The notes under the pieces: generated by a model
The model's input: the letters and a program-made list of their open reading frames with translations, nothing else
Databases searched by the model: none
Told to the model about the DNA's origin: nothing
Shown here: positions 1 through 49,122 of the stretch, in pieces
Layout of the letters: each line of letters begins with the position of its first letter
Position numbering within the stretch: position 1 is the first letter of the stretch
Program-made: the position numbers and the translations under genes
Assembly: GCA_017526985.1 (NCBI GenBank)
Contig: JAFXQR010000134.1
Span: 1 to 49,122 of the forward strand
Direction of reading: 5' to 3'
Length of the DNA stretch: 49,122 nt
From: Lachnospiraceae bacterium
Lineage (GTDB): Bacteria; Bacillota; Clostridia; Lachnospirales; Lachnospiraceae

Positions 1-85
1 AGGTTCTGTCAAGGATGGCGGACGGTCTTTAAATTCTACAGTTAAAGTTATATCTCTATGAATTTTCCAATGTGCTTGCAAGACT

Positions 86-128
86 AAATTCCACTCTGTT
101 TTTGCTCAAAGCAAAGTGGAATTTACTT
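86..128 (+). terminator. hairpin, possible terminator for a gene left of the window
   Basis: Perfect 10-bp arms (AAATTCCACT at 86-95, AGTGGAATTT at 115-124) enclose a 19-nt loop with a smaller TTTGC/GCAAA stem. A short T-run follows on the plus strand. Positions 1-161 hold no gene that I can support. Confidence 0.45.
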
Positions 129-161
129 TTTCACTTCAGCCCACTGGGGCAGTTCACATAA

Positions 162-863
162 TTATGCATGGTAGTATTCCCAGCTATATTCATCTCCGTA
201 TTTTTGATAGAACAGACTGCATGTGAACGGGGTGCGTTTTGCAAATTGCCGGATCGCCTTTTCCAGATCATAGGCCACAAGCTCACTCTTCTTCCAAAGC
301 ACTTTGCACATCCATTTTTCGATCTCGGTCTGCATCTTCGGATCGCACGCGTTCAGTCGGACGATTTTTACACTTCTGCCTCCGGCATTGGGTTGCATCT
401 GCTTATTTGCAATATTCAGTTCATACTGATGCCCCCAGTACGGACTCACGATATGCTCAATGATCGCATCTTTGCAGTAGAGCACTTCCGCAGAAGAAGC
501 CTTCTGTGAGAAACGCCCTCCGTCACAATAGGTTCCGGGCCCTTTCTCGTATCGGACCCCCTTATCCCTAAGAAACCGGAGCAGATTGCAGCGATACTCG
601 CCTTTTTCATTTCTCTGAAACGCAATACTCAGCTCCTGTATGCCTTCGTCCGTGTCGATCAGCAGCTTCGACCCGAGATTGCAAATAATCTCTTCTTCGT
701 ATATAGTAACGATCGCTTTTGCCGCTTCTGCTTCCCAGGCAAAAGATCTGGGGATAAATATGTTCGCATTTGTATAAAGAAGCGGATATAAATCTACCAT
801 ATTTCCATACTTCATTTCGTTCTTCTTCTCCATAATATTGCGTGTTTTTTCATTTTGTTTCAT
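162..863 (-). CDS. hypothetical protein (233 aa)
   Basis: I do not recognise the family. The frame is open further upstream to 1064, but the ATG at 863 is the better start because GAGGAA lies a few bases before it. The upstream extension would also run through a terminator-like hairpin at 951-987. The product is soluble, has several Cys and Trp residues, no signal peptide and no membrane segment. It ends with an aromatic tail (EYSWEYYHA). It is the last gene of the minus-strand accessory cluster that includes the GIY-YIG-like gene, and is probably weakly co-transcribed through the hairpin or read from its own promoter. No function can be assigned. Confidence 0.6.
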   Translation of the reverse strand: MKQNEKTRNIMEKKNEMKYGNMVDLYPLLYTNANIFIPRSFAWEAEAAKAIVTIYEEEIICNLGSKLLIDTDEGIQELSIAFQRNEKGEYRCNLLRFLRDKGVRYEKGPGTYCDGGRFSQKASSAEVLYCKDAIIEHIVSPYWGHQYELNIANKQMQPNAGGRSVKIVRLNACDPKMQTEIEKWMCKVLWKKSELVAYDLEKAIRQFAKRTPFTCSLFYQKYGDEYSWEYYHA

Positions 864-950
864 GTTGTCTTCCTCTAAAATATGTTTCCTAACGATTCCT
901 GATTGCCCGGAGCGCTTACTGCGTGAGATTTCAAGTTTCCTTGTTATACA

Positions 951-987
951 AAACCCCCGGGGGAAGGTCTTGCGCCTTCCACCCGGG
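951..987 (-). terminator. intrinsic terminator after the GIY-YIG-like gene
   Basis: Read on the minus strand, CCCGGGTGGAAGG, a 7-nt loop and CCTTCCCCCGGG form a strong GC stem followed by GGGTTTTG. It begins eight bases past the stop codon of the upstream gene. It separates that gene from the 233-aa gene. Confidence 0.55.
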
Positions 988-994
988 ACATATT

Positions 995-1771
995 TCACGC
1001 GAGCGCGTGGCTCAGAACCCGGATGAGATACTTCCGCATACATCCTCTGCTGCCTTCCGGACATCCGAGCCCGGTATCCACGACCTTCTTTACATCCCTG
1101 TACTCTTCCTCAGTCCAGTATTCCATCTCCTGACGGAGTTTCTCAGCGATCGCCTCGTTTTCCTCTTTCGGTTGTGCACACGCTTTCCAATCCGGCCGGA
1201 AGCTCTTATCCAGGGTGCGATCGATCAGGCGCTCTCCTTCTTCGATCTCGATCCCTTTCTCCTTAAGAGCATTCAGGAACGCTTTACGACGCGTCCCCTT
1301 GAACGGTACGATACAGAGGTCGATACCATCATAATCGGAATCGTACTTCTTGTACGGCCCGTACTGCAGATACGGCTTTTTCGTCAAGATCGTGGTGGTC
1401 TCCAACTGCTTGCGATCCTCCTTCTTTTCTGCCTCTCCGACGATCTCCAGGCAGAACTTCATCTTGCCGTCCAGGAGATCCTTCTTTCTTACCCCGGTGT
1501 AGTAGGTCGTATAGGTTCCCAGCCAGTGACGCAGATGCTCTTTTAAGCGGTCCGCGATCGATCTGTCGTGGTCATCGTCCGCTCCGGCTTCTCCTGCGTA
1601 CATCGGGATCAAAATGTTCTTATCCGTCAACTCCACCGACACCAGATACGCACCTTTCTTGTGACCGTACTTCGAGGTGAGGATGTGATTTTTATCCGTC
1701 ACGGTCTGATTTACCAGTTCCTCATTCTGTTTGAACCATTCGTTTACATAATCAAAAGTACTCATTTTCAT
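995..1771 (-). CDS. GIY-YIG-like domain protein (258 aa)
   Basis: The N-terminal third carries the layout of a GIY-YIG nuclease domain: GAYLVSVE at about residues 40-47, MYAGEAG at about 57-63, then RLKEHLRHW with the conserved Arg and His at about 74-82. The C-terminal half is rich in Glu and Lys and is not recognised. GIY-YIG domains cut DNA or, in some families, only bind it; activity here is inference. The start at 1771 (or 1765) follows a GGAGGT ribosome site. The gene lies 12 bases after a 52-codon gene, so the two form one unit driven by the palindromic element at 2052-2083. The domain is more divergent than the short YhbQ-type protein encoded at 46887. Confidence 0.6.
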   Translation of the reverse strand: MKMSTFDYVNEWFKQNEELVNQTVTDKNHILTSKYGHKKGAYLVSVELTDKNILIPMYAGEAGADDDHDRSIADRLKEHLRHWLGTYTTYYTGVRKKDLLDGKMKFCLEIVGEAEKKEDRKQLETTTILTKKPYLQYGPYKKYDSDYDGIDLCIVPFKGTRRKAFLNALKEKGIEIEEGERLIDRTLDKSFRPDWKACAQPKEENEAIAEKLRQEMEYWTEEEYRDVKKVVDTGLGCPEGSRGCMRKYLIRVLSHALA

Positions 1772-1783
1772 TACCTCCGTTTC

Positions 1784-1942
1784 TTAATCATTAAACATAT
1801 TATCCAGTTCCTCTTCGATCTCTTCTTCCGATTCTGCGTTCGGAAAGAAACCGCTCATCACATCCTCCCAGATCTGTTCTTCAGATTCTGTGATGTCTTC
1901 TTCTGTTTCTAATACTTCTTCCGTGATACGATTTCCGTTCAC
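1784..1942 (-). CDS. small acidic protein (52 aa), GTG start
   Basis: The open frame extends up to 2089, but a near-perfect ribosome site (AAAGGAGG) sits seven bases before a GTG at 1942, which gives a 52-residue product. Roughly two fifths of the residues are Glu or Asp, with a Trp in the middle and an acidic end (EELDNMFND). Such a composition would suit a DNA-mimic or a binding partner of a basic protein, but that is only a guess. It is the first gene of the unit that also carries the GIY-YIG-like gene. It has a leader of about 110 bases after the conserved palindrome/-10 element. Confidence 0.55.
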   Translation of the reverse strand: MNGNRITEEVLETEEDITESEEQIWEDVMSGFFPNAESEEEIEEELDNMFND

Positions 1943-2051
1943 TGTTGTATCCTCCTTTCTTTTGATATTCAGGATCTTTTTTAAATCTCCTGTTGTTTTT
2001 CGGTAAACAAAAAAGATCTGCCGAAGCAAATCTTTTCCGCTCATCTGTATT

Positions 2052-2083
2052 ATGTAATTTGGGATATTCAAAATTCTGAAGAT
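2052..2083 (-). promoter_or_regulatory. composite palindrome / -10 element, copy A
   Basis: Minus-strand reading: ATCTTCAGAATTTTGAATAT (2083-2064), six bases, then TTACAT (2057-2052). The palindrome has 7-base half sites separated by 6 bases. Palindrome, spacing and hexamer match copies B and C. It precedes the 52-aa and GIY-YIG-like genes. Confidence 0.6.
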
Positions 2084-2143
2084 TGACAAAAATTTCGCAT
2101 TTTTACGCGATTTTTCTCCTGATCTGTTCCGAACACTTCATGT

Positions 2144-3814
2144 TCAGGAGTAGATATCCTGCATCTTCTTTAATTCTTCCCGGATCTTTTCACGAACTTT
2201 TCTGTCCAGAATCTCAACTTTAGCACCTTGTTGCATCGCCCAGTGAACAAGCATCTCCGGAGAAGTCTTTACCATAACGATGTCGTATTGCACCATGCGT
2301 CCTTTCTCATTCTTTTCCATGCGGCTTTCTACTTTTTTATAATGATCCCCAAAAGCATCATGTAATACCGTATAATCCGTAGATAAGATCTTGATCCGGA
2401 TGTCTTGCGGTTTATCATAACCCATCGATAAGTGTTCCGACATATATTTCTCCGGGTCCCATTCCGTATTCGAGATTGGTAATCCTTCAAAAGCGGTGAT
2501 CTCGATCGGTATGATCATTCCGTCTTCGTCCCGGATCAGCTCGATCTCCGTCATCAGGTCGATACGATAATGCCAGACTCTTTTGTCTCCCTGCTTCTTT
2601 CCGATACAATAATACTGATCCTGATATACCACGATATGATACGGACTCAGCGTGTGAATATACTGACTGGTCGGTGTCAACTCATGATCTTCCGTATAAC
2701 GGTTAAAGCGAAACCGGACCTGCGCAAACTTATTGATCGCATCCTGCAGGATCTTCAGCTTTTCTGCAAAGCCCTTTCGATCTTCCATACTTCTTGTAGA
2801 AAATCTGCCGTGGATCGCCGACGGATGGAAGCGCAGATCACGCCCGTTCATATACGGCGTTCTATAATAAATACTTGCGGTTTTGAGCAATTTGCGAATG
2901 AGCGTTGTTTTCTCTTCTTTCGAAAACATATCCGAAAAACTCACCACCTGGATCAATTTATCCAGTGTTTCACGATCAAAATCGTGAACATACTGCAATC
3001 CATTGATGACCGGAGCTGTATCCACTTTATTCGGATTCTCTTTTTTCATATTAACGCGATTATTCAGATCATTCTCTTCATATTTCTTATACTTGATCTT
3101 GTAATCCTCGTCATTTTCCTGCGTATGTATTTCGGGATTCAGCTCCAGGAGCATCTCACCCATGGTTTTATTGAAAACATTATAGGATTCGATATTCGTT
3201 GCATTTTGATATTTTGCTTTCCGGTATAATGACAACAACGCTTTCAGCTGATTACAGGTCAGACTGTGTTCTTCGTCTGTCATCATCTTTAAGACATCCA
3301 TGATCTGAAGAACAGTCCGTTCCGTCGCATAGCTACCAAGATCGCTGCAACTTTTGATCGATAATGCGTCACCCGTATGCTGCGCCAATGCTCCGGATAA
3401 CATTGCTTCATAATCCTGCAAGTCCTTCTCATCGTCACTCTTCGGAGCTATCTTGGTTACCTTTACATTGATCGGCTTCTTTTTATATCCTGCCGAATTG
3501 AATTCAAAATCCAGCTGTGTAGATATTGCACCATCAATCCACTTACCTGCATAAGTTGTGAACTTTGCTTTTCCTGTTCCGCTATACTTCGGTATCGCCT
3601 GCATAAAACCGATAAAACCTGCCGATGCCAATTCTGCGATCAATGCTTCCCGGTTTTCCACCGCATATCCCCGGATCCTTCTTTTTGCACAATAGCGGAC
3701 AAACTCCCGAACATCCGGCTGCAGTTCCTCCCAGATCTTCTGGTCACCTTTTTTAATGGATTCGATGTTTTCATTGATCCGTTCTACAATCTGTTTATAC
3801 TGTTCCTGTGCCAT
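2144..3814 (-). CDS. sigma-region-2-like / WYL-domain transcriptional regulator (556 aa)
   Basis: Three parts can be read. Residues about 25-105 resemble sigma-70 region 2 (SAGFIGFMQAIPKYSG then FTTYAGKWIDGAI), the part of sigma factors that binds core RNA polymerase and the -10 element. Residues about 165-235 look like the degenerate winged-helix segment common in clostridial WYL proteins (MMTDEEHSLTCNQLKALL). Residues about 385-555 form a WYL domain (SPYHIVVYQDQYYCIG, RVWHYRID) with a C-terminal WCX-like extension. WYL domains commonly sense nucleic-acid or nucleotide ligands and control defence or repair genes. Usual WYL regulators start with a DeoR-type HTH, so a sigma-like N-terminus is unusual. 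AAGGAGG precedes the ATG at 3814. Copy B of the shared palindrome lies 32 bases upstream, which suggests self-control. No sigma region 4 was seen. Confidence 0.75.
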   Translation of the reverse strand: MAQEQYKQIVERINENIESIKKGDQKIWEELQPDVREFVRYCAKRRIRGYAVENREALIAELASAGFIGFMQAIPKYSGTGKAKFTTYAGKWIDGAISTQLDFEFNSAGYKKKPINVKVTKIAPKSDDEKDLQDYEAMLSGALAQHTGDALSIKSCSDLGSYATERTVLQIMDVLKMMTDEEHSLTCNQLKALLSLYRKAKYQNATNIESYNVFNKTMGEMLLELNPEIHTQENDEDYKIKYKKYEENDLNNRVNMKKENPNKVDTAPVINGLQYVHDFDRETLDKLIQVVSFSDMFSKEEKTTLIRKLLKTASIYYRTPYMNGRDLRFHPSAIHGRFSTRSMEDRKGFAEKLKILQDAINKFAQVRFRFNRYTEDHELTPTSQYIHTLSPYHIVVYQDQYYCIGKKQGDKRVWHYRIDLMTEIELIRDEDGMIIPIEITAFEGLPISNTEWDPEKYMSEHLSMGYDKPQDIRIKILSTDYTVLHDAFGDHYKKVESRMEKNEKGRMVQYDIVMVKTSPEMLVHWAMQQGAKVEILDRKVREKIREELKKMQDIYS

Positions 3815-3845
3815 GTGCTATCCTCCTTATGCTTTTTCTAATGTT

Positions 3846-3877
3846 ATGATAAAGAGTATCTTCAGGATTTTGAAGAT
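3846..3877 (-). promoter_or_regulatory. composite palindrome / -10 element, copy B
   Basis: Minus-strand reading: ATCTTCAAAATCCTGAAGAT (3877-3858) with perfect 7-bp arms, six bases, then TATCAT (3851-3846). The hexamer ends 32 bases before the ATG of the sigma/WYL regulator. Confidence 0.65.
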
Positions 3878-3878
3878 T

Positions 3879-4061
3879 TCAGAAAATTATGCTGGTAGTT
3901 CCCGGCTCAGTTGTCCTTCTCCACTCAGACCTGCTTTCATCCTGCATCGCCGCCATTGCCACCACGGAATATGCCCCTGAAGCCTCTAATGCCGGTGGAT
4001 CTTCCAATTCTTCTACATTTTTGCTCACTACTTCTGCTTCTACTTTCTTTTGAAATAACAT
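3879..4061 (-). CDS. small unknown protein (60 aa) between two shared regulatory elements
   Basis: This frame starts 21 bases after the -10-like hexamer of copy C and ends one base before the palindrome of copy B, so it fills one complete transcription unit. That placement is the main reason to think it is real. The ribosome site is weak (AAAGAAG). The N-terminal half is charged (KKVEAEVVSKNVEELE). The middle is small and hydrophobic (GAYSVVAMAAMQ) and the end is polar, finishing in TSIIF. The two-part layout recalls leader/core peptides, but no RiPP-modifying enzyme lies next to it. It could instead be a regulator ligand or a non-functional frame. Confidence 0.4.
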   Translation of the reverse strand: MLFQKKVEAEVVSKNVEELEDPPALEASGAYSVVAMAAMQDESRSEWRRTTEPGTTSIIF

Positions 4062-4081
4062 AATCGTTTTCTTCTTTTACT

Positions 4082-4113
4082 ATGTTACAGAGAATCTTCA
4101 AAATTTTGAAGGT
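4082..4113 (-). promoter_or_regulatory. composite palindrome / -10 element, copy C
   Basis: Minus-strand reading: ACCTTCAAAATTTTGAAGAT (4113-4094), six bases, then TAACAT (4087-4082). Spacing is identical to copies A and B. It lies between the end of the PD-(D/E)XK-like gene and the 60-aa frame. Confidence 0.65.
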
Positions 4114-4129
4114 TTCAATTCTTTGACTC

Positions 4130-5038
4130 CTATAGAAATTGTTCTGCTGTGTTAGTTCCACACCAATTGATACTTGCAAGATTATATTTCAAACGATGCC
4201 ATTCCTTTAAAATATTAGGATTTTCAAAGACCCTTTGAACAATATCTTTCATGGATAACTTTTCGTTGATAATATAGTTATATATATCTGTAATGTTTCC
4301 AATATCGATACATATAACGTCCTTTTGTTTATTAAACTCATTATATATTATACATTTTCTTTCCCACTTTTGTTTTTGTTTTTTATTGTTTAATTCTTTT
4401 GTTTCCTTTTTTTCTTTCTTTGATGAATTTATTTCTTTTTCTATATTTTCTATTTCAGTATTATATTTATTAATCTGTTTTACAATATTCACCTTTTTTG
4501 TGGTTTTGATTTCAAGATAATGCCAATGAAAACCATTTGTATATAATACTTTTCCATACCATAACAATTCTCCTACAACTTGTTCAAAATCCCCTATGGT
4601 CTTTATATCCCCCTCTTTTGTCTTTATATAATTAATAACTTTTTCATCTGTATCTATATATTTATTTACTTCTATGCGTTTATCATTTTTTGTTTTTTCT
4701 TTTATGTCTATCCATTTCTTAATTTCTACACATCCATGTAATTTTTTTAGTTGTTCATTTCTATTAAACCCCTCCGGCATTTTTTTATCATAAATATTTC
4801 CATATAAAGGAAATGAATTATTTTCATCTAAAATTGCAAGATCTGGAAATGATACATATCCGTATAGCATGTCTTTTCTTATGCCCTTACTGCCTGATTT
4901 ATGCACATCCCTCACAGATAAATGTCTCACATTATCGTTTTCCCGCAAAAGCATATTGATCAACGGATACAGTTCCTCCTCCTGGCCATACTGTCTGCTC
5001 ATCAATACCAATTCTCTCATATATTCTTCCAGTGTCAT
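4130..5038 (-). CDS. PD-(D/E)XK-like nuclease-fold protein, very AT-rich (302 aa)
   Basis: A possible PD-(D/E)XK signature can be read: P65-D66 in SFPDLAIL, then E105-I-K107 in GCVEIKKW, followed by GELLWYGKVLYTNGFHWHYLE, which resembles the helix and strand after the core in restriction-endonuclease-like proteins. Residues about 185-228 form a Lys/Glu-rich coiled coil. The start at 5038 has GGAG nine bases upstream. Most of the gene is far richer in A and T, and in homopolymer runs, than its neighbours, a sign of recent transfer. The first residues (MTLEEYM) recur in the remnant at 7619-7831, so an ancestral copy once existed there too. Nuclease activity is inferred, not shown. Confidence 0.55.
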   Translation of the reverse strand: MTLEEYMRELVLMSRQYGQEEELYPLINMLLRENDNVRHLSVRDVHKSGSKGIRKDMLYGYVSFPDLAILDENNSFPLYGNIYDKKMPEGFNRNEQLKKLHGCVEIKKWIDIKEKTKNDKRIEVNKYIDTDEKVINYIKTKEGDIKTIGDFEQVVGELLWYGKVLYTNGFHWHYLEIKTTKKVNIVKQINKYNTEIENIEKEINSSKKEKKETKELNNKKQKQKWERKCIIYNEFNKQKDVICIDIGNITDIYNYIINEKLSMKDIVQRVFENPNILKEWHRLKYNLASINWCGTNTAEQFL

Positions 5039-5591
5039 TATCTATATCTCCATCTTCTTTTGATTATCCGCGGTTTTCTTTACAGAATCCCCATTTCCTG
5101 CAGTTGTCTGATCGTATCCTCAGCACTCACATGCAGGATCCCCGTACCGCCATATTCTCTCCAGGACGCGATATTTCCCGGATGATCATCTATCAGGATC
5201 CAGTCTTTTCCTTTACAGAAGTTTTTCTTCTCTTCCCGATAAACGATATTCACTACTAAATCTTTAGATAGTAAGCGGTGTGCCCAGGCGGTTTTATCTT
5301 CACCGGAGGTTAAAATCCCGCGTTTCGGTTTGGGTATTCCGGTCAGGATCTCGCAACGATCCCCATATTTTTCATAGAGCTTTTGAAACATCTCCAAGGC
5401 ACCGTCCATCGGTTCCAGCTTATCATAGAAATGCTCTACTTCCCGGATCCGCATCCACATCTTATTATCCTCTTCCTCGGATCTCTTTCCGCCCTGCGGG
5501 AGTGGCTGCATCCCGCAGAATTCCAAGACCCCTCGGTCAAAATCCGCCAGCACACCATCCATATCAAAATATATCTTCTTGATCATATGAT
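5006..5591. repeat. segmental duplication, copy 1 (partner at 7800-8385)
   Basis: From the MTLEEYM start codons through the whole HAD gene to its ribosome site, this stretch matches 7800-8385 at nearly every base. Outside these limits the similarity stops or continues only in pieces. Confidence 0.85.
5080..5586 (-). CDS. HAD-superfamily 5'-nucleotidase-like protein, copy 1
   Basis: A 168-residue HAD hydrolase of the deoxyribonucleotidase (NT5C-like) size. Motif I is FDMDGVLADF with nucleophile D8 and acid/base D10. T82 in LTGIP is motif II. A Lys near 125-127 and D133-D134 in LIDDHPGN complete the active site. The family dephosphorylates nucleotides or related phosphates; the substrate is not known here. 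GGAGGG precedes the ATG at 5586. All motifs are intact. A second complete copy lies at 7874 and a fragment at 9746, so this gene belongs to a duplicated block. Its upstream partner, a metallophosphoesterase, is deleted in this copy. Confidence 0.85.
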   Translation of the reverse strand: MIKKIYFDMDGVLADFDRGVLEFCGMQPLPQGGKRSEEEDNKMWMRIREVEHFYDKLEPMDGALEMFQKLYEKYGDRCEILTGIPKPKRGILTSGEDKTAWAHRLLSKDLVVNIVYREEKKNFCKGKDWILIDDHPGNIASWREYGGTGILHVSAEDTIRQLQEMGIL

Positions 5592-5626
5592 TTCCCTCCT
5601 GCGTTTTATAAGATCACTTCCATCAT

Positions 5627-5876
5627 TTAATCCGCGTACTCCCAGGAGCCATCCACAGTATCCACAATGACAAAGCGTTCGTCTCCGATCGGTCGGCCAT
5701 CCGGATAGGTTGAAAATGTATCCAAGGTCAGCAGATTCCCTTGTTGCAAAGGTTCGGATACCGGAGTATGACCTACCACCTGAAATAACTCGCTATGAAA
5801 CAGTTCCATTCCGGAATGCGCATCCTGCGGCCTGGCCCAGATCGGAGAAATGTCACTCCACAGCTCGTCGGAACCT
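5627..5876 (-). pseudogene. metallophosphoesterase remnant (C-terminal third)
   Basis: The sequence matches the last 80 or so residues of the complete phosphoesterase at 9867-10574, including the GHTP metal motif. Everything upstream is missing: the sequence jumps from the codons of SDELW directly to the intergenic palindrome that precedes the intact gene. The junction sits at a short CC microhomology. An apparent ATG at 5890 lies inside the palindrome and is unlikely to be a real start. Without the DVH, GDLVD and GNHD motifs the product could not bind its metals. Confidence 0.85.
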
Positions 5877-5880
5877 CCAA

Positions 5881-5938
5881 GTAACCACAAAGACGGTTCT
5901 TGGCAGGTTTCCGGCCAGAGAACCGTCCCTATGGTTAC
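5881..5938. repeat. palindromic repeat family R1, copy 1
   Basis: GTAACCA...TGGTTAC ends enclose GACGGTTC and GAACCGTC arms. It is nearly identical to 10590-10648 and shares its core (GAGAACCGTCCCT) with 13681-13735. It includes the stop codon of the adjacent gene remnant. Confidence 0.8.
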
Positions 5939-6188
5939 TCCTGCATTTGTTTTAATAATGTATCCAGCTCTTGTGCATGATAGTCCTCATCCTTTGCATT
6001 TCGAGAGCTATCGTAGAACAGTGCAATCATCTGATTTTGGCGCGGTCGGCAAACAATGCATTTCGTATTTCCCTGTGTCCAGATTCGGGGTAGTATCTGC
6101 CCTTCTATATTTGCCATCAGACTATCTACATTGCCATATTGGATCAGTTGTTCAAACAGATCATAAGATTCCAATTCCAAATCTCTTT
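5935..6188 (-). pseudogene. truncated copy of the 112-aa hypothetical gene
   Basis: The sequence is nearly identical to residues 29-112 of the intact gene at 10645-10983, but similarity stops at about 6188. An in-frame TAA stands immediately upstream, so the first 28 or so codons are lost. An internal ATG at 6180 without a clear ribosome site is the only start left. It is most likely a non-functional remnant of the duplicated block. Confidence 0.75.
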
Positions 6189-6194
6189 ATAATA

Positions 6195-6401
6195 TTAAGT
6201 TCCATTATAAACCCTCCGTATCAATAATAGTTCTCTTGTCTCTCCACCTCTCGAGACATCAAAAATACTGTCTCCACATGGCTTGGGACAACAGGAATTA
6301 TAACTATACCTGTGTTTTGCCCCTTTCGGTTTTCGAGAACAAGTCAACGCATTTTTTACACAATTTCGGTTGTATGCGGAACCGTCTATACTCCAAATCA
6401 T
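6195..6401 (-). other. doubtful Cys-rich open frame (68 aa)
   Basis: The frame begins at an ATG with AGGA six bases before it and lies 26 bases after the stop of the 337-aa gene. The product has six Cys, two as CC and CPKPC-like groups, but matches nothing I know. It may be chance sequence in the rearranged junction between the truncated gene and the 337-aa gene. Confidence 0.2.
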
Positions 6402-6427
6402 CTTTTATCCTTGTTCTTCCAAAATAC

Positions 6428-7441
6428 TCATAACCTTGATACCATGGCAGCTTTAAATAATTGAAACAGATCCCGCCATGAGCACCAGGAATCAGAGAAA
6501 GCTATGGACTTCCAATCATCTTCTGCCTTTTCCCAAATTCGGATCAATCCCCGAAGCTCGGAATCTTGCTCGGAATAACTATCAAAGCCGTTATCAAACA
6601 TTGTAATTTTATATGTTGTGGTTTCAAGGTCGTTTATGTTTTTGTCTCTGTCATTCTCAAACAACTCCGGATTACTCTTTAACGTGATCCAATAATACTC
6701 TACGCATTTATCACCGGGATCCTCCAACAGGTTCAGATCAGGAATGTCCGTTATTCTTTTATGGTATTCTTTTGGTTCCTTGCCTTCAAATACGGTTCGG
6801 AAAAACTCGATTTCTTCTGCGATTTTTCCATCATATAGTAATGAAATGATCAAACACTTAACTGCATTACAGTTTTTCCGATTAAATGCTTCTATTTCAT
6901 TCATACCGTCATAAATCCCATCATCAACTTCCGTTTTCATGGGATTAAAAGATGCGAACCAGTCTCTTTGAATGGCGACATTATAAAGATTGAGGATTTC
7001 CTCATTTGGTCCCAGATGCGCTATAAATGACAGAGTCTTTTTACGCCTCTCTTCACTCATTTTCTCAAGTATCGATTTGGGAAATTCCGAGTTGCGCCCT
7101 GTATCTTTAAGCCAAAGTGTTTCGGATACCCTGAAATTGGGGACATCTATATCAAACTTATTGTACTGAACTATTTTATAAGCACAGATCAAATCAAGTG
7201 CGCGATTGTTTTCATCAGTTTGTTCAAATGCATTTTTTAACAATCGATCAATTACATCTTTTCTCTCATCCTTGGTATATAAAGGGCTTATGCCAACCTG
7301 ATAAATTTTATATAAATAACGACATCGGAGATCATATCCCTTCTCAACATCTTCATTCATAAATCTCAAATATTGATTAAATCTTTCTTCACAAGAAATG
7401 TTATAATGACTCACTTTGTTTTCTGCAATTCTCTTTTCCAT
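6428..7441 (-). CDS. hypothetical protein (337 aa), member of a locally duplicated family
   Basis: I do not recognise the family. The protein is soluble, mostly helical in appearance and acidic, without signal peptide or membrane segment. It contains many aromatic residues (CRYLYKIYQVGISPLY near the N-terminus, DWKSIAFSDSWCSWRDLF at the end). No catalytic motif is evident. A fragment of a close relative (about 60 codons, matching residues about 130-190 here) lies at 8390-8588, just upstream of the second HAD gene. The family was therefore part of the block that was duplicated. The start has no strong ribosome site; the ATG at 7441 is the only convenient one. Confidence 0.65.
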   Translation of the reverse strand: MEKRIAENKVSHYNISCEERFNQYLRFMNEDVEKGYDLRCRYLYKIYQVGISPLYTKDERKDVIDRLLKNAFEQTDENNRALDLICAYKIVQYNKFDIDVPNFRVSETLWLKDTGRNSEFPKSILEKMSEERRKKTLSFIAHLGPNEEILNLYNVAIQRDWFASFNPMKTEVDDGIYDGMNEIEAFNRKNCNAVKCLIISLLYDGKIAEEIEFFRTVFEGKEPKEYHKRITDIPDLNLLEDPGDKCVEYYWITLKSNPELFENDRDKNINDLETTTYKITMFDNGFDSYSEQDSELRGLIRIWEKAEDDWKSIAFSDSWCSWRDLFQLFKAAMVSRL

Positions 7442-7445
7442 TTTC

Positions 7446-7607
7446 AGGTATCTCCCTTAATCCTATGATAATCCTCCATGTCCTCATCCAGAGTAATCGT
7501 TGCCTGCCGGGTGTTGCTCATTCGCTGTAAAAGGGCGACGCATTCCACATGTTCGGATTTACAGAACAGAACCACATCATAGCCTATATCGTAGTAATTT
7601 CTGAGTT
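7446..7607 (-). pseudogene. gene-end fragment, possibly an rRNA m5U-methyltransferase tail
   Basis: One frame without its own start reads YDVVLFCKSEHVECVALLQR and then about 25 more residues ending KGDT and TGA. The HVECV-LL string recalls the C-terminal HVE(C/T)VVLL segment of 23S rRNA (uracil-5)-methyltransferases of the RlmD/RlmCD type. The identification is weak, and the catalytic part is absent. It is one more broken piece in this rearranged block. Confidence 0.3.
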
Positions 7608-7618
7608 AACACACTAAC

Positions 7619-7831
7619 CTAACCCAAACTTCCCACACCAATAAGGTATGCTGAATCTTGAATTTTCTCAAAACATAGGATTGGCTCTCTCCTTAAGAAA
7701 TGCAACGGCACAAAAGAAAAAGGCGTACCGACTATTTTTCTTCTTCGATATAGTCTTGGCAATGTATTTTTAGGTCGCAATAAATATATACAGCAACGAA
7801 CCGGTTCTTTCATATATTCTTCCAGAGTCAT
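7619..7831 (-). pseudogene. remnant beginning like the PD-(D/E)XK-like gene
   Basis: The first seven codons (MTLEEYM) and their upstream sequence match the start of the gene at 5038, because both belong to the segmental duplication. After about ten codons the sequences part and the rest is unrelated and unrecognised. The original gene seems to have been cut off here by deletion or insertion. Confidence 0.55.
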
Positions 7832-8385
7832 TTCCTTTATCTCCTCTTCTTTGATAATCCACAGATGATTTCTTTACAGAATCTCCATTTCCTGCAGTTG
7901 TCTGATCGTATCCTCAGCACTCACATGCAGGATCCCCGTACCGCCATATTCTCTCCAGGACGCGATATTTCCCGGATGATCATCAATCAGGATCCAGTCT
8001 TTTCCTTTACAGAAGTTTTTCTTCTCTTCCCGATAAACGATATTCACTACCAAATCTTTGGATAGTAAGCGATGCGCCCAGGCAGTCTTGTCTTCTCCGG
8101 AAGTCAGGATCCCGCGCTTCGGTTTTGGTATTCCGGTCAGGATCTCGCAACGATCCCCGTATTTTTCATAAAGCTTTTGAAACATCTCCAAGGCACCGGG
8201 CATCGGTTCCAGCTTATCATAGAAATGCTCTACTTCCCGGATCTTCTCCCACATCTTATTATCCTCTTCCTCGGATCTCTTTCCGCCCTGCGGGAGTGGC
8301 TGCATCCCGCAGAATTCCACGACCCCTCGGTCAAAATCCGCCAGCACACCATCCATATCAAAATAAATTCTCTCGATCATAAGGT
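7800..8385. repeat. segmental duplication, copy 2 (partner at 5006-5591)
   Basis: Direct repeat of 5006-5591 in the same orientation, containing the second HAD gene. Differences are scattered single bases. Confidence 0.85.
7874..8380 (-). CDS. HAD-superfamily 5'-nucleotidase-like protein, copy 2
   Basis: 168 residues, almost identical to copy 1, with the same DMDGVLADF, LTGIP and LIDDHPGN motifs. The few changes (for example E4 for K4 and P61 for D61) are scattered and leave the active site intact, so both copies are probably functional or only recently redundant. GGGAGGGAAACC precedes the ATG at 8380. Immediately upstream lies a fragment of the 337-aa family; downstream is the MTLEEYM remnant. 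The substrate is unknown, and a nucleotide monophosphate is the family's usual target. Confidence 0.85.
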   Translation of the reverse strand: MIERIYFDMDGVLADFDRGVVEFCGMQPLPQGGKRSEEEDNKMWEKIREVEHFYDKLEPMPGALEMFQKLYEKYGDRCEILTGIPKPKRGILTSGEDKTAWAHRLLSKDLVVNIVYREEKKNFCKGKDWILIDDHPGNIASWREYGGTGILHVSAEDTIRQLQEMEIL

Positions 8386-8389
8386 TTCC

Positions 8390-8588
8390 CTCCCGTTCAT
8401 TTCCTCAAACAGACCATCATTCACTTCGGTTTTCATTGGATTAAAATCTGCAAACCAGTCCCTTTGAATAGCAACATTATACAAGTCGAGAATTTCTTCA
8501 TTTGGGCCAGGATGCTCCAAAAATTGCATAGTCCTTTTTCTCTGCCGCTCACTCATTCTTTCGAAGCACTTTATCTTTGGGCCCGTGA
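8390..8588 (-). pseudogene. fragment of a second 337-aa-family gene
   Basis: On the minus strand this reads FERMSERQRKRT..., GPNEEILDLYNVAIQRDWF, ADFNPMKTEVNDGLFEEMN. It aligns without gaps with residues about 130-190 of the protein at 6428-7441. Both ends are cut: one at the HAD ribosome site, the other near the Fic gene. Confidence 0.8.
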
Positions 8589-8630
8589 AAGCGATACTAT
8601 GGTCTCGACATCATTTCCCTGGGGTAAAAT

Positions 8631-9680
8631 TTATATTTCCGTATTTCTCATATACCTGGCATCTTTATAGGTTCCGATCTTTTTGATCTTTTTGTCCTTC
8701 AGCATCTTCCCGAGAACCAATTCAACTGTTTTTACGCTGACATCCGGAAGTTTTGCAATAATATCCTGCTTTGATACCGGTACGATTGCCCCCATCAAAA
8801 TATTTTCAACTCTCTCGGACTTCTTTGCCTTTTTCAGAGATATATCCGTAAATGATTCATCAAGATCCTTGAAACACTTATAGAGAACCTGCAGGAAATT
8901 CACGATAAACGGAACATAATTGTTTTCATTCTCATGCCATTTATCAGATGACACCCTAAGTGCTTCATAATAACTGTCTTTATGCTTGTTGATCTGTCCT
9001 TCATAAGATATATATCTTACAATGTCATAACCGGACTTATACAGTAGCAGAACCGTCAGCAATCTTGAAATTCTGCCATTCCCATCCATAAAAGGATGAA
9101 TACATAAGAAATCCAGAACAAAACATGGAATAAGTAAAAGCGGTGAAATCTCATAATCCTGTCTTGCATCATAGTATGCCAAAAGAAGCTGTTCCATCTC
9201 ATTGTTCACTTTTTCGGCAGAAACAGGCTTAAATCTAACATGCCTGCTCCCGTCCGGTTCGATTTCCATGATAAAGTTATCATTCGTTTTAAAATATCCG
9301 GCTTCTCGCGAATTTGTCTGTGACAAAAGCATCCTATGAAAAGAAAGAATCATTTCCTCTTTAACATCAAGATTTGCTTGTTCTGTATGTATCAGATTAA
9401 GTGCATCCTTATACCCCGATATTTCCATTTCATCATGTGTCACCGGAGTTGCACCTTCCACAATATCCTTTATTCTTGCATCTGTGGTAATGATTCCCTC
9501 AATGGCATTACTGCCTTTAACAGATTCAACAATTGCCTTATGGCGCAAAATTTCAAATGTTTCACTGTATTGAAGCTTACGAAACTCTTCTTTTGACTTA
9601 AGATCCGATATGATATCTGTCAATCCGACTATATTGCCGGGAACAGATTTTTTCAGAAATGAATAATCATACCTGTGCAT
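8631..9680 (-). CDS. Fic-domain protein with N-terminal inhibitory motif (349 aa)
   Basis: The Fic catalytic signature HPFMDGNGRISR starts at H195 and is complete. It transfers AMP or another nucleotide moiety to hydroxyl groups of target proteins. An inhibitory helix motif S57-NAI-E61-G62 lies N-terminal to it, as in class II Fic proteins that hold themselves inactive. Residues about 285-345 look like a winged helix (VSKQDIIAKLPDVSVKTVELVLGKML), typical of this Fic subfamily. GGAGGAAATGAT precedes the ATG at 9680. The gene interrupts the duplicated HAD/phosphoesterase block: a HAD fragment lies on one side and a 337-aa-family fragment on the other. Its promoter is embedded in a perfect palindrome, so autorepression through the winged helix is likely. 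No separate antitoxin gene is seen, as expected for a self-inhibited type. Confidence 0.9.
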   Translation of the reverse strand: MHRYDYSFLKKSVPGNIVGLTDIISDLKSKEEFRKLQYSETFEILRHKAIVESVKGSNAIEGIITTDARIKDIVEGATPVTHDEMEISGYKDALNLIHTEQANLDVKEEMILSFHRMLLSQTNSREAGYFKTNDNFIMEIEPDGSRHVRFKPVSAEKVNNEMEQLLLAYYDARQDYEISPLLLIPCFVLDFLCIHPFMDGNGRISRLLTVLLLYKSGYDIVRYISYEGQINKHKDSYYEALRVSSDKWHENENNYVPFIVNFLQVLYKCFKDLDESFTDISLKKAKKSERVENILMGAIVPVSKQDIIAKLPDVSVKTVELVLGKMLKDKKIKKIGTYKDARYMRNTEI

Positions 9681-9700
9681 ATCATTTCCTCCAAAGCAAA

Positions 9701-9742
9701 ATTTACTACCTAAAGAATATCATTTTTTAGGTAGTAAATCAA
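9701..9742 (-). promoter_or_regulatory. fic promoter inside a palindromic operator
   Basis: ATTTACTACCTAAA (9701-9714) and TTTAGGTAGTAAAT (9726-9739) are perfect 14-bp arms with an 11-bp spacer. On the minus strand TTGATT (9742-9737), 17 bases and TATTCT (9719-9714) form a promoter. The arms cover the -35 edge and the -10, so binding there would block RNA polymerase. Confidence 0.75.
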
Positions 9743-9745
9743 TCT

Positions 9746-9863
9746 TTAATCTTCCACAGGACAGATCATCTGAAGATCAAATGGTTCTTCTTCAGCAATT
9801 TCTTTTATTGGATTACTTGCCAGTTTATCGTAGAAATGCTCTACTTCGCGAATCCGCTCCCAT
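9746..9863 (-). pseudogene. HAD nucleotidase fragment, copy 3
   Basis: The minus strand reads WERIREVEHFYDKL, the same segment as residues 44-57 of the HAD genes. It then continues into unrelated codons ending PVED and TAA. The piece sits directly before the phosphoesterase gene, so HAD-phosphoesterase was probably the ancestral order. Confidence 0.75.
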
Positions 9864-9866
9864 CAT

Positions 9867-10574
9867 TTAATCTGCGTACTCCCAGGAGCCATCCGCAGTA
9901 TCCACAATGACAAAGCGTTCGTCTCCGATCGGTCGGCCATCCGGATAGGTTGAAAATGTATCCAAGGTCAGCAGATTTCCTTGTTGCAAAGGTTCGGATA
10001 CCGGAGTATGACCTACCACCTGAAATAACTCGCTATGAAACAGTTCCATTCCGGAATGCGCATCCTGCGGCCTGGCCCAGATCGGAGAGATATCACTCCA
10101 CAGTTCGTCGGAACCCATCTCATTGATCTCCGCTATGGCCTCGTCCATATCCATGTATGGATCGGATAAGTACTCCGTGACATATTCCTCCAGTATCCCT
10201 GCATGTGAGAATACTGTCTGATCGATCCTGTGAGCAAATGCGATCCGTTCCGGACTTACGCAGTTTTCTAATCGGTTCAGTCCGTTAAGCACCGTGTTTC
10301 GTGCCTTATTCGAATACCCGGACTCCTGCATTTCCCATTTATAACTCACATCATGATTACCGTAGCAAAACAGGGCATCATGATCCTTCATGAATTTTGC
10401 TGCTTCCTCCAGAGTTTTCTTATACAGTTCAAGGTTGCTTTCCTGATACCAGTCATCTACCAGGTCACCTAATAAAACAACCTTATCGCAGGATATCGTT
10501 TTCAGGAGATTCCGCGCTTCTTCAAACATCCAGTGTTTTAAATGAACATCCGGGATCACAAATACCTTTGCCAT
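9867..10574 (-). CDS. calcineurin-like metallophosphoesterase (235 aa)
   Basis: All metal-binding motifs of the calcineurin-like fold are present in order: PDVHLKH near residue 9, GDLVDDW near 40, GNHD near 73, SHAG near 123 and GHTP near 190. The family hydrolyses phosphomonoesters or diesters using two metal ions. The size and motifs recall bis(5'-nucleosyl)-tetraphosphatase/PrpE-like enzymes, but the substrate is not certain. I choose the ATG at 10574, with GGAGGAGG upstream; the ATG at 10589 would lie before that ribosome site. Upstream is palindrome R1 copy 2, then a 112-aa gene and a NUDIX gene, a likely nucleotide-phosphate cluster. A deleted duplicate lies at 5627-5876. Confidence 0.85.
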   Translation of the reverse strand: MAKVFVIPDVHLKHWMFEEARNLLKTISCDKVVLLGDLVDDWYQESNLELYKKTLEEAAKFMKDHDALFCYGNHDVSYKWEMQESGYSNKARNTVLNGLNRLENCVSPERIAFAHRIDQTVFSHAGILEEYVTEYLSDPYMDMDEAIAEINEMGSDELWSDISPIWARPQDAHSGMELFHSELFQVVGHTPVSEPLQQGNLLTLDTFSTYPDGRPIGDERFVIVDTADGSWEYAD

Positions 10575-10589
10575 GTCTGCCTCCTCCAA

Positions 10590-10648
10590 GTAACCACAGA
10601 GACGGTTCCCTGACAGGTTTCCGGCCAGAGAACCGTCCCTATGGTTAC
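10590..10648. repeat. palindromic repeat family R1, copy 2
   Basis: Ends GTAACCA and TGGTTAC, arms GACGGTTC/GAACCGTC around a GGTTTCCGGCCAGA centre. It fills the gap between the 112-aa gene and the phosphoesterase and includes the stop codon of the former. Confidence 0.8.
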
Positions 10649-10983
10649 TCCTGCATTTGTTTTAATAATGTATCCAGCTCTTGTGCATGATAATACTCAT
10701 CTTTTGCATTTCGAGTGCTGTCGTAAAACAGCGCAATCATCTGGTTTGGGCGCGGTCGGCAAACAATGCATTTCGTATTTCCCTGTGTCCAGATTCGGGG
10801 TAGTATCTGCCCTTCTATATTTGCCATCAGACTATCTACACTGCCATATTGGATCAGTTGTTCAAACAGGTCATAGGATTCCAATTTTATATCTCTTTTC
10901 ATAATATCAAAAGACTTTTCCTGCAGATCCGCTTTGACAGCTATGGCAATATCATTCTTTTCCATAAACTCATCAAGATTCAT
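10645..10983 (-). CDS. hypothetical protein (112 aa)
   Basis: I do not recognise the family. The product is a small soluble protein with an acidic, Gln-rich C-terminus (HAQELDTLLKQMQE) and a middle segment (ILPRIWTQGNTKCIVCRPR) that looks like beta strands. Its ATG at 10983 overlaps the NUDIX stop by four bases, so the two are translationally coupled. The stop codon lies inside repeat R1. A truncated duplicate is at 5935-6188, with a few substitutions such as R/Q and T/S, which shows that the copy is older than a simple assembly artefact. Confidence 0.65.
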   Translation of the reverse strand: MNLDEFMEKNDIAIAVKADLQEKSFDIMKRDIKLESYDLFEQLIQYGSVDSLMANIEGQILPRIWTQGNTKCIVCRPRPNQMIALFYDSTRNAKDEYYHAQELDTLLKQMQE

Positions 10984-11528
10984 TCGGCCACCTCCTCTTG
11001 ATACAGACCGGGACCCCTGGCCTTTATTCGTTCTATAAGCTCTTTGTACCTGTCATTATGCGATTTGATCGCCAGGTCCGATTCTACATATTCCAGGAAC
11101 CCACGCTCATCTACCCACTTATAATCTACGGTCTCACCTTCCTGAAGAATGACGGAATCCTTGTCTGCATCTACGATCGCAAGGAATGAATAGAACATAC
11201 TGTAGCTCGGATTTCGGAAGATGTGACTCACCAGTTCCATTTTTATCGCCTTCAGACCGGTCTCTTCAAAAAGTTCTCTCTCGGCTGCTTCAACCGGTTC
11301 CTCGCCTGATATCGCAGAACCTCCTGCGCTGGCTTCCCAGTACCCCGGATATACATCTTTGCTCATATCCCTTTTGGTTAAAAGGAAAGTACCGTCTACA
11401 TGCTGAACAAGTATATCAACTACCATATGATAACGGCCTTCCGGGATCTGCTTGTAATTTCCAAAGCCCCGTTCCCAGGTCTCACCCGTTCTCTTTCCTT
11501 CTTTATCGTATAAATCCCAGATTTCCAT
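10980..11528 (-). CDS. NUDIX hydrolase, YfcD-like (182 aa)
   Basis: The NUDIX box G-x5-E-x7-REUxEExGU is complete: G70, E76, R84-E85, E88-E89, G91. The N-terminus EIWDLYDKEGKRTG and the TKRDMSKDVYPGYWE segment match the YfcD/isopentenyl-isomerase-like branch of the family. These enzymes cleave nucleoside-diphosphate-linked compounds; the substrate is unknown here. It heads a probable operon with the 112-aa gene (four-base overlap), the metallophosphoesterase and perhaps further genes. No GGAGG-type site is obvious at 11528; AAGGGTGTAACA precedes the ATG. Confidence 0.85.
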   Translation of the reverse strand: MEIWDLYDKEGKRTGETWERGFGNYKQIPEGRYHMVVDILVQHVDGTFLLTKRDMSKDVYPGYWEASAGGSAISGEEPVEAAERELFEETGLKAIKMELVSHIFRNPSYSMFYSFLAIVDADKDSVILQEGETVDYKWVDERGFLEYVESDLAIKSHNDRYKELIERIKARGPGLYQEEVAE

Positions 11529-11576
11529 TGTTACACCCTTTCAAGCGCTTAAACTATCCCGCCATCTCCTTGGTCG

Positions 11577-11963
11577 CTATTTTTCGATCACAATCAGCGG
11601 GATCTCGATCTCCTCCCGCGTTAATCCAGCGTGGCCGCCGGGCATCTCCTGGTGTTCATTGGGATACAGACCGCTGAGCATGGATGTGGTCGCTGCCACC
11701 GTGGTCGGCGGATAGACCGAATCCAAAGAGCCGGCCAGATGGCTGCGGAAAAATCCATCTTCTTTCAAATGCTTTTCTATGATCGACATTCCCATGGCAT
11801 CCAAAAGGAGCACCACAACATTTTTATAGTTTTTCTCCAGATAAGGATCTGCCAACGACAGTGTCTTTGCCGTCGTCCCGGCATCAAATTTTTTCAATAT
11901 GGAATTGGACAGATTCACCAGACAGTTCTCATAATCCGGCAGTTCAGACAGTTTCAGCTTCAT
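11577..11963 (-). pseudogene. alkaline-phosphatase-superfamily gene with in-frame internal deletion
   Basis: Residues about 1-105 match the start of type I phosphodiesterase/alkaline-phosphatase-like proteins: VVVLLLDAMG with a metal Asp, and VYPPTTVAATTSMLSGLYPNE with the catalytic Thr. The next residues, GGHAGLTREEIEIPLIVI, belong to the far C-terminus of the same superfamily (GH-GLT-EE---PLI). About two thirds of a normal 350-450-residue protein is therefore missing between NEH and GGHAG, yet the frame stays open. AGGGGGAGAAAGC precedes the ATG at 11963. Most of the second metal site is gone, so activity is unlikely. Confidence 0.8.
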
Positions 11964-12142
11964 GCTTTCTCCCCCTTATGTTTTTTATCATACCATAATC
12001 CATCCCCCCGGGGAAGAGTCAAGTCTTATATACGCAACAAAAGCTAACATAAATCGAATGCATATGTTTGGATTAGTTGGTGGACGATGCCATATCCGGC
12101 ATTTATAATAATGTCAAATATAGTTGCAAAGGTGGGATATGT

Positions 12143-13240
12143 ATGAGAAAATACTACTTAGACAACATTCGCTGGATGACCGTTGTGATCGTTGTGATCT
12201 ACCATGTATTGTATATGTACAACAGTGAAGGAATCGTGGGCGGTCTCGGACAGATCACGGACCTTAAGGTACAGTATTACGATGTGTTTATGTATCTGGT
12301 GTATCCGTGGTTTATGCCGGTGCTATTCCTTGTGGCCGGGATCAGTTCCTCCCTGTATCTGGAAAGACACAACGGTAAGGAATTTGCCAAAAGCAGAACC
12401 TTAAAACTTTTGGTTCCTTCCACACTGGGTCTGTTTGCATTCCAGTTTATACAGGGATATGTGAGCATGTCGCTTGGAGGCGCATTTACGGGTCTGGCGG
12501 AAGCCGGCATTCCGAAATTTGTTGTGTTCCTGATCATGATCGCTGCGGGAAGCGGGGTACTCTGGTTTGTACATCTGCTCTGGCTCTACAGCATGCTGCT
12601 CCTCCTGATCCGCAAGATCGAAAAAGGGAAACTGCAGAAACTTGCCTCCCGCACTCCGTTATGGATGATCGCCCTGTTCTTCTTCCCGGTATGGGGAGCC
12701 GCACAGCTTTTAAACGCACCGATCGTCTCCGTATACCGCTGTGGATTTTACCTGGCATTCTTCTTCCTGGGATACTATGTTTTTTCCCGGGAACAGGTAA
12801 TGGAAATGCTGAAAAAATACGCGATTGCTCTGATCATTATTGCAAGTACACTCTGCATCGTATTTTCCGTGATCTCCTTCGGAAGTAATTATGCAGAAAA
12901 ACCGGTCAACATCAGCGCACTATATGTAGCATGTGCTTACATCGGATCACTGGCGGTACTGGCAGGCATGGCAAGGTTCGGAGATTTCAGCAATGCATTT
13001 ACACAGTGGATGAGCCGGAAGAGTTTTGGCTTGTATGTGTTCCACTACCTCGGCATCTCCTCGGTAGCACTGTGGATCGCAAAACCGGGACTGGCACCCG
13101 CGTGGGCATGCTACGGACTCAGTCTGATCGCAGGATTTGTATTCGGCTTTGTACTATATGCGGTCATTTCACGGATCCCGGTTTATCGCTGGCTGGTTCT
13201 TGGTATCAAAAAAGAAAGAAAGGCTGAAAAAAATGTTTAA
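12143..13240 (+). CDS. acyltransferase family 3 membrane protein (365 aa)
   Basis: The N-terminus YYLDNIRWMTVVIVVIYH is the typical first helix of the acyltransferase 3 family, with His near residue 21. About ten hydrophobic segments follow. Members transfer acyl groups to sugars, peptidoglycan or other surface molecules at the cytoplasmic membrane; the acceptor here is unknown. I choose ATG 12143 because AAAGGTGGG precedes it; the frame is open 22 codons further up without a ribosome site. The last eight bases overlap the start of the HTH/AbrB regulator, so the two are co-translated. The pair runs against the direction of replication. Confidence 0.8.
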   Translation: MRKYYLDNIRWMTVVIVVIYHVLYMYNSEGIVGGLGQITDLKVQYYDVFMYLVYPWFMPVLFLVAGISSSLYLERHNGKEFAKSRTLKLLVPSTLGLFAFQFIQGYVSMSLGGAFTGLAEAGIPKFVVFLIMIAAGSGVLWFVHLLWLYSMLLLLIRKIEKGKLQKLASRTPLWMIALFFFPVWGAAQLLNAPIVSVYRCGFYLAFFFLGYYVFSREQVMEMLKKYAIALIIIASTLCIVFSVISFGSNYAEKPVNISALYVACAYIGSLAVLAGMARFGDFSNAFTQWMSRKSFGLYVFHYLGISSVALWIAKPGLAPAWACYGLSLIAGFVFGFVLYAVISRIPVYRWLVLGIKKERKAEKNV

Positions 13241-13658
13241 AGAAAATCTGATCCACTTACGGAAAATAAAACAGATGACGCAGGAAGATGTTGCAGAGAT
13301 CGCCGGCGTTTCCAGGCAGGCAGTCGCCAAATGGGAATCCGGCGAGACCATACCGGATCTGGAAAAATGCCGCCTTCTGGCAGAAGCATTTGAAGTATCT
13401 CTGGATGATCTGGCAAATTTCGAACCCGAGGAAAATCTAGGGCTGGAGGTTCCGCCGAAAGGAAAACATCTTTTCGGTATGGTCACCGTAGGCGATAAGG
13501 GACAGATCGTAATCCCCGCCAAGGCCCGAAAACTGTTTGATATCTCCGCCGGTGATCAGCTCGTCGTACTGGGCGACGAAACCCAGGGACTGGCCATTCT
13601 CAAGGCAAAGCATTTTCTCTCGCTCGCAGACGCCGTCCGGAAAATGAATAAACAATAA
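13233..13658 (+). CDS. XRE-type HTH plus SpoVT/AbrB-domain regulator (141 aa)
   Basis: Residues 1-60 form a classic XRE helix-turn-helix (LRKIKQMTQEDVAEIAGVSR, then AVAKWESG and a DLEKCRLLAEAFEVSLDDL helix). Residues about 82-125 form an AbrB/MazE-like swapped-hairpin domain (FGMVTVGDKGQIVIPAKARK). Either fold alone can bind DNA; having both in one chain is known in clostridia but is not the common form. The ATG at 13233 overlaps the acyltransferase gene by eight bases. It probably controls that gene, or senses a signal connected with it. The palindrome R1 copy 3 begins at its stop codon and may end transcription. Confidence 0.85.
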   Translation: MFKENLIHLRKIKQMTQEDVAEIAGVSRQAVAKWESGETIPDLEKCRLLAEAFEVSLDDLANFEPEENLGLEVPPKGKHLFGMVTVGDKGQIVIPAKARKLFDISAGDQLVVLGDETQGLAILKAKHFLSLADAVRKMNKQ

Positions 13659-13744
13659 ACCACGTAAGCCACGGGGACTAAGCCACAGGGACGGTTCTCT
13701 GGCCCAAGATGAGCCAGAGAACCGTCCCTGTGGCTGATGTGGTT
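13658..13744. repeat. palindromic repeat family R1, copy 3
   Basis: The core has perfect 23-bp arms (13681-13703 and 13713-13735) around a 9-bp centre. Outer AACCAC (13658-13663) and GTGGTT (13739-13744) ends form a second layer. It shares GAGAACCGTCCCT with the copies at 5881 and 10590. Its right end touches the -35 of the next promoter. Confidence 0.85.
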
Positions 13745-13790
13745 GACAAACTTCCGGTGGCGTGATATTTTAAAGTAGAACATCGTTCTA
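13743..13790 (+). promoter_or_regulatory. promoter with TetR-type operator before the EFR1 ferrodoxin gene
   Basis: TTGACA (13743-13748), 17 bases and TATTTT (13766-13771) form the promoter. A perfect palindrome TAGAACATCGTTCTA (13776-13790) covers the expected transcription start. It is a likely site for the TetR-family protein encoded by the second gene of the operon. Confidence 0.65.
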
Positions 13791-13814
13791 GTTTTTGAGA
13801 AAGGAGCCGCAGCC

Positions 13815-14666
13815 ATGAAGAATAGGATCTACTATTTCACAGGAACCGGAAACAGTCTGCGTACAGCGATGAAGATTGCAGAAAAACTGGGAGAGACGGA
13901 ACTGGTCTCTATAAGAGTCGATCCCGACACTGTTCCGGCAACCGATTGCGAAGTGATCGGTTTTGTCTATCCGGTCTATCACTGGACGGTACCGGAGCCG
14001 GTGATCGAATTCGTAAAGAAACTGAAGATCAACAAAAATGCCTATTTCTTTGCGATCGCCAATCCGAGCTTCGTCTGCGGCTATGCCTGTGAACGGATGG
14101 CAAAGCTGCTCCGCAAAAAAGGCGCTGCACTGGATTACGGCAGCTTCGTTAACAGTGTGGCAAACTATGTGATCGTTTATCCCCCTTTTCCGCCAGCCAA
14201 ACTGATGGTACCTCTGATGGAAAAGAAAACGGATCGTATTGCAGAAGAGATCGCGCAAAAACAGCATCGTCCCTATCCTGGGGCCAGCCGTATGGTCCGG
14301 GCAAGATTCAAAAAATTCATGGGGCCTTATCTGGAGATCCAGCAATATGCAGACAATCCGTTTACCATATCCGACGAATGTATCCACTGCGGTTTGTGCA
14401 GCCGGGTATGTCCCTGTAAAAATATAGAACTCGTAAACGGAAAACCCGCCTTTCAGCATCACTGCGCCAACTGTATGGCCTGTGTTACATCCTGTCCGAA
14501 ACGTGCCATCGGTTATGAGATCACTTCCGGGGATAAAGCACTGCTGGATGCATCCACAAGCAAAACCGGTCTGGTAAAGATCATGGGGCTTCCGGCAAAA
14601 AGAAAACTGTACCGCAATCCTTACATCACCGTACAGGATCTGACAAAAGAAAAATTTGAGATTTAG
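13815..14666 (+). CDS. EFR1-family ferrodoxin: flavodoxin-like plus two 4Fe-4S clusters (283 aa)
   Basis: The N-terminus YYFTGTGNSLRTA is the FMN phosphate-binding loop of a flavodoxin-like domain (residues 1-165). The C-terminal part carries two bacterial ferredoxin motifs, CIHCGLCSRVCPC near residue 193 and CANCMACVTSCPK near 217. This arrangement is the EFR1 ferrodoxin family of anaerobes, a soluble electron carrier or small oxidoreductase without a firmly assigned partner. One cluster motif ends in CPC instead of the usual CPx. AAAGGAG precedes the ATG. The TetR gene begins 11 bases downstream, and a palindromic operator lies at the promoter, so expression is probably induced by a ligand of that regulator. 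Confidence 0.9.
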   Translation: MKNRIYYFTGTGNSLRTAMKIAEKLGETELVSIRVDPDTVPATDCEVIGFVYPVYHWTVPEPVIEFVKKLKINKNAYFFAIANPSFVCGYACERMAKLLRKKGAALDYGSFVNSVANYVIVYPPFPPAKLMVPLMEKKTDRIAEEIAQKQHRPYPGASRMVRARFKKFMGPYLEIQQYADNPFTISDECIHCGLCSRVCPCKNIELVNGKPAFQHHCANCMACVTSCPKRAIGYEITSGDKALLDASTSKTGLVKIMGLPAKRKLYRNPYITVQDLTKEKFEI

Positions 14667-14677
14667 AAAACCCGCAT

Positions 14678-15259
14678 ATGAAAGAAAATAAAACCAAAGA
14701 AATCTTATTAGAAACCGCAACAAAACTGTTTTCCGAAAACGGCTACGAAGCCACCGGCGTCCGGGATATCCTACAAGTCAGCGGGGTCTCCACCGGCAGT
14801 TTCTACCATTTCTTTTCTTCCAAGGAGAGCATTTTTGAAGCGGTCATTGAACGATATCTGCAGGGATATACTGAACGGATCGGCGATATCTTCACAGATG
14901 AAAAGAAAGCTTTTTCCCAACGGATCCATCTGTTTTTTGAAGAACTGAAAAAAACTTCCGACGGTTACTACCATAAACTGCAGGGCTATCATATGCATGA
15001 AAGCATGCAGCTGCTGCTTCATGAAAAAACACTGCGGCGGATCCATCCCTACATACGGGATGCGCTGGATACCGGTATCCGCAACGGCAGCATCCGATGC
15101 CGTATGGAGACCGATGCCGCTACCCTTGCTACGATACTGATCCGCGGTGTAGAGGGAATCCTGTCGTCTGCCGATCTTTCATCTGCTGCGAAGAAGGATA
15201 TAAAGAAACTGGAAAAGACGATCGGGGACTACGTGAATCTGCTCCTGCTATCTGAATAA
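14678..15259 (+). CDS. TetR/AcrR-family transcriptional regulator (193 aa)
   Basis: Residues about 5-55 hold the TetR helix-turn-helix (ILLETATKLFSENGYEATGV, ILQVSGVSTGSFYHFFSSKE). The rest is a helical ligand-binding domain of usual length. It follows the EFR1 gene by 11 bases and is presumably in the same operon. The palindrome at 13776-13790 is the obvious site for autorepression. The last 12 bases overlap, convergently, the end of the AAA+ ATPase gene on the other strand. The start ATG has no strong ribosome site, so coupling with the upstream gene is likely. Confidence 0.9.
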   Translation: MKENKTKEILLETATKLFSENGYEATGVRDILQVSGVSTGSFYHFFSSKESIFEAVIERYLQGYTERIGDIFTDEKKAFSQRIHLFFEELKKTSDGYYHKLQGYHMHESMQLLLHEKTLRRIHPYIRDALDTGIRNGSIRCRMETDAATLATILIRGVEGILSSADLSSAAKKDIKKLEKTIGDYVNLLLLSE

Positions 15260-16669
15260 TTCTTCTCCTGTTATCATATTTATCACAATATTGCTATGCT
15301 TATTCCGTTCCATCCCGGAGGCACATATCAGCGTAAGATGTAATGTCTTCTCATTCTTTGTTTCTTTTCGAAACACTTCCAGCTTGTGAAGCAGGTCTTC
15401 TTCATAATTTGCATCTATCTCAAACGGTTCTGTAGAATACTTCATTTCACACACATTGATCACATTATCCATGCGATCGATCAGCAAGTCGATCTGTGCG
15501 CCCTTCTTTGCCGCAGAACTTTTCCAGGAATACTCCATTGTTTCGACGCCGGATATTCCAAGCGCTGCTTTTATTTGAGGCAGATGATTCAGACACAGTA
15601 TCTCATAAGCATTCCCACGCCATGCATAATATCCGGGAGTTCCATGATACTTTGTCCAGGATGAGTATCTTTTTTCTATACGAAAATCCAAGTGAAATAA
15701 CACAAACGGATCAATTAATTGGTAATACTGTTCCGTTGCTTTTTTCACATAATTCTTATATGCACGGATAAAACCACATTGCTCCAATTCCTCTATCGCT
15801 TTTGACAGCAATCCTCCATCCGCGATCTTCGTATCCGAGATCAATTCTGTCCGAGTCATTCCCTTGCGCTTTTTTGCTAACGCCCGGATGATCTCCATAT
15901 GTTTTTGCGGTTTACGGTATAAAGAAGAAAATAACCTGTCATATTCATAATATAACTGGCCGTTTTCCTGAAAAAGTAAAACATCTATATTCTGTACTAT
16001 ACTATAACGTCGATTTAAAAGATTCAGATAATATGGGATCCCACCAAATACCATGTAGCAATCTGTAATGTCTCTTCTACTCAAAGAAAAACCTTTTGAT
16101 CGCAAAAATTCTTCACATTCCCCAAGCGAAAAAGGATACAGATGTATCTGCCTGGTAATCCTATTATATAATCCACCGTGGTTTCCAAGTACATTTTGAA
16201 TGATCCACGAAGTAGCTGATCCGCATACGATGAGCAAAAGATCCTTTTGCGATGCCCCCCAGCTATTCCAGAAGTGTTCTAATGCCGTTTTGAATCCGGA
16301 TTTTGCCGTATCCATCCAAGGCAATTCATCCAAAAATACAACTTTTTTTCCGGTGATCGGGTCTTTTTTTATGTCCGGACGAGTAAGTATTTCTTTTAAT
16401 CTGTTAAATGCCTCCCTCCAACTCTCGGGAGCTTTCTTTTCTTCGGAACCATATTCGATCAAACTATCGTTAAAATAGTTCAATTGCTCCTTCATATTTA
16501 CTTCATTGATCCCGGTTGCATAAAATGCAAATTCATTATTAAAGTATTCCCTGACAAGGTAAGTCTTCCCAACTCTTCGCCTGCCATATACCACAACGAA
16601 TTCTGCCTGGTCGGAGTCCAGACAATCTCCCAATATTTCCTGTTCCCTTTTTCGTCCCAATATGTTCAT
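15248..16669 (-). CDS. AAA+ ATPase with C-terminal DUF234 nuclease-like domain (473 aa)
   Basis: The Walker A motif GRRRVGKT lies at residues 29-36 and Walker B VVFLDELPWM near 110-119. A sensor-like ICGSATSW string follows (VCGSATSW near 149-156). A winged helix (TRTELISDTK) lies near 273, and the C-terminus has the DUF234 PD-(D/E)XK-like signature (GAQIDLLIDRMD, then CEMKYS). These archaeal-type ATPases are widespread in anaerobes, often single genes with variable copy number; their role is unsettled and mobility has been suggested. The ATG at 16669 follows CGAGGA by 11 bases. The promoter and leader contain five TGTCTGAA-type half sites. No other gene is in the unit. Confidence 0.85.
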   Translation of the reverse strand: MNILGRKREQEILGDCLDSDQAEFVVVYGRRRVGKTYLVREYFNNEFAFYATGINEVNMKEQLNYFNDSLIEYGSEEKKAPESWREAFNRLKEILTRPDIKKDPITGKKVVFLDELPWMDTAKSGFKTALEHFWNSWGASQKDLLLIVCGSATSWIIQNVLGNHGGLYNRITRQIHLYPFSLGECEEFLRSKGFSLSRRDITDCYMVFGGIPYYLNLLNRRYSIVQNIDVLLFQENGQLYYEYDRLFSSLYRKPQKHMEIIRALAKKRKGMTRTELISDTKIADGGLLSKAIEELEQCGFIRAYKNYVKKATEQYYQLIDPFVLFHLDFRIEKRYSSWTKYHGTPGYYAWRGNAYEILCLNHLPQIKAALGISGVETMEYSWKSSAAKKGAQIDLLIDRMDNVINVCEMKYSTEPFEIDANYEEDLLHKLEVFRKETKNEKTLHLTLICASGMERNKHSNIVINMITGEELFR

Positions 16670-16691
16670 ATCATCATTTTCCTCGTATATC

Positions 16692-16867
16692 TTAAAAGTA
16701 TCTGAATTGTATTCCTATATATGCATTTCAGACACTTTTAATATATTATAACAGCATATTTGTCTGAATTTAGTATATCATGCTGATTGTTTGACGTCAA
16801 CGAGGAACATACTCATATAAATCAAAAATGTCTGAAACATGCATTTTGAGAGGTGTTTCAGACATTT
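16692..16867 (-). promoter_or_regulatory. ATPase gene promoter with an array of TGTCTGAA palindromes
   Basis: The minus strand has TTGACG (16800-16795), 17 bases and TATACT (16777-16772). Downstream in the leader lies an imperfect palindrome (16692-16707 / 16726-16741, 14 of 16 matching). Upstream lies a perfect one (AAATGTCTGAAAC 16826-16838 / 16855-16867). A single half site (16761-16768) sits near the transcription start. Confidence 0.7.
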
Positions 16868-16912
16868 ATATGCCGCTTAATAGCAGATAATTATCTGGAT
16901 ATAAACATGTGG

Positions 16913-18013
16913 TCACTTTAATATCGAGTAAAAGCATCTGCCTTCGTAATGGTCTTCCCGGTAGAAGTAATCCCGCAGCATTCCTTCATATTCAAAGCCG
17001 CATTTTTCGATCACCCGCTTGGATGCTAGGTTGGACGGGCGGACGCAGATCTGCACTTTATGGAAATTGATCTTTTCAAAACCGTACCCGATCACTGCCT
17101 TTGTGGCTTCGGTCGCATATCCTTTTCCCTGAAATGCCTTGCCGATGCAGTATTCGATCTCACCGAAATGATTGCCCGCATCCACCAGAAAATATGCGAT
17201 CTGACCGATGCACTCTCCGGATGCTTTTTCAATCACTGCCCAGCGATAATAATGTCCGTTACGGTAGGATGTGATATACTTATCCAACAGACCTTTTACT
17301 GCTACCGGTGTCGGATAGGCCGGTTCACCGTACATATCCTGGTTATGCGCATCTCCTGCCCAGTTACGGAGCATCGAGTCTGCATCTTCATAGCAAAATC
17401 TCCGCAAGAGCAGTCGCTCCGTTTCGGTCTCCTGTGTACCACATGAACGAATATCTTCTGTGGACAGATCCTCTTCCGGTCTTTTATATTCCCGCATCAT
17501 AGACAATGCTTCCTCTGCCGATACGCATTTCGCATATCTGCGGGGCCACATAAATTCGTTATAGAAGCGGTATGCCGTTTCCGCATCCATATATGGATTA
17601 CTCTTTGTAGAATTGCAATACGCCGGAACGATCATTTCGAATCCTTTTTCAAATCCGCTCTTGATCGTCGCATCCATACAAAAATCCGTCATCAATCCAA
17701 CAACGATCACCTTTTCCGTTTTTTTCGATCGCAGATATGTTGTCAGCCCGGTAGAATCATGAAATGCACTATTGACACCTTTTTCAAAGATCTGCTCCCC
17801 TTCTTTCGGCGCAAAACCTTCATAGATCTCAAACGCTTCATCCCCGAAGGAGAAACCGCTACCCGGTCCGTCATCGTGTCTTACATAAACAATTTCAACA
17901 CCGGTTGACCTTGCTGTTTCGATCAGCGTGACAATATTTTTTCTGAATGTTTCAAACGCAAACAGTCTTTCATCTGTAATTCCCGTTTGTGTATCCACTA
18001 CCAACAAAACCAT
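16913..18013 (-). CDS. isochorismatase-like hydrolase fused to a GNAT acetyltransferase (366 aa)
   Basis: Residues 1-175 are an isochorismatase-family cysteine hydrolase with the triad D7 (VVDTQ), K78 (FEKGVNSAF) and C112 (MTDFCMDAT). Such enzymes hydrolyse amides such as nicotinamide or ureido compounds. Residues about 190-366 are a RimJ/RimL-type GNAT acetyltransferase (TERLLLRRF, then KAFQGKGYATEA as the acetyl-CoA loop, and ASKRVIEKCGFEYEG). Both halves look complete, so this is a true two-domain protein. The ATG at 18013 has AGGA nine bases before it; the ATG at 18022 would directly abut that site. No substrate can be named. It is convergent with nothing and stands alone. Confidence 0.85.
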   Translation of the reverse strand: MVLLVVDTQTGITDERLFAFETFRKNIVTLIETARSTGVEIVYVRHDDGPGSGFSFGDEAFEIYEGFAPKEGEQIFEKGVNSAFHDSTGLTTYLRSKKTEKVIVVGLMTDFCMDATIKSGFEKGFEMIVPAYCNSTKSNPYMDAETAYRFYNEFMWPRRYAKCVSAEEALSMMREYKRPEEDLSTEDIRSCGTQETETERLLLRRFCYEDADSMLRNWAGDAHNQDMYGEPAYPTPVAVKGLLDKYITSYRNGHYYRWAVIEKASGECIGQIAYFLVDAGNHFGEIEYCIGKAFQGKGYATEATKAVIGYGFEKINFHKVQICVRPSNLASKRVIEKCGFEYEGMLRDYFYREDHYEGRCFYSILK

Positions 18014-18133
18014 AGTTTTCATTCCTCTCTCACATAATATATTCTAAGTCACCGGTGTCTATGATTGATTTTTAACATACCGGCTATTATTTGTAAAATG
18101 AATCATTTACATTGTATCGATTCGTTTTTCGAA

Positions 18134-18499
18134 TCACAGGAAAACAATCAGAAATTTAAGACCGATCCCTATTGTTACACCGATCAGATTCATCCCGATA
18201 TCAAAGAGAGATGTATGCCGGAAGTTATTGAGCAGGGGCTTGGTTATTTCATCCAGGATTGCCCATAAAACAACCGCTGCGATCACGATCACTTTGTATT
18301 CCGGAAATGTCATAAGTCCCGTAAACATGATGATCGCAAAAAGAATAATGTGCGCTGCCAGTCGGATGGTTTGATTTGAAAGATGTAATGCTTTTGCGAT
18401 AGCCAGACTTTCCTCACCGCTCTTATACCCGTTTTGATGGGACAGGAAGATTTCCGCGATCAGGATTAGGATAAAGAATATCAGCCAGATGAATTGCAT
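18134..18499 (-). CDS. VanZ-like family membrane protein (121 aa)
   Basis: Four hydrophobic segments, with SHQNGYKSGEES after the first, RLAAHIILFAIIMF in the second and DEITKPLLNNFRHTSLFDIG before the last. This matches the DE-x-x-Q---R---DI-N layout of VanZ-like proteins, with Lys replacing the usual Gln. VanZ itself raises teicoplanin resistance by an unknown route; most chromosomal relatives have no assigned role. It follows the 85-aa gene by 24 bases, and may be the last gene of the barnase-led unit. The start ATG at 18499 has only a weak GGAG upstream. Confidence 0.75.
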   Translation of the reverse strand: MQFIWLIFFILILIAEIFLSHQNGYKSGEESLAIAKALHLSNQTIRLAAHIILFAIIMFTGLMTFPEYKVIVIAAVVLWAILDEITKPLLNNFRHTSLFDIGMNLIGVTIGIGLKFLIVFL

Positions 18500-18523
18500 A
18501 AATAAATCTCCGTTCTTATAAGT

Positions 18524-18781
18524 TTACCCGGATGTCTTCATCATTGCCTTGATCGGGTTGATCTCTTTGGATCTGGCAAGGATATCGTCCTGGGATTTTC
18601 TGGTGTATTCCATCAGTTGGTCGATCTCTTCCTGTGTAAAGCCACTGTTGTCCATCAGTTTATAGTCCGGGAGCATGATCTCGGCGGTATCGTTCCCGCG
18701 GGTATACAGGACATACAACTGGCGTTTGCCCTGCTTTTTGGAACCCGCGGAGATCTGCATGCGAATTTCGCTGTTATTCAT
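18524..18781 (-). CDS. small unknown protein following the barnase-type gene (85 aa)
   Basis: The ATG at 18781 follows an AGAGG site and lies 12 bases after the stop of the barnase-type gene, so the two must be co-expressed. It is a soluble, charged protein with a probable two-strand start (QLYVLYTRGNDTAEIML) and a helical end (TQEEIDQLMEYTRKSQDDIL). It does not resemble barstar in any segment I can recognise. Because barnase-type nucleases normally need a cytoplasmic inhibitor, this gene is the positional candidate for such a role, but that is inference. No signal peptide is present. Confidence 0.65.
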   Translation of the reverse strand: MNNSEIRMQISAGSKKQGKRQLYVLYTRGNDTAEIMLPDYKLMDNSGFTQEEIDQLMEYTRKSQDDILARSKEINPIKAMMKTSG

Positions 18782-18793
18782 ATAAACTACCTC

Positions 18794-19552
18794 TTAGTAC
18801 AGTTGCGTGAAGCTTTCGTAATGATCACCGGTGTAGTAGATCGCGCCAGTATCGGAGTAGATGATACGTTTGGCGCCGCGGCTGCTCTTGCCCAAGGTGT
18901 CGATGTCACATTCGTGATAGTTGCCGTCCGGAAGCTTACCTTCATAATTGCCGAAGTAATCACCGCCGATACATTTGCCCGGTGCGTAGGCTTCCAGGCC
19001 GCCGCCCGGCCAGCCGAGGGCCCGTGCTTCCTTTTTGGTAATGAAATTTCCCGGCAGGGTTCCGTAAGTGTGAATGTATAATGCCACGTCATCTTTGGAG
19101 GTATAGCTGCCGTTCGCATCAATGGCTGCGGTCACCTGTACCGGCTCTGGGGTCGGCGTGGCCGTAGGCTCCGGCGTAGGTGTTGCTGTGGGGGCCGGGG
19201 ATGGTGTAGCCGTAGCAATTATTTCTGGAGTTGGAGTCGCAGTCGCTTCGACGATTTCCGGCGTCGGCGTTGCCGTCGGACCAACACTATCGGTTCCACC
19301 TGGTTGATCGGTACCGGCATCCGTTTTCTCCGATCCTCCTGTATCCGCTGCCCCGGTTCCCGACATTTCTGTCGGTACTGCTGCCGTGGTATCTTCCTTT
19401 GTCACATCAGTTGCTGCTTCGGTTGCCGCCACAGTCGCAATAGTGGTCACTGCAGTATTCTGCACCTGCGCGTTCTTTTTGCCGCCGCAGCCGGTCAGGA
19501 TCATGACCGCGATCAGTAAGCTGAATAGTGCTATTCTTCTTTTCTTTTTCAT
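18794..19552 (-). CDS. barnase-family ribonuclease as a lipoprotein (252 aa)
   Basis: A lipoprotein signal (KKKRRIALFSLLIAVMILTG before C, lipobox LTGC) is followed by a low-complexity linker rich in Ala, Thr, Gly and Pro, with repeated TATPTPE units (about residues 90-138). The last 105 residues are a barnase/binase-type ribonuclease: GTLPGNFITKKEARALGW, KCIGGDYFGNYEGKLP, and the three catalytic residues as E in HECDI, R in KRIIYS and H in DHYES. These match barnase Glu73, Arg87 and His102. Such enzymes cut RNA after guanine. The start at 19552 has GGAGG nine bases upstream; the frame extends seven codons further. Membrane anchoring and a long stalk are unusual for this family. Confidence 0.9.
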   Translation of the reverse strand: MKKKRRIALFSLLIAVMILTGCGGKKNAQVQNTAVTTIATVAATEAATDVTKEDTTAAVPTEMSGTGAADTGGSEKTDAGTDQPGGTDSVGPTATPTPEIVEATATPTPEIIATATPSPAPTATPTPEPTATPTPEPVQVTAAIDANGSYTSKDDVALYIHTYGTLPGNFITKKEARALGWPGGGLEAYAPGKCIGGDYFGNYEGKLPDGNYHECDIDTLGKSSRGAKRIIYSDTGAIYYTGDHYESFTQLY

Positions 19553-19591
19553 AAGTGATTTCCTCCGTATCATTTACACCTCATCGCTCTT

Positions 19592-19620
19592 ATTTTATTA
19601 CGCACCTATCCGGTTGACAA
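19592..19620 (-). promoter_or_regulatory. promoter of the barnase-type gene
   Basis: Minus strand TTGTCA (19620-19615), 17 bases and TAAAAT (19597-19592). It lies about 40 bases before the chosen ATG. Confidence 0.6.
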
Positions 19621-19652
19621 CTTCTTTCTCAGAATATACCGAATTGTATACA

Positions 19653-19680
19653 GAAAAACAGACACCTTACGGCATCTGTC
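19653..19680 (-). terminator. intrinsic terminator
   Basis: On the minus strand ACAGATGCC, loop GTAA and GGTGTCTGT are followed by TTTTTC. It lies downstream of the transporter fragment at 19725. Confidence 0.6.
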
Positions 19681-19724
19681 TTTCTGTGTTCGTACACTAT
19701 AAATCTTAAAAGGATGAGGGGAAC

Positions 19725-19976
19725 TTATTTCTTGCGGCTTCTTACATCAAAGGCTACAGCAATGATGAAGATCAGGCCTTTTACAATGTACTGATAGGAG
19801 ATGTCGATACCCATCAGGTTCATACCGTTGGTCAGGGACATGATCACCACGCCTTCGTCCTTGGTATTGATGTAGTCATCCAGGATGGATTGCGTACTGT
19901 CGATCAGTTCACGCATCTCGATCAGGCGGCGGCTGCCGTCATAGATGCTATCCATGCTCTCGATGACGCTGCGCAT
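19725..19976 (-). pseudogene. sugar ABC-transporter permease (MglC-like) C-terminal fragment
   Basis: The last 42 residues (VVIMSLTNGMNLMGIDISYQ, then IVKGLIFIIAVAFDVRSRKK) match the C-terminal membrane segment of galactose/ribose-type ABC permeases such as MglC. The first 40 residues (SVIESMDSIYDGSRRLIEMR) do not fit a permease and are not recognised. The rest of the transporter is absent on both sides. It therefore looks like the end of a lost operon joined to foreign codons, still followed by a terminator. The ATG at 19976 has no good ribosome site. Confidence 0.65.
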
Positions 19977-20210
19977 GCTGCGGAAAATTTTCCGATTGTA
20001 TTTCCTGCTTTGGTTCTTCGCTCATGCTGCCCTGATCCGGTCATTTTTTGGCCTGTCACTTCGTTTCCGTTTTTAGTGTATCATAAAAAGACGAAATGTC
20101 GAATGATTTATATCCTGCAGCGCCCTTTGTAAGTGTTTACACAAATTTAATATTTTTTCGTTATTTTTCACATTTTTTTATTAAAATAAATGGCTTTTTT
20201 CGGGAAAAGA

Positions 20211-20219
20211 TGATATAAT
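20211..20219 (+). promoter_or_regulatory. extended -10 promoter element
   Basis: TGATATAAT (20211-20219) is an extended -10 with a poor -35 (TGGCTT, 20191-20196). It stands 34 bases before the ATG of the next gene. The gap 19977-20252 otherwise shows only AT-rich sequence. Confidence 0.5.
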
Positions 20220-20252
20220 TAGTTGTCACAACTATGGATGGGGGACGGAAGT

Positions 20253-20981
20253 ATGGCTGATGAGATCTTAAGTTCGGTCGCTCAGATCGTTCATCAAAGT
20301 CAGGAATATTACAGATATGCCAAGGGATTGGCAGACGCCGGCGGCTACAATCCTGCTGAGCAGGACGCGCCTTGTAACCAGACAGTTGCAGCTCTGGAAT
20401 ATGCAAAAGAGCAGTGCAAAGAGCAGATCCAGTTACGACGCGGCGAAGGCTCCATGAACAATCCGGAAATGCTCACTTACATGACTTATGGTGATGAGTG
20501 TACCAAGCTGATCAAGGATTTCTACACGATGATGCATCCCGATGGGGTGGCAGCGCCGGTTGCTCCGGTTGAGGTACCACAGGCAGATGAAGACAGTTTC
20601 ACCGAAGTCAAAGGACGAGTACAGGAGTTGTTACGGGCTCTGTTTGCTCTGGAATGGATGCCGAAATATACCGGTTTTGAATCCCCGGAAGCATTGAAAG
20701 GCAACCACATTAAGCATGCGTTATTACAGAAACCGGGACACAGCAAGATGCTAATCTCGTATATGCTGGAGATCAAGGAGTTTGATACAATCCTGGAGGC
20801 ACTCTCCTACTTTGTTAATTCGGACGGCGCAGCCATCAACCAGAACGAAGAGAATGCCATCAATGAGACCGTGACCATGCTGCGGAACTCGATCCTCGGT
20901 GAGGGCGACATCCGTATGGCCAAGGCAGCGGTCAACAAATATATGGCGATCTACCAGAAACTGGCAGAAAAGATAGGATAA
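20253..20981 (+). CDS. hypothetical protein (242 aa)
   Basis: I do not recognise the family. The protein is soluble and helical, with a Pro/Val/Ala hinge near residue 110 (VAAPVAPVEVPQ) separating two halves. The N-terminal half has SQEYYRYAKGLADAGG and the second half has a regular helical look (NAINETVTMLRNSILGEGDI). No catalytic motif, signal peptide or membrane segment is seen. I choose the ATG at 20253, with GGGGGACGG before it; the frame runs ten codons further without support. A terminator follows directly, so it is a single-gene unit, transcribed against replication. Confidence 0.65.
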   Translation: MADEILSSVAQIVHQSQEYYRYAKGLADAGGYNPAEQDAPCNQTVAALEYAKEQCKEQIQLRRGEGSMNNPEMLTYMTYGDECTKLIKDFYTMMHPDGVAAPVAPVEVPQADEDSFTEVKGRVQELLRALFALEWMPKYTGFESPEALKGNHIKHALLQKPGHSKMLISYMLEIKEFDTILEALSYFVNSDGAAINQNEENAINETVTMLRNSILGEGDIRMAKAAVNKYMAIYQKLAEKIG

Positions 20982-20992
20982 TTCATACAGAC

Positions 20993-21024
20993 AAAAAAAG
21001 ATCTGCATCATGCGGATCTTTTTT
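20993..21024 (+). terminator. intrinsic terminator (bidirectional in sequence)
   Basis: AAAAAAAGATCTGCA, a short loop and TGCGGATCTTTTTT: an 8-bp stem with one G-T pair, flanked by A and T runs. Confidence 0.8.
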
Positions 21025-21037
21025 AATTGGCGAAGAA

Positions 21038-21081
21038 CACCTCATCCGGCCTTCGGCCACCTTCCCCTCAAGGGGAAGGCA
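21038..21081. repeat. dispersed repeat family R2, copy 1
   Basis: CACCTCATCCGGCCTTCGGC, then CACCTTCCCCT and its complement AGGGGAAGG as a hairpin. The same unit recurs at 26299-26345 and, inverted, at 49016-49074. Confidence 0.8.
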
Positions 21082-21111
21082 GGATATCTCGCATAATTTT
21101 ATTGTTCTTAA

Positions 21112-22692
21112 TTAGATCTCGAACAGGTCGCTGAGTTCCTTCAGAGCGCCGTCGGTCTCGTGTGCCAGTACCTTCTTTGCCAGTACCTTACCGAGCTGTA
21201 CGCCTTCCTGATCAAAGCTGTTTACGTTCCACAAGAAGCCCTGGAACATGATCTTATTCTCGAAGTGGGAGAGCAGTGCGCCCATTGCTTCCGGAGTGAG
21301 CTGCTTACCGATGATGATAGAGCTCGGACGGTTGCCTGCAAACTTCTTATTGTTGTTGTCATCATCCTTACCGCAAGCGAATGCGATGATCTGTGCTACC
21401 ACATTTGCACACAGCTTCTTCTGGCTGGTGCTGCCCTGGATATCCACATCCACACCCAGCTGGCTCTCCTTGAAGCCGATGAACTGCAGCGGGATGATAT
21501 CGGTTCCCTGATGCAGCAGCTGGTAGAAGGAATGCTGACCGTTGGTTCCCGGCTCACCGAAAAGTACCGGACCGGTAGGATAATTTACAAACTCGCCGAA
21601 GCGGTTAACGGACTTACCATTGGACTCCATATCTGCCTGCTGCAGATGTGCCGGGAAACGGCTGAGTGCCTGGGAATACGGAAGCAGTGCGGTGGACGGG
21701 AAGCCCAGCACGTTTCTCTCATATACACCGATCAGAGCATCCAGCATTGCCGGGTTTTTCTTTACATCCTTATTGGTTGCCAGCTTGTCTTCCTCAGCGG
21801 CACCGTTTAAGAAGCGTGCAAATACTTCCGGTGTGAATGCCAACGAAAGCACGGCACCACCGACTGCAGAAGTCGAAGAGAAGCGTCCGCCGATGAAATC
21901 ATCCATAAAGAATGCCTGCAGATAATCGCTGTTGCCTGCCAGCGGAGAGGTCTCGCTGGTTACAGCTACCATATGCTTGGAAGCATCCAGACCTGCCTTC
22001 TTCAGCGCATCCTTCACAAAGGACTCGTTGGTCAGGGTCTCCAGTGTGGTACCGGATTTGGATACCAGCACGAAGATGGAGTGTGCCACATCGATGCCCT
22101 GCAGTACGCCTGCTGCATCATCCGGGTCTACATTGCTGATGAACTTTGCTTCCATGGAGAAATTACCGGTCTGCTTTGCCCAGTTCTCCAGAGCCAGATA
22201 GATGGCACGAGGGCCAAGGTCGGATCCGCCGATACCGATCTGTACCACGGTGGTGAACTTCTCACCGGCACCGTTTACAATCTTGCCTGCATGTACATCA
22301 TTTGCAAAATCCGCGATCTTCTTCTGCTGTGCTACATAGAAATCTCTCTTGTTTACGCCGTCTTTTACCACATCGTTGCCCAGCTGGGAGCGGGTCAGGT
22401 GATGCAGCACCAGTCTCTTCTCACCGGTATTGATCACTTCGCCGTTATACAGCTCTGCAAACTTCTCTGCCAGCTGCGCTTCCTCTGCCAGCTTGGCAAA
22501 ACCATCCAGAATATCGTCATTCACTGCCTTTGCAGCATAGTTATAAGCCAGGCCTGCTGCCATGGGAGTCGTGTATTTCTTTACACGCTCTGCTCCAGAG
22601 GCTCCGCTCATAACTTCCTTTACACTTACTTTTGCCTTCTTGCCCAGCTCCTCAAATGCAGTGAGGGTGTCCAGGTTCTTCCAGTCTGCCAT
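21112..22692 (-). CDS. pgi: glucose-6-phosphate isomerase
   Basis: Interconverts glucose 6-phosphate and fructose 6-phosphate in glycolysis. The substrate-binding motifs are complete: VVQIGIGGSDLGPRAIY, VSKSGTTLETLTNE and GGRFSSTSAVGG, as are the catalytic Glu and His regions (GTNGQHSFYQLLHQGTDIIP). The length, 526 residues, is that of the long proteobacterial-type PGI and not the roughly 450-residue form usual in Bacillus and many Firmicutes, so an ancient transfer is possible. GGAGGAAGTTGAAA precedes the ATG at 22692; the frame extends 15 codons further up without a site. It stands alone behind its own promoter, with repeat R2 downstream. Confidence 0.95.
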   Translation of the reverse strand: MADWKNLDTLTAFEELGKKAKVSVKEVMSGASGAERVKKYTTPMAAGLAYNYAAKAVNDDILDGFAKLAEEAQLAEKFAELYNGEVINTGEKRLVLHHLTRSQLGNDVVKDGVNKRDFYVAQQKKIADFANDVHAGKIVNGAGEKFTTVVQIGIGGSDLGPRAIYLALENWAKQTGNFSMEAKFISNVDPDDAAGVLQGIDVAHSIFVLVSKSGTTLETLTNESFVKDALKKAGLDASKHMVAVTSETSPLAGNSDYLQAFFMDDFIGGRFSSTSAVGGAVLSLAFTPEVFARFLNGAAEEDKLATNKDVKKNPAMLDALIGVYERNVLGFPSTALLPYSQALSRFPAHLQQADMESNGKSVNRFGEFVNYPTGPVLFGEPGTNGQHSFYQLLHQGTDIIPLQFIGFKESQLGVDVDIQGSTSQKKLCANVVAQIIAFACGKDDDNNNKKFAGNRPSSIIIGKQLTPEAMGALLSHFENKIMFQGFLWNVNSFDQEGVQLGKVLAKKVLAHETDGALKELSDLFEI

Positions 22693-22758
22693 TTTCAACT
22701 TCCTCCATCTGTTAATTTTTCCCCTTATACTGCCCATCCGGCAGTTTACACGACTTCG

Positions 22759-22787
22759 ATTATACTTTATCCGTCTCTTTTATTCAA
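22759..22787 (-). promoter_or_regulatory. pgi promoter
   Basis: Minus strand TTGAAT (22787-22782), 17 bases and TATAAT (22764-22759), about 67 bases before the ATG. Confidence 0.65.
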
Positions 22788-22797
22788 GATGAAATCC

Positions 22798-23874
22798 TCA
22801 GAACAGGATCCCCTTCATGCAGATCTTCTGCTGTTCTTTTTCATAATCCCAGCTGTGATAGGCTCCGCCCCGGCACCATTTGGCTTCCGGGCAGGCTGCG
22901 CATGTCTCGTTTCGTTCGGACAAGGGCCTGCGGAAGATCTCAAAGCGGTCATTCCAGATCTCTGTAAAAGAAGCGTCATGGATATTCCCCTGGATCGTTT
23001 TCGCATTATGCGGGATATCCAGACAGGCCGTGACATCACCATTGACCAGAATACTGGCTACCGTGATGCCGGCATTGCATAAGAAGTACCAGTCACGCAC
23101 CTCCGCCTCGTTCTCGATCCCCAGGAAATGACAGCAGGAATAAGTCACCGGCAGACCGGCCTGTCGTTTTTCTTTGATAAAGGCCATCAGTCTCTTATTA
23201 TCTTCCGGTGTCAGGTGCATTTCCGGCATCAGCTCCGCCCGGCCGATGGGCTCCAGTCCCGTCAGACGCCATTCGTTAAAATCGATTGTATCAAACAGTT
23301 CAAACAGCTTATCCAGTTCGTTGATGTTCTCATGATTTACCACTGTCGTGACCATGGTATTGCAAAAATCCAGTTCCACCAGGTTTTGCAATCCCTGCAT
23401 CGCCAGTTCAAATCCGTTTTTCAGGCCACGGTAATGATCATGCGATTTCGGCAAGCCGTCAATACTGATGGAAATGCTCCGCAGGCCGCATTCTTTCAGT
23501 CGTTTCGCATTTTCCTTTGTGATCATGGTCGCGTTACTGGTCATACCCCATGGAATCCCCTGCTTGTGCATATATTCCACCAAAGGGAAGAAATCCGGGT
23601 ACAGCATCGGTTCTCCGCCGGTCAGCGCAATGATCGTTCTATTATTCTTTGAGCAGAAATTTCGGTTGATCTCATCCACCAGTTTTTTATACTCTTCCAG
23701 AGACATACCATGCGGCTGCTCCGCGCTGCAGCTGCTGCCGCAATGAAAACAATGCATATTACATTTCAGAGTCAGCTCGATCAGGATCTGCCTAAGCTCC
23801 GGTTTTTTACACAACTGTTTCTGGTATTCGGCCACCGTATCCAGGTTTTTTGTTTTGATCTCTGTCTTTGTCAT
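22798..23874 (-). CDS. radical SAM/SPASM-domain protein (358 aa)
   Basis: The radical SAM cluster motif CNMHCFHC (C38, C42, C45) and the GGEP SAM-binding motif (LTGGEPMLYPDF) are present. The C-terminal SPASM region has CNAGITVASILVNGDVTACL and a CAACPEAKWCRGG cluster motif, which hold auxiliary 4Fe-4S clusters. SPASM enzymes often modify peptides (sulfur-to-alpha-carbon links, maturases) or act as sulfatase maturases. No short Cys-rich precursor is seen nearby. It follows two M15 peptidase genes by 24 bases on the same strand, so a shared transcript is likely. The ATG at 23874 has AAAGGACGATAAAA upstream. Confidence 0.85.
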   Translation of the reverse strand: MTKTEIKTKNLDTVAEYQKQLCKKPELRQILIELTLKCNMHCFHCGSSCSAEQPHGMSLEEYKKLVDEINRNFCSKNNRTIIALTGGEPMLYPDFFPLVEYMHKQGIPWGMTSNATMITKENAKRLKECGLRSISISIDGLPKSHDHYRGLKNGFELAMQGLQNLVELDFCNTMVTTVVNHENINELDKLFELFDTIDFNEWRLTGLEPIGRAELMPEMHLTPEDNKRLMAFIKEKRQAGLPVTYSCCHFLGIENEAEVRDWYFLCNAGITVASILVNGDVTACLDIPHNAKTIQGNIHDASFTEIWNDRFEIFRRPLSERNETCAACPEAKWCRGGAYHSWDYEKEQQKICMKGILF

Positions 23875-23898
23875 TTTTATCGTCCTTTACAGATTTCC

Positions 23899-24771
23899 TC
23901 AGCGCATTCCGGGATACAACTGCTCGACCACATCGTCCGGGATCTCAAAATGCTGGTAGTCCTTACTGTTTATCCATTCTCCGCCCCATTCGAAGCCATG
24001 CTCGATGAACAGCTGATAGCAGAGATCATCCTTCTCGATCTTGTAAGAGAAGTCATCTTCTCTATGCGTATAGGGCTCTGCCGTAACCGGTTCGATGGAA
24101 AGCTTTCCGTCTACGGTCTTTACATACGGGTTGTAGAGCGTATTGATATCTACCGCCAGTCCCAGTCCGTGCTTGGATACCTTGGTCGAATGGGATATGA
24201 AACGGAAATTAAAGCTCGACGAATTATTTGCTTCCATCGACAGTTCATCGTCTGCTTCGTAATCATCCACCAGCTGAATGTGCTCGATCGGATAGCCTGC
24301 CTCATACAGTTTCAGCATGATATCCAGCACATCTTCGGCGATATACTGATTGACGACCATTTCGCCTTCCAGCGTTTCCCCTTCCAGATTTTTGTGCAGC
24401 ACATGGAGATAGCGCAGATCCTCTCTCGGAAGCGTACAGTCTTCCTTAAAGGATTTGCCTTCCATGCGCGCAAAGATCTCATCCGAAATCTCACTGATGT
24501 AAAAATAATCCTGATAATCTTCATATGGATCATAGTATTCGATACCGTATTCCGGCACCGGATCCATATAAGAATCATCACTTATCGGCGGGCCATATAC
24601 TTCCGGGTTTTCGTTATAATCTACACCATACACCGGCTCTTCCATTACCGGCGGACCGTATACTTCCGGCGTTTCATTCTTTTCTACACTATTGCTTTCA
24701 CATCCACCCAATACCAAAAGAGTGGATGCCGCAAAACCTATCAACGCTTTTTTTCGATTTGTGATCTTCAT
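23899..24771 (-). CDS. M15-family peptidase lipoprotein, copy 1 (290 aa)
   Basis: Secreted, membrane-anchored: KKALIGFAASTLLVLGG before C24 is a lipoprotein signal. A Pro/Tyr/Glu-rich stalk with three EVYGPP-like repeats follows. The C-terminal domain has the zinc motifs of M15 D,D-carboxypeptidases/endolysin-like peptidases: SKHGLGLAVDIN (His and Asp ligands), an EDDFSYKI segment, and DYQHFE with the third ligand and adjacent catalytic Glu region. These enzymes trim peptidoglycan stem peptides. It is a tandem paralogue of the next gene upstream; the first 25 or so residues of both are almost identical, while stalks differ. Three bases separate the two genes. Confidence 0.85.
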   Translation of the reverse strand: MKITNRKKALIGFAASTLLVLGGCESNSVEKNETPEVYGPPVMEEPVYGVDYNENPEVYGPPISDDSYMDPVPEYGIEYYDPYEDYQDYFYISEISDEIFARMEGKSFKEDCTLPREDLRYLHVLHKNLEGETLEGEMVVNQYIAEDVLDIMLKLYEAGYPIEHIQLVDDYEADDELSMEANNSSSFNFRFISHSTKVSKHGLGLAVDINTLYNPYVKTVDGKLSIEPVTAEPYTHREDDFSYKIEKDDLCYQLFIEHGFEWGGEWINSKDYQHFEIPDDVVEQLYPGMR

Positions 24772-24774
24772 AAA

Positions 24775-25629
24775 TCATTCCTCTTCTAATACTCCGGGAT
24801 ACCACTGCTCCACCACATCATCCGGGATTTCAAAATGCATATAGTTCTTCGGATCCTCCCAGTCTCCGCCCCATTCAAATCCATGTTCTTTGAACAATCG
24901 CACACAAAGATCATTGTCTTTGATCATAAAAGGGAAATCGCTGTCCCGATTCGCCGTATGCTCATTTACCAGCCCATCCATTATCGGAACGATTTCTCCG
25001 TTTTCCATGTACGGATTAAATTTCGGATTGATATCCAACGCCAAACCCAATCCATGTTTCGCTTCATGATCCACCAGGCTGTAGGTCCTAAAACACATAG
25101 ATATATTATCTTTTATTGCTTGAGAACAAACGAGATCACGATCTTCCACGATACGATGATCTGCTATACCGATACTCCTGATCTGATAATTTGCTTTATA
25201 CAATTCCAGCAGAATTTCCAACACATCCTCAGCGATATATTGATTGACGATCAATTCACCTTCTTGCGTCATTTTGTTCCTATCTCTGTATAAAACATGA
25301 AGATAGCGCAGATCCTCTCTATTTATCGGGCAATTCTCATCCGTATAAACCGCCTCATCTCTTTCATACATCTCATCCGGGATTTCAGAGATATAAAACT
25401 GTTCTTTATAGTTATCCGGTTTTGGTACCAGTGTCGGTGTTCGAATTGGTGTTGGTGACGGTCCATAATCTACAGCATACAACGATACTACTTCTACTTC
25501 CACCCCCTGCGGACCGTATACTTCCGATTTTTCATACTTTTCTACACTATTGCTTTCACATCCGCCCAATACCAAAAGAGTGGATGCCGCAAAACCTATC
25601 AATGCTTTTTTTCGATTTGTGATCTTCAT
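24775..25629 (-). CDS. M15-family peptidase lipoprotein, copy 2 (284 aa)
   Basis: Same layout as its neighbour: an identical signal peptide with lipobox VLGGC, then a different stalk with Pro/Thr (PTPIRTPTLVPKP), then the M15 zinc motifs AKHGLGLALDIN and NYMHFE. The two mature domains are clearly diverged, but the signal peptide and the first codons of the two genes are nearly identical in DNA, which points to gene conversion or recent duplication of the 5' ends. The gene probably heads a three-gene unit with copy 1 and the radical SAM gene. AGGGGAGGCAGTTT precedes the ATG. Confidence 0.85.
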   Translation of the reverse strand: MKITNRKKALIGFAASTLLVLGGCESNSVEKYEKSEVYGPQGVEVEVVSLYAVDYGPSPTPIRTPTLVPKPDNYKEQFYISEIPDEMYERDEAVYTDENCPINREDLRYLHVLYRDRNKMTQEGELIVNQYIAEDVLEILLELYKANYQIRSIGIADHRIVEDRDLVCSQAIKDNISMCFRTYSLVDHEAKHGLGLALDINPKFNPYMENGEIVPIMDGLVNEHTANRDSDFPFMIKDNDLCVRLFKEHGFEWGGDWEDPKNYMHFEIPDDVVEQWYPGVLEEE

Positions 25630-25713
25630 AAACTGCCTCCCCTGAAAACAGACGATCCCGTCTCCGTTTTAGATACGGACGAAAGAACTATATTTTACGG
25701 GAATTTACGCAAA

Positions 25714-26244
25714 TTATACGATTGCTACCTGTTTTGCAGCATCGTAAATGTGCGGCTCCTTCTCCATTGCCTTATGACCGACCGCCAGTGCGATCTGGAA
25801 ATCCTTCTCTGCAGGGATCTGCATCTTTTCTTTAAAATAATTGCGTTTGTCTGCACGCATTGCATCATAGACGGAACCCACGATCAGGCTGCCCAGACCC
25901 AGGCTTTCTGCTGCCAGTGCCATACTTTGTACTGCGATCCCGGCATCTATCGCACTCCAGCGGAAGTCGTCTTCGGCGCTGAGTACAATGATGGTCGGTG
26001 CTTCATAGAAAGCATTATGCTCGCCGCGGTTTGCGTTGCGAAGACGCATCTTTTCCTGCTCCAGCTCCTCAATGACGGGATCATCCCCGTTGATCACCGA
26101 GAAAAAGATCTCCTGCTTGTTGGTTCCAGTCGGAGACTGCAGGCCGGCGGTTAAGAGGATGTCTAATTCTTCTTTGGTTAATTTTTCGGTCGTATATCCT
26201 CGGGTGGAGGAACGCTTTGCGATGGAGTTCAAGGTTTCAGACAT
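25714..26244 (-). CDS. nitroreductase-family protein (176 aa)
   Basis: FMN-dependent NAD(P)H oxidoreductase of the nitroreductase fold. RSSTRGYTTEKLTKEEL at the N-terminus carries the FMN-phosphate Arg/Ser. SPTGTNKQEIFFSV and APTIIVLSAE follow, and AVQSMALAAESLGLGSLIVG is the conserved core helix pair. At 176 residues it is a compact member. Such proteins reduce nitro compounds, quinones or flavins; the substrate is unknown. AAAGGAGAGCAAATA precedes the ATG at 26244. It lies about 85 bases before the M15 genes and could be in the same transcript. Confidence 0.9.
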   Translation of the reverse strand: MSETLNSIAKRSSTRGYTTEKLTKEELDILLTAGLQSPTGTNKQEIFFSVINGDDPVIEELEQEKMRLRNANRGEHNAFYEAPTIIVLSAEDDFRWSAIDAGIAVQSMALAAESLGLGSLIVGSVYDAMRADKRNYFKEKMQIPAEKDFQIALAVGHKAMEKEPHIYDAAKQVAIV

Positions 26245-26298
26245 TATTTGCTCTCCTTTTATTCTTTAATAGTTGACAGTTATCTCGTTATGCACAAA

Positions 26299-26345
26299 CC
26301 CCTCATCCGGCCTTCGGCCACCTTCCCCCCGGAGGGGGGAAGGCA
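26299..26345. repeat. dispersed repeat family R2, copy 2
   Basis: CCCTCATCCGGCCTTCGGCC followed by CTTCCCCCC and GGGGGGAAGG arms. It lies between the nitroreductase promoter region and the gyrA terminator. Confidence 0.8.
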
Positions 26346-26383
26346 AGAATGACATCGGAGTTCTCACTAGTTTCTATTACTTA

Positions 26384-26420
26384 CAAAAACAGTCCACAAC
26401 CGGAATGGCTGTGGACTGCG
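26384..26420 (-). terminator. gyrA terminator
   Basis: Minus strand CAGTCCACA, an 11-base loop and TGTGGACTG, followed by TTTTTG. It starts ten bases after the gyrA stop codon. Confidence 0.85.
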
Positions 26421-26429
26421 TTTTACGAT

Positions 26430-29045
26430 TTACTCTTCGTCGTCGTCCTCTTCCTCTTCTTTCGGGAAGATCATATCATCGTCATCCTCGTCATCAAAAT
26501 CGTCCGACATTTCCACAGGCATATTGGCTTTTTCTTTTTCCATCTCCTGTTCTGCGGTTTCCAGATCATCGTACTCGTTCACACCGTCGCTGATCTTTTC
26601 CCTTACCTTGGCAATCTTGGCAACCTTTACATTTTCTTCCACATTCATCATCTTCACACCGGAAGTGATACGACCGTGTACCGGGATCTCACTCATCCGT
26701 ACCTGGATGATGGTACCCGCCGTGGTGATCATCATGATCTCGTGATCATCCGTAACGGCCTTTACACCCACCAGATCACCGGTCTTCTCCGTGATCTTGT
26801 AGCACTTGAGTCCCTTACCGCCACGGTTCTGCATACGGAAGTCTTCCAGAGGAGAACGCTTGCCGATACCGTTTTCGCTGACTACCAGAAGCGAATCACC
26901 CTGATGATCCAGCTGCATACCGATGATCTCGTCATCGTAATTTAAGTTCATACCGATGACACCGGATGCTCCACGGCCCATAGCACGCACATCGGTCTCT
27001 TTGAAGCGGATGCACATACCGTACTTGGTGACTAAGAATATATGGGTATCTTTATCCGTCTGCTTTACTTCGATCAGTTCGTCATCATCCCGCAGGTTGA
27101 TGGCAGCCAGACCGTTCTTGCGGATATTGGCAAATTCCATAATGGAAGTCTTCTTCACGATACCTTTGCGGGTGACCATAAATAAGTTCTTGCCTTCCAC
27201 ATACTCACCGATGGGGATAACGGCAGAGATCTTCTCTTCCGGCTGTAACTGCAGAAGATTGACGATCGCCGTACCTCTTGCGGTACGCCCTGCCTCCGGG
27301 ATCTCATAGGCTTTCAAGCGATATGCCCGGCCACGGTTGGTGAAGAACATAATGTAGTGATGCGTCGTGGTCATCAGCAGGTCTTCGATATAATCATCCT
27401 CAATGGTGGTCATACCCTTGATACCTTTACCGCCGCGACCCTGGGCCTTGAAATTATCCACGGTCATACGCTTGATATAACCGAGGCTTGTCATTGCCAG
27501 TACCGTATTTTCCAACGGTACCATATCCTCATAAGAGATCTCAGAAGTATCGAAGGTAATAGCCGTACGACGTTCATCACCAAACTTCTCGGAAGTCTCC
27601 AACAGCTCCGTACGGATCACACCCAGCAGCAGTTTCTTATCTGCCAGGATCGCGCGGAATTCTGCAATGCTCTTTAACAGTTCCGCATGCTCGTCTTCCA
27701 GCTTCTGTCGTTCCAAACCGGTCAGTGCACGCAGACGCATCTCTACGATGGCGTTGGACTGTTTTTCGGAAAGCCCGAAGCGTTCCTGCAAACGGTCTTT
27801 TGCTTCCTGGGTGGTCTGGCTGGAACGGATGATGCTGATCACTTCATCGATGTGATCCAGTGCCGTCAGTAGGCCCTGTACGATGTGGTCACGTTCCTCT
27901 GCCTTATTCAGATCGTACTGTGTACGGCGGGTGACCACATCTTCCTGATGCTTTAAGTATTCCTGCAGGATCTCCAAAAGGTTCATAACCTTCGGCTGGT
28001 TGTTGACCAATGCCAGCATGATCACACCAAAGGTATCCTGCAGCTGTGTATGCTTATATAATTTATTCAGAATGATATTTGCGTTGGCATCGCGGCGGAT
28101 CTCGATCACGACACGCATACCTTCACGGTTGGATTCGTCACGGATATCGGTGATACCGTCGATCTTCTTCGCCTTGACCAGTTCTGCCATCTTTAAGATC
28201 ATATTGGCCTTATTTACCATATACGGAAGTTCGGTCACAATGATCTGGGACTTGCCGTTCGGCAGCGTCTCAATATTGGTCACACCACGCATACGGATCT
28301 TGCCGCGGCCGGTACGATAACTTTCCTGAATGCCTCTGGTACCCAGGATCTGTGCGCCGGTCGGGAAATCCGGACCTTTTACAATATCCAAAAGTTCCTC
28401 AATATCCGTATCCCGGTCTTCCTGCACACGGTTATCGATGATCTTGACCACTGCATTGGTCACTTCTCTTAAATTGTGCGGCGGGATATTGGTCGCCATA
28501 CCAACGGCGATACCGGTGGTACCATTGACCAAAAGATTCGGGAAACGGCTGGGTAATACCGTCGGCTCCTGTTCCGTTTCATCAAAGTTCGGTATAAAGT
28601 CTACGGTGTCCTTATTGATATCTTCCAGCAGTTCCATGGAAATCTTGGAGAGTCTGGCTTCGGTGTATCGCATAGCAGCGGCACCGTCACCATCCACCGA
28701 TCCGAAGTTTCCGTGGCCATCCACCAGAGGATAACGAAGGTTCCAGTCCTGAGCCATGTTGACCAATGCACCATAGATGGAGGAGTCACCATGCGGGTGA
28801 TATTTACCCATCGTATCACCAACGATACGCGCGCATTTACGATGCGGCTTATCCGGTTCGTTGTGCAGCTCGATCATGGAGAATAAGATACGGCGCTGTA
28901 CCGGTTTCAGACCATCCCTGACATCCGGCAATGCTCTGGCAGCGATAACGCTCATGGCATAGTCGATGTAGGATTTCTCCATTGTTTTCTTCAGGTCGAC
29001 ATTATTGATCCGGTCAAATACCTGATCATTCATGGACTCACTCAT
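26430..29045 (-). CDS. gyrA: DNA gyrase subunit A
   Basis: Breakage-rejoining subunit of gyrase; with GyrB it introduces negative supercoils. 871 residues, normal for the family. The catalytic tyrosine is Y127 in AAMRYTEA. In the quinolone-determining region [20 protein letters not shown] the Ser equivalent to E. coli Ser83 is kept (S88), but the position of Asp87 is Gly (G92). The C-terminal beta-pinwheel has its GyrA box [11 protein letters not shown], and the protein ends in a long acidic tail. The start at 29045 has AGAGGGA upstream. hflKC lies between it and gyrB, so gyrA has its own promoter. Confidence 0.97.
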
Positions 29046-29110
29046 TAAATTTCCCTCTTTTTAGTTTCCGAATTGATTTTTATATTGATTTTTAGCACGA
29101 AATCTGTTAT

Positions 29111-29139
29111 ATTATAACATTTTTGCCGGAATTTTGCAA
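29111..29139 (-). promoter_or_regulatory. gyrA promoter
   Basis: Minus strand TTGCAA (29139-29134), 17 bases and TATAAT (29116-29111), about 66 bases before the ATG. It directly follows the hflC terminator. Confidence 0.75.
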
Positions 29140-29144
29140 ATAAA

Positions 29145-29170
29145 TAGGAAGGGATTTTTGTCCCTTCCTA
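29145..29170 (-). terminator. hflKC terminator
   Basis: Minus strand TAGGAAGGGA, six-base loop, TCCCTTCCTA, then TTTATTTG. Perfect 10-bp stem. Confidence 0.85.
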
Positions 29171-29194
29171 CAAAGATCTCTATATATATATGGC

Positions 29195-30127
29195 TTATTC
29201 CGCAGCCGGTTCCTCCACTGCTGCCGGAGCGGCAACCTGTACCGGAACATCATTCAACTCAAAATTCCCGTACAACAACTTTGCTATCTCGGAATCCTTA
29301 TCCAGGATCAGCGTATTATCGCCTCTCATAGACTCCTTCAAAGCATCCAGTGAACGGATAAAGTTGTAAAACTCCGCCTTTTCCGGATCGTTGTAAGCTT
29401 CGGACAGGATACGCATGTATTCCGCTTCGCCTTCCGCCAGGATCGTTTCGGCCTCTTTATTGGCATTTGCCAGAGTGATGGCCACTTCTTTATCCGTTTC
29501 ATTGCGGATCTTCTGCGCTTCCGCTTCACCCTGTGCCTTATAGCCGGCGGCGATATTTGCACGCTCCGAGATCATACGCTCATACACAGCTTCTTTGTTA
29601 TCTTCCGGCAGGTCCAGTGCCTTGATCTCTGCCGTCAGGATCTTGATACCATAGCCACTCATATCGGAGTTGGACTCTTCCGTGATCATATTCGTCAGGG
29701 TGATACCGCGGGCTGCGATCACTTCATCCTGTGTCATGGAAGAGATGGTATTTTTGGTCGCATTATATACTGCTGCATCAATACGCTCTTCCGCTCTGGC
29801 AGACACACCACCCAGAGTCTGATAATATTTCACCACATCCGTTACGGTCCAGATCACATAATCATCCGCGATCATAGACTTCTTATCTCTGGTGATGACA
29901 TCCGACTGCGGGATATCATAGATCCGGGTGCCGACATAGATAGCCTGTGTATCCTGAATGAACGGAATCTTAAAATGCAGGCCTTCGTTGTACTCTACGC
30001 TTACCACCTTACCAAACTGCTTTAAGATCACGGCATCGTTATGATTGACTGTGTAACATCCGGAAAAACCGGTGATCACAAGCAGTGCAACAATAATGAT
30101 CAAAAATACTTTTCCTTTTGTCTTCAT
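29195..30127 (-). CDS. hflC: HflC, SPFH-domain membrane protein
   Basis: One N-terminal membrane segment (VFLIIIVALLVITGFSG) and an SPFH/band-7 domain (DAVILKQFGKVVSVEYNEGL, IPFIQDTQAIYVGTRIYDIP), then a long coiled coil with AAGYKAQGEAEAQKIRNETD. HflC and HflK form a membrane cage that holds and restrains the FtsH protease in E. coli. I choose ATG 30127: GGGAGGT lies eight bases before it, whereas the GTG at 30136 overlaps that site. The C-terminus is rich in Pro, Ala and Glu. It follows hflK by 14 bases. HflKC is less usual in Firmicutes than in Gram-negative bacteria. Confidence 0.9.
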   Translation of the reverse strand: MKTKGKVFLIIIVALLVITGFSGCYTVNHNDAVILKQFGKVVSVEYNEGLHFKIPFIQDTQAIYVGTRIYDIPQSDVITRDKKSMIADDYVIWTVTDVVKYYQTLGGVSARAEERIDAAVYNATKNTISSMTQDEVIAARGITLTNMITEESNSDMSGYGIKILTAEIKALDLPEDNKEAVYERMISERANIAAGYKAQGEAEAQKIRNETDKEVAITLANANKEAETILAEGEAEYMRILSEAYNDPEKAEFYNFIRSLDALKESMRGDNTLILDKDSEIAKLLYGNFELNDVPVQVAAPAAVEEPAAE

Positions 30128-30141
30128 ATTCCGCACCTCCC

Positions 30142-31089
30142 TTAGTTAAACTTATCCAGCGGAAGAATGGTCTGTGTGGAGCCGTCGGTGATGATCACTT
30201 TCATACCGGGCAGCACATCTTCCATGGTCTCGTAAAACATACGTCTCTGGGTGATGTAAGGATACAGTTTGTACTGCTCATACATTTCGTTGAAACGTAC
30301 TACCTGACCTTCTGCTTCCGCGATACGGGATGCTTTCTGTGCTTCCGCATTCTGAATGATCTTATCGGCATTTGCTTCTGCCGAAGGAATCTGTTCATTC
30401 TGATAAGCCAGCGCATTGTTCTTTGCGGTATCCGCGCCCTGTTTTGCAGTTTCTACGGCCTTGAATGCCTGCTTGATCGCGTCCGTTGGCGGTTCGCTGT
30501 CCTGTACCGTGATGTTCACGACTGTCAGGCCGATGTTATGCTCGGTCAGTTCCCGCAGCATATCTTCTTTGACATCTGCCTGGATCTGGCCTTTTGCGGT
30601 CGTCATTGCTTCATCTACGGTATAGTCCGCAACCACGGAACGTACACTGGAAAGTGCAACGTTCTTTAATATTTCCTCCGGATTATTGGAATTGTACAGA
30701 TATGCAACCGGATCGGATACTCTGTCTTCCAGATAAAAATCGATATCCAGAAGGTTAAGATCCGAAGTGATCATAATGCCGTTGCCCGGGTCCGCGATGT
30801 TCTGGCCTTCGGTGCTGATGGTATAGCCCACACCGGTACCGTGGGTTGTGATATCCACCTTTCTTACCTGCTGTACCACCGGGATCTTAAAATACAATCC
30901 GGCCGTATCGGTCCTTACCACCTTTCCGAACATGGTCACCACTGCGTTTTCCTGCTCGGATACATTGTAGAAACTGCCGGTGATCAGCAAAAATACGATT
31001 ATCGCGATCACTGCGATTCCCAGATATTTTCCGATGGGAAATCTGTTGCGTGCCGAATCCACGTCTTTTTTGTCAAATGGATTACTCAT
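30142..31089 (-). CDS. hflK: HflK, SPFH-domain membrane protein
   Basis: A membrane segment (YLGIAVIAIIVFLLITGSFY, residues about 24-43) is followed by a band-7 domain (ENAVVTMFGKVVRTDTAGLY, FKIPVVQQVRKVDI) and the conserved DVKEDMLRELTEHNIGLTVV and VNITVQDSEPPTDAIKQAF regions that mark HflK. The N-terminal cytoplasmic part is short compared with E. coli HflK and lacks the Gly-rich stretch. It precedes hflC in one operon, bounded by a terminator at 29145. GGGAGGAATAAAGCT precedes the ATG. Two palindromes at 31117-31188 lie in its upstream region. Confidence 0.9.
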   Translation of the reverse strand: MSNPFDKKDVDSARNRFPIGKYLGIAVIAIIVFLLITGSFYNVSEQENAVVTMFGKVVRTDTAGLYFKIPVVQQVRKVDITTHGTGVGYTISTEGQNIADPGNGIMITSDLNLLDIDFYLEDRVSDPVAYLYNSNNPEEILKNVALSSVRSVVADYTVDEAMTTAKGQIQADVKEDMLRELTEHNIGLTVVNITVQDSEPPTDAIKQAFKAVETAKQGADTAKNNALAYQNEQIPSAEANADKIIQNAEAQKASRIAEAEGQVVRFNEMYEQYKLYPYITQRRMFYETMEDVLPGMKVIITDGSTQTILPLDKFN

Positions 31090-31116
31090 AGCTTTATTCC
31101 TCCCTATTTTATATTT

Positions 31117-31188
31117 TTACAGGATTATATGTTCATCCTGTAATATTCTTATAGCATAAGCGGATATCCGTTACCACCAAACGGATAT
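31117..31188 (-). promoter_or_regulatory. two palindromes upstream of hflK
   Basis: First: TTACAGGAT (31117-31125) and ATCCTGTAA (31135-31143). Second: ATATCCGTT (31164-31172) and AACGGATAT (31180-31188). Both have perfect 9-bp arms. A TATAAT lies inside the first loop region on the minus strand. They may be operators or leader hairpins. Confidence 0.45.
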
Positions 31189-31258
31189 TACATTTCCGCA
31201 CATCGAGGGTGCGGTTTTTCCTATCAGTATTTACATATTTACATTTCAGATACACATT

Positions 31259-31286
31259 AAGAAAAAGCCTTACGGCTTTTTCTTTA
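31259..31286 (-). terminator. terminator of the dnaA-gyrB side gene group
   Basis: Minus strand AAGAAAAAGCC, GTAA loop, GGCTTTTTCTT. It lies 13 bases past the stop codon at 31299. Confidence 0.85.
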
Positions 31287-31298
31287 ATATCACATTGA

Positions 31299-31877
31299 TT
31301 ATTCCGGTCTCTTTCCCGGCCCGCCCTGTCCGGGCATCGGGATTCCCTTGAAAGCGATCTTCATAAAGATCGGCTGTGCTACATAGATCACAAAAAATCC
31401 AAGTGCGTAACAGATCAAAAAGGATCCGATAAACATCTTTACAAACGGAGGAAAAGAGGCACTCACATTTGCAGCCGCTTCCGAAGCAGCCCTTGCTGCC
31501 GCCTCTGCCGATGCTCCTCCTGCCAAAGCTTCGCGTTCTGCTCCTTTACTTGCCAATACCGGTGCCAGATTGCGTACCACCAGAATCATAAAAAGTGTGA
31601 TGACCGGTGTATAAATGGCATCTGAAACCAGTGCATCCACAGCCCGAAGTCCCGGACCGGGCTTGATCTTTTGTGCCAGAGCTTTTGAAATTTTCGGCAT
31701 CGGTACAATGATACCGATCAATATGGAGATGATCAGACTGACCACAAAAGAGATCAAAAGCATAACAGGACTGAAATTGCCGGAATTGAAATTATTATAC
31801 AATGACATATACAGGCTTAATACCACACCCATCATAACAGACATTTTAAATCCTGCTTTTTTTATCTTTTGCTCCAT
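31299..31877 (-). CDS. hypothetical membrane protein (192 aa)
   Basis: Four probable membrane segments: VMMGVVLSLYMSL, VMLLISFVVSLIISILIGII, DAIYTPVITLFMILVVRNLA and FIGSFLICYALGFFVIYVAQ. Between the third and fourth is an Ala-rich external or cytoplasmic loop (ASAEAAARAASEAAANVSAS). I do not recognise a named family; it recalls small DUF2798-like proteins but with an extra loop. I choose the ATG at 31877, with AGGTG nine bases upstream; the GTG at 31889 coincides with that site. It follows gyrB by 21 bases and is the last gene before the terminator. Confidence 0.65.
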   Translation of the reverse strand: MEQKIKKAGFKMSVMMGVVLSLYMSLYNNFNSGNFSPVMLLISFVVSLIISILIGIIVPMPKISKALAQKIKPGPGLRAVDALVSDAIYTPVITLFMILVVRNLAPVLASKGAEREALAGGASAEAAARAASEAAANVSASFPPFVKMFIGSFLICYALGFFVIYVAQPIFMKIAFKGIPMPGQGGPGKRPE

Positions 31878-31898
31878 AAGCTTTTTCACCTAATCTAT

Positions 31899-33953
<2,055 letters not shown>

Positions 33954-33962
33954 TTAAAAATC

Positions 33963-35048
33963 CTAATTTTCACTTTCCACGACACCGTTGGTCACGCGGA
34001 ATACTTTATCGTAAGCAAAACGATTATTTACAAAATCATCCAGACCAGTACAGGTAATGATCGTCTGGATCCCACCGATACTGTTGAGCAGATGGTTCTG
34101 CCGGTTGCCGTCCAGTTCTGACAATACATCATCCAGCAAAAGGATCGGATTATCTTTCGTGATCTGCTTGACCAGTTCGATCTCGGAAAGTTTCAGAGAC
34201 AATGCCGCGGTACGCTGCTGCCCCTGAGAACCGAATACCCTCACATCAATATCGTTGGAAAAGAAGAGAAAGTCATCTCTGTGCGGACCCACACCGGTTG
34301 CCTTGGTCTTAATATCTTTTTCCAGAGAAGATTTTAATTTCTCCTCATAATTTTCAATGGATACATACGGAGCATATTTGATCTGCAAAAACTCTTTCTG
34401 TCCCGATAACTTACTATGCAGATCTCCGATGATCGCATTTAACTGATCGATAAACAAAGCCCTGCGCTCAATGATCTTTTTGCCGTAGGCGATCAGCTGG
34501 CTGTCCCAGATCTTGATCATATCCCGGTAATCCGGCTGAAAGTACATATCTTTCAACAGTTTATTGCGCTGCTTGATGACTTTGTTGTAATTATTCAGAT
34601 TGGCCAGGTAGATCTTATCCAGCTGGCACAGCTCCATATCCATAAAACGACGACGCTCGGACGGAGCATTTTTGATGATCCCCAGATCTTCCGGCGAAAA
34701 AAAGACGATGTTTAAAATACCCAGCAGTTCCGTTGCTTTTTTCAACCTGACCTTATCTACGGCGATCCCCTTGGTCTTTCCTTTACGCAGATGCATATCT
34801 ACCCGGCGTTCCAGTCCGTCCCGGTCCAGGATGGTCTTGATATGTGCCTCTTCCGAGTTAAAATTCACAATATCTTTATCGTTGCTGCCTTTGTGGGATC
34901 TGGTCGTCGCAGATACAAAGATGCTCTCTAAGATATTGGTCTTTCCCTGTGCATTATCACCGTAAAGGATATTGACGCCACGGTCAAAATCGATCTTTAA
35001 TTCCTTATAATTTCTGTAATTTTCCAGTTCCAGTGATTTTATGATCAT
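33963..35048 (-). CDS. recF: DNA replication and repair protein RecF
   Basis: SMC-like ATPase that loads RecA at gaps. LELENYRNYKEL is the RecF N-terminus. Walker A is YGDNAQGKTNILE, the ABC-type signature lies in FGSQGQQRTAALSLKLSEIE, and Walker B is PILLLDDVLSELD. 361 residues, the usual length. It begins six bases after the S4 protein stop, in the standard dnaN-yaaA-recF order, and is followed by gyrB after 36 bases. Confidence 0.97.
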   Translation of the reverse strand: MIIKSLELENYRNYKELKIDFDRGVNILYGDNAQGKTNILESIFVSATTRSHKGSNDKDIVNFNSEEAHIKTILDRDGLERRVDMHLRKGKTKGIAVDKVRLKKATELLGILNIVFFSPEDLGIIKNAPSERRRFMDMELCQLDKIYLANLNNYNKVIKQRNKLLKDMYFQPDYRDMIKIWDSQLIAYGKKIIERRALFIDQLNAIIGDLHSKLSGQKEFLQIKYAPYVSIENYEEKLKSSLEKDIKTKATGVGPHRDDFLFFSNDIDVRVFGSQGQQRTAALSLKLSEIELVKQITKDNPILLLDDVLSELDGNRQNHLLNSIGGIQTIITCTGLDDFVNNRFAYDKVFRVTNGVVESEN

Positions 35049-35054
35049 ATATTA

Positions 35055-35267
35055 CTACGCATTTTTCACAACGACTTCCACACCCTGATAAGTAAAGGTA
35101 TCTCCGTCGTAGAGTTTCTTTCCGCGCTGGGTACACTCTTCGCCATTTACGGATACTTCTCCGTCCTGAATGGCAAATTTTGCTTCCACCCCGGCATCTA
35201 CCATACCGGCCAGCTTCATCGCCTGTCCCAGTTTTATAAATTCATCTTTGATCGTTATTGTTTTCAT
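35055..35267 (-). CDS. yaaA: S4-domain RNA-binding protein YaaA (70 aa)
   Basis: A stand-alone S4 domain: DEFIKLGQAMKLAGMVDAG, then VSVNGEECTQRGKKLYDGD. It sits between dnaN and recF, where Firmicutes keep yaaA (also called rlbA or ybcJ-like). The protein is thought to assist large-ribosomal-subunit assembly. Six and seven bases separate it from its neighbours, so the group is one transcript. The ATG at 35267 lacks a strong ribosome site and may rely on coupling with dnaN. Confidence 0.9.
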   Translation of the reverse strand: MKTITIKDEFIKLGQAMKLAGMVDAGVEAKFAIQDGEVSVNGEECTQRGKKLYDGDTFTYQGVEVVVKNA

Positions 35268-35273
35268 TTTTTA

Positions 35274-36374
35274 TCAGCTTAAGTTGATCGGAAGGATCAT
35301 ATAAATGTATTTCTCATTTTCGTCCTTGATGTACAAAGGAGAACGGGGATTGATGAAGTACATGTCGATCTCTTCTTCATCCACGGCACGAAGGGCATCC
35401 ATCACAAACTTCGGATTGAAGCCGATCATAATGTCATCGCCCTGCTTGTCGATATCCAAAAAGTCGTCCATGCTTCCCAAAGGAGAATTGCACTTCAGCT
35501 CCATCACATTATCCTTGATATCGATCACAAGCGGTTTCTTGTTGCCTTCCTTGGAAAACAGCATGGAAACATCCACACTCTTTATGATATTTGCTTTGTT
35601 GACTTTCACTTTGGTCTTATAATCCGAAGACATCATCTTGTCCACATTGATATAAGTACCGTCGATCAGACGGGAAACCACAACGGTCTGATCAAAGTCA
35701 AACAATACATGTGCATCCGAGAAGTAAATATTGACATCTTTTTCCGCATCTGCCGGCAGGATCTTGCTCAATTCATTGAGTGCCTTACCCGGAATGATCA
35801 CATCCTGCTCTTCATAGATGTTCTTCAGATTTACTCTGCAAATGGAGATACGATGTCCGTCCAGAGTAGTCACACGCATCTGATCGTTCTTTATCACCAT
35901 ATGCACACCGCTCATCACTTTATTGATATCTCCGTTGCCAATGGAAAAGATGGTCTTGCTGATGATATCCTTGATCGTCATCATAGAGATGGCGACACTG
36001 TCTTTTTTCTCGATCTTCGGAAGGAAAGTAAAGTCATCACCGTTCTTTCCGCATAAAGAAATCTTTCTTTTATTGCAGGTGATGGTCATATTGCAGTTGG
36101 CATCCGTTTCAATGATGATATCCGCATCATCCATTTTACGGATCACCGGCATAAAGTCTTTTGCTTCAATGGCAACCATACCTGCGATCTCAATCTGTCC
36201 GCTGATCACGGTCTCAATACCCAGATCTGTGTCATTTGCAGTAAGACGGATCTCTCCGTTACCGGCCTGGATCAATACACATTTCAAAAGTGCCATGGTG
36301 GTATTATCCGATACGGCTTTGGAAACGATATTCAAACCATTTAAAAGTTCCTGCTGCGAACAAACTATCTTCAT
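35274..36374 (-). CDS. dnaN: DNA polymerase III beta subunit (sliding clamp)
   Basis: The clamp that tethers the replicative polymerase. MKIVCSQQELLNGLNIVSKA is the usual start, and the end IYMILPINLS is close to the family's (Y)LI(L/M)P(V/M)R(L) tail. 366 residues in three homologous domains. I choose the ATG at 36374 because GGAGGGGAAGTACA precedes it; the frame extends 14 codons further without support. A 358-bp spacer with several DnaA boxes separates it from dnaA, so transcription may be coupled to DnaA. Confidence 0.96.
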   Translation of the reverse strand: MKIVCSQQELLNGLNIVSKAVSDNTTMALLKCVLIQAGNGEIRLTANDTDLGIETVISGQIEIAGMVAIEAKDFMPVIRKMDDADIIIETDANCNMTITCNKRKISLCGKNGDDFTFLPKIEKKDSVAISMMTIKDIISKTIFSIGNGDINKVMSGVHMVIKNDQMRVTTLDGHRISICRVNLKNIYEEQDVIIPGKALNELSKILPADAEKDVNIYFSDAHVLFDFDQTVVVSRLIDGTYINVDKMMSSDYKTKVKVNKANIIKSVDVSMLFSKEGNKKPLVIDIKDNVMELKCNSPLGSMDDFLDIDKQGDDIMIGFNPKFVMDALRAVDEEEIDMYFINPRSPLYIKDENEKYIYMILPINLS

Positions 36375-36732
36375 TGTACTTCCCCTCCTGGTAATCAACA
36401 AATGCATTTCGGTCATTTATCCACGATATCGCAAACCAAAAAAGAATGGCGCCTGCGCATAACATATTATAATAATATCAGTAATCATATTATTAAGGCG
36501 CGTGGATAAGTGCATAACCTAGATTATTATACTAAATTACGGCCAAAATGAAAAGAAAAACTTGTGGAAATATAGTAGATAAAGAGATGACTTTAGGTGG
36601 AAGAGAGGGGCAGAGAAGGGGAAAATAAGGAATTCCCCACCTGTTGTCATATGATGATATCCCCTCTGATTCACAAGTTATCAAACAGTTTTACCAAATT
36701 TCATAAACAAAGGTATATCTTTGTAACATATG
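36375..36732. other. dnaA-dnaN spacer with DnaA-box-like sites
   Basis: TTATCCACG (36417-36425) and its inverted form CGTGGATAA (36501-36509) flank an AT-rich palindromic stretch with TATTATAATAATAT. TGTGGAAAT (36563-36571) is a weaker site. No gene is present. Together with the cluster upstream of dnaA this gives a two-part origin layout like that of B. subtilis. Confidence 0.65.
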
Positions 36733-38076
36733 TTACAAAGATTTTATCTTATTCTTGATTGCTTCAATGGTCTCACGGAATTCTTCGTCTTTTTTCAGCT
36801 CTTCCGTGATCTTGTTATAACCATGCAAAACCGTGGAATGGTCCTTTTTATCCAACAGGGCAGCTACACCTTTTAAGGTAGTGTCCGTCATCTCTCTGCA
36901 TAGATACATAAAGATCTGGCGGGGCAGGACGATCTCCGCATTTCTTTTTTTGGATGTGATATCCTCAGGATCCACATGGTAATAATCCGAAATGCCGCGC
37001 AGGATCATGGGAGGGGTGATGACAGCAGGTTTATCCGGGGAAATCGTATCTTTTAAGATTTCTTTTGCTGTCTCCAGATCTCTGGCCTGGCCGGCATAGA
37101 CCTGGTTGTAGGCACCTTCCAGTTCACGGATGTTGGATTTGATGTTTTCGGCAATATAATCAATGATATTGTTCGGAATCTTGTAATCAAAGTTTTCAGC
37201 ATATTTCCGAAGGATCGCCACACGGGTCTCGTATTCGGGCGGCTGGATATCCACCGTCAGACCGCTCTTGAAACGGGAACGGAAGCGTTCGTCCAGTTCC
37301 TTCATATGAACGGGATGCTTATCGGAAGTGATTACGATGGCTTTACCGTTCTGATAAAGCGTATTGAAGGTATGGAAAAATTCTTCCTGTGTGGAACTCT
37401 TACCTATAATAAACTGAATATCATCAATAAGAAGTACATCCACATTGCGGTATTTTTCACGCATTTTGACCAAAGAAGCATTATTTCCGTTACGGATGGA
37501 ATTGATCACTTCATTGGTAAAGTCTTCAGAAGTAACATACAACACATTTAAGTTTGAGTTTTCTATAATATAATGTCCGATAGCTGTCATTAAGTGGGTC
37601 TTTCCGAGTCCGGAGCCGCCATAGATAAAGAGCGGGTTGTTAAAATCCTTGCCCGGGGATTCCGCAACATTTAAGCAGGCAGAATGTGCCAGGTTGTTGT
37701 TAGGACCCACGACAAAATTCTCAAAACGGTATTTTGAGTTGAGATTGGATTTTTTGACTGCATTAACGCTTTCCTCCGTTACGGCAGGAAGGATAGCGTT
37801 TTTTTCCGTCTTCATATCTTCTTCCAGCAGGAATTTTACATTATAATTATCCTGCAGGAGATCGGAGAGAGCGGACTGGAAACAACTGGTATAGTTTTTT
37901 TCTATATAGTTGAGCATTTCCGGGCTGCTGTTCGGGATCAGTATGGTGACCAGCTTGTCTTCACACTTTCCGTATTTCAGTGGTTTTACCCAGATATTAA
38001 AGGCAATATCAGTAATATCATATTCCAGCTGAATGTTTTGTTTGATGTTCTCCCATTGAATTCCAAGGATATCCAT
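36733..38076 (-). CDS. dnaA: chromosomal replication initiator protein DnaA
   Basis: Domain I is at the N-terminus (WENIKQNIQLEYDITDIAFN), a short linker (residues about 85-110) follows, then the AAA+ domain with Walker A GGSGLGKTH and Walker B VDVLLIDDIQF, and the DNA-binding domain with the signature CREMTDTTLKGVAALLDKKD, then HSTVLHGY. DnaA binds boxes at oriC and opens the DNA. 447 residues, normal. The start at 38076 has GGGG ten bases upstream. Its promoter lies within the origin region, so self-control by DnaA binding is likely. Confidence 0.98.
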   Translation of the reverse strand: MDILGIQWENIKQNIQLEYDITDIAFNIWVKPLKYGKCEDKLVTILIPNSSPEMLNYIEKNYTSCFQSALSDLLQDNYNVKFLLEEDMKTEKNAILPAVTEESVNAVKKSNLNSKYRFENFVVGPNNNLAHSACLNVAESPGKDFNNPLFIYGGSGLGKTHLMTAIGHYIIENSNLNVLYVTSEDFTNEVINSIRNGNNASLVKMREKYRNVDVLLIDDIQFIIGKSSTQEEFFHTFNTLYQNGKAIVITSDKHPVHMKELDERFRSRFKSGLTVDIQPPEYETRVAILRKYAENFDYKIPNNIIDYIAENIKSNIRELEGAYNQVYAGQARDLETAKEILKDTISPDKPAVITPPMILRGISDYYHVDPEDITSKKRNAEIVLPRQIFMYLCREMTDTTLKGVAALLDKKDHSTVLHGYNKITEELKKDEEFRETIEAIKNKIKSL

Positions 38077-38109
38077 ATAGAAAAAACCCCAATTCTTTAA
38101 ATTCTGTAA

Positions 38110-38600
38110 AAATATGAGTTATCAACATTGTGAAAACTGTCTTTTTTGGTCTAGTTCCTTCATTTTGCGTAATTTTATACAGAAAAAAAGAAACCTATGA
38201 CAATTTTGCATAGTGTATAACCTGAGTATATCCTACAATAGATTTTGAAAAATATCAAATGTGGATAACTATGTGCAAGTAAATAGGGATAAAAGGAGTA
38301 AATGGTTTACATAGCATGATTTATAAGATTGTGGATAACTTTTTTGTGAATAAAATATCACAATTATGAAATGCCCGTTTTATCAATAAATGATTGACTT
38401 TTGGGGATAATTATCCACAGTTATACACATTTTTTCCACAAAAAGTGGATAAAATTATGTTAATACTGAATTATAAACAGAACATATATTTGTTTCCACA
38501 TATTGTGGAAAAAATTTTGATAACTCCACTAAATCTTGAAAAATAAAATAAATGTAAAATTTTTGATTTTTTTCAACATTTTATCCACTAGTTGTGAATC
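38110..38600. other. oriC: replication origin, DnaA-box cluster between dnaA and rpmH
   Basis: At least ten DnaA-box-like nonamers are visible. Perfect matches to TTATCCACA or its complement are at 38260-38268, 38330-38338 (both TGTGGATAA) and 38411-38419. One-base variants occur at 38119-38127, 38345-38353, 38421-38429, 38432-38440, 38444-38452 and 38581-38589, with weaker TGTGGAAAA-type sites at 38492-38512. AT-rich runs at 38520-38580 may be the unwinding part. The gap 38077-38736 has no gene apart from the dnaA and rpmH promoters. Confidence 0.9.
38174..38203 (-). promoter_or_regulatory. dnaA promoter
   Basis: Minus strand TTGTCA (38203-38198), 18 bases and TATAAA (38179-38174). It lies about 100 bases before the dnaA ATG, next to DnaA-box-like sites. 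Confidence 0.6.
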
Positions 38601-38625
38601 CTTTGAAATCTACTACATCTAGTGC

Positions 38626-38654
38626 TTGACGAGAGGCTTTACTTTAGATATAAT
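38626..38654 (+). promoter_or_regulatory. rpmH operon promoter
   Basis: TTGACG (38626-38631), 17 bases and TATAAT (38649-38654), about 83 bases before the rpmH ATG. It is the strongest consensus-like promoter in this part. Confidence 0.8.
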
Positions 38655-38736
38655 TGCATTTGATGTTTTTCTGACACAGTATGTTGGATGAAGTAGATTA
38701 GGGAAATATGAAATAGAAAGTGAGGTGTGTCAGCCA

Positions 38737-38871
38737 ATGAAGATGACATTTCAGCCGAAGAAGCGGTCCAGATCCAAAGTGCACGGCTTTCGTGCAAGAA
38801 TGAGCACTGCAGGTGGCAGAAAAGTACTTGCAGCAAGAAGAAGAAAAGGAAGAAAGGTTCTTTCCGCTTAA
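38737..38871 (+). CDS. rpmH: 50S ribosomal protein L34
   Basis: 44 residues, [20 protein letters not shown] at the start and [11 protein letters not shown] at the end. Highly basic and typical of L34, a large-subunit ribosomal protein. GAGGTG lies 11 bases before the ATG. It is the first gene of the rpmH-rnpA-yidD-yidC-jag group next to oriC, as in most bacteria. A hairpin with a weak T-run follows its stop codon and probably reduces read-through into rnpA. Confidence 0.97.
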
Positions 38872-38884
38872 TTTTAGAACAAGT

Positions 38885-38914
38885 GAAAAGGTCGCATATG
38901 TGGCCTTTTCTTCT
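38885..38914 (+). terminator. attenuator-like hairpin between rpmH and rnpA
   Basis: GAAAAGG (38885-38891) and CCTTTTC (38904-38910) with an inner GCATATG centre, followed by TTCTT. The stem is 14 bases after rpmH and 30 bases before rnpA. Its T-run is imperfect, so partial termination is likely. Confidence 0.5.
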
Positions 38915-38940
38915 TAATTAAATGTATTATTTTTATTATT

Positions 38941-39321
38941 ATGAAGTTTTCCGAATCACTGAAAAAAAACGAAGATTTCAAACAGGTTTATAAAAAGAAA
39001 AGATCCTTTGCAAACAAATATTTTATTATGTATGTGTCAGAAAACGGACTTTCTATAAACCGGCTCGGGATCTCGGTCAGTAAAAAAGTAGGAAATAGTG
39101 TTGTAAGACACAGGATTGCCAGATTGGTAAGAGAGAGCTACCGTTTGAATGAAGAAAAATTCATTCAGAAGAAGTTCGTTGATGAGTCGAAGAGTGAGTC
39201 CAATAGTGGTTTGGACATAGTGATGGTAGCAAGGGAAGGTGCCGCAGAGATCAGGTACAGCGCTGTGGAGAGTGCGTTGTTACATTTAGCCGGACTGCAT
39301 AAGATATTAACCGAGTATTAG
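38941..39321 (+). CDS. rnpA: ribonuclease P protein component
   Basis: Protein subunit of RNase P, which matures the 5' ends of tRNAs with the RNA subunit. The basic signature [17 protein letters not shown] corresponds to the family's RNR motif, and [20 protein letters not shown] is the usual N-terminus. 126 residues. The ATG at 38941 has no recognisable Shine-Dalgarno sequence: the preceding 20 bases are only A and T. Low translation may balance its level against the abundant L34 protein. The position between rpmH and yidD is standard. Confidence 0.95.
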
Positions 39322-39340
39322 AATACTTAATATACTTAAG

Positions 39341-39616
39341 TTGAAAGCATTATTTTTATTCCTGATTAAGCTGTATAGAAAATACATTTCCCCCCTGAAG
39401 GGTACGAAATGTCCGTATTTTCCTTCCTGTTCCCAATATGGGTATGAGGCAGTGGAGCGGCATGGCGCCCTGATAGGAGGGTTTTTAGCATTCTGGAGAA
39501 TTTTGCGATGCAATCCCTTCTCAAAAGGCGGTTACGATGCCGTACCGGAAAAGCCGTTGATAAAATCCAAAAGCAGCAAGCTAAAGATCAAATCAAAATA
39601 TAAAACAGAAATGTGA
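39341..39616 (+). CDS. yidD: membrane protein insertion efficiency factor YidD
   Basis: Small protein that helps YidC-dependent membrane insertion. [20 protein letters not shown] and [14 protein letters not shown] are the family signature. 91 residues with a Lys/Ser-rich tail. No ATG is available before the conserved region, so a TTG at 39341 is the probable start, with poor ribosome-site sequence; coupling to rnpA (19 bases upstream) is likely. It ends ten bases before yidC. Confidence 0.9.
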
Positions 39617-39626
39617 GGGCATTCTT

Positions 39627-40934
39627 TTGAATTATATGCTTTTAACACAGACGACAGGTATATTGCGACCTTTTGCGATCATTATGGGTAAGATAATGGA
39701 GGGGATCTTCTGGTTTTTAGGTCTCTTTATGGAATATCCCAGCATTGGTCTTGCAATCATCCTGTTTACGATCATCATGTATGTACTCATGCTGCCGCTG
39801 ACGATCAAGCAGCAGAAGTTTTCAAAGCTGAACAACAAGATGAGCCCGGAATTGCAGGCAATCCAGGCAAAATACAAAGGAAAGACCGACCAGGAATCTA
39901 TGCAGAAGATGCAGAATGAGACCCAGGCGGTATATGCGAAGTACGGTGTAAGTCCTTCCGGCAGCTGCGTGCAGCTCCTGATCCAGATGCCGATCCTGTT
40001 TGCTCTGTATCGTGTGGTATATAATATTCCGGCTTATGTAGGAAGAGTTAAAGAAGTATTTATCCCGATGGTAGACGGTTTATCCTCCAAGATCGGTTCG
40101 GATAAATTAACTGAGCTGATACAGGGGTTTGACAGTTATAGCCGTTATCAGAAACAGGTGAATAGTGCAGATTTTGTTGCTGGAAGTGAAGTGGCAAAAA
40201 ATACACTGATCGATCTGTTAAACAGTGCCAGTACGAAAAACTGGAACGATCTGTCCGCTGCGTTTCCTGAGCTTTCCGTAAAGATTGGTAATGCACAGAC
40301 CGCTTTGGAACATTTTAACAATTTTCTGGGTCTGAACATTGCAAATTCACCATCTTATGTCATTTCAACGGAAATTCAGGGGGACAAGCACTGGGGCCTG
40401 ATCATCGGAGCAATGCTGATACCTTTCTTGTCCGCACTGACACAGTGGATCAATACCAAGCTGATGCCGCAGCCGGAACAGGATAAGAATTCCGAGCAGA
40501 ATGCGATGATGCAGTCGATGAAGACCATGAATACGATCATGCCGCTGATGTCCGCATTTTTCTGCTACACCTTACCGATCGGTCTTGGTATTTACTGGAT
40601 CACCGGTGCTGTGGTACGAAGCATCATCCAGGTATGTGTGAACAAGCATCTGGATAAGATCGACATCGATGAGATGATCAAGAAGAATGTAGAAAAGAAT
40701 AACGAGAAGCGCCGTAAAATGGGTCTTCCTCCTCAGCAGATCACTGCCAATGCAAAGATCAACACAAAGAATGTGGAGATCACCAAAGAGCAGGCAGAAG
40801 AAAACAAAGTAAAACGCGAGAAGAATGTAAAAGAATCTACGGATTATTATAATAAGAACACAGAAAAGCCCGGCAGCCTGGCATCAAAGGCCGCGATGGT
40901 AAAACAGTTTAACGAAAAAAATAATAAGAACTAA
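39627..40934 (+). CDS. yidC: membrane protein insertase YidC (OxaA/SpoIIIJ type)
   Basis: Inserts proteins into the cytoplasmic membrane alone or with Sec. The five-segment OxaA core is visible: IGLAIILFTIIMYVLMLPLT with the following KQQKFSKL, SGSCVQLLIQMPILFALYRV, GLIIGAMLIPFLSALTQWI, and MPLMSAFFCYTLPIGLGIYW with ITGAV. A large variable insert (about residues 140-245) lies between the second and third parts. The N-terminus lacks a lipobox Cys. A TTG start at 39627 fits GAGGG better than the ATG at 39636. The charged C-terminal tail is long, as in ribosome-binding YidC2-type proteins. Confidence 0.95.
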   Translation: MNYMLLTQTTGILRPFAIIMGKIMEGIFWFLGLFMEYPSIGLAIILFTIIMYVLMLPLTIKQQKFSKLNNKMSPELQAIQAKYKGKTDQESMQKMQNETQAVYAKYGVSPSGSCVQLLIQMPILFALYRVVYNIPAYVGRVKEVFIPMVDGLSSKIGSDKLTELIQGFDSYSRYQKQVNSADFVAGSEVAKNTLIDLLNSASTKNWNDLSAAFPELSVKIGNAQTALEHFNNFLGLNIANSPSYVISTEIQGDKHWGLIIGAMLIPFLSALTQWINTKLMPQPEQDKNSEQNAMMQSMKTMNTIMPLMSAFFCYTLPIGLGIYWITGAVVRSIIQVCVNKHLDKIDIDEMIKKNVEKNNEKRRKMGLPPQQITANAKINTKNVEITKEQAEENKVKREKNVKESTDYYNKNTEKPGSLASKAAMVKQFNEKNNKN

Positions 40935-40952
40935 TATTGGAGGTGTTACAAA

Positions 40953-41957
40953 ATGGCAGAGTACAGAGAGTTTTCCGAAAAAACAGTTAGTGATTGTATC
41001 ACAGAAGCATGTATGACATTTTCCGTAACCAGCGATCGTCTGGATTATGAAGTAGTAAGTGAGGGTTCCTCCGGTCTGTTCGGCATCGGAAGCAAGCCGG
41101 CTGTGATCCGTGCAAGAGTAAAAGAAGAAAGTTTTGAACAACTGGAAGCAGCAAGAGCAGAAGAGACAGCTGCAGAAAAGGCAGCACAGAAGGAAAAGGA
41201 AGAAAAAGAAGCTGCAGAAAAAGCTGCAAAAATCGAAGCACAGAAGAAAGAAAATGCGGAGCGTGCTGCAGCGATCCGTGAGAAAAACGGTATGCCTTCC
41301 GCTGAGGAAGAAGAGAGCGAGAGAGTAAATCGTCGTGATCGCAGAAATGAGCATTCGGATCGTGCACGTTATAACAAACGTAATCCGCGCAGATATGACA
41401 AGAACGATTATGATTTCCGCAAGTCCAATGATGATGTAGAAACCGTAAAAGAAGAAAAGCCTGCAAAACCGGTTCGTGAGATCCCGGAAGAGGAGAAGGC
41501 AGAGCTGATCAAGCGTGCGGAAGAATTCTTAAAGGATGTATTTGCTTCTATGAAGATCGAAGCAGCAGTGACTTTGAATTTCAGTGAAGACAACACTCTG
41601 AATATTGATCTGGCAGGAGAAGATATGGGTATCCTGATCGGTAAGCGCGGACAGACCCTGGATTCTCTGCAGTACTTAACTTCTCTGGTAGTGAACAAGG
41701 GTACCGAAGAATACGTGCGTGTAAAGGTAGATACCGAAAATTATCGTTCCCGTCGCCGTGATACCCTGGAGAAGCTGGCAAGAAACATTGCTTTCAAAGT
41801 AAAGAGATCCCGCAGACCGGTAGCACTGGAGCCGATGAATCCGTATGAGAGACGCATCATTCACTCTGCACTGCAGAATGACCGTTATGTAACAACTCAT
41901 TCCGAAGGTGAGGAACCGTATCGTAAGGTAGTGGTAACCCTGAAGAATTACAGATAA
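40953..41957 (+). CDS. jag: Jag/KhpB, KH and R3H RNA-binding protein
   Basis: 334 residues with a Jag-N domain (SEGSSGLFGIGSKPAVIRAR, residues about 31-55), a long Glu/Lys/Ala coiled coil and Arg-rich linker (about 65-160), a KH domain with GILIGKRGQTLDSLQYL, and a C-terminal R3H domain (RDTLEKLARNIAFKVKRSRR, MNPYERRIIHSAL). KhpB binds small and messenger RNAs in Firmicutes and affects cell division and wall synthesis. GGAGGTGTTACAAA precedes the ATG. It follows yidC by 18 bases and ends at a clear terminator. Confidence 0.95.
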   Translation: MAEYREFSEKTVSDCITEACMTFSVTSDRLDYEVVSEGSSGLFGIGSKPAVIRARVKEESFEQLEAARAEETAAEKAAQKEKEEKEAAEKAAKIEAQKKENAERAAAIREKNGMPSAEEEESERVNRRDRRNEHSDRARYNKRNPRRYDKNDYDFRKSNDDVETVKEEKPAKPVREIPEEEKAELIKRAEEFLKDVFASMKIEAAVTLNFSEDNTLNIDLAGEDMGILIGKRGQTLDSLQYLTSLVVNKGTEEYVRVKVDTENYRSRRRDTLEKLARNIAFKVKRSRRPVALEPMNPYERRIIHSALQNDRYVTTHSEGEEPYRKVVVTLKNYR

Positions 41958-41984
41958 TTGTTTCTATTACAGATTGCTTATGAT

Positions 41985-42016
41985 AAAATAGATGGGAGTT
42001 GATCCCATCTATTTTT
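41985..42016 (+). terminator. terminator after jag
   Basis: AAAATAGATGGG, seven-base loop, CCCATCTATTTT with TTT. Perfect 12-bp stem, ending 18 bases before mnmE. Confidence 0.85.
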
Positions 42017-42033
42017 TATAGGAAAACGAACGA

Positions 42034-43446
42034 ATGAACACAGATATGATCGCAGCAATCGCCACCGGTATGACGGAAGCCGGGATTGGCATTATAAGGG
42101 TATGCGGAACGGGAGTCTTTGAAGCTGCCGACCGCTTTTTTAGTGCAAGATCCGGAAAAAAAGTATCGGAATTTGCAAGTCATACTATGCATCTTGGAAA
42201 CATCAAAAATACGGATGGAGAGATCATTGATGAAGTATTGCTCTCTGTAATGAAAGGTCCACATAGTTATACCGGAGAAGATACGGTGGAGATCAACTGT
42301 CATGGTGGTATCTATCTGTGTCAGAAGATATTGGATATTGTACTGGCAAACGGAGTGAAGCTGGCAGAACCGGGAGAGTTTACCAAGCGTGCCTTCTTGA
42401 ACGGAAGGTTGGATCTGTCACAGGCAGAAGCGGTGATGGATCTGATCGCGTCAAAAAATGAGTTTGCCGCGAAAAATTCCATGCAGCAGTTAAGCGGTGC
42501 AGTATATAAGAAGATCGGATCCTTACGGGAGCAGATCCTGCATGAGATCGCTTATATCGAATCGGCCCTGGATGATCCGGAGCATTTTGATCTGAGTGAT
42601 TATCCGCAGGAGCTGGAGAAAAAGATCATGCTCTTTATAGATGAGATAGATCGACTGATCCGTTTTTCGGAAAACGGCAGGATACGGAAGGATGGGATCC
42701 GTACTGCCATACTGGGTAAGCCGAATGCGGGAAAATCATCTATTTTAAATATGCTCTCCGGTCATGAGAGTGCCATCGTAACAGATATTGCGGGAACGAC
42801 CAGAGATACCATTGAAGAATCGGTGCGGATTGGCAGTCTGCAATTAAACCTGATCGATACCGCCGGAATCCGGGAGACGGAAGATAAGGTGGAACAGATT
42901 GGTGTAGAGCGTGCTTATGCGGCTGCAAAAGAGGCGGATCTGATCCTGTATGTAGCGGATTCTTCTGCACCGCTTACGGAAGAAGATGCCCAGATCATCT
43001 CTGAGATCCGGGAAAAACGGACATTGATCCTCTATAACAAAACGGATCTGGATACCGTTACGAATAAGAAACAGATATTAACCTTATTTGCGGGAGAGGG
43101 GATGGATGCGGCAGAATCAGAAGAGAAGTATCCGCTGGTGGAGATCTCCGCAAAAACACAGGATGGTCTGGAACGATTACAGAAGATGCTGGAGCAGATC
43201 TTTGTGGATCCGTATACAAGGATCAATGATGAATTGATCATCACAAATCTGCGACAGAAAAACGAACTGGTACAGAGCAGGCAGAGTCTGGAAAATGTAC
43301 AGAACAGTATCACTATGGGTATGGCAGAGGATTTCTTCTCCATTGACTTAATGGATGCGTACCGGCATCTTGGGTATATCATCGGTGAAGAAGTGGAAGA
43401 TGATCTGGTAGAAAAGATCTTTTCCGAATTCTGTATGGGAAAATAA
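42034..43446 (+). CDS. mnmE: tRNA modification GTPase MnmE
   Basis: With MnmG it makes the cmnm5 group on wobble uridine 34 of several tRNAs. The N-terminal formyl-THF-binding domain begins [20 protein letters not shown]. The G domain has [23 protein letters not shown] and [20 protein letters not shown], and the C-terminus is FCMGK with the catalytic Cys. 470 residues. AGGAAAACGAACG precedes the ATG. mnmG normally follows but is not in this window; instead a convergent acyltransferase gene begins 27 bases downstream. Confidence 0.97.
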
Positions 43447-43472
43447 AGAGATATCTGTTAAAGCAATTTTAT

Positions 43473-44672
43473 TTAAGCCTTTTCCTGATCGGAAGGGCTT
43501 TTTTTATTACCGGTCTTACCAACCAAAAAGGGAAAATAGCGGTTGATGATCTCGATCACAGGCACTTCGATCAATAATGTCAGGAATAAGATCACCGGCA
43601 GGCGGAACATCAGACGGTTCTGGATATGGGGGATCCGTGCGGAAAGATTCATTGCCGTGATCAATATATAAAAATCCAGATGTGACAACAGTATGATCAG
43701 AGTATTTTTTCCAAAGTAAGTGAGGACGAAGATCAGGGGTCGGATATTCATAAGTACGATGGCATGGGATACCATCAGGGTGGCAGCCATACCGGTGATG
43801 GCTGCGATCAGATAAAGTAGAATGCTTTTTCCGTAATGATAAACGGCGAGGTTGCCCACTTCGTTAAGTACAGAGGCATAATAGGAAGTCACAAATAAAA
43901 ACATGGCAACGACCAGAGTGATGGATGTTTGAAAAGCGGCAGGGAGTTTGTTCCATTTTTGCATAAAACTCTGAAAAGTGTTTTTTGGCATCACATTACC
44001 GACATGATAACCCATTGCGTAGATCAGAAAACACATGGGGATGCGAAGAAAAGTACCGGTGAGATAGTAAGCAATGTCCGGGAGCACGGGAACGATGCCG
44101 TTGTGTGTGGCATACACCTGTACATACCAGTCTTCGAAAGGTGTACGGACAATGCGTGCTATGATGAGAAGGATAAATAAAAGAATACCAATGTATATTT
44201 TACCTGTTTTTTTTACGGACAAGAACAGGTGAAAAAGAATATCCGAAAAATATAGCGCGGATAAAAACCACACAACGGATACACCGAATAAGGTAAACAA
44301 TAGGATCAGATTGTGACGTATGGCTAGCAGATCAACAGGTGCTTTGCGGATGAACTGCAGGACAAAATAGACCAATACATCGATCAGATAAAAAAGAAAA
44401 TAAGGAAGCAACAGTCGTTTCGTCTTTTGCTTCAGATATTCCGGAAAAGCTGTTTTTTTTGTGCTTTTGGCAGAAACAAAACCGGACAGAAAAAAGAAGA
44501 GGGGGATGTCAAACATAATAAAAAACTGAAAAAGATTGTTTGGCAAAAGACCGGAATGCTGCAGGATCACAATAGAGATACAGATGCATTTGGCAATGTC
44601 CGGCTCAGATAAACGCTTCTTTTGTTCAGAAATGTTCGGATGATTATCTTCTTTTAATGTTAAAGATTTCAA
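43473..44672 (-). CDS. acyltransferase family 3 membrane protein (399 aa)
   Basis: The N-terminus EPDIAKCICISIVILQHSGL and the following FDIPLFFFLSGFVSA segment, with about ten membrane spans, match the OatA/Nol-type acyltransferase 3 family; the usual catalytic-region His is in ILQHS. These proteins O-acetylate or acylate envelope polymers. The first codons, LTLKEDNHPNISEQKKR, form a polar leader. No ATG is available before them, so a TTG at 44672 is the probable start (AAAGAG about ten bases upstream). It is 18 bases after parA and may be its downstream operon partner. The parA-parB pair is usual at this position. Confidence 0.8.
   Translation of the reverse strand: MKSLTLKEDNHPNISEQKKRLSEPDIAKCICISIVILQHSGLLPNNLFQFFIMFDIPLFFFLSGFVSAKSTKKTAFPEYLKQKTKRLLLPYFLFYLIDVLVYFVLQFIRKAPVDLLAIRHNLILLFTLFGVSVVWFLSALYFSDILFHLFLSVKKTGKIYIGILLFILLIIARIVRTPFEDWYVQVYATHNGIVPVLPDIAYYLTGTFLRIPMCFLIYAMGYHVGNVMPKNTFQSFMQKWNKLPAAFQTSITLVVAMFLFVTSYYASVLNEVGNLAVYHYGKSILLYLIAAITGMAATLMVSHAIVLMNIRPLIFVLTYFGKNTLIILLSHLDFYILITAMNLSARIPHIQNRLMFRLPVILFLTLLIEVPVIEIINRYFPFLVGKTGNKKSPSDQEKA
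43475..43506 (+). terminator. mnmE terminator overlapping the end of the convergent gene
   Basis: AAGCCTTTTCC, five-base loop, GGAAGGGCTT, then TTTTTT. The minus-strand acyltransferase stop codon lies at its left edge, so its last codons are part of the stem. Confidence 0.75.
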
Positions 44673-44690
44673 TGTTAAAGAGCTCTTTAT

Positions 44691-45452
44691 TTATTTTCTG
44701 GCGATGACTTCCAGTGCGAGCTTACGGTAGCTTTCTGCACCGGCACATTTCGGATCGTAAACGGTAATGGGCTGACCGAAACTGGGTGCTTCGGAAAGAC
44801 GTACATTACGCGGAATCTTGGTTTCATATACTTTATCCGGGAAATGTCCGGTCACTTCTTCCACAACATTCTGGGATAGGATGGTACGGCTGTCATACAT
44901 AGTGAAGACAATACCTTCCAGATCCAGAGAAGGGTTCAGGCGCTCCTTGACCAGATTGATGGTCTGGATCAGATCACTCAATCCTTCCAGTGCAAGATAT
45001 TCACACTGGATGGGAACGATCACGGAATCTGCCGTGGTCAGTGCATTTAAGGTAAGAGTGTTTAATGCCGGCGGACAGTCAATGATGATATAGTCATAGT
45101 CGTCTCTGACAAATTCCACTTCTTTTTTTAAGATGAATTCTTTATCGGGAATACCGATGAGTTCGATCTCGGCAGCACCCAGATTGATATTGGAAGGGAT
45201 CACGGAGATATTGGGCATCACATCCGTGATGATCGTTTCCCGGATGGAATCCTCTCCCAGCAGCAATTCATAAATGGTATGCTCCTGCTCGATCTTATTA
45301 ATGGAAAAACTGCTGGTCGCATTTCCCTGCTGGTCAGCATCGATCAAAAGGATCCGCTTGCCCTGTTCTGCCAGACAGGCTGTGAGATTGATCGCTGTCG
45401 TGGTCTTGCCTACGCCGCCTTTTTGATTTGTGATTGCGATGATCTTTTCCAT
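44691..45452 (-). CDS. parA: ParA/Soj chromosome-partitioning ATPase
   Basis: ParA-type P-loop ATPase that works with ParB and parS to move origins. The deviant Walker A motif is KGGVGKTTTAINL, with the signature Lys near residue 11, the second motif is LLIDADQQGN, and DYIIIDCPPALN is the A' / B motif. The N-terminus has no extra HTH, as in chromosomal Soj. I choose ATG 45452 with GGGAGAAAAA before it; the frame runs 11 codons longer. Unusually, no parB follows; an acyltransferase lies in its place. A perfect parS is 3.5 kb away at 48927. Confidence 0.95.
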   Translation of the reverse strand: MEKIIAITNQKGGVGKTTTAINLTACLAEQGKRILLIDADQQGNATSSFSINKIEQEHTIYELLLGEDSIRETIITDVMPNISVIPSNINLGAAEIELIGIPDKEFILKKEVEFVRDDYDYIIIDCPPALNTLTLNALTTADSVIVPIQCEYLALEGLSDLIQTINLVKERLNPSLDLEGIVFTMYDSRTILSQNVVEEVTGHFPDKVYETKIPRNVRLSEAPSFGQPITVYDPKCAGAESYRKLALEVIARK

Positions 45453-45576
45453 TTTTTCTCCCTTATAGCATGTATAAAAACCCATTATTTCTATTTTCTC
45501 TTTTTATGGGAAAAAATGCAAGTACATGATATAGGTATAATTATACTAGATATAGTAGAGATAGTAGAAATAAAAA

Positions 45577-45603
45577 TACCCGGCAGTCTGGTGACTACCG
45601 GGT
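45577..45603 (-). terminator. terminator of the 243-aa gene
   Basis: Minus strand ACCCGGTAGTC, four-base loop, GACTGCCGGGT, then ATTTTTATTTC. 10 of 11 stem pairs match. Confidence 0.8.
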
Positions 45604-45610
45604 TAATGGA

Positions 45611-46342
45611 TCATCCTGCTTTGGGCAGTTCCATTTCTTCGGATCCTGCCGGAAGCATTTTAGTGCATTCCGGACATTCCGTAATGGACTCGTGCTTTTC
45701 CATTGCATCGCGTACCGCCGGATTGTACCATACTTCCGTACGCGGGCGCAGGATGGTGCGGATCAGTCCGGTGACCACTTTGTTCTTGTGGTCCACATAA
45801 GCGGTGCGGATAATGGCACCGCGGCCGTCTGCGTGGTCTACCAGGAAGCTCAGTTCGAAGTCCTTTCCTAAGAAGGTGATCTTCTGGCTTTCTTTATTAT
45901 TGCGCTTTGCGTGAACGGAAACGCCCTCCTTCCAGATGCGGGAAGCAATACCCTTTAAGAGCTGACGCTCGGTATAGCGGATGATCTGGTTTTCCAGGAA
46001 GACCTGCTCATCTTCCGTGAGCTTGTTGTACTCTTTTTCTGCTTCGGTGATGTACTCGGCATCTGCGCATACCGTGTTCTTGAAATAGCTGCCTACCATC
46101 ATATAGATGATGTAGGTGAATGCCTTCTGGCGGCTTTCGCTGACGGTGAGTTCTTTCTTATTCTTTTTCATGTTCTGCATCTCCTTTACGCTGGTGTTGT
46201 CTGCGGTTGCGATGTTCTTCTTATTCATAGCGTTGATCTCCTTTGCGTTGGTGTTGTTTGCGGTTGCGAAGCTGTTCTTGTTCATAGCGTTGGTCTCCTT
46301 AGTGTTGTTGATGTCTGCGGTTGCGAAATTGTTCTTCTTCAT
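45611..46342 (-). CDS. hypothetical protein with triplicated start region (up to 243 aa)
   Basis: From the fourth Met onward (46171) the product is 186 residues of unknown family: SRQKAFTYIIYMMVGSYFKN, a helical middle, a beta-rich part (ITFLGKDFELSFLVDHADGR) and a Cys pair ECPECTK near the end that may hold zinc. Before this lie three 19-residue repeats, each starting with Met and preceded by AAGGAG. Four starts (46342, 46285, 46228, 46171) therefore each have a good ribosome site in frame. The full-length start at 46342 has the best one (AAAAGGAGGTCAATGAT). It is preceded by a 40-codon Cys-rich gene and followed by a terminator. Confidence 0.75.
   Translation of the reverse strand: MKKNNFATADINNTKETNAMNKNSFATANNTNAKEINAMNKKNIATADNTSVKEMQNMKKNKKELTVSESRQKAFTYIIYMMVGSYFKNTVCADAEYITEAEKEYNKLTEDEQVFLENQIIRYTERQLLKGIASRIWKEGVSVHAKRNNKESQKITFLGKDFELSFLVDHADGRGAIIRTAYVDHKNKVVTGLIRTILRPRTEVWYNPAVRDAMEKHESITECPECTKMLPAGSEEMELPKAG
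46172..46342 (-). repeat. three tandem 57-bp units containing a ribosome site and start codon
   Basis: Units start at 46342, 46285 and 46228. Each reads M(K/N)K(N/K)(N/S/K)-ATA-N---KE--- and ends with AAGGAG plus eight to nine bases before the next ATG (46285, 46228, 46171). The units differ by several bases. Confidence 0.85.
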
Positions 46343-46367
46343 ATCATTGACCTCCTTTTGGTGTTAT

Positions 46368-46490
46368 TTACGATTCCTTGGCGTTTGGTGTGTACCCACC
46401 CTGATTCTCGCAGCGGAAGCAGTCGCTCAACCTTTGGATGTTGTCTCCCCTGCAGTCGCAGCGCTGCAGGTCGCAGTACAGTTTGATCAT
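46368..46490 (-). CDS. small Cys-rich protein (40 aa)
   Basis: ATG at 46490, stop TAA at 46368. The product begins MIKLYCDLQRCDCRGDNIQR and continues with a CFRC pair: C6, C11, C13, C24 and C27 could bind a metal like a small zinc ribbon. It lies 25 bases before the 243-aa gene on the same strand, so it may be its operon partner or a leader peptide. The ribosome site is only GGGGGCC directly before the ATG, and homology is unknown to me. A longer overlapping frame (46339-46524) is less convincing. Confidence 0.35.
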   Translation of the reverse strand: MIKLYCDLQRCDCRGDNIQRLSDCFRCENQGGYTPNAKES

Positions 46491-46524
46491 GGCCCCCGTA
46501 CCCGGGCGTTATGTCAGATCGCAC

Positions 46525-46599
46525 AAAAAAAGACTATTTAGGAAAATTGGGCATAGTGGTAATGCAATCCACTTGTCTCATTTTTCCTAAATAGTCTTT
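46525..46599 (-). terminator. long hairpin terminator overlapping the end of the 53-aa gene
   Basis: Perfect 18-bp arms (46529-46546 and 46582-46599) with a 35-base loop, followed on the minus strand by TTTTTTT. The arms encode KDYLGK and FPK-stop of the overlapping gene. Confidence 0.75.
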
Positions 46600-46695
46600 G
46601 ATTTTTTGCCTTACTCTCTTTATATCGGAAGGCTTGAAAGAATCTTTAGCTTTTTTCTGAAAATTTTTGAAATTTTTTTCTGCCATATTTTTCAA
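46534..46695 (-). CDS. small basic protein (50-53 aa)
   Basis: Lys-rich protein: NFKNFQKKAKDSFKPSDIKR, then VRQKIKDYLGKM and an end MPNFPK. No family is recognised. GGGAG lies five bases before a TTG at 46695; the ATG at 46686 nine bases later is the alternative, and an ATG at 46749 has no ribosome site. The gene's 3' end is inside its own terminator hairpin, which is unusual but real in compact genes. It is divergent from the GIY-YIG gene on the other side, with a palindrome between them. Confidence 0.5.
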   Translation of the reverse strand: MKNMAEKNFKNFQKKAKDSFKPSDIKRVRQKIKDYLGKMRQVDCITTMPNFPK

Positions 46696-46767
46696 GCTGA
46701 CTCCCTTTCTTTTTTGTGCTTGTATTCGATTGTTCCTGACAAGGATCATTCTATAACAGAGATTTTG

Positions 46768-46849
46768 GTTTCCGTGAAAATTACGGAAACTGAAAATGAT
46801 AGATCGCAGGAAATGTTATGTAGACATATCAGGTAAAAACAGATACAAT
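46768..46849 (+). promoter_or_regulatory. divergent intergenic region: palindrome and promoter
   Basis: GTTTCCGT (46768-46775) and ACGGAAAC (46783-46790) form a perfect palindrome near the divergent 53-aa gene. TAGACA (46821-46826), 17 bases and TACAAT (46844-46849) form the plus-strand promoter, 37 bases before the GIY-YIG ATG. Confidence 0.6.
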
Positions 46850-46886
46850 GCTAATAGCTATTATGGTAAACCAAACGGAGTGTGAC

Positions 46887-47162
46887 ATGATCGCTTATAC
46901 CTATATCCTGCGATGCAGTGACGGGACTTTATATACCGGCTGGACCACCGATCTGGACCGGAGGGTGAAAGAGCATAATTCAGAAGACTGCGGAGCAAAA
47001 TATACAAAAACCCGCAGACCGGTAAAACTGGTTTATTATGAACGATTTGAAGAAGATGATGAAAAAGAAGCGAAACGCTCTGCCATGAAACGGGAATGGT
47101 TCATCAAAAATAAACTCACGAAAAAACAAAAAGAAGTTTTGATAGCAGGGGGATCAAAATGA
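46887..47162 (+). CDS. GIY-YIG nuclease-superfamily protein, YhbQ/UPF0213-like (91 aa)
   Basis: A compact single-domain protein: AYTYILRCSDGTLYTGWTTD holds the GIY-YIG pair (as TYI and YTG), then LDRRVKEHN with the conserved Arg and His, GAKYTKTRRPVKLVYYE, and KREWFIKNKLTKKQKEVLI. This is the YhbQ-like branch, present in most bacteria and suspected to act in DNA repair. I choose ATG 46887 with GGAG seven bases upstream. Its stop overlaps the start of the thioesterase gene by four bases, so the genes are coupled. Confidence 0.9.
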   Translation: MIAYTYILRCSDGTLYTGWTTDLDRRVKEHNSEDCGAKYTKTRRPVKLVYYERFEEDDEKEAKRSAMKREWFIKNKLTKKQKEVLIAGGSK

Positions 47163-47572
47163 ATACATACAGACATACAGTGCAATATTATGAAACGGAC
47201 AAGATGGGGATCACACATCATTCCAATTACATCCGATGGATGGAAGAAGCCAGGGTGGATTTTATGTCTCAGATCGGATGGGATTATGCAAAACTGGAAA
47301 AGGAGGGTGTGATCTGTCCCGTGGTAGGACTGGATTGCAGTTATAAGGCAAGTACTACTTTTTCGGATGTGATCGAGATCGAAGTGACGGTCAAAGAATT
47401 TAAAGGTGTCAAATTGAAGCTTTCTTATATTATGAAGAATGCGAATGGAGATATTGTCTTTGAAGGAAATTCGGAACATTGCTTCTTAAATTCCTCCGGA
47501 ACTCTGATCCGTTTGAACCGTTCTTATCCTGAATTATATGATGCATTGGTTGCATTGATTATAGAAAATTAA
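47159..47572 (+). CDS. acyl-CoA thioesterase, hotdog 4HBT family (137 aa)
   Basis: The YbgC/FcbC-type hotdog protein hydrolyses acyl-CoA or acyl-ACP thioesters. The active-site loop YYETDKMGITHHSNYIRWME carries the catalytic Asp (here ETDKMGITHH) and the conserved HHSNYIRW. The strand-helix pattern continues to the end as usual. ATG overlaps the GIY-YIG stop (ATGA). A GGGGG site lies a few bases upstream. The substrate is unknown. Confidence 0.9.
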   Translation: MNTYRHTVQYYETDKMGITHHSNYIRWMEEARVDFMSQIGWDYAKLEKEGVICPVVGLDCSYKASTTFSDVIEIEVTVKEFKGVKLKLSYIMKNANGDIVFEGNSEHCFLNSSGTLIRLNRSYPELYDALVALIIEN

Positions 47573-47615
47573 ATTATATTTACATATAATAATTTATGAA
47601 AGGTCTGAAAATACT

Positions 47616-48167
47616 ATGTTATATATAATGAGACATGGGACGACGGATTGGAATGCATTACATAAGTTGCAGGGCAGGACAGATATTCCGTTAAATCAGG
47701 ATGGAAGAAATCTGGCCAGGCAGGCACACAATAAATATCTGGATGTTCACTTCGATGTGTGTTATTGCTCTCCTTTGGTGAGGGCAAAAGAAACAGCAGA
47801 GATCCTTTTGCAGGACAGAAATATTCCGATCCTTTATGATGAACGATTGAAAGAAATGTGCTTCGGAATCTATGAAGGGATCGAAAACAGTTTTTCCATA
47901 CCCGACTGTCCGGTGAATGTTTTGTTTCATCATCCGGATGAATATCTGCTTCCGGTAGAAGGCGGAGAGAGTCTGGATGAGCTATTTACCCGGACCGGAT
48001 CATTTCTTGACGAGGTGGCATTACCATTATCAGAAGAGGGAAAAGATGTTCTGATTGTCGGACACGGCGCGATGAATTCCAGTATCATTTCCCGGATCCG
48101 TAATTATGAGAGAAAAGATTTTTGGAGTGCCGGGATCCCTGCGTGTGAATTAATTCAATTAATATAA
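47616..48167 (+). CDS. histidine phosphatase / phosphoglycerate mutase family protein (183 aa)
   Basis: The RHG motif is at residues 6-8 (YIMRHGTTDWN, nucleophile H7), LQGRTDIPLNQDGRNLARQA follows, then SPLVRAKETAEIL with the second Arg, and VGHGAMNSSII with the second His. It is a broad-specificity phosphatase of the cofactor-dependent PGM superfamily, similar in size to CobC/PhoE-type enzymes. No acceptor is known. GGTCTGAAAATACT precedes the ATG. It is 43 bases after the thioesterase gene and 18 before the next ATG, in one likely operon. Confidence 0.9.
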   Translation: MLYIMRHGTTDWNALHKLQGRTDIPLNQDGRNLARQAHNKYLDVHFDVCYCSPLVRAKETAEILLQDRNIPILYDERLKEMCFGIYEGIENSFSIPDCPVNVLFHHPDEYLLPVEGGESLDELFTRTGSFLDEVALPLSEEGKDVLIVGHGAMNSSIISRIRNYERKDFWSAGIPACELIQLI

Positions 48168-48185
48168 AAGTTTGGAGAATCAGTG

Positions 48186-48833
48186 ATGCAATATAAGGCA
48201 GTCATTTTTGATATGGACGGAACGATCCTGGATACTTTGGATGATCTTGCAGACAGTGTAAATCACGCTTTAAGTTTTTGTGGATTTCCAAAACGGACCC
48301 GAGAAGAGATCCGTTCTTTTTTAGGAAACGGGATGGTGCAGTTGATCCATCTGAGCGTACCGGAAAATACTCCTGCGGAAAAGGAAGCAGAAGTTTTAGA
48401 AGAACACAAAAAGTATTATCCCTTACACAGCGCAGACAAAACCCATCCCTATGAAGGGATCCCGGAATTGATCCGCAAAATAAAATCCAAAGGGATCAAA
48501 ACAGCGGTCGTTTCTAACAAACGGGATGAAAATGTACATGCACTGGTGGATCGTTATTTTCCGAATCTGTTTGATGTAAGTATCGGCAGCAGGGATGGTG
48601 TGCCCAGAAAACCGGCAAAGGATTTAGTAGAGATCGCCCTTCGAGAGCTTGGGGTTGATAAATCTGATGCCATCTACATCGGAGATTCCGATGTGGATGT
48701 TGCTACAGCGAAAAACAGCGGGCTGGATATGATCACGGTCCTCTGGGGTTTTCGTGACCGGGAGGTCCTGGAACAATGCGGTGTCTCGATATTTGCCCAG
48801 ACCGCACAGGACTTATCAAAAATGTTGATTTAA
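48186..48833 (+). CDS. HAD-family phosphatase, phosphoglycolate phosphatase-like (215 aa)
   Basis: Motif I AVIFDMDGTILDTLDDL, an alpha-helical cap with RSFLGNGMVQLIHLSV, motif II VVSNKRDENVHAL, and motif IV YIGDSDVDVATAKNSGLDMI are all intact. This is the Gph/PgpB-like subfamily that removes phosphate from small phosphorylated metabolites such as 2-phosphoglycolate. ATG 48186 has GGAG eight bases upstream; GTG at 48183 is the alternative. It ends the plus-strand run. Confidence 0.9.
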   Translation: MQYKAVIFDMDGTILDTLDDLADSVNHALSFCGFPKRTREEIRSFLGNGMVQLIHLSVPENTPAEKEAEVLEEHKKYYPLHSADKTHPYEGIPELIRKIKSKGIKTAVVSNKRDENVHALVDRYFPNLFDVSIGSRDGVPRKPAKDLVEIALRELGVDKSDAIYIGDSDVDVATAKNSGLDMITVLWGFRDREVLEQCGVSIFAQTAQDLSKMLI

Positions 48834-48926
48834 CTTTTAAACAAGGTTTTCCACATTATGTTCACATTGCGGTTATAAATCAGATGATATATAACACGCG
48901 TTTCACACCCACTTATTACAATATAA

Positions 48927-48942
48927 TGTTTCACGTGAAACA
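48927..48942. promoter_or_regulatory. parS: perfect parS centromere site
   Basis: TGTTTCACGTGAAACA matches the 16-bp B. subtilis parS consensus at every position and is a perfect palindrome. ParB would bind here and nucleate a partition complex. It lies about 10 kb from oriC in a gene-free stretch (48834-49015). Confidence 0.95.
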
Positions 48943-49015
48943 ATTCTACCAAATCTAGGGGCTACATAATACTGTTTCACAAAATTCGTAGTTGTAGGGC
49001 TGTCGATCACCTCAC

Positions 49016-49074
49016 GGAAGGCATCTTGCCTTCCCCTTGAGGGGAAGGTGGCGCGCCAGCGCCGGATGAGGTGG
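49016..49074. repeat. dispersed repeat family R2, copy 3 (inverted)
   Basis: GGAAGGCATCTTGCCTTCCC, then CTTGAGGGGAAGGTGG and GCCGGATGAGGTGG. This is the complement of the unit at 21038 and 26299, with GGCGCGCCAGCGCC in place of the usual GCCTTCGGCC hinge. The remaining bases to 49122 show no feature. Confidence 0.75.
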
Positions 49075-49122
49075 ACTCTGGCCTGCCGTAGTCTCCGCCA
49101 AGTCGCCGGGCAGTAAAGACAG

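Follow-up and report, generated by a model that had tools for sequence, protein, structure and literature searches.

Transcriptional activators and sigma factors are normally separate proteins. Sensor-tailed sigma factors (CorE), sigma factors consisting of region 2 only (T4 gp55) and WYL proteins acting on sigma (PafBC) are already known, each separately. In the available parts of the respective papers, the mycobacterial WYL activator PafBC is described as working by sigma adaptation, inserting between SigA domain 4 and the promoter DNA and reading a motif at -26 (PMC11804915), CorE as keeping sigma region 4 and sensing copper by a Cys-rich C-terminal domain (PMC8999054), and T4 gp55 as having homology to sigma region 2, with promoters that contain a -10-like element, read by region 2, and no conserved -35 element (PMC7892883). 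Fusions of WYL domains are common, and include Cas3, exoRNase, Mrr, HNH, helicase, DUF1814, BRCT and TerB partners; no sigma-70 domain is among those named in the available part of Makarova et al. 2014 (PMC4012209).

The window analysed here, a stretch of 49,122 nucleotides from the genome of a Lachnospiraceae bacterium (contig JAFXQR010000134.1), contains a gene for a protein in which sigma-70 region 2 is joined to a WYL-type body, and a repeated palindromic element is found with it. The protein resembles PafBC in that a WYL sensor with an HTH would take the place of the usual -35 contact at the promoter, and in its unusual promoter motif; PafBC, as described, is a heterodimer working with SigA and a motif at -26, whereas a palindrome at about -31 belongs to the fusion. 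To our knowledge, PafBC has no sigma domain or region 2, and the fusion, containing sigma region 2, does not belong to a PafBC-like class of activators without a sigma domain. Regulators of the CapW/BrxR type have an HTH-WYL-WCX body, as predicted for the fusion, and share with it a palindromic operator near the promoter, but are repressors without a sigma domain. Like CorE, the fusion would be a sigma factor with its own sensor domain and without an anti-sigma factor; it lacks region 4 and has a WYL-type body with its own putative DNA-binding segment, whereas CorE is described as keeping sigma 4. Region 2 homology, a -10-like element and the lack of a conserved -35 sequence are shared with gp55, to which, in contrast, no sensor or HTH regulator is fused, T4 late transcription using gp33 and the gp45 clamp, and for whose promoters, unlike the fusion sites, no palindrome is reported in the available text (PMC7892883). 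In a literature search conducted largely at title and abstract level, no published description of a WYL-sigma combination was met nor, as far as seen, of such a protein whose operator occupies the -35 position.

Domains and distribution of the fusion protein

The open reading frame and the peptides quoted from it in the preliminary description of the window were confirmed on the minus strand, where the following features were assigned:

2144-3814, minus strand: gene of the sigma-region-2/winged-helix-like/WYL-WCX fusion protein, 556 amino acids (single ORF, profile matches and homologues)
3500-3742, minus strand: domain of sigma-70 region 2, spanning residues about 25-105 (Pfam at 44-100; hhalign)
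3080-3340, minus strand: winged-helix-like segment, residues about 159-245 (alignment with sigma-less WYL proteins; predicted fold)
2540-2761, minus strand: WYL domain, residues 352-425 (Pfam)
2162-2278, minus strand: WCX-like C-terminus, residues 513-551 (Pfam below cut-off; PADLOC WYL model)

The gene lies near the contig end, and the assembly is 92.5 % complete with 3.4 % contamination.

Residues about 25-105 had been described as sigma region 2, and this was upheld by the Pfam model Sigma70_r2, which matched residues 44-100 above its cut-off (E 2.6e-6, 27.6 bits, cut-off 24). Of the WYL plus WCX reading of the C-terminus, WYL was recovered above the Pfam cut-off at residues 352-425 (E 4.3e-7, 30.3 bits, cut-off 21.8) and WCX was found below it (E 0.049, 14.4 bits, cut-off 23.9). 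The PADLOC WYL model, however, covers residues 349-551 (E 5.8e-18) and, in reaching residue 551, supports the WCX part. Many NCBIfam sigma models matched the protein, every one below cut-off, the best being TIGR02937 (E 1.6e-7, 31.1 bits, cut-off 42.9). The sigma assignment was unchanged when the N-terminal 137 amino acids were searched alone, and phmmer against PDB sequences returned only sigma factors at E <= 1 (13 sequences), though none better than E 0.05. As previously described, region 4 is absent from the window protein in Pfam searches of the whole protein and of its segments. An ECF layout of compact region 2 plus region 4 was thus not found, TIGR02937 also being below cut-off, and the fusions have no clear nearest sigma class, the best profiles varying by member (FliA/WhiG, SigB/F/G, SigI).

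The earlier domain reading, right about the sigma head and the WYL part, had overlooked the central segment (residues about 159-245), which by alignment is common to the fusion and its sigma-less WYL relatives and for which we infer a winged-helix fold. Pfam gave no HTH match to this segment in the window protein; HTH_11/HTH_12 matched it weakly, below cut-off, in two sigma-less relatives. Such relatives begin at about residue 160 of the window protein and from there on match its layout of winged-helix-like, WYL and WCX parts.

In the sets covered here, ten full members were found, including that of the window's own genome (G000). A scan of genome contigs gave L001, a full-length protein from a Lachnospiraceae MAG of sheep rumen that is 75 % identical to that of the window, and L002, a relative in which the WYL body is present and no sigma domain appears in the frames that were read; the sequence upstream of L002 contains unread bases. 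Among 397 genomes of the window's family, the fusion was found in five (own genome, G335, G357, G135 and G313), and a further one (G330) carries a C-terminal fragment only, beside the same kind of cassettes. Searching 392 genomes of the order (E <= 1e-12) added G685, G485 and G522, and 291 genomes of the class (E <= 1e-40) added G845, which belongs to another order. No additional fusion was seen in 48 genomes of the G522 family, where three matches starting at the winged helix (G638, G500, G628) had no sigma head on checking. These sets are drawn samples of family, order and class, and in the family draw (5/397) the fusion type is rare. An assembly artefact was ruled out, since nine further genomes carry the fusion. 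A viral or plasmid origin was also rejected: three scans of viral contigs confirmed no relative, 50,697 phage records gave none at E 1e-5, and 72,556 plasmid records gave matches to the WYL part only, in two records.

Sigma70_r2 matched all ten fusions (E 3.6e-8 to 0.0055), above cut-off in five (window, L001, G313, G685 and G485), and WYL was above the Pfam cut-off in every one. When a profile of the ten N-termini was aligned with ten sigma factors from G000, G335 and G485, hhalign gave a probability of 97.7 % (E 1.7e-12) over region 2; 11 sigma-type loci had been fetched, of which L178 was omitted from this comparison. The two invariant columns of the fusion N-termini are the T and A of the T-Y/F-A core, which we take to be region 2.3 of sigma factors. 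Between window and L001, dN/dS is 0.09 in sigma region 2 (dS 1.4) and 0.10 in the WYL part; sigma region 2 is thus under purifying selection between these two. In the eight members other than L001, identity to the window protein is 19-42 % in sigma region 2 and 26-53 % in the winged-helix-like segment.

Region 4 is missing in nine of the ten members. In the G522 protein, of 793 amino acids, region 2 and the winged-helix segment are separated by a stretch (ILTETEQKVLCCFFGI..GLKKIAKQLGMREIEVKLAMESGRRKL) alignable to region 4 in the ten sigma factors. TIGR02937 covers r2-r4 in this protein (residues 40-174, E 3.8e-8, 33.1 bits, cut-off 42.9), and the Pfam r4 model stayed below its cut-off of 24.1 throughout, with 12.6 bits for the complete sequence, 14.6 for 214 amino acids of it and 17.4 for the cut-out piece. 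Among PDB sequences, the segment matched sigma chains from E 0.16 up, behind two unrelated chains (0.085 and 0.097). The G522 protein may represent the form from which region 4 was lost, if the order of events was such.

A palindrome at fixed distance from a -10-like word

Three promoter-like sites, all on the minus strand, were identified around the fusion gene in the window:

4130-5038, minus strand: 302-aa gene upstream of the fusion (L001 homologue at the same place; Pfam match only below cut-off)
4077-4111, minus strand: site 1, perfect 16-bp palindrome CTTCAAAATTTTGAAG (4096-4111), then CATAGTAA (4077-4084)
3879-4061, minus strand: 60-aa ORF between sites 1 and 2, which may not be a gene (no ribosome-binding-site-like stretch found)
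3841-3875, minus strand: site 2, palindrome CTTCAAAATCCTGAAG (3860-3875), then -10-like CATAACAT (3841-3848)
2047-2081, minus strand: site 3, palindrome CTTCAGAATTTTGAAT (2066-2081), then CATAATAC (2047-2054)
1784-1942, minus strand: small acidic candidate ORF behind site 3, 52 aa with 20 D/E and 1 K/R (similar ORF behind the L001 counterpart)
995-1771, minus strand: gene of 258 aa, the next one behind site 3 (without match in Pfam and NCBIfam)

The element consists of a palindrome of 14-16 bp, 12 nt and a CATAATAT-like word, and was found at 25 sites elsewhere in addition to these three; the gap of 12 nt is the distance from the 14-bp palindrome core to the word. It is 34 nt from site 2 to the fusion start codon, with the same arrangement before the L001 gene (33 nt), and site 3 has an L001 counterpart at 9701. 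A pattern fitted to the three window sites had no further occurrence in the own genome at <=1 mismatch. A sigma-70 scan of window positions 1-12000 gave 30 matches, compared with 29 in shuffled sequences, one of them falling on site 2, which also fits a weak sigma-70 pair, TTCAAA-17-TATCAT (3874-3846).

Spacing was assessed on 20 distinct palindromes (<=2 mismatches) from 11 loci, picked without regard to the -10 word, although one locus (L152) had been obtained by way of the full pattern. Of these palindromes, 17 have CATAATAT (>=7/8 letters) at gap 12; the next best gap has 2, and none of 279 permuted words exceeds 2. With looser matching (6/8 letters), gaps -12 and -35 were also high, with 23 and 15 matches, the former lying inside the palindrome and the latter being the -10 word on the other strand. 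When the gap was varied in 12 loci (palindrome <=3, -10 word <=1 mismatches), gap 12 gave 18 sites and the remaining gaps between 6 and 19 gave none or one apiece; with <=4 and <=2 mismatches there were 33 matches at gap 12 against 3 to 10 at other gaps. Both these figures and those for the 20 palindromes are partly by construction, since the motif itself was derived from these loci and was used to fetch L152 for the one and L152 and L174 for the other.

In a table of 24 sites, 4 of which were found by a pattern containing the -10 word, the C, A, T and A of this word are kept in 23, 24, 24 and 24 sites, respectively. TGTAAC and an A-run are also favoured behind the word. At 23 of the 24, an ORF (>=45 aa) on the same strand with a ribosome-binding-site-like stretch follows within 250 nt, compared with 30 % of random points; an ORF of >=100 aa lies behind 20 (random points 19 %), and an ORF at about 34-63 nt behind 13 (random points 8 %). 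The -35 element, supposed in the preliminary description to be absent at target sites, is indeed not present as a conserved hexamer, but its position is filled by the palindrome at fixed spacing. With CATAAT placed at -12 to -7, the palindrome would be centred at about -31.5, on the -35 element. Being conserved at about -31, it distinguishes these sites from gp55-like promoters with a -10-like element only.

Over the 397 genomes of the family, 17 sites (<=2 mismatches) were found at gap 12 and 2 with a decoy pattern with an 11-nt gap. Eleven of the 17 are in G000, G335, G135 and G330, the last having the WYL fragment only, and one is at a contig edge of G252, with similar downstream sequence and no fusion found; three of the remaining five lie inside ORFs (G127, G334, G224), one between two opposite-strand genes (G254) and the fifth in G126. 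Such a site occurs in 4/6 genomes with the fusion or a remnant and in 6/391 others (Fisher p 3.0e-6), or, for full fusions only, in 3/5 and 7/392 (p 1.1e-4), figures that are non-independent, as the pattern was derived from these loci. The G845 sites, the G313 sites and one on another contig of the own genome (G000:C194:980-1013) were found after the pattern had been fixed. When eight whole genomes were searched, 15 of 16 sites (<=2 mismatches), in seven genomes, lay within about 5 kb of the fusion or a remnant; the sixteenth, that on C194, precedes what appear by eye to be remains of the phosphoesterase/unknown-gene cassette adjoining the G335 fusion. The whole G845 genome contains no site of the majority operator type. 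A fifth G313 match, on contig C77, looks like chance.

From site 2 and its L001 counterpart, the fusion probably controls its own gene in the window and L001. Autoregulation is not general, since no site was found within 260 nt upstream (197 nt for G485) of seven other fusion genes, nor in front of the G845 fusion gene. At some sites the -10 region pairs with the leader in long hairpins. Foldback of read-through RNA as a general feature was rejected, mean pairing of the ribosome-binding site being 0.58, compared with 0.58 for shuffled 5' parts, over 25 sites (3 of the 28 were left out, having no start or one too far away).

The operator varies between members. The TTCAAAATTTTGAA type is found in the window, L001, G335, G135, G685, G485 and G522, and with the remnant in G330. 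G357 has CTCAAAAAAnTGAA before CATATTA-type words, and once TTCAACATCTTAAA, G313 has four sites of the TACAACATGTTAAA type, of which one, in front of what looks by eye like a HAD-like gene, is on a different contig, and G845 has two of the TGCAAAATTTTGCA type. Despite these different operators, the gap and the CATA word are unchanged in G357, G313 and G845. Identity of the winged-helix segment to that of the window is 32-38 % in these three and 43-70 % in members with the majority operator except G522, which has a near-majority operator with the least similar segment (26 %). The pattern hints that the palindrome may be read by the winged helix; the identity values by themselves do not uphold the simple picture of a constant sigma domain joined to a varying operator reader.

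Proposed mode of action and alternative explanations

Starting from the domains, the conserved fusion, the repeated sites with their fixed spacing and the operators that differ while the -10 word stays, we propose, with a probability of roughly 0.63, that the protein would be a one-component sigma factor under the control of its WYL sensor, with region 2 at the -10 word and the winged helix replacing region 4. The N-terminal region 2 would bind core RNA polymerase and read and melt the -10-like CATAAT, and the winged helix, probably as a dimer, would bind the palindrome, whose centre lies some 31.5 bp ahead of the presumed start, at the place of the usual -35 contact of region 4. The C-terminal WYL-WCX part would bind a ligand, by analogy a nucleic acid or nucleotide, which would switch the protein between a silent and a promoter-competent state. 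Control would be positive, and would reach from its own gene (window and L001) to cassette genes forming a small regulon, most of them no more than a few kb away. A ligand-controlled one-component sigma factor had been suggested in the preliminary description, and has gained from the candidate cognate promoter and the relative with a region-4-like segment; against the suggestion as first made, the protein keeps the putative DNA-binding segment of its own WYL body. Whether such proteins would form a separate class of initiation factors, one polypeptide binding the ligand, finding an operator at the -35 place and loading and opening core with its own region 2, with G522 as an intermediate, we regard as close to an even call.

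That the winged-helix segment is more alike between members than sigma region 2 slightly weakens both of these readings and strengthens two others, each of which seems to us improbable. In one, SigA would stay in the holoenzyme while the WYL protein sits on the palindrome, its sigma-2-like domain being an accessory reader of the -10 word or a clamp contact. PafBC, a WYL protein, is described as inserting between SigA domain 4 and promoter DNA (PMC11804915), and SigA could supply the region 4 that nine of ten members lack. However, the -10 word starts with C in 23/24 sites, unlike TATAAT (4/24 found with a word-containing pattern), and the fusion has the very region 2 that is missing from PafBC-type proteins. 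Two region-2 domains should not be accommodated by the clamp helices at once; sigma adaptation could hold if the sigma-2 domain leaves SigA in place.

In the other, of similarly low probability, the protein would be a repressor, bound to the palindrome over a SigA promoter and silencing the cassettes as well as its own gene as long as no ligand is present, with a sigma domain that is vestigial or otherwise used. Palindromic operators overlapping promoters are typical of WYL repressors such as CapW and BrxR, one window site overlaps the weak SigA-like pair, and across members sigma region 2 is conserved less than the winged-helix segment. Between window and L001, however, its dN/dS is as low as that of the WYL part, and members from two orders retain it. 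In the 24 sites, the bases at the normal distance of a SigA -10 element from the palindrome do not show conservation like that of CATA, and repression would leave the conserved CATA unexplained. Moreover, 14 sigma-less WYL loci from 12 places (two fetched twice; 95,380 bases) gave only five weak matches (4+2 mismatches), all in L072. In the sigma-less L002, the word TATAATAT follows another palindrome, TTCGAGAACTCGAA, at gap 12; this may be a coincidence, or the geometry may be used there in the absence of a fused sigma.

Two further explanations bear on the element itself. CATA-type -10 words are carried by SigE/SigK promoters, and the word could belong to these sporulation sigma factors with the WYL protein a mere co-regulator; the SigE model, however, is above cut-off in only three of nine site-bearing genomes (G685, G485, G522), and in the other six (G000, G335, G357, G135, G313, G330) scores at best 72.5 bits against a cut-off of 348.6, which leaves this explanation a minimal chance. 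That the element is no promoter but serves recombination or mobility of gene cassettes would suit the cassette-like loci with their duplicated and truncated genes and the long inverted repeats at some sites, but is hardly more probable, given the fixed orientation and spacing, the likeness to a -10 element, and the same-strand ORFs with ribosome-binding-site-like stretches behind nearly all sites, well above the frequency at random points.

Candidate regulon and its meaning

The genes directly behind the sites are, in the window and L001, the fusion itself and the small acidic ORF followed by the 258-aa gene, whose start (VNEWF..HILTSKYGHKKGAYLVSV) resembles by eye that of L001 10094-10864 (VNEWY..HILTSEYGHKKGTYLVSV). 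Elsewhere they include NT5C-type nucleotidases in G335 (Pfam) and G135 (similarity), calcineurin-type phosphoesterases in G335 (Pfam), G522 and G330 (resemblance), an uncharacterised family of 276 aa in G335, G357, G135 and G313 (phmmer) and G330 (by eye), a GNAT protein behind the G485 site, and other genes. Several of these families had no Pfam or NCBIfam match. A role as a defence system was rejected, PADLOC having matched, among the fusion and six window neighbours, only the fusion (WYL) and a Fic protein (8634-9680) and, among three neighbours from other genomes, one AAA+ protein weakly. The loci are cassette-like, with duplicated and truncated genes, and as a guess the regulon might serve nucleotide or phosphoester processing after stress.

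If the one-component sigma factor is real, it would be a natural example of an operator-binding sensor standing in for region 4, and a minimal ligand-gated switch of transcription, independent of SigA and of any anti-sigma factor. It would also explain a promoter type (palindrome, 12 nt, CATAATAT) that is missed by a standard sigma-70 scan, and would mark the cassette genes, with their nucleotidase, phosphoesterases and uncharacterised families, as a likely WYL-controlled regulon of gut Clostridia.

Sequence around the -10 word

Directly 3' of the -10 word, a TGTAAC..AAAA stretch is favoured (positions 39-50 in the 24-site table), which presumably surrounds the transcription start. At a minority of sites the -10 region is connected to the leader by long inverted repeats of about 12-20 bp, some of them interrupted; across 25 sites such a repeat is no general feature. 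The repeats lie in these related loci:

L071, 5805
L066, 10568 and 2314
L064, 11968
L156, 4795

Sites at loci without the complete fusion

In L071 (G330:C10) the regulator is reduced to a C-terminal WYL fragment (4760-5089), and two sites, at 5805 and 6629, nevertheless persist before cassette genes. These may be either targets that outlived their regulator or elements served by another protein. In the related locus L002, a WYL protein is present, the sigma part is not readable, and directly behind the WYL gene, at 4357, the palindrome TTCGAGAACTCGAA is followed after a gap of 12 nt by TATAATAT.

Genes of the window and of related loci, and signs of cassette turnover

1784-1942, minus strand: very acidic ORF of 52 amino acids (20 D/E, 1 K/R)
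8634-9680: Fic-domain protein (Pfam Fic, 1.3e-14; PADLOC SoFic, 5.4e-36)
5080-5586 and 7874-8380: duplicated gene block
5627-6227 and 9867-10983: duplicated gene block
L063, 15262-16089: 276-amino-acid protein, start like MxNMMKxYLG

The 276-amino-acid family of the related locus L063 is a frequent neighbour behind sites and has no match in Pfam or NCBIfam; relatives were identified with phmmer in L064, L065 and L066 and by eye in L071 and L174. The acidic ORF of the window sits behind a site, and L001, which carries a 75 % identical fusion, has a similar ORF behind the equivalent site. Speculatively, the window ORF might encode a protein that acts in feedback, either as an anti-sigma or as a DNA mimic.

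Translations read by eye at about 26400-45500 in the window (gyrA, gyrB, recF, dnaN, dnaA, rnpA, yidC, mnmE and parA) suggest an origin-type gene cluster.

The duplicated blocks, read from the sequence and its translations, contain a nucleotidase-like gene, a phosphoesterase (truncated and full) and a small ORF. They look like signs of rapid cassette turnover.
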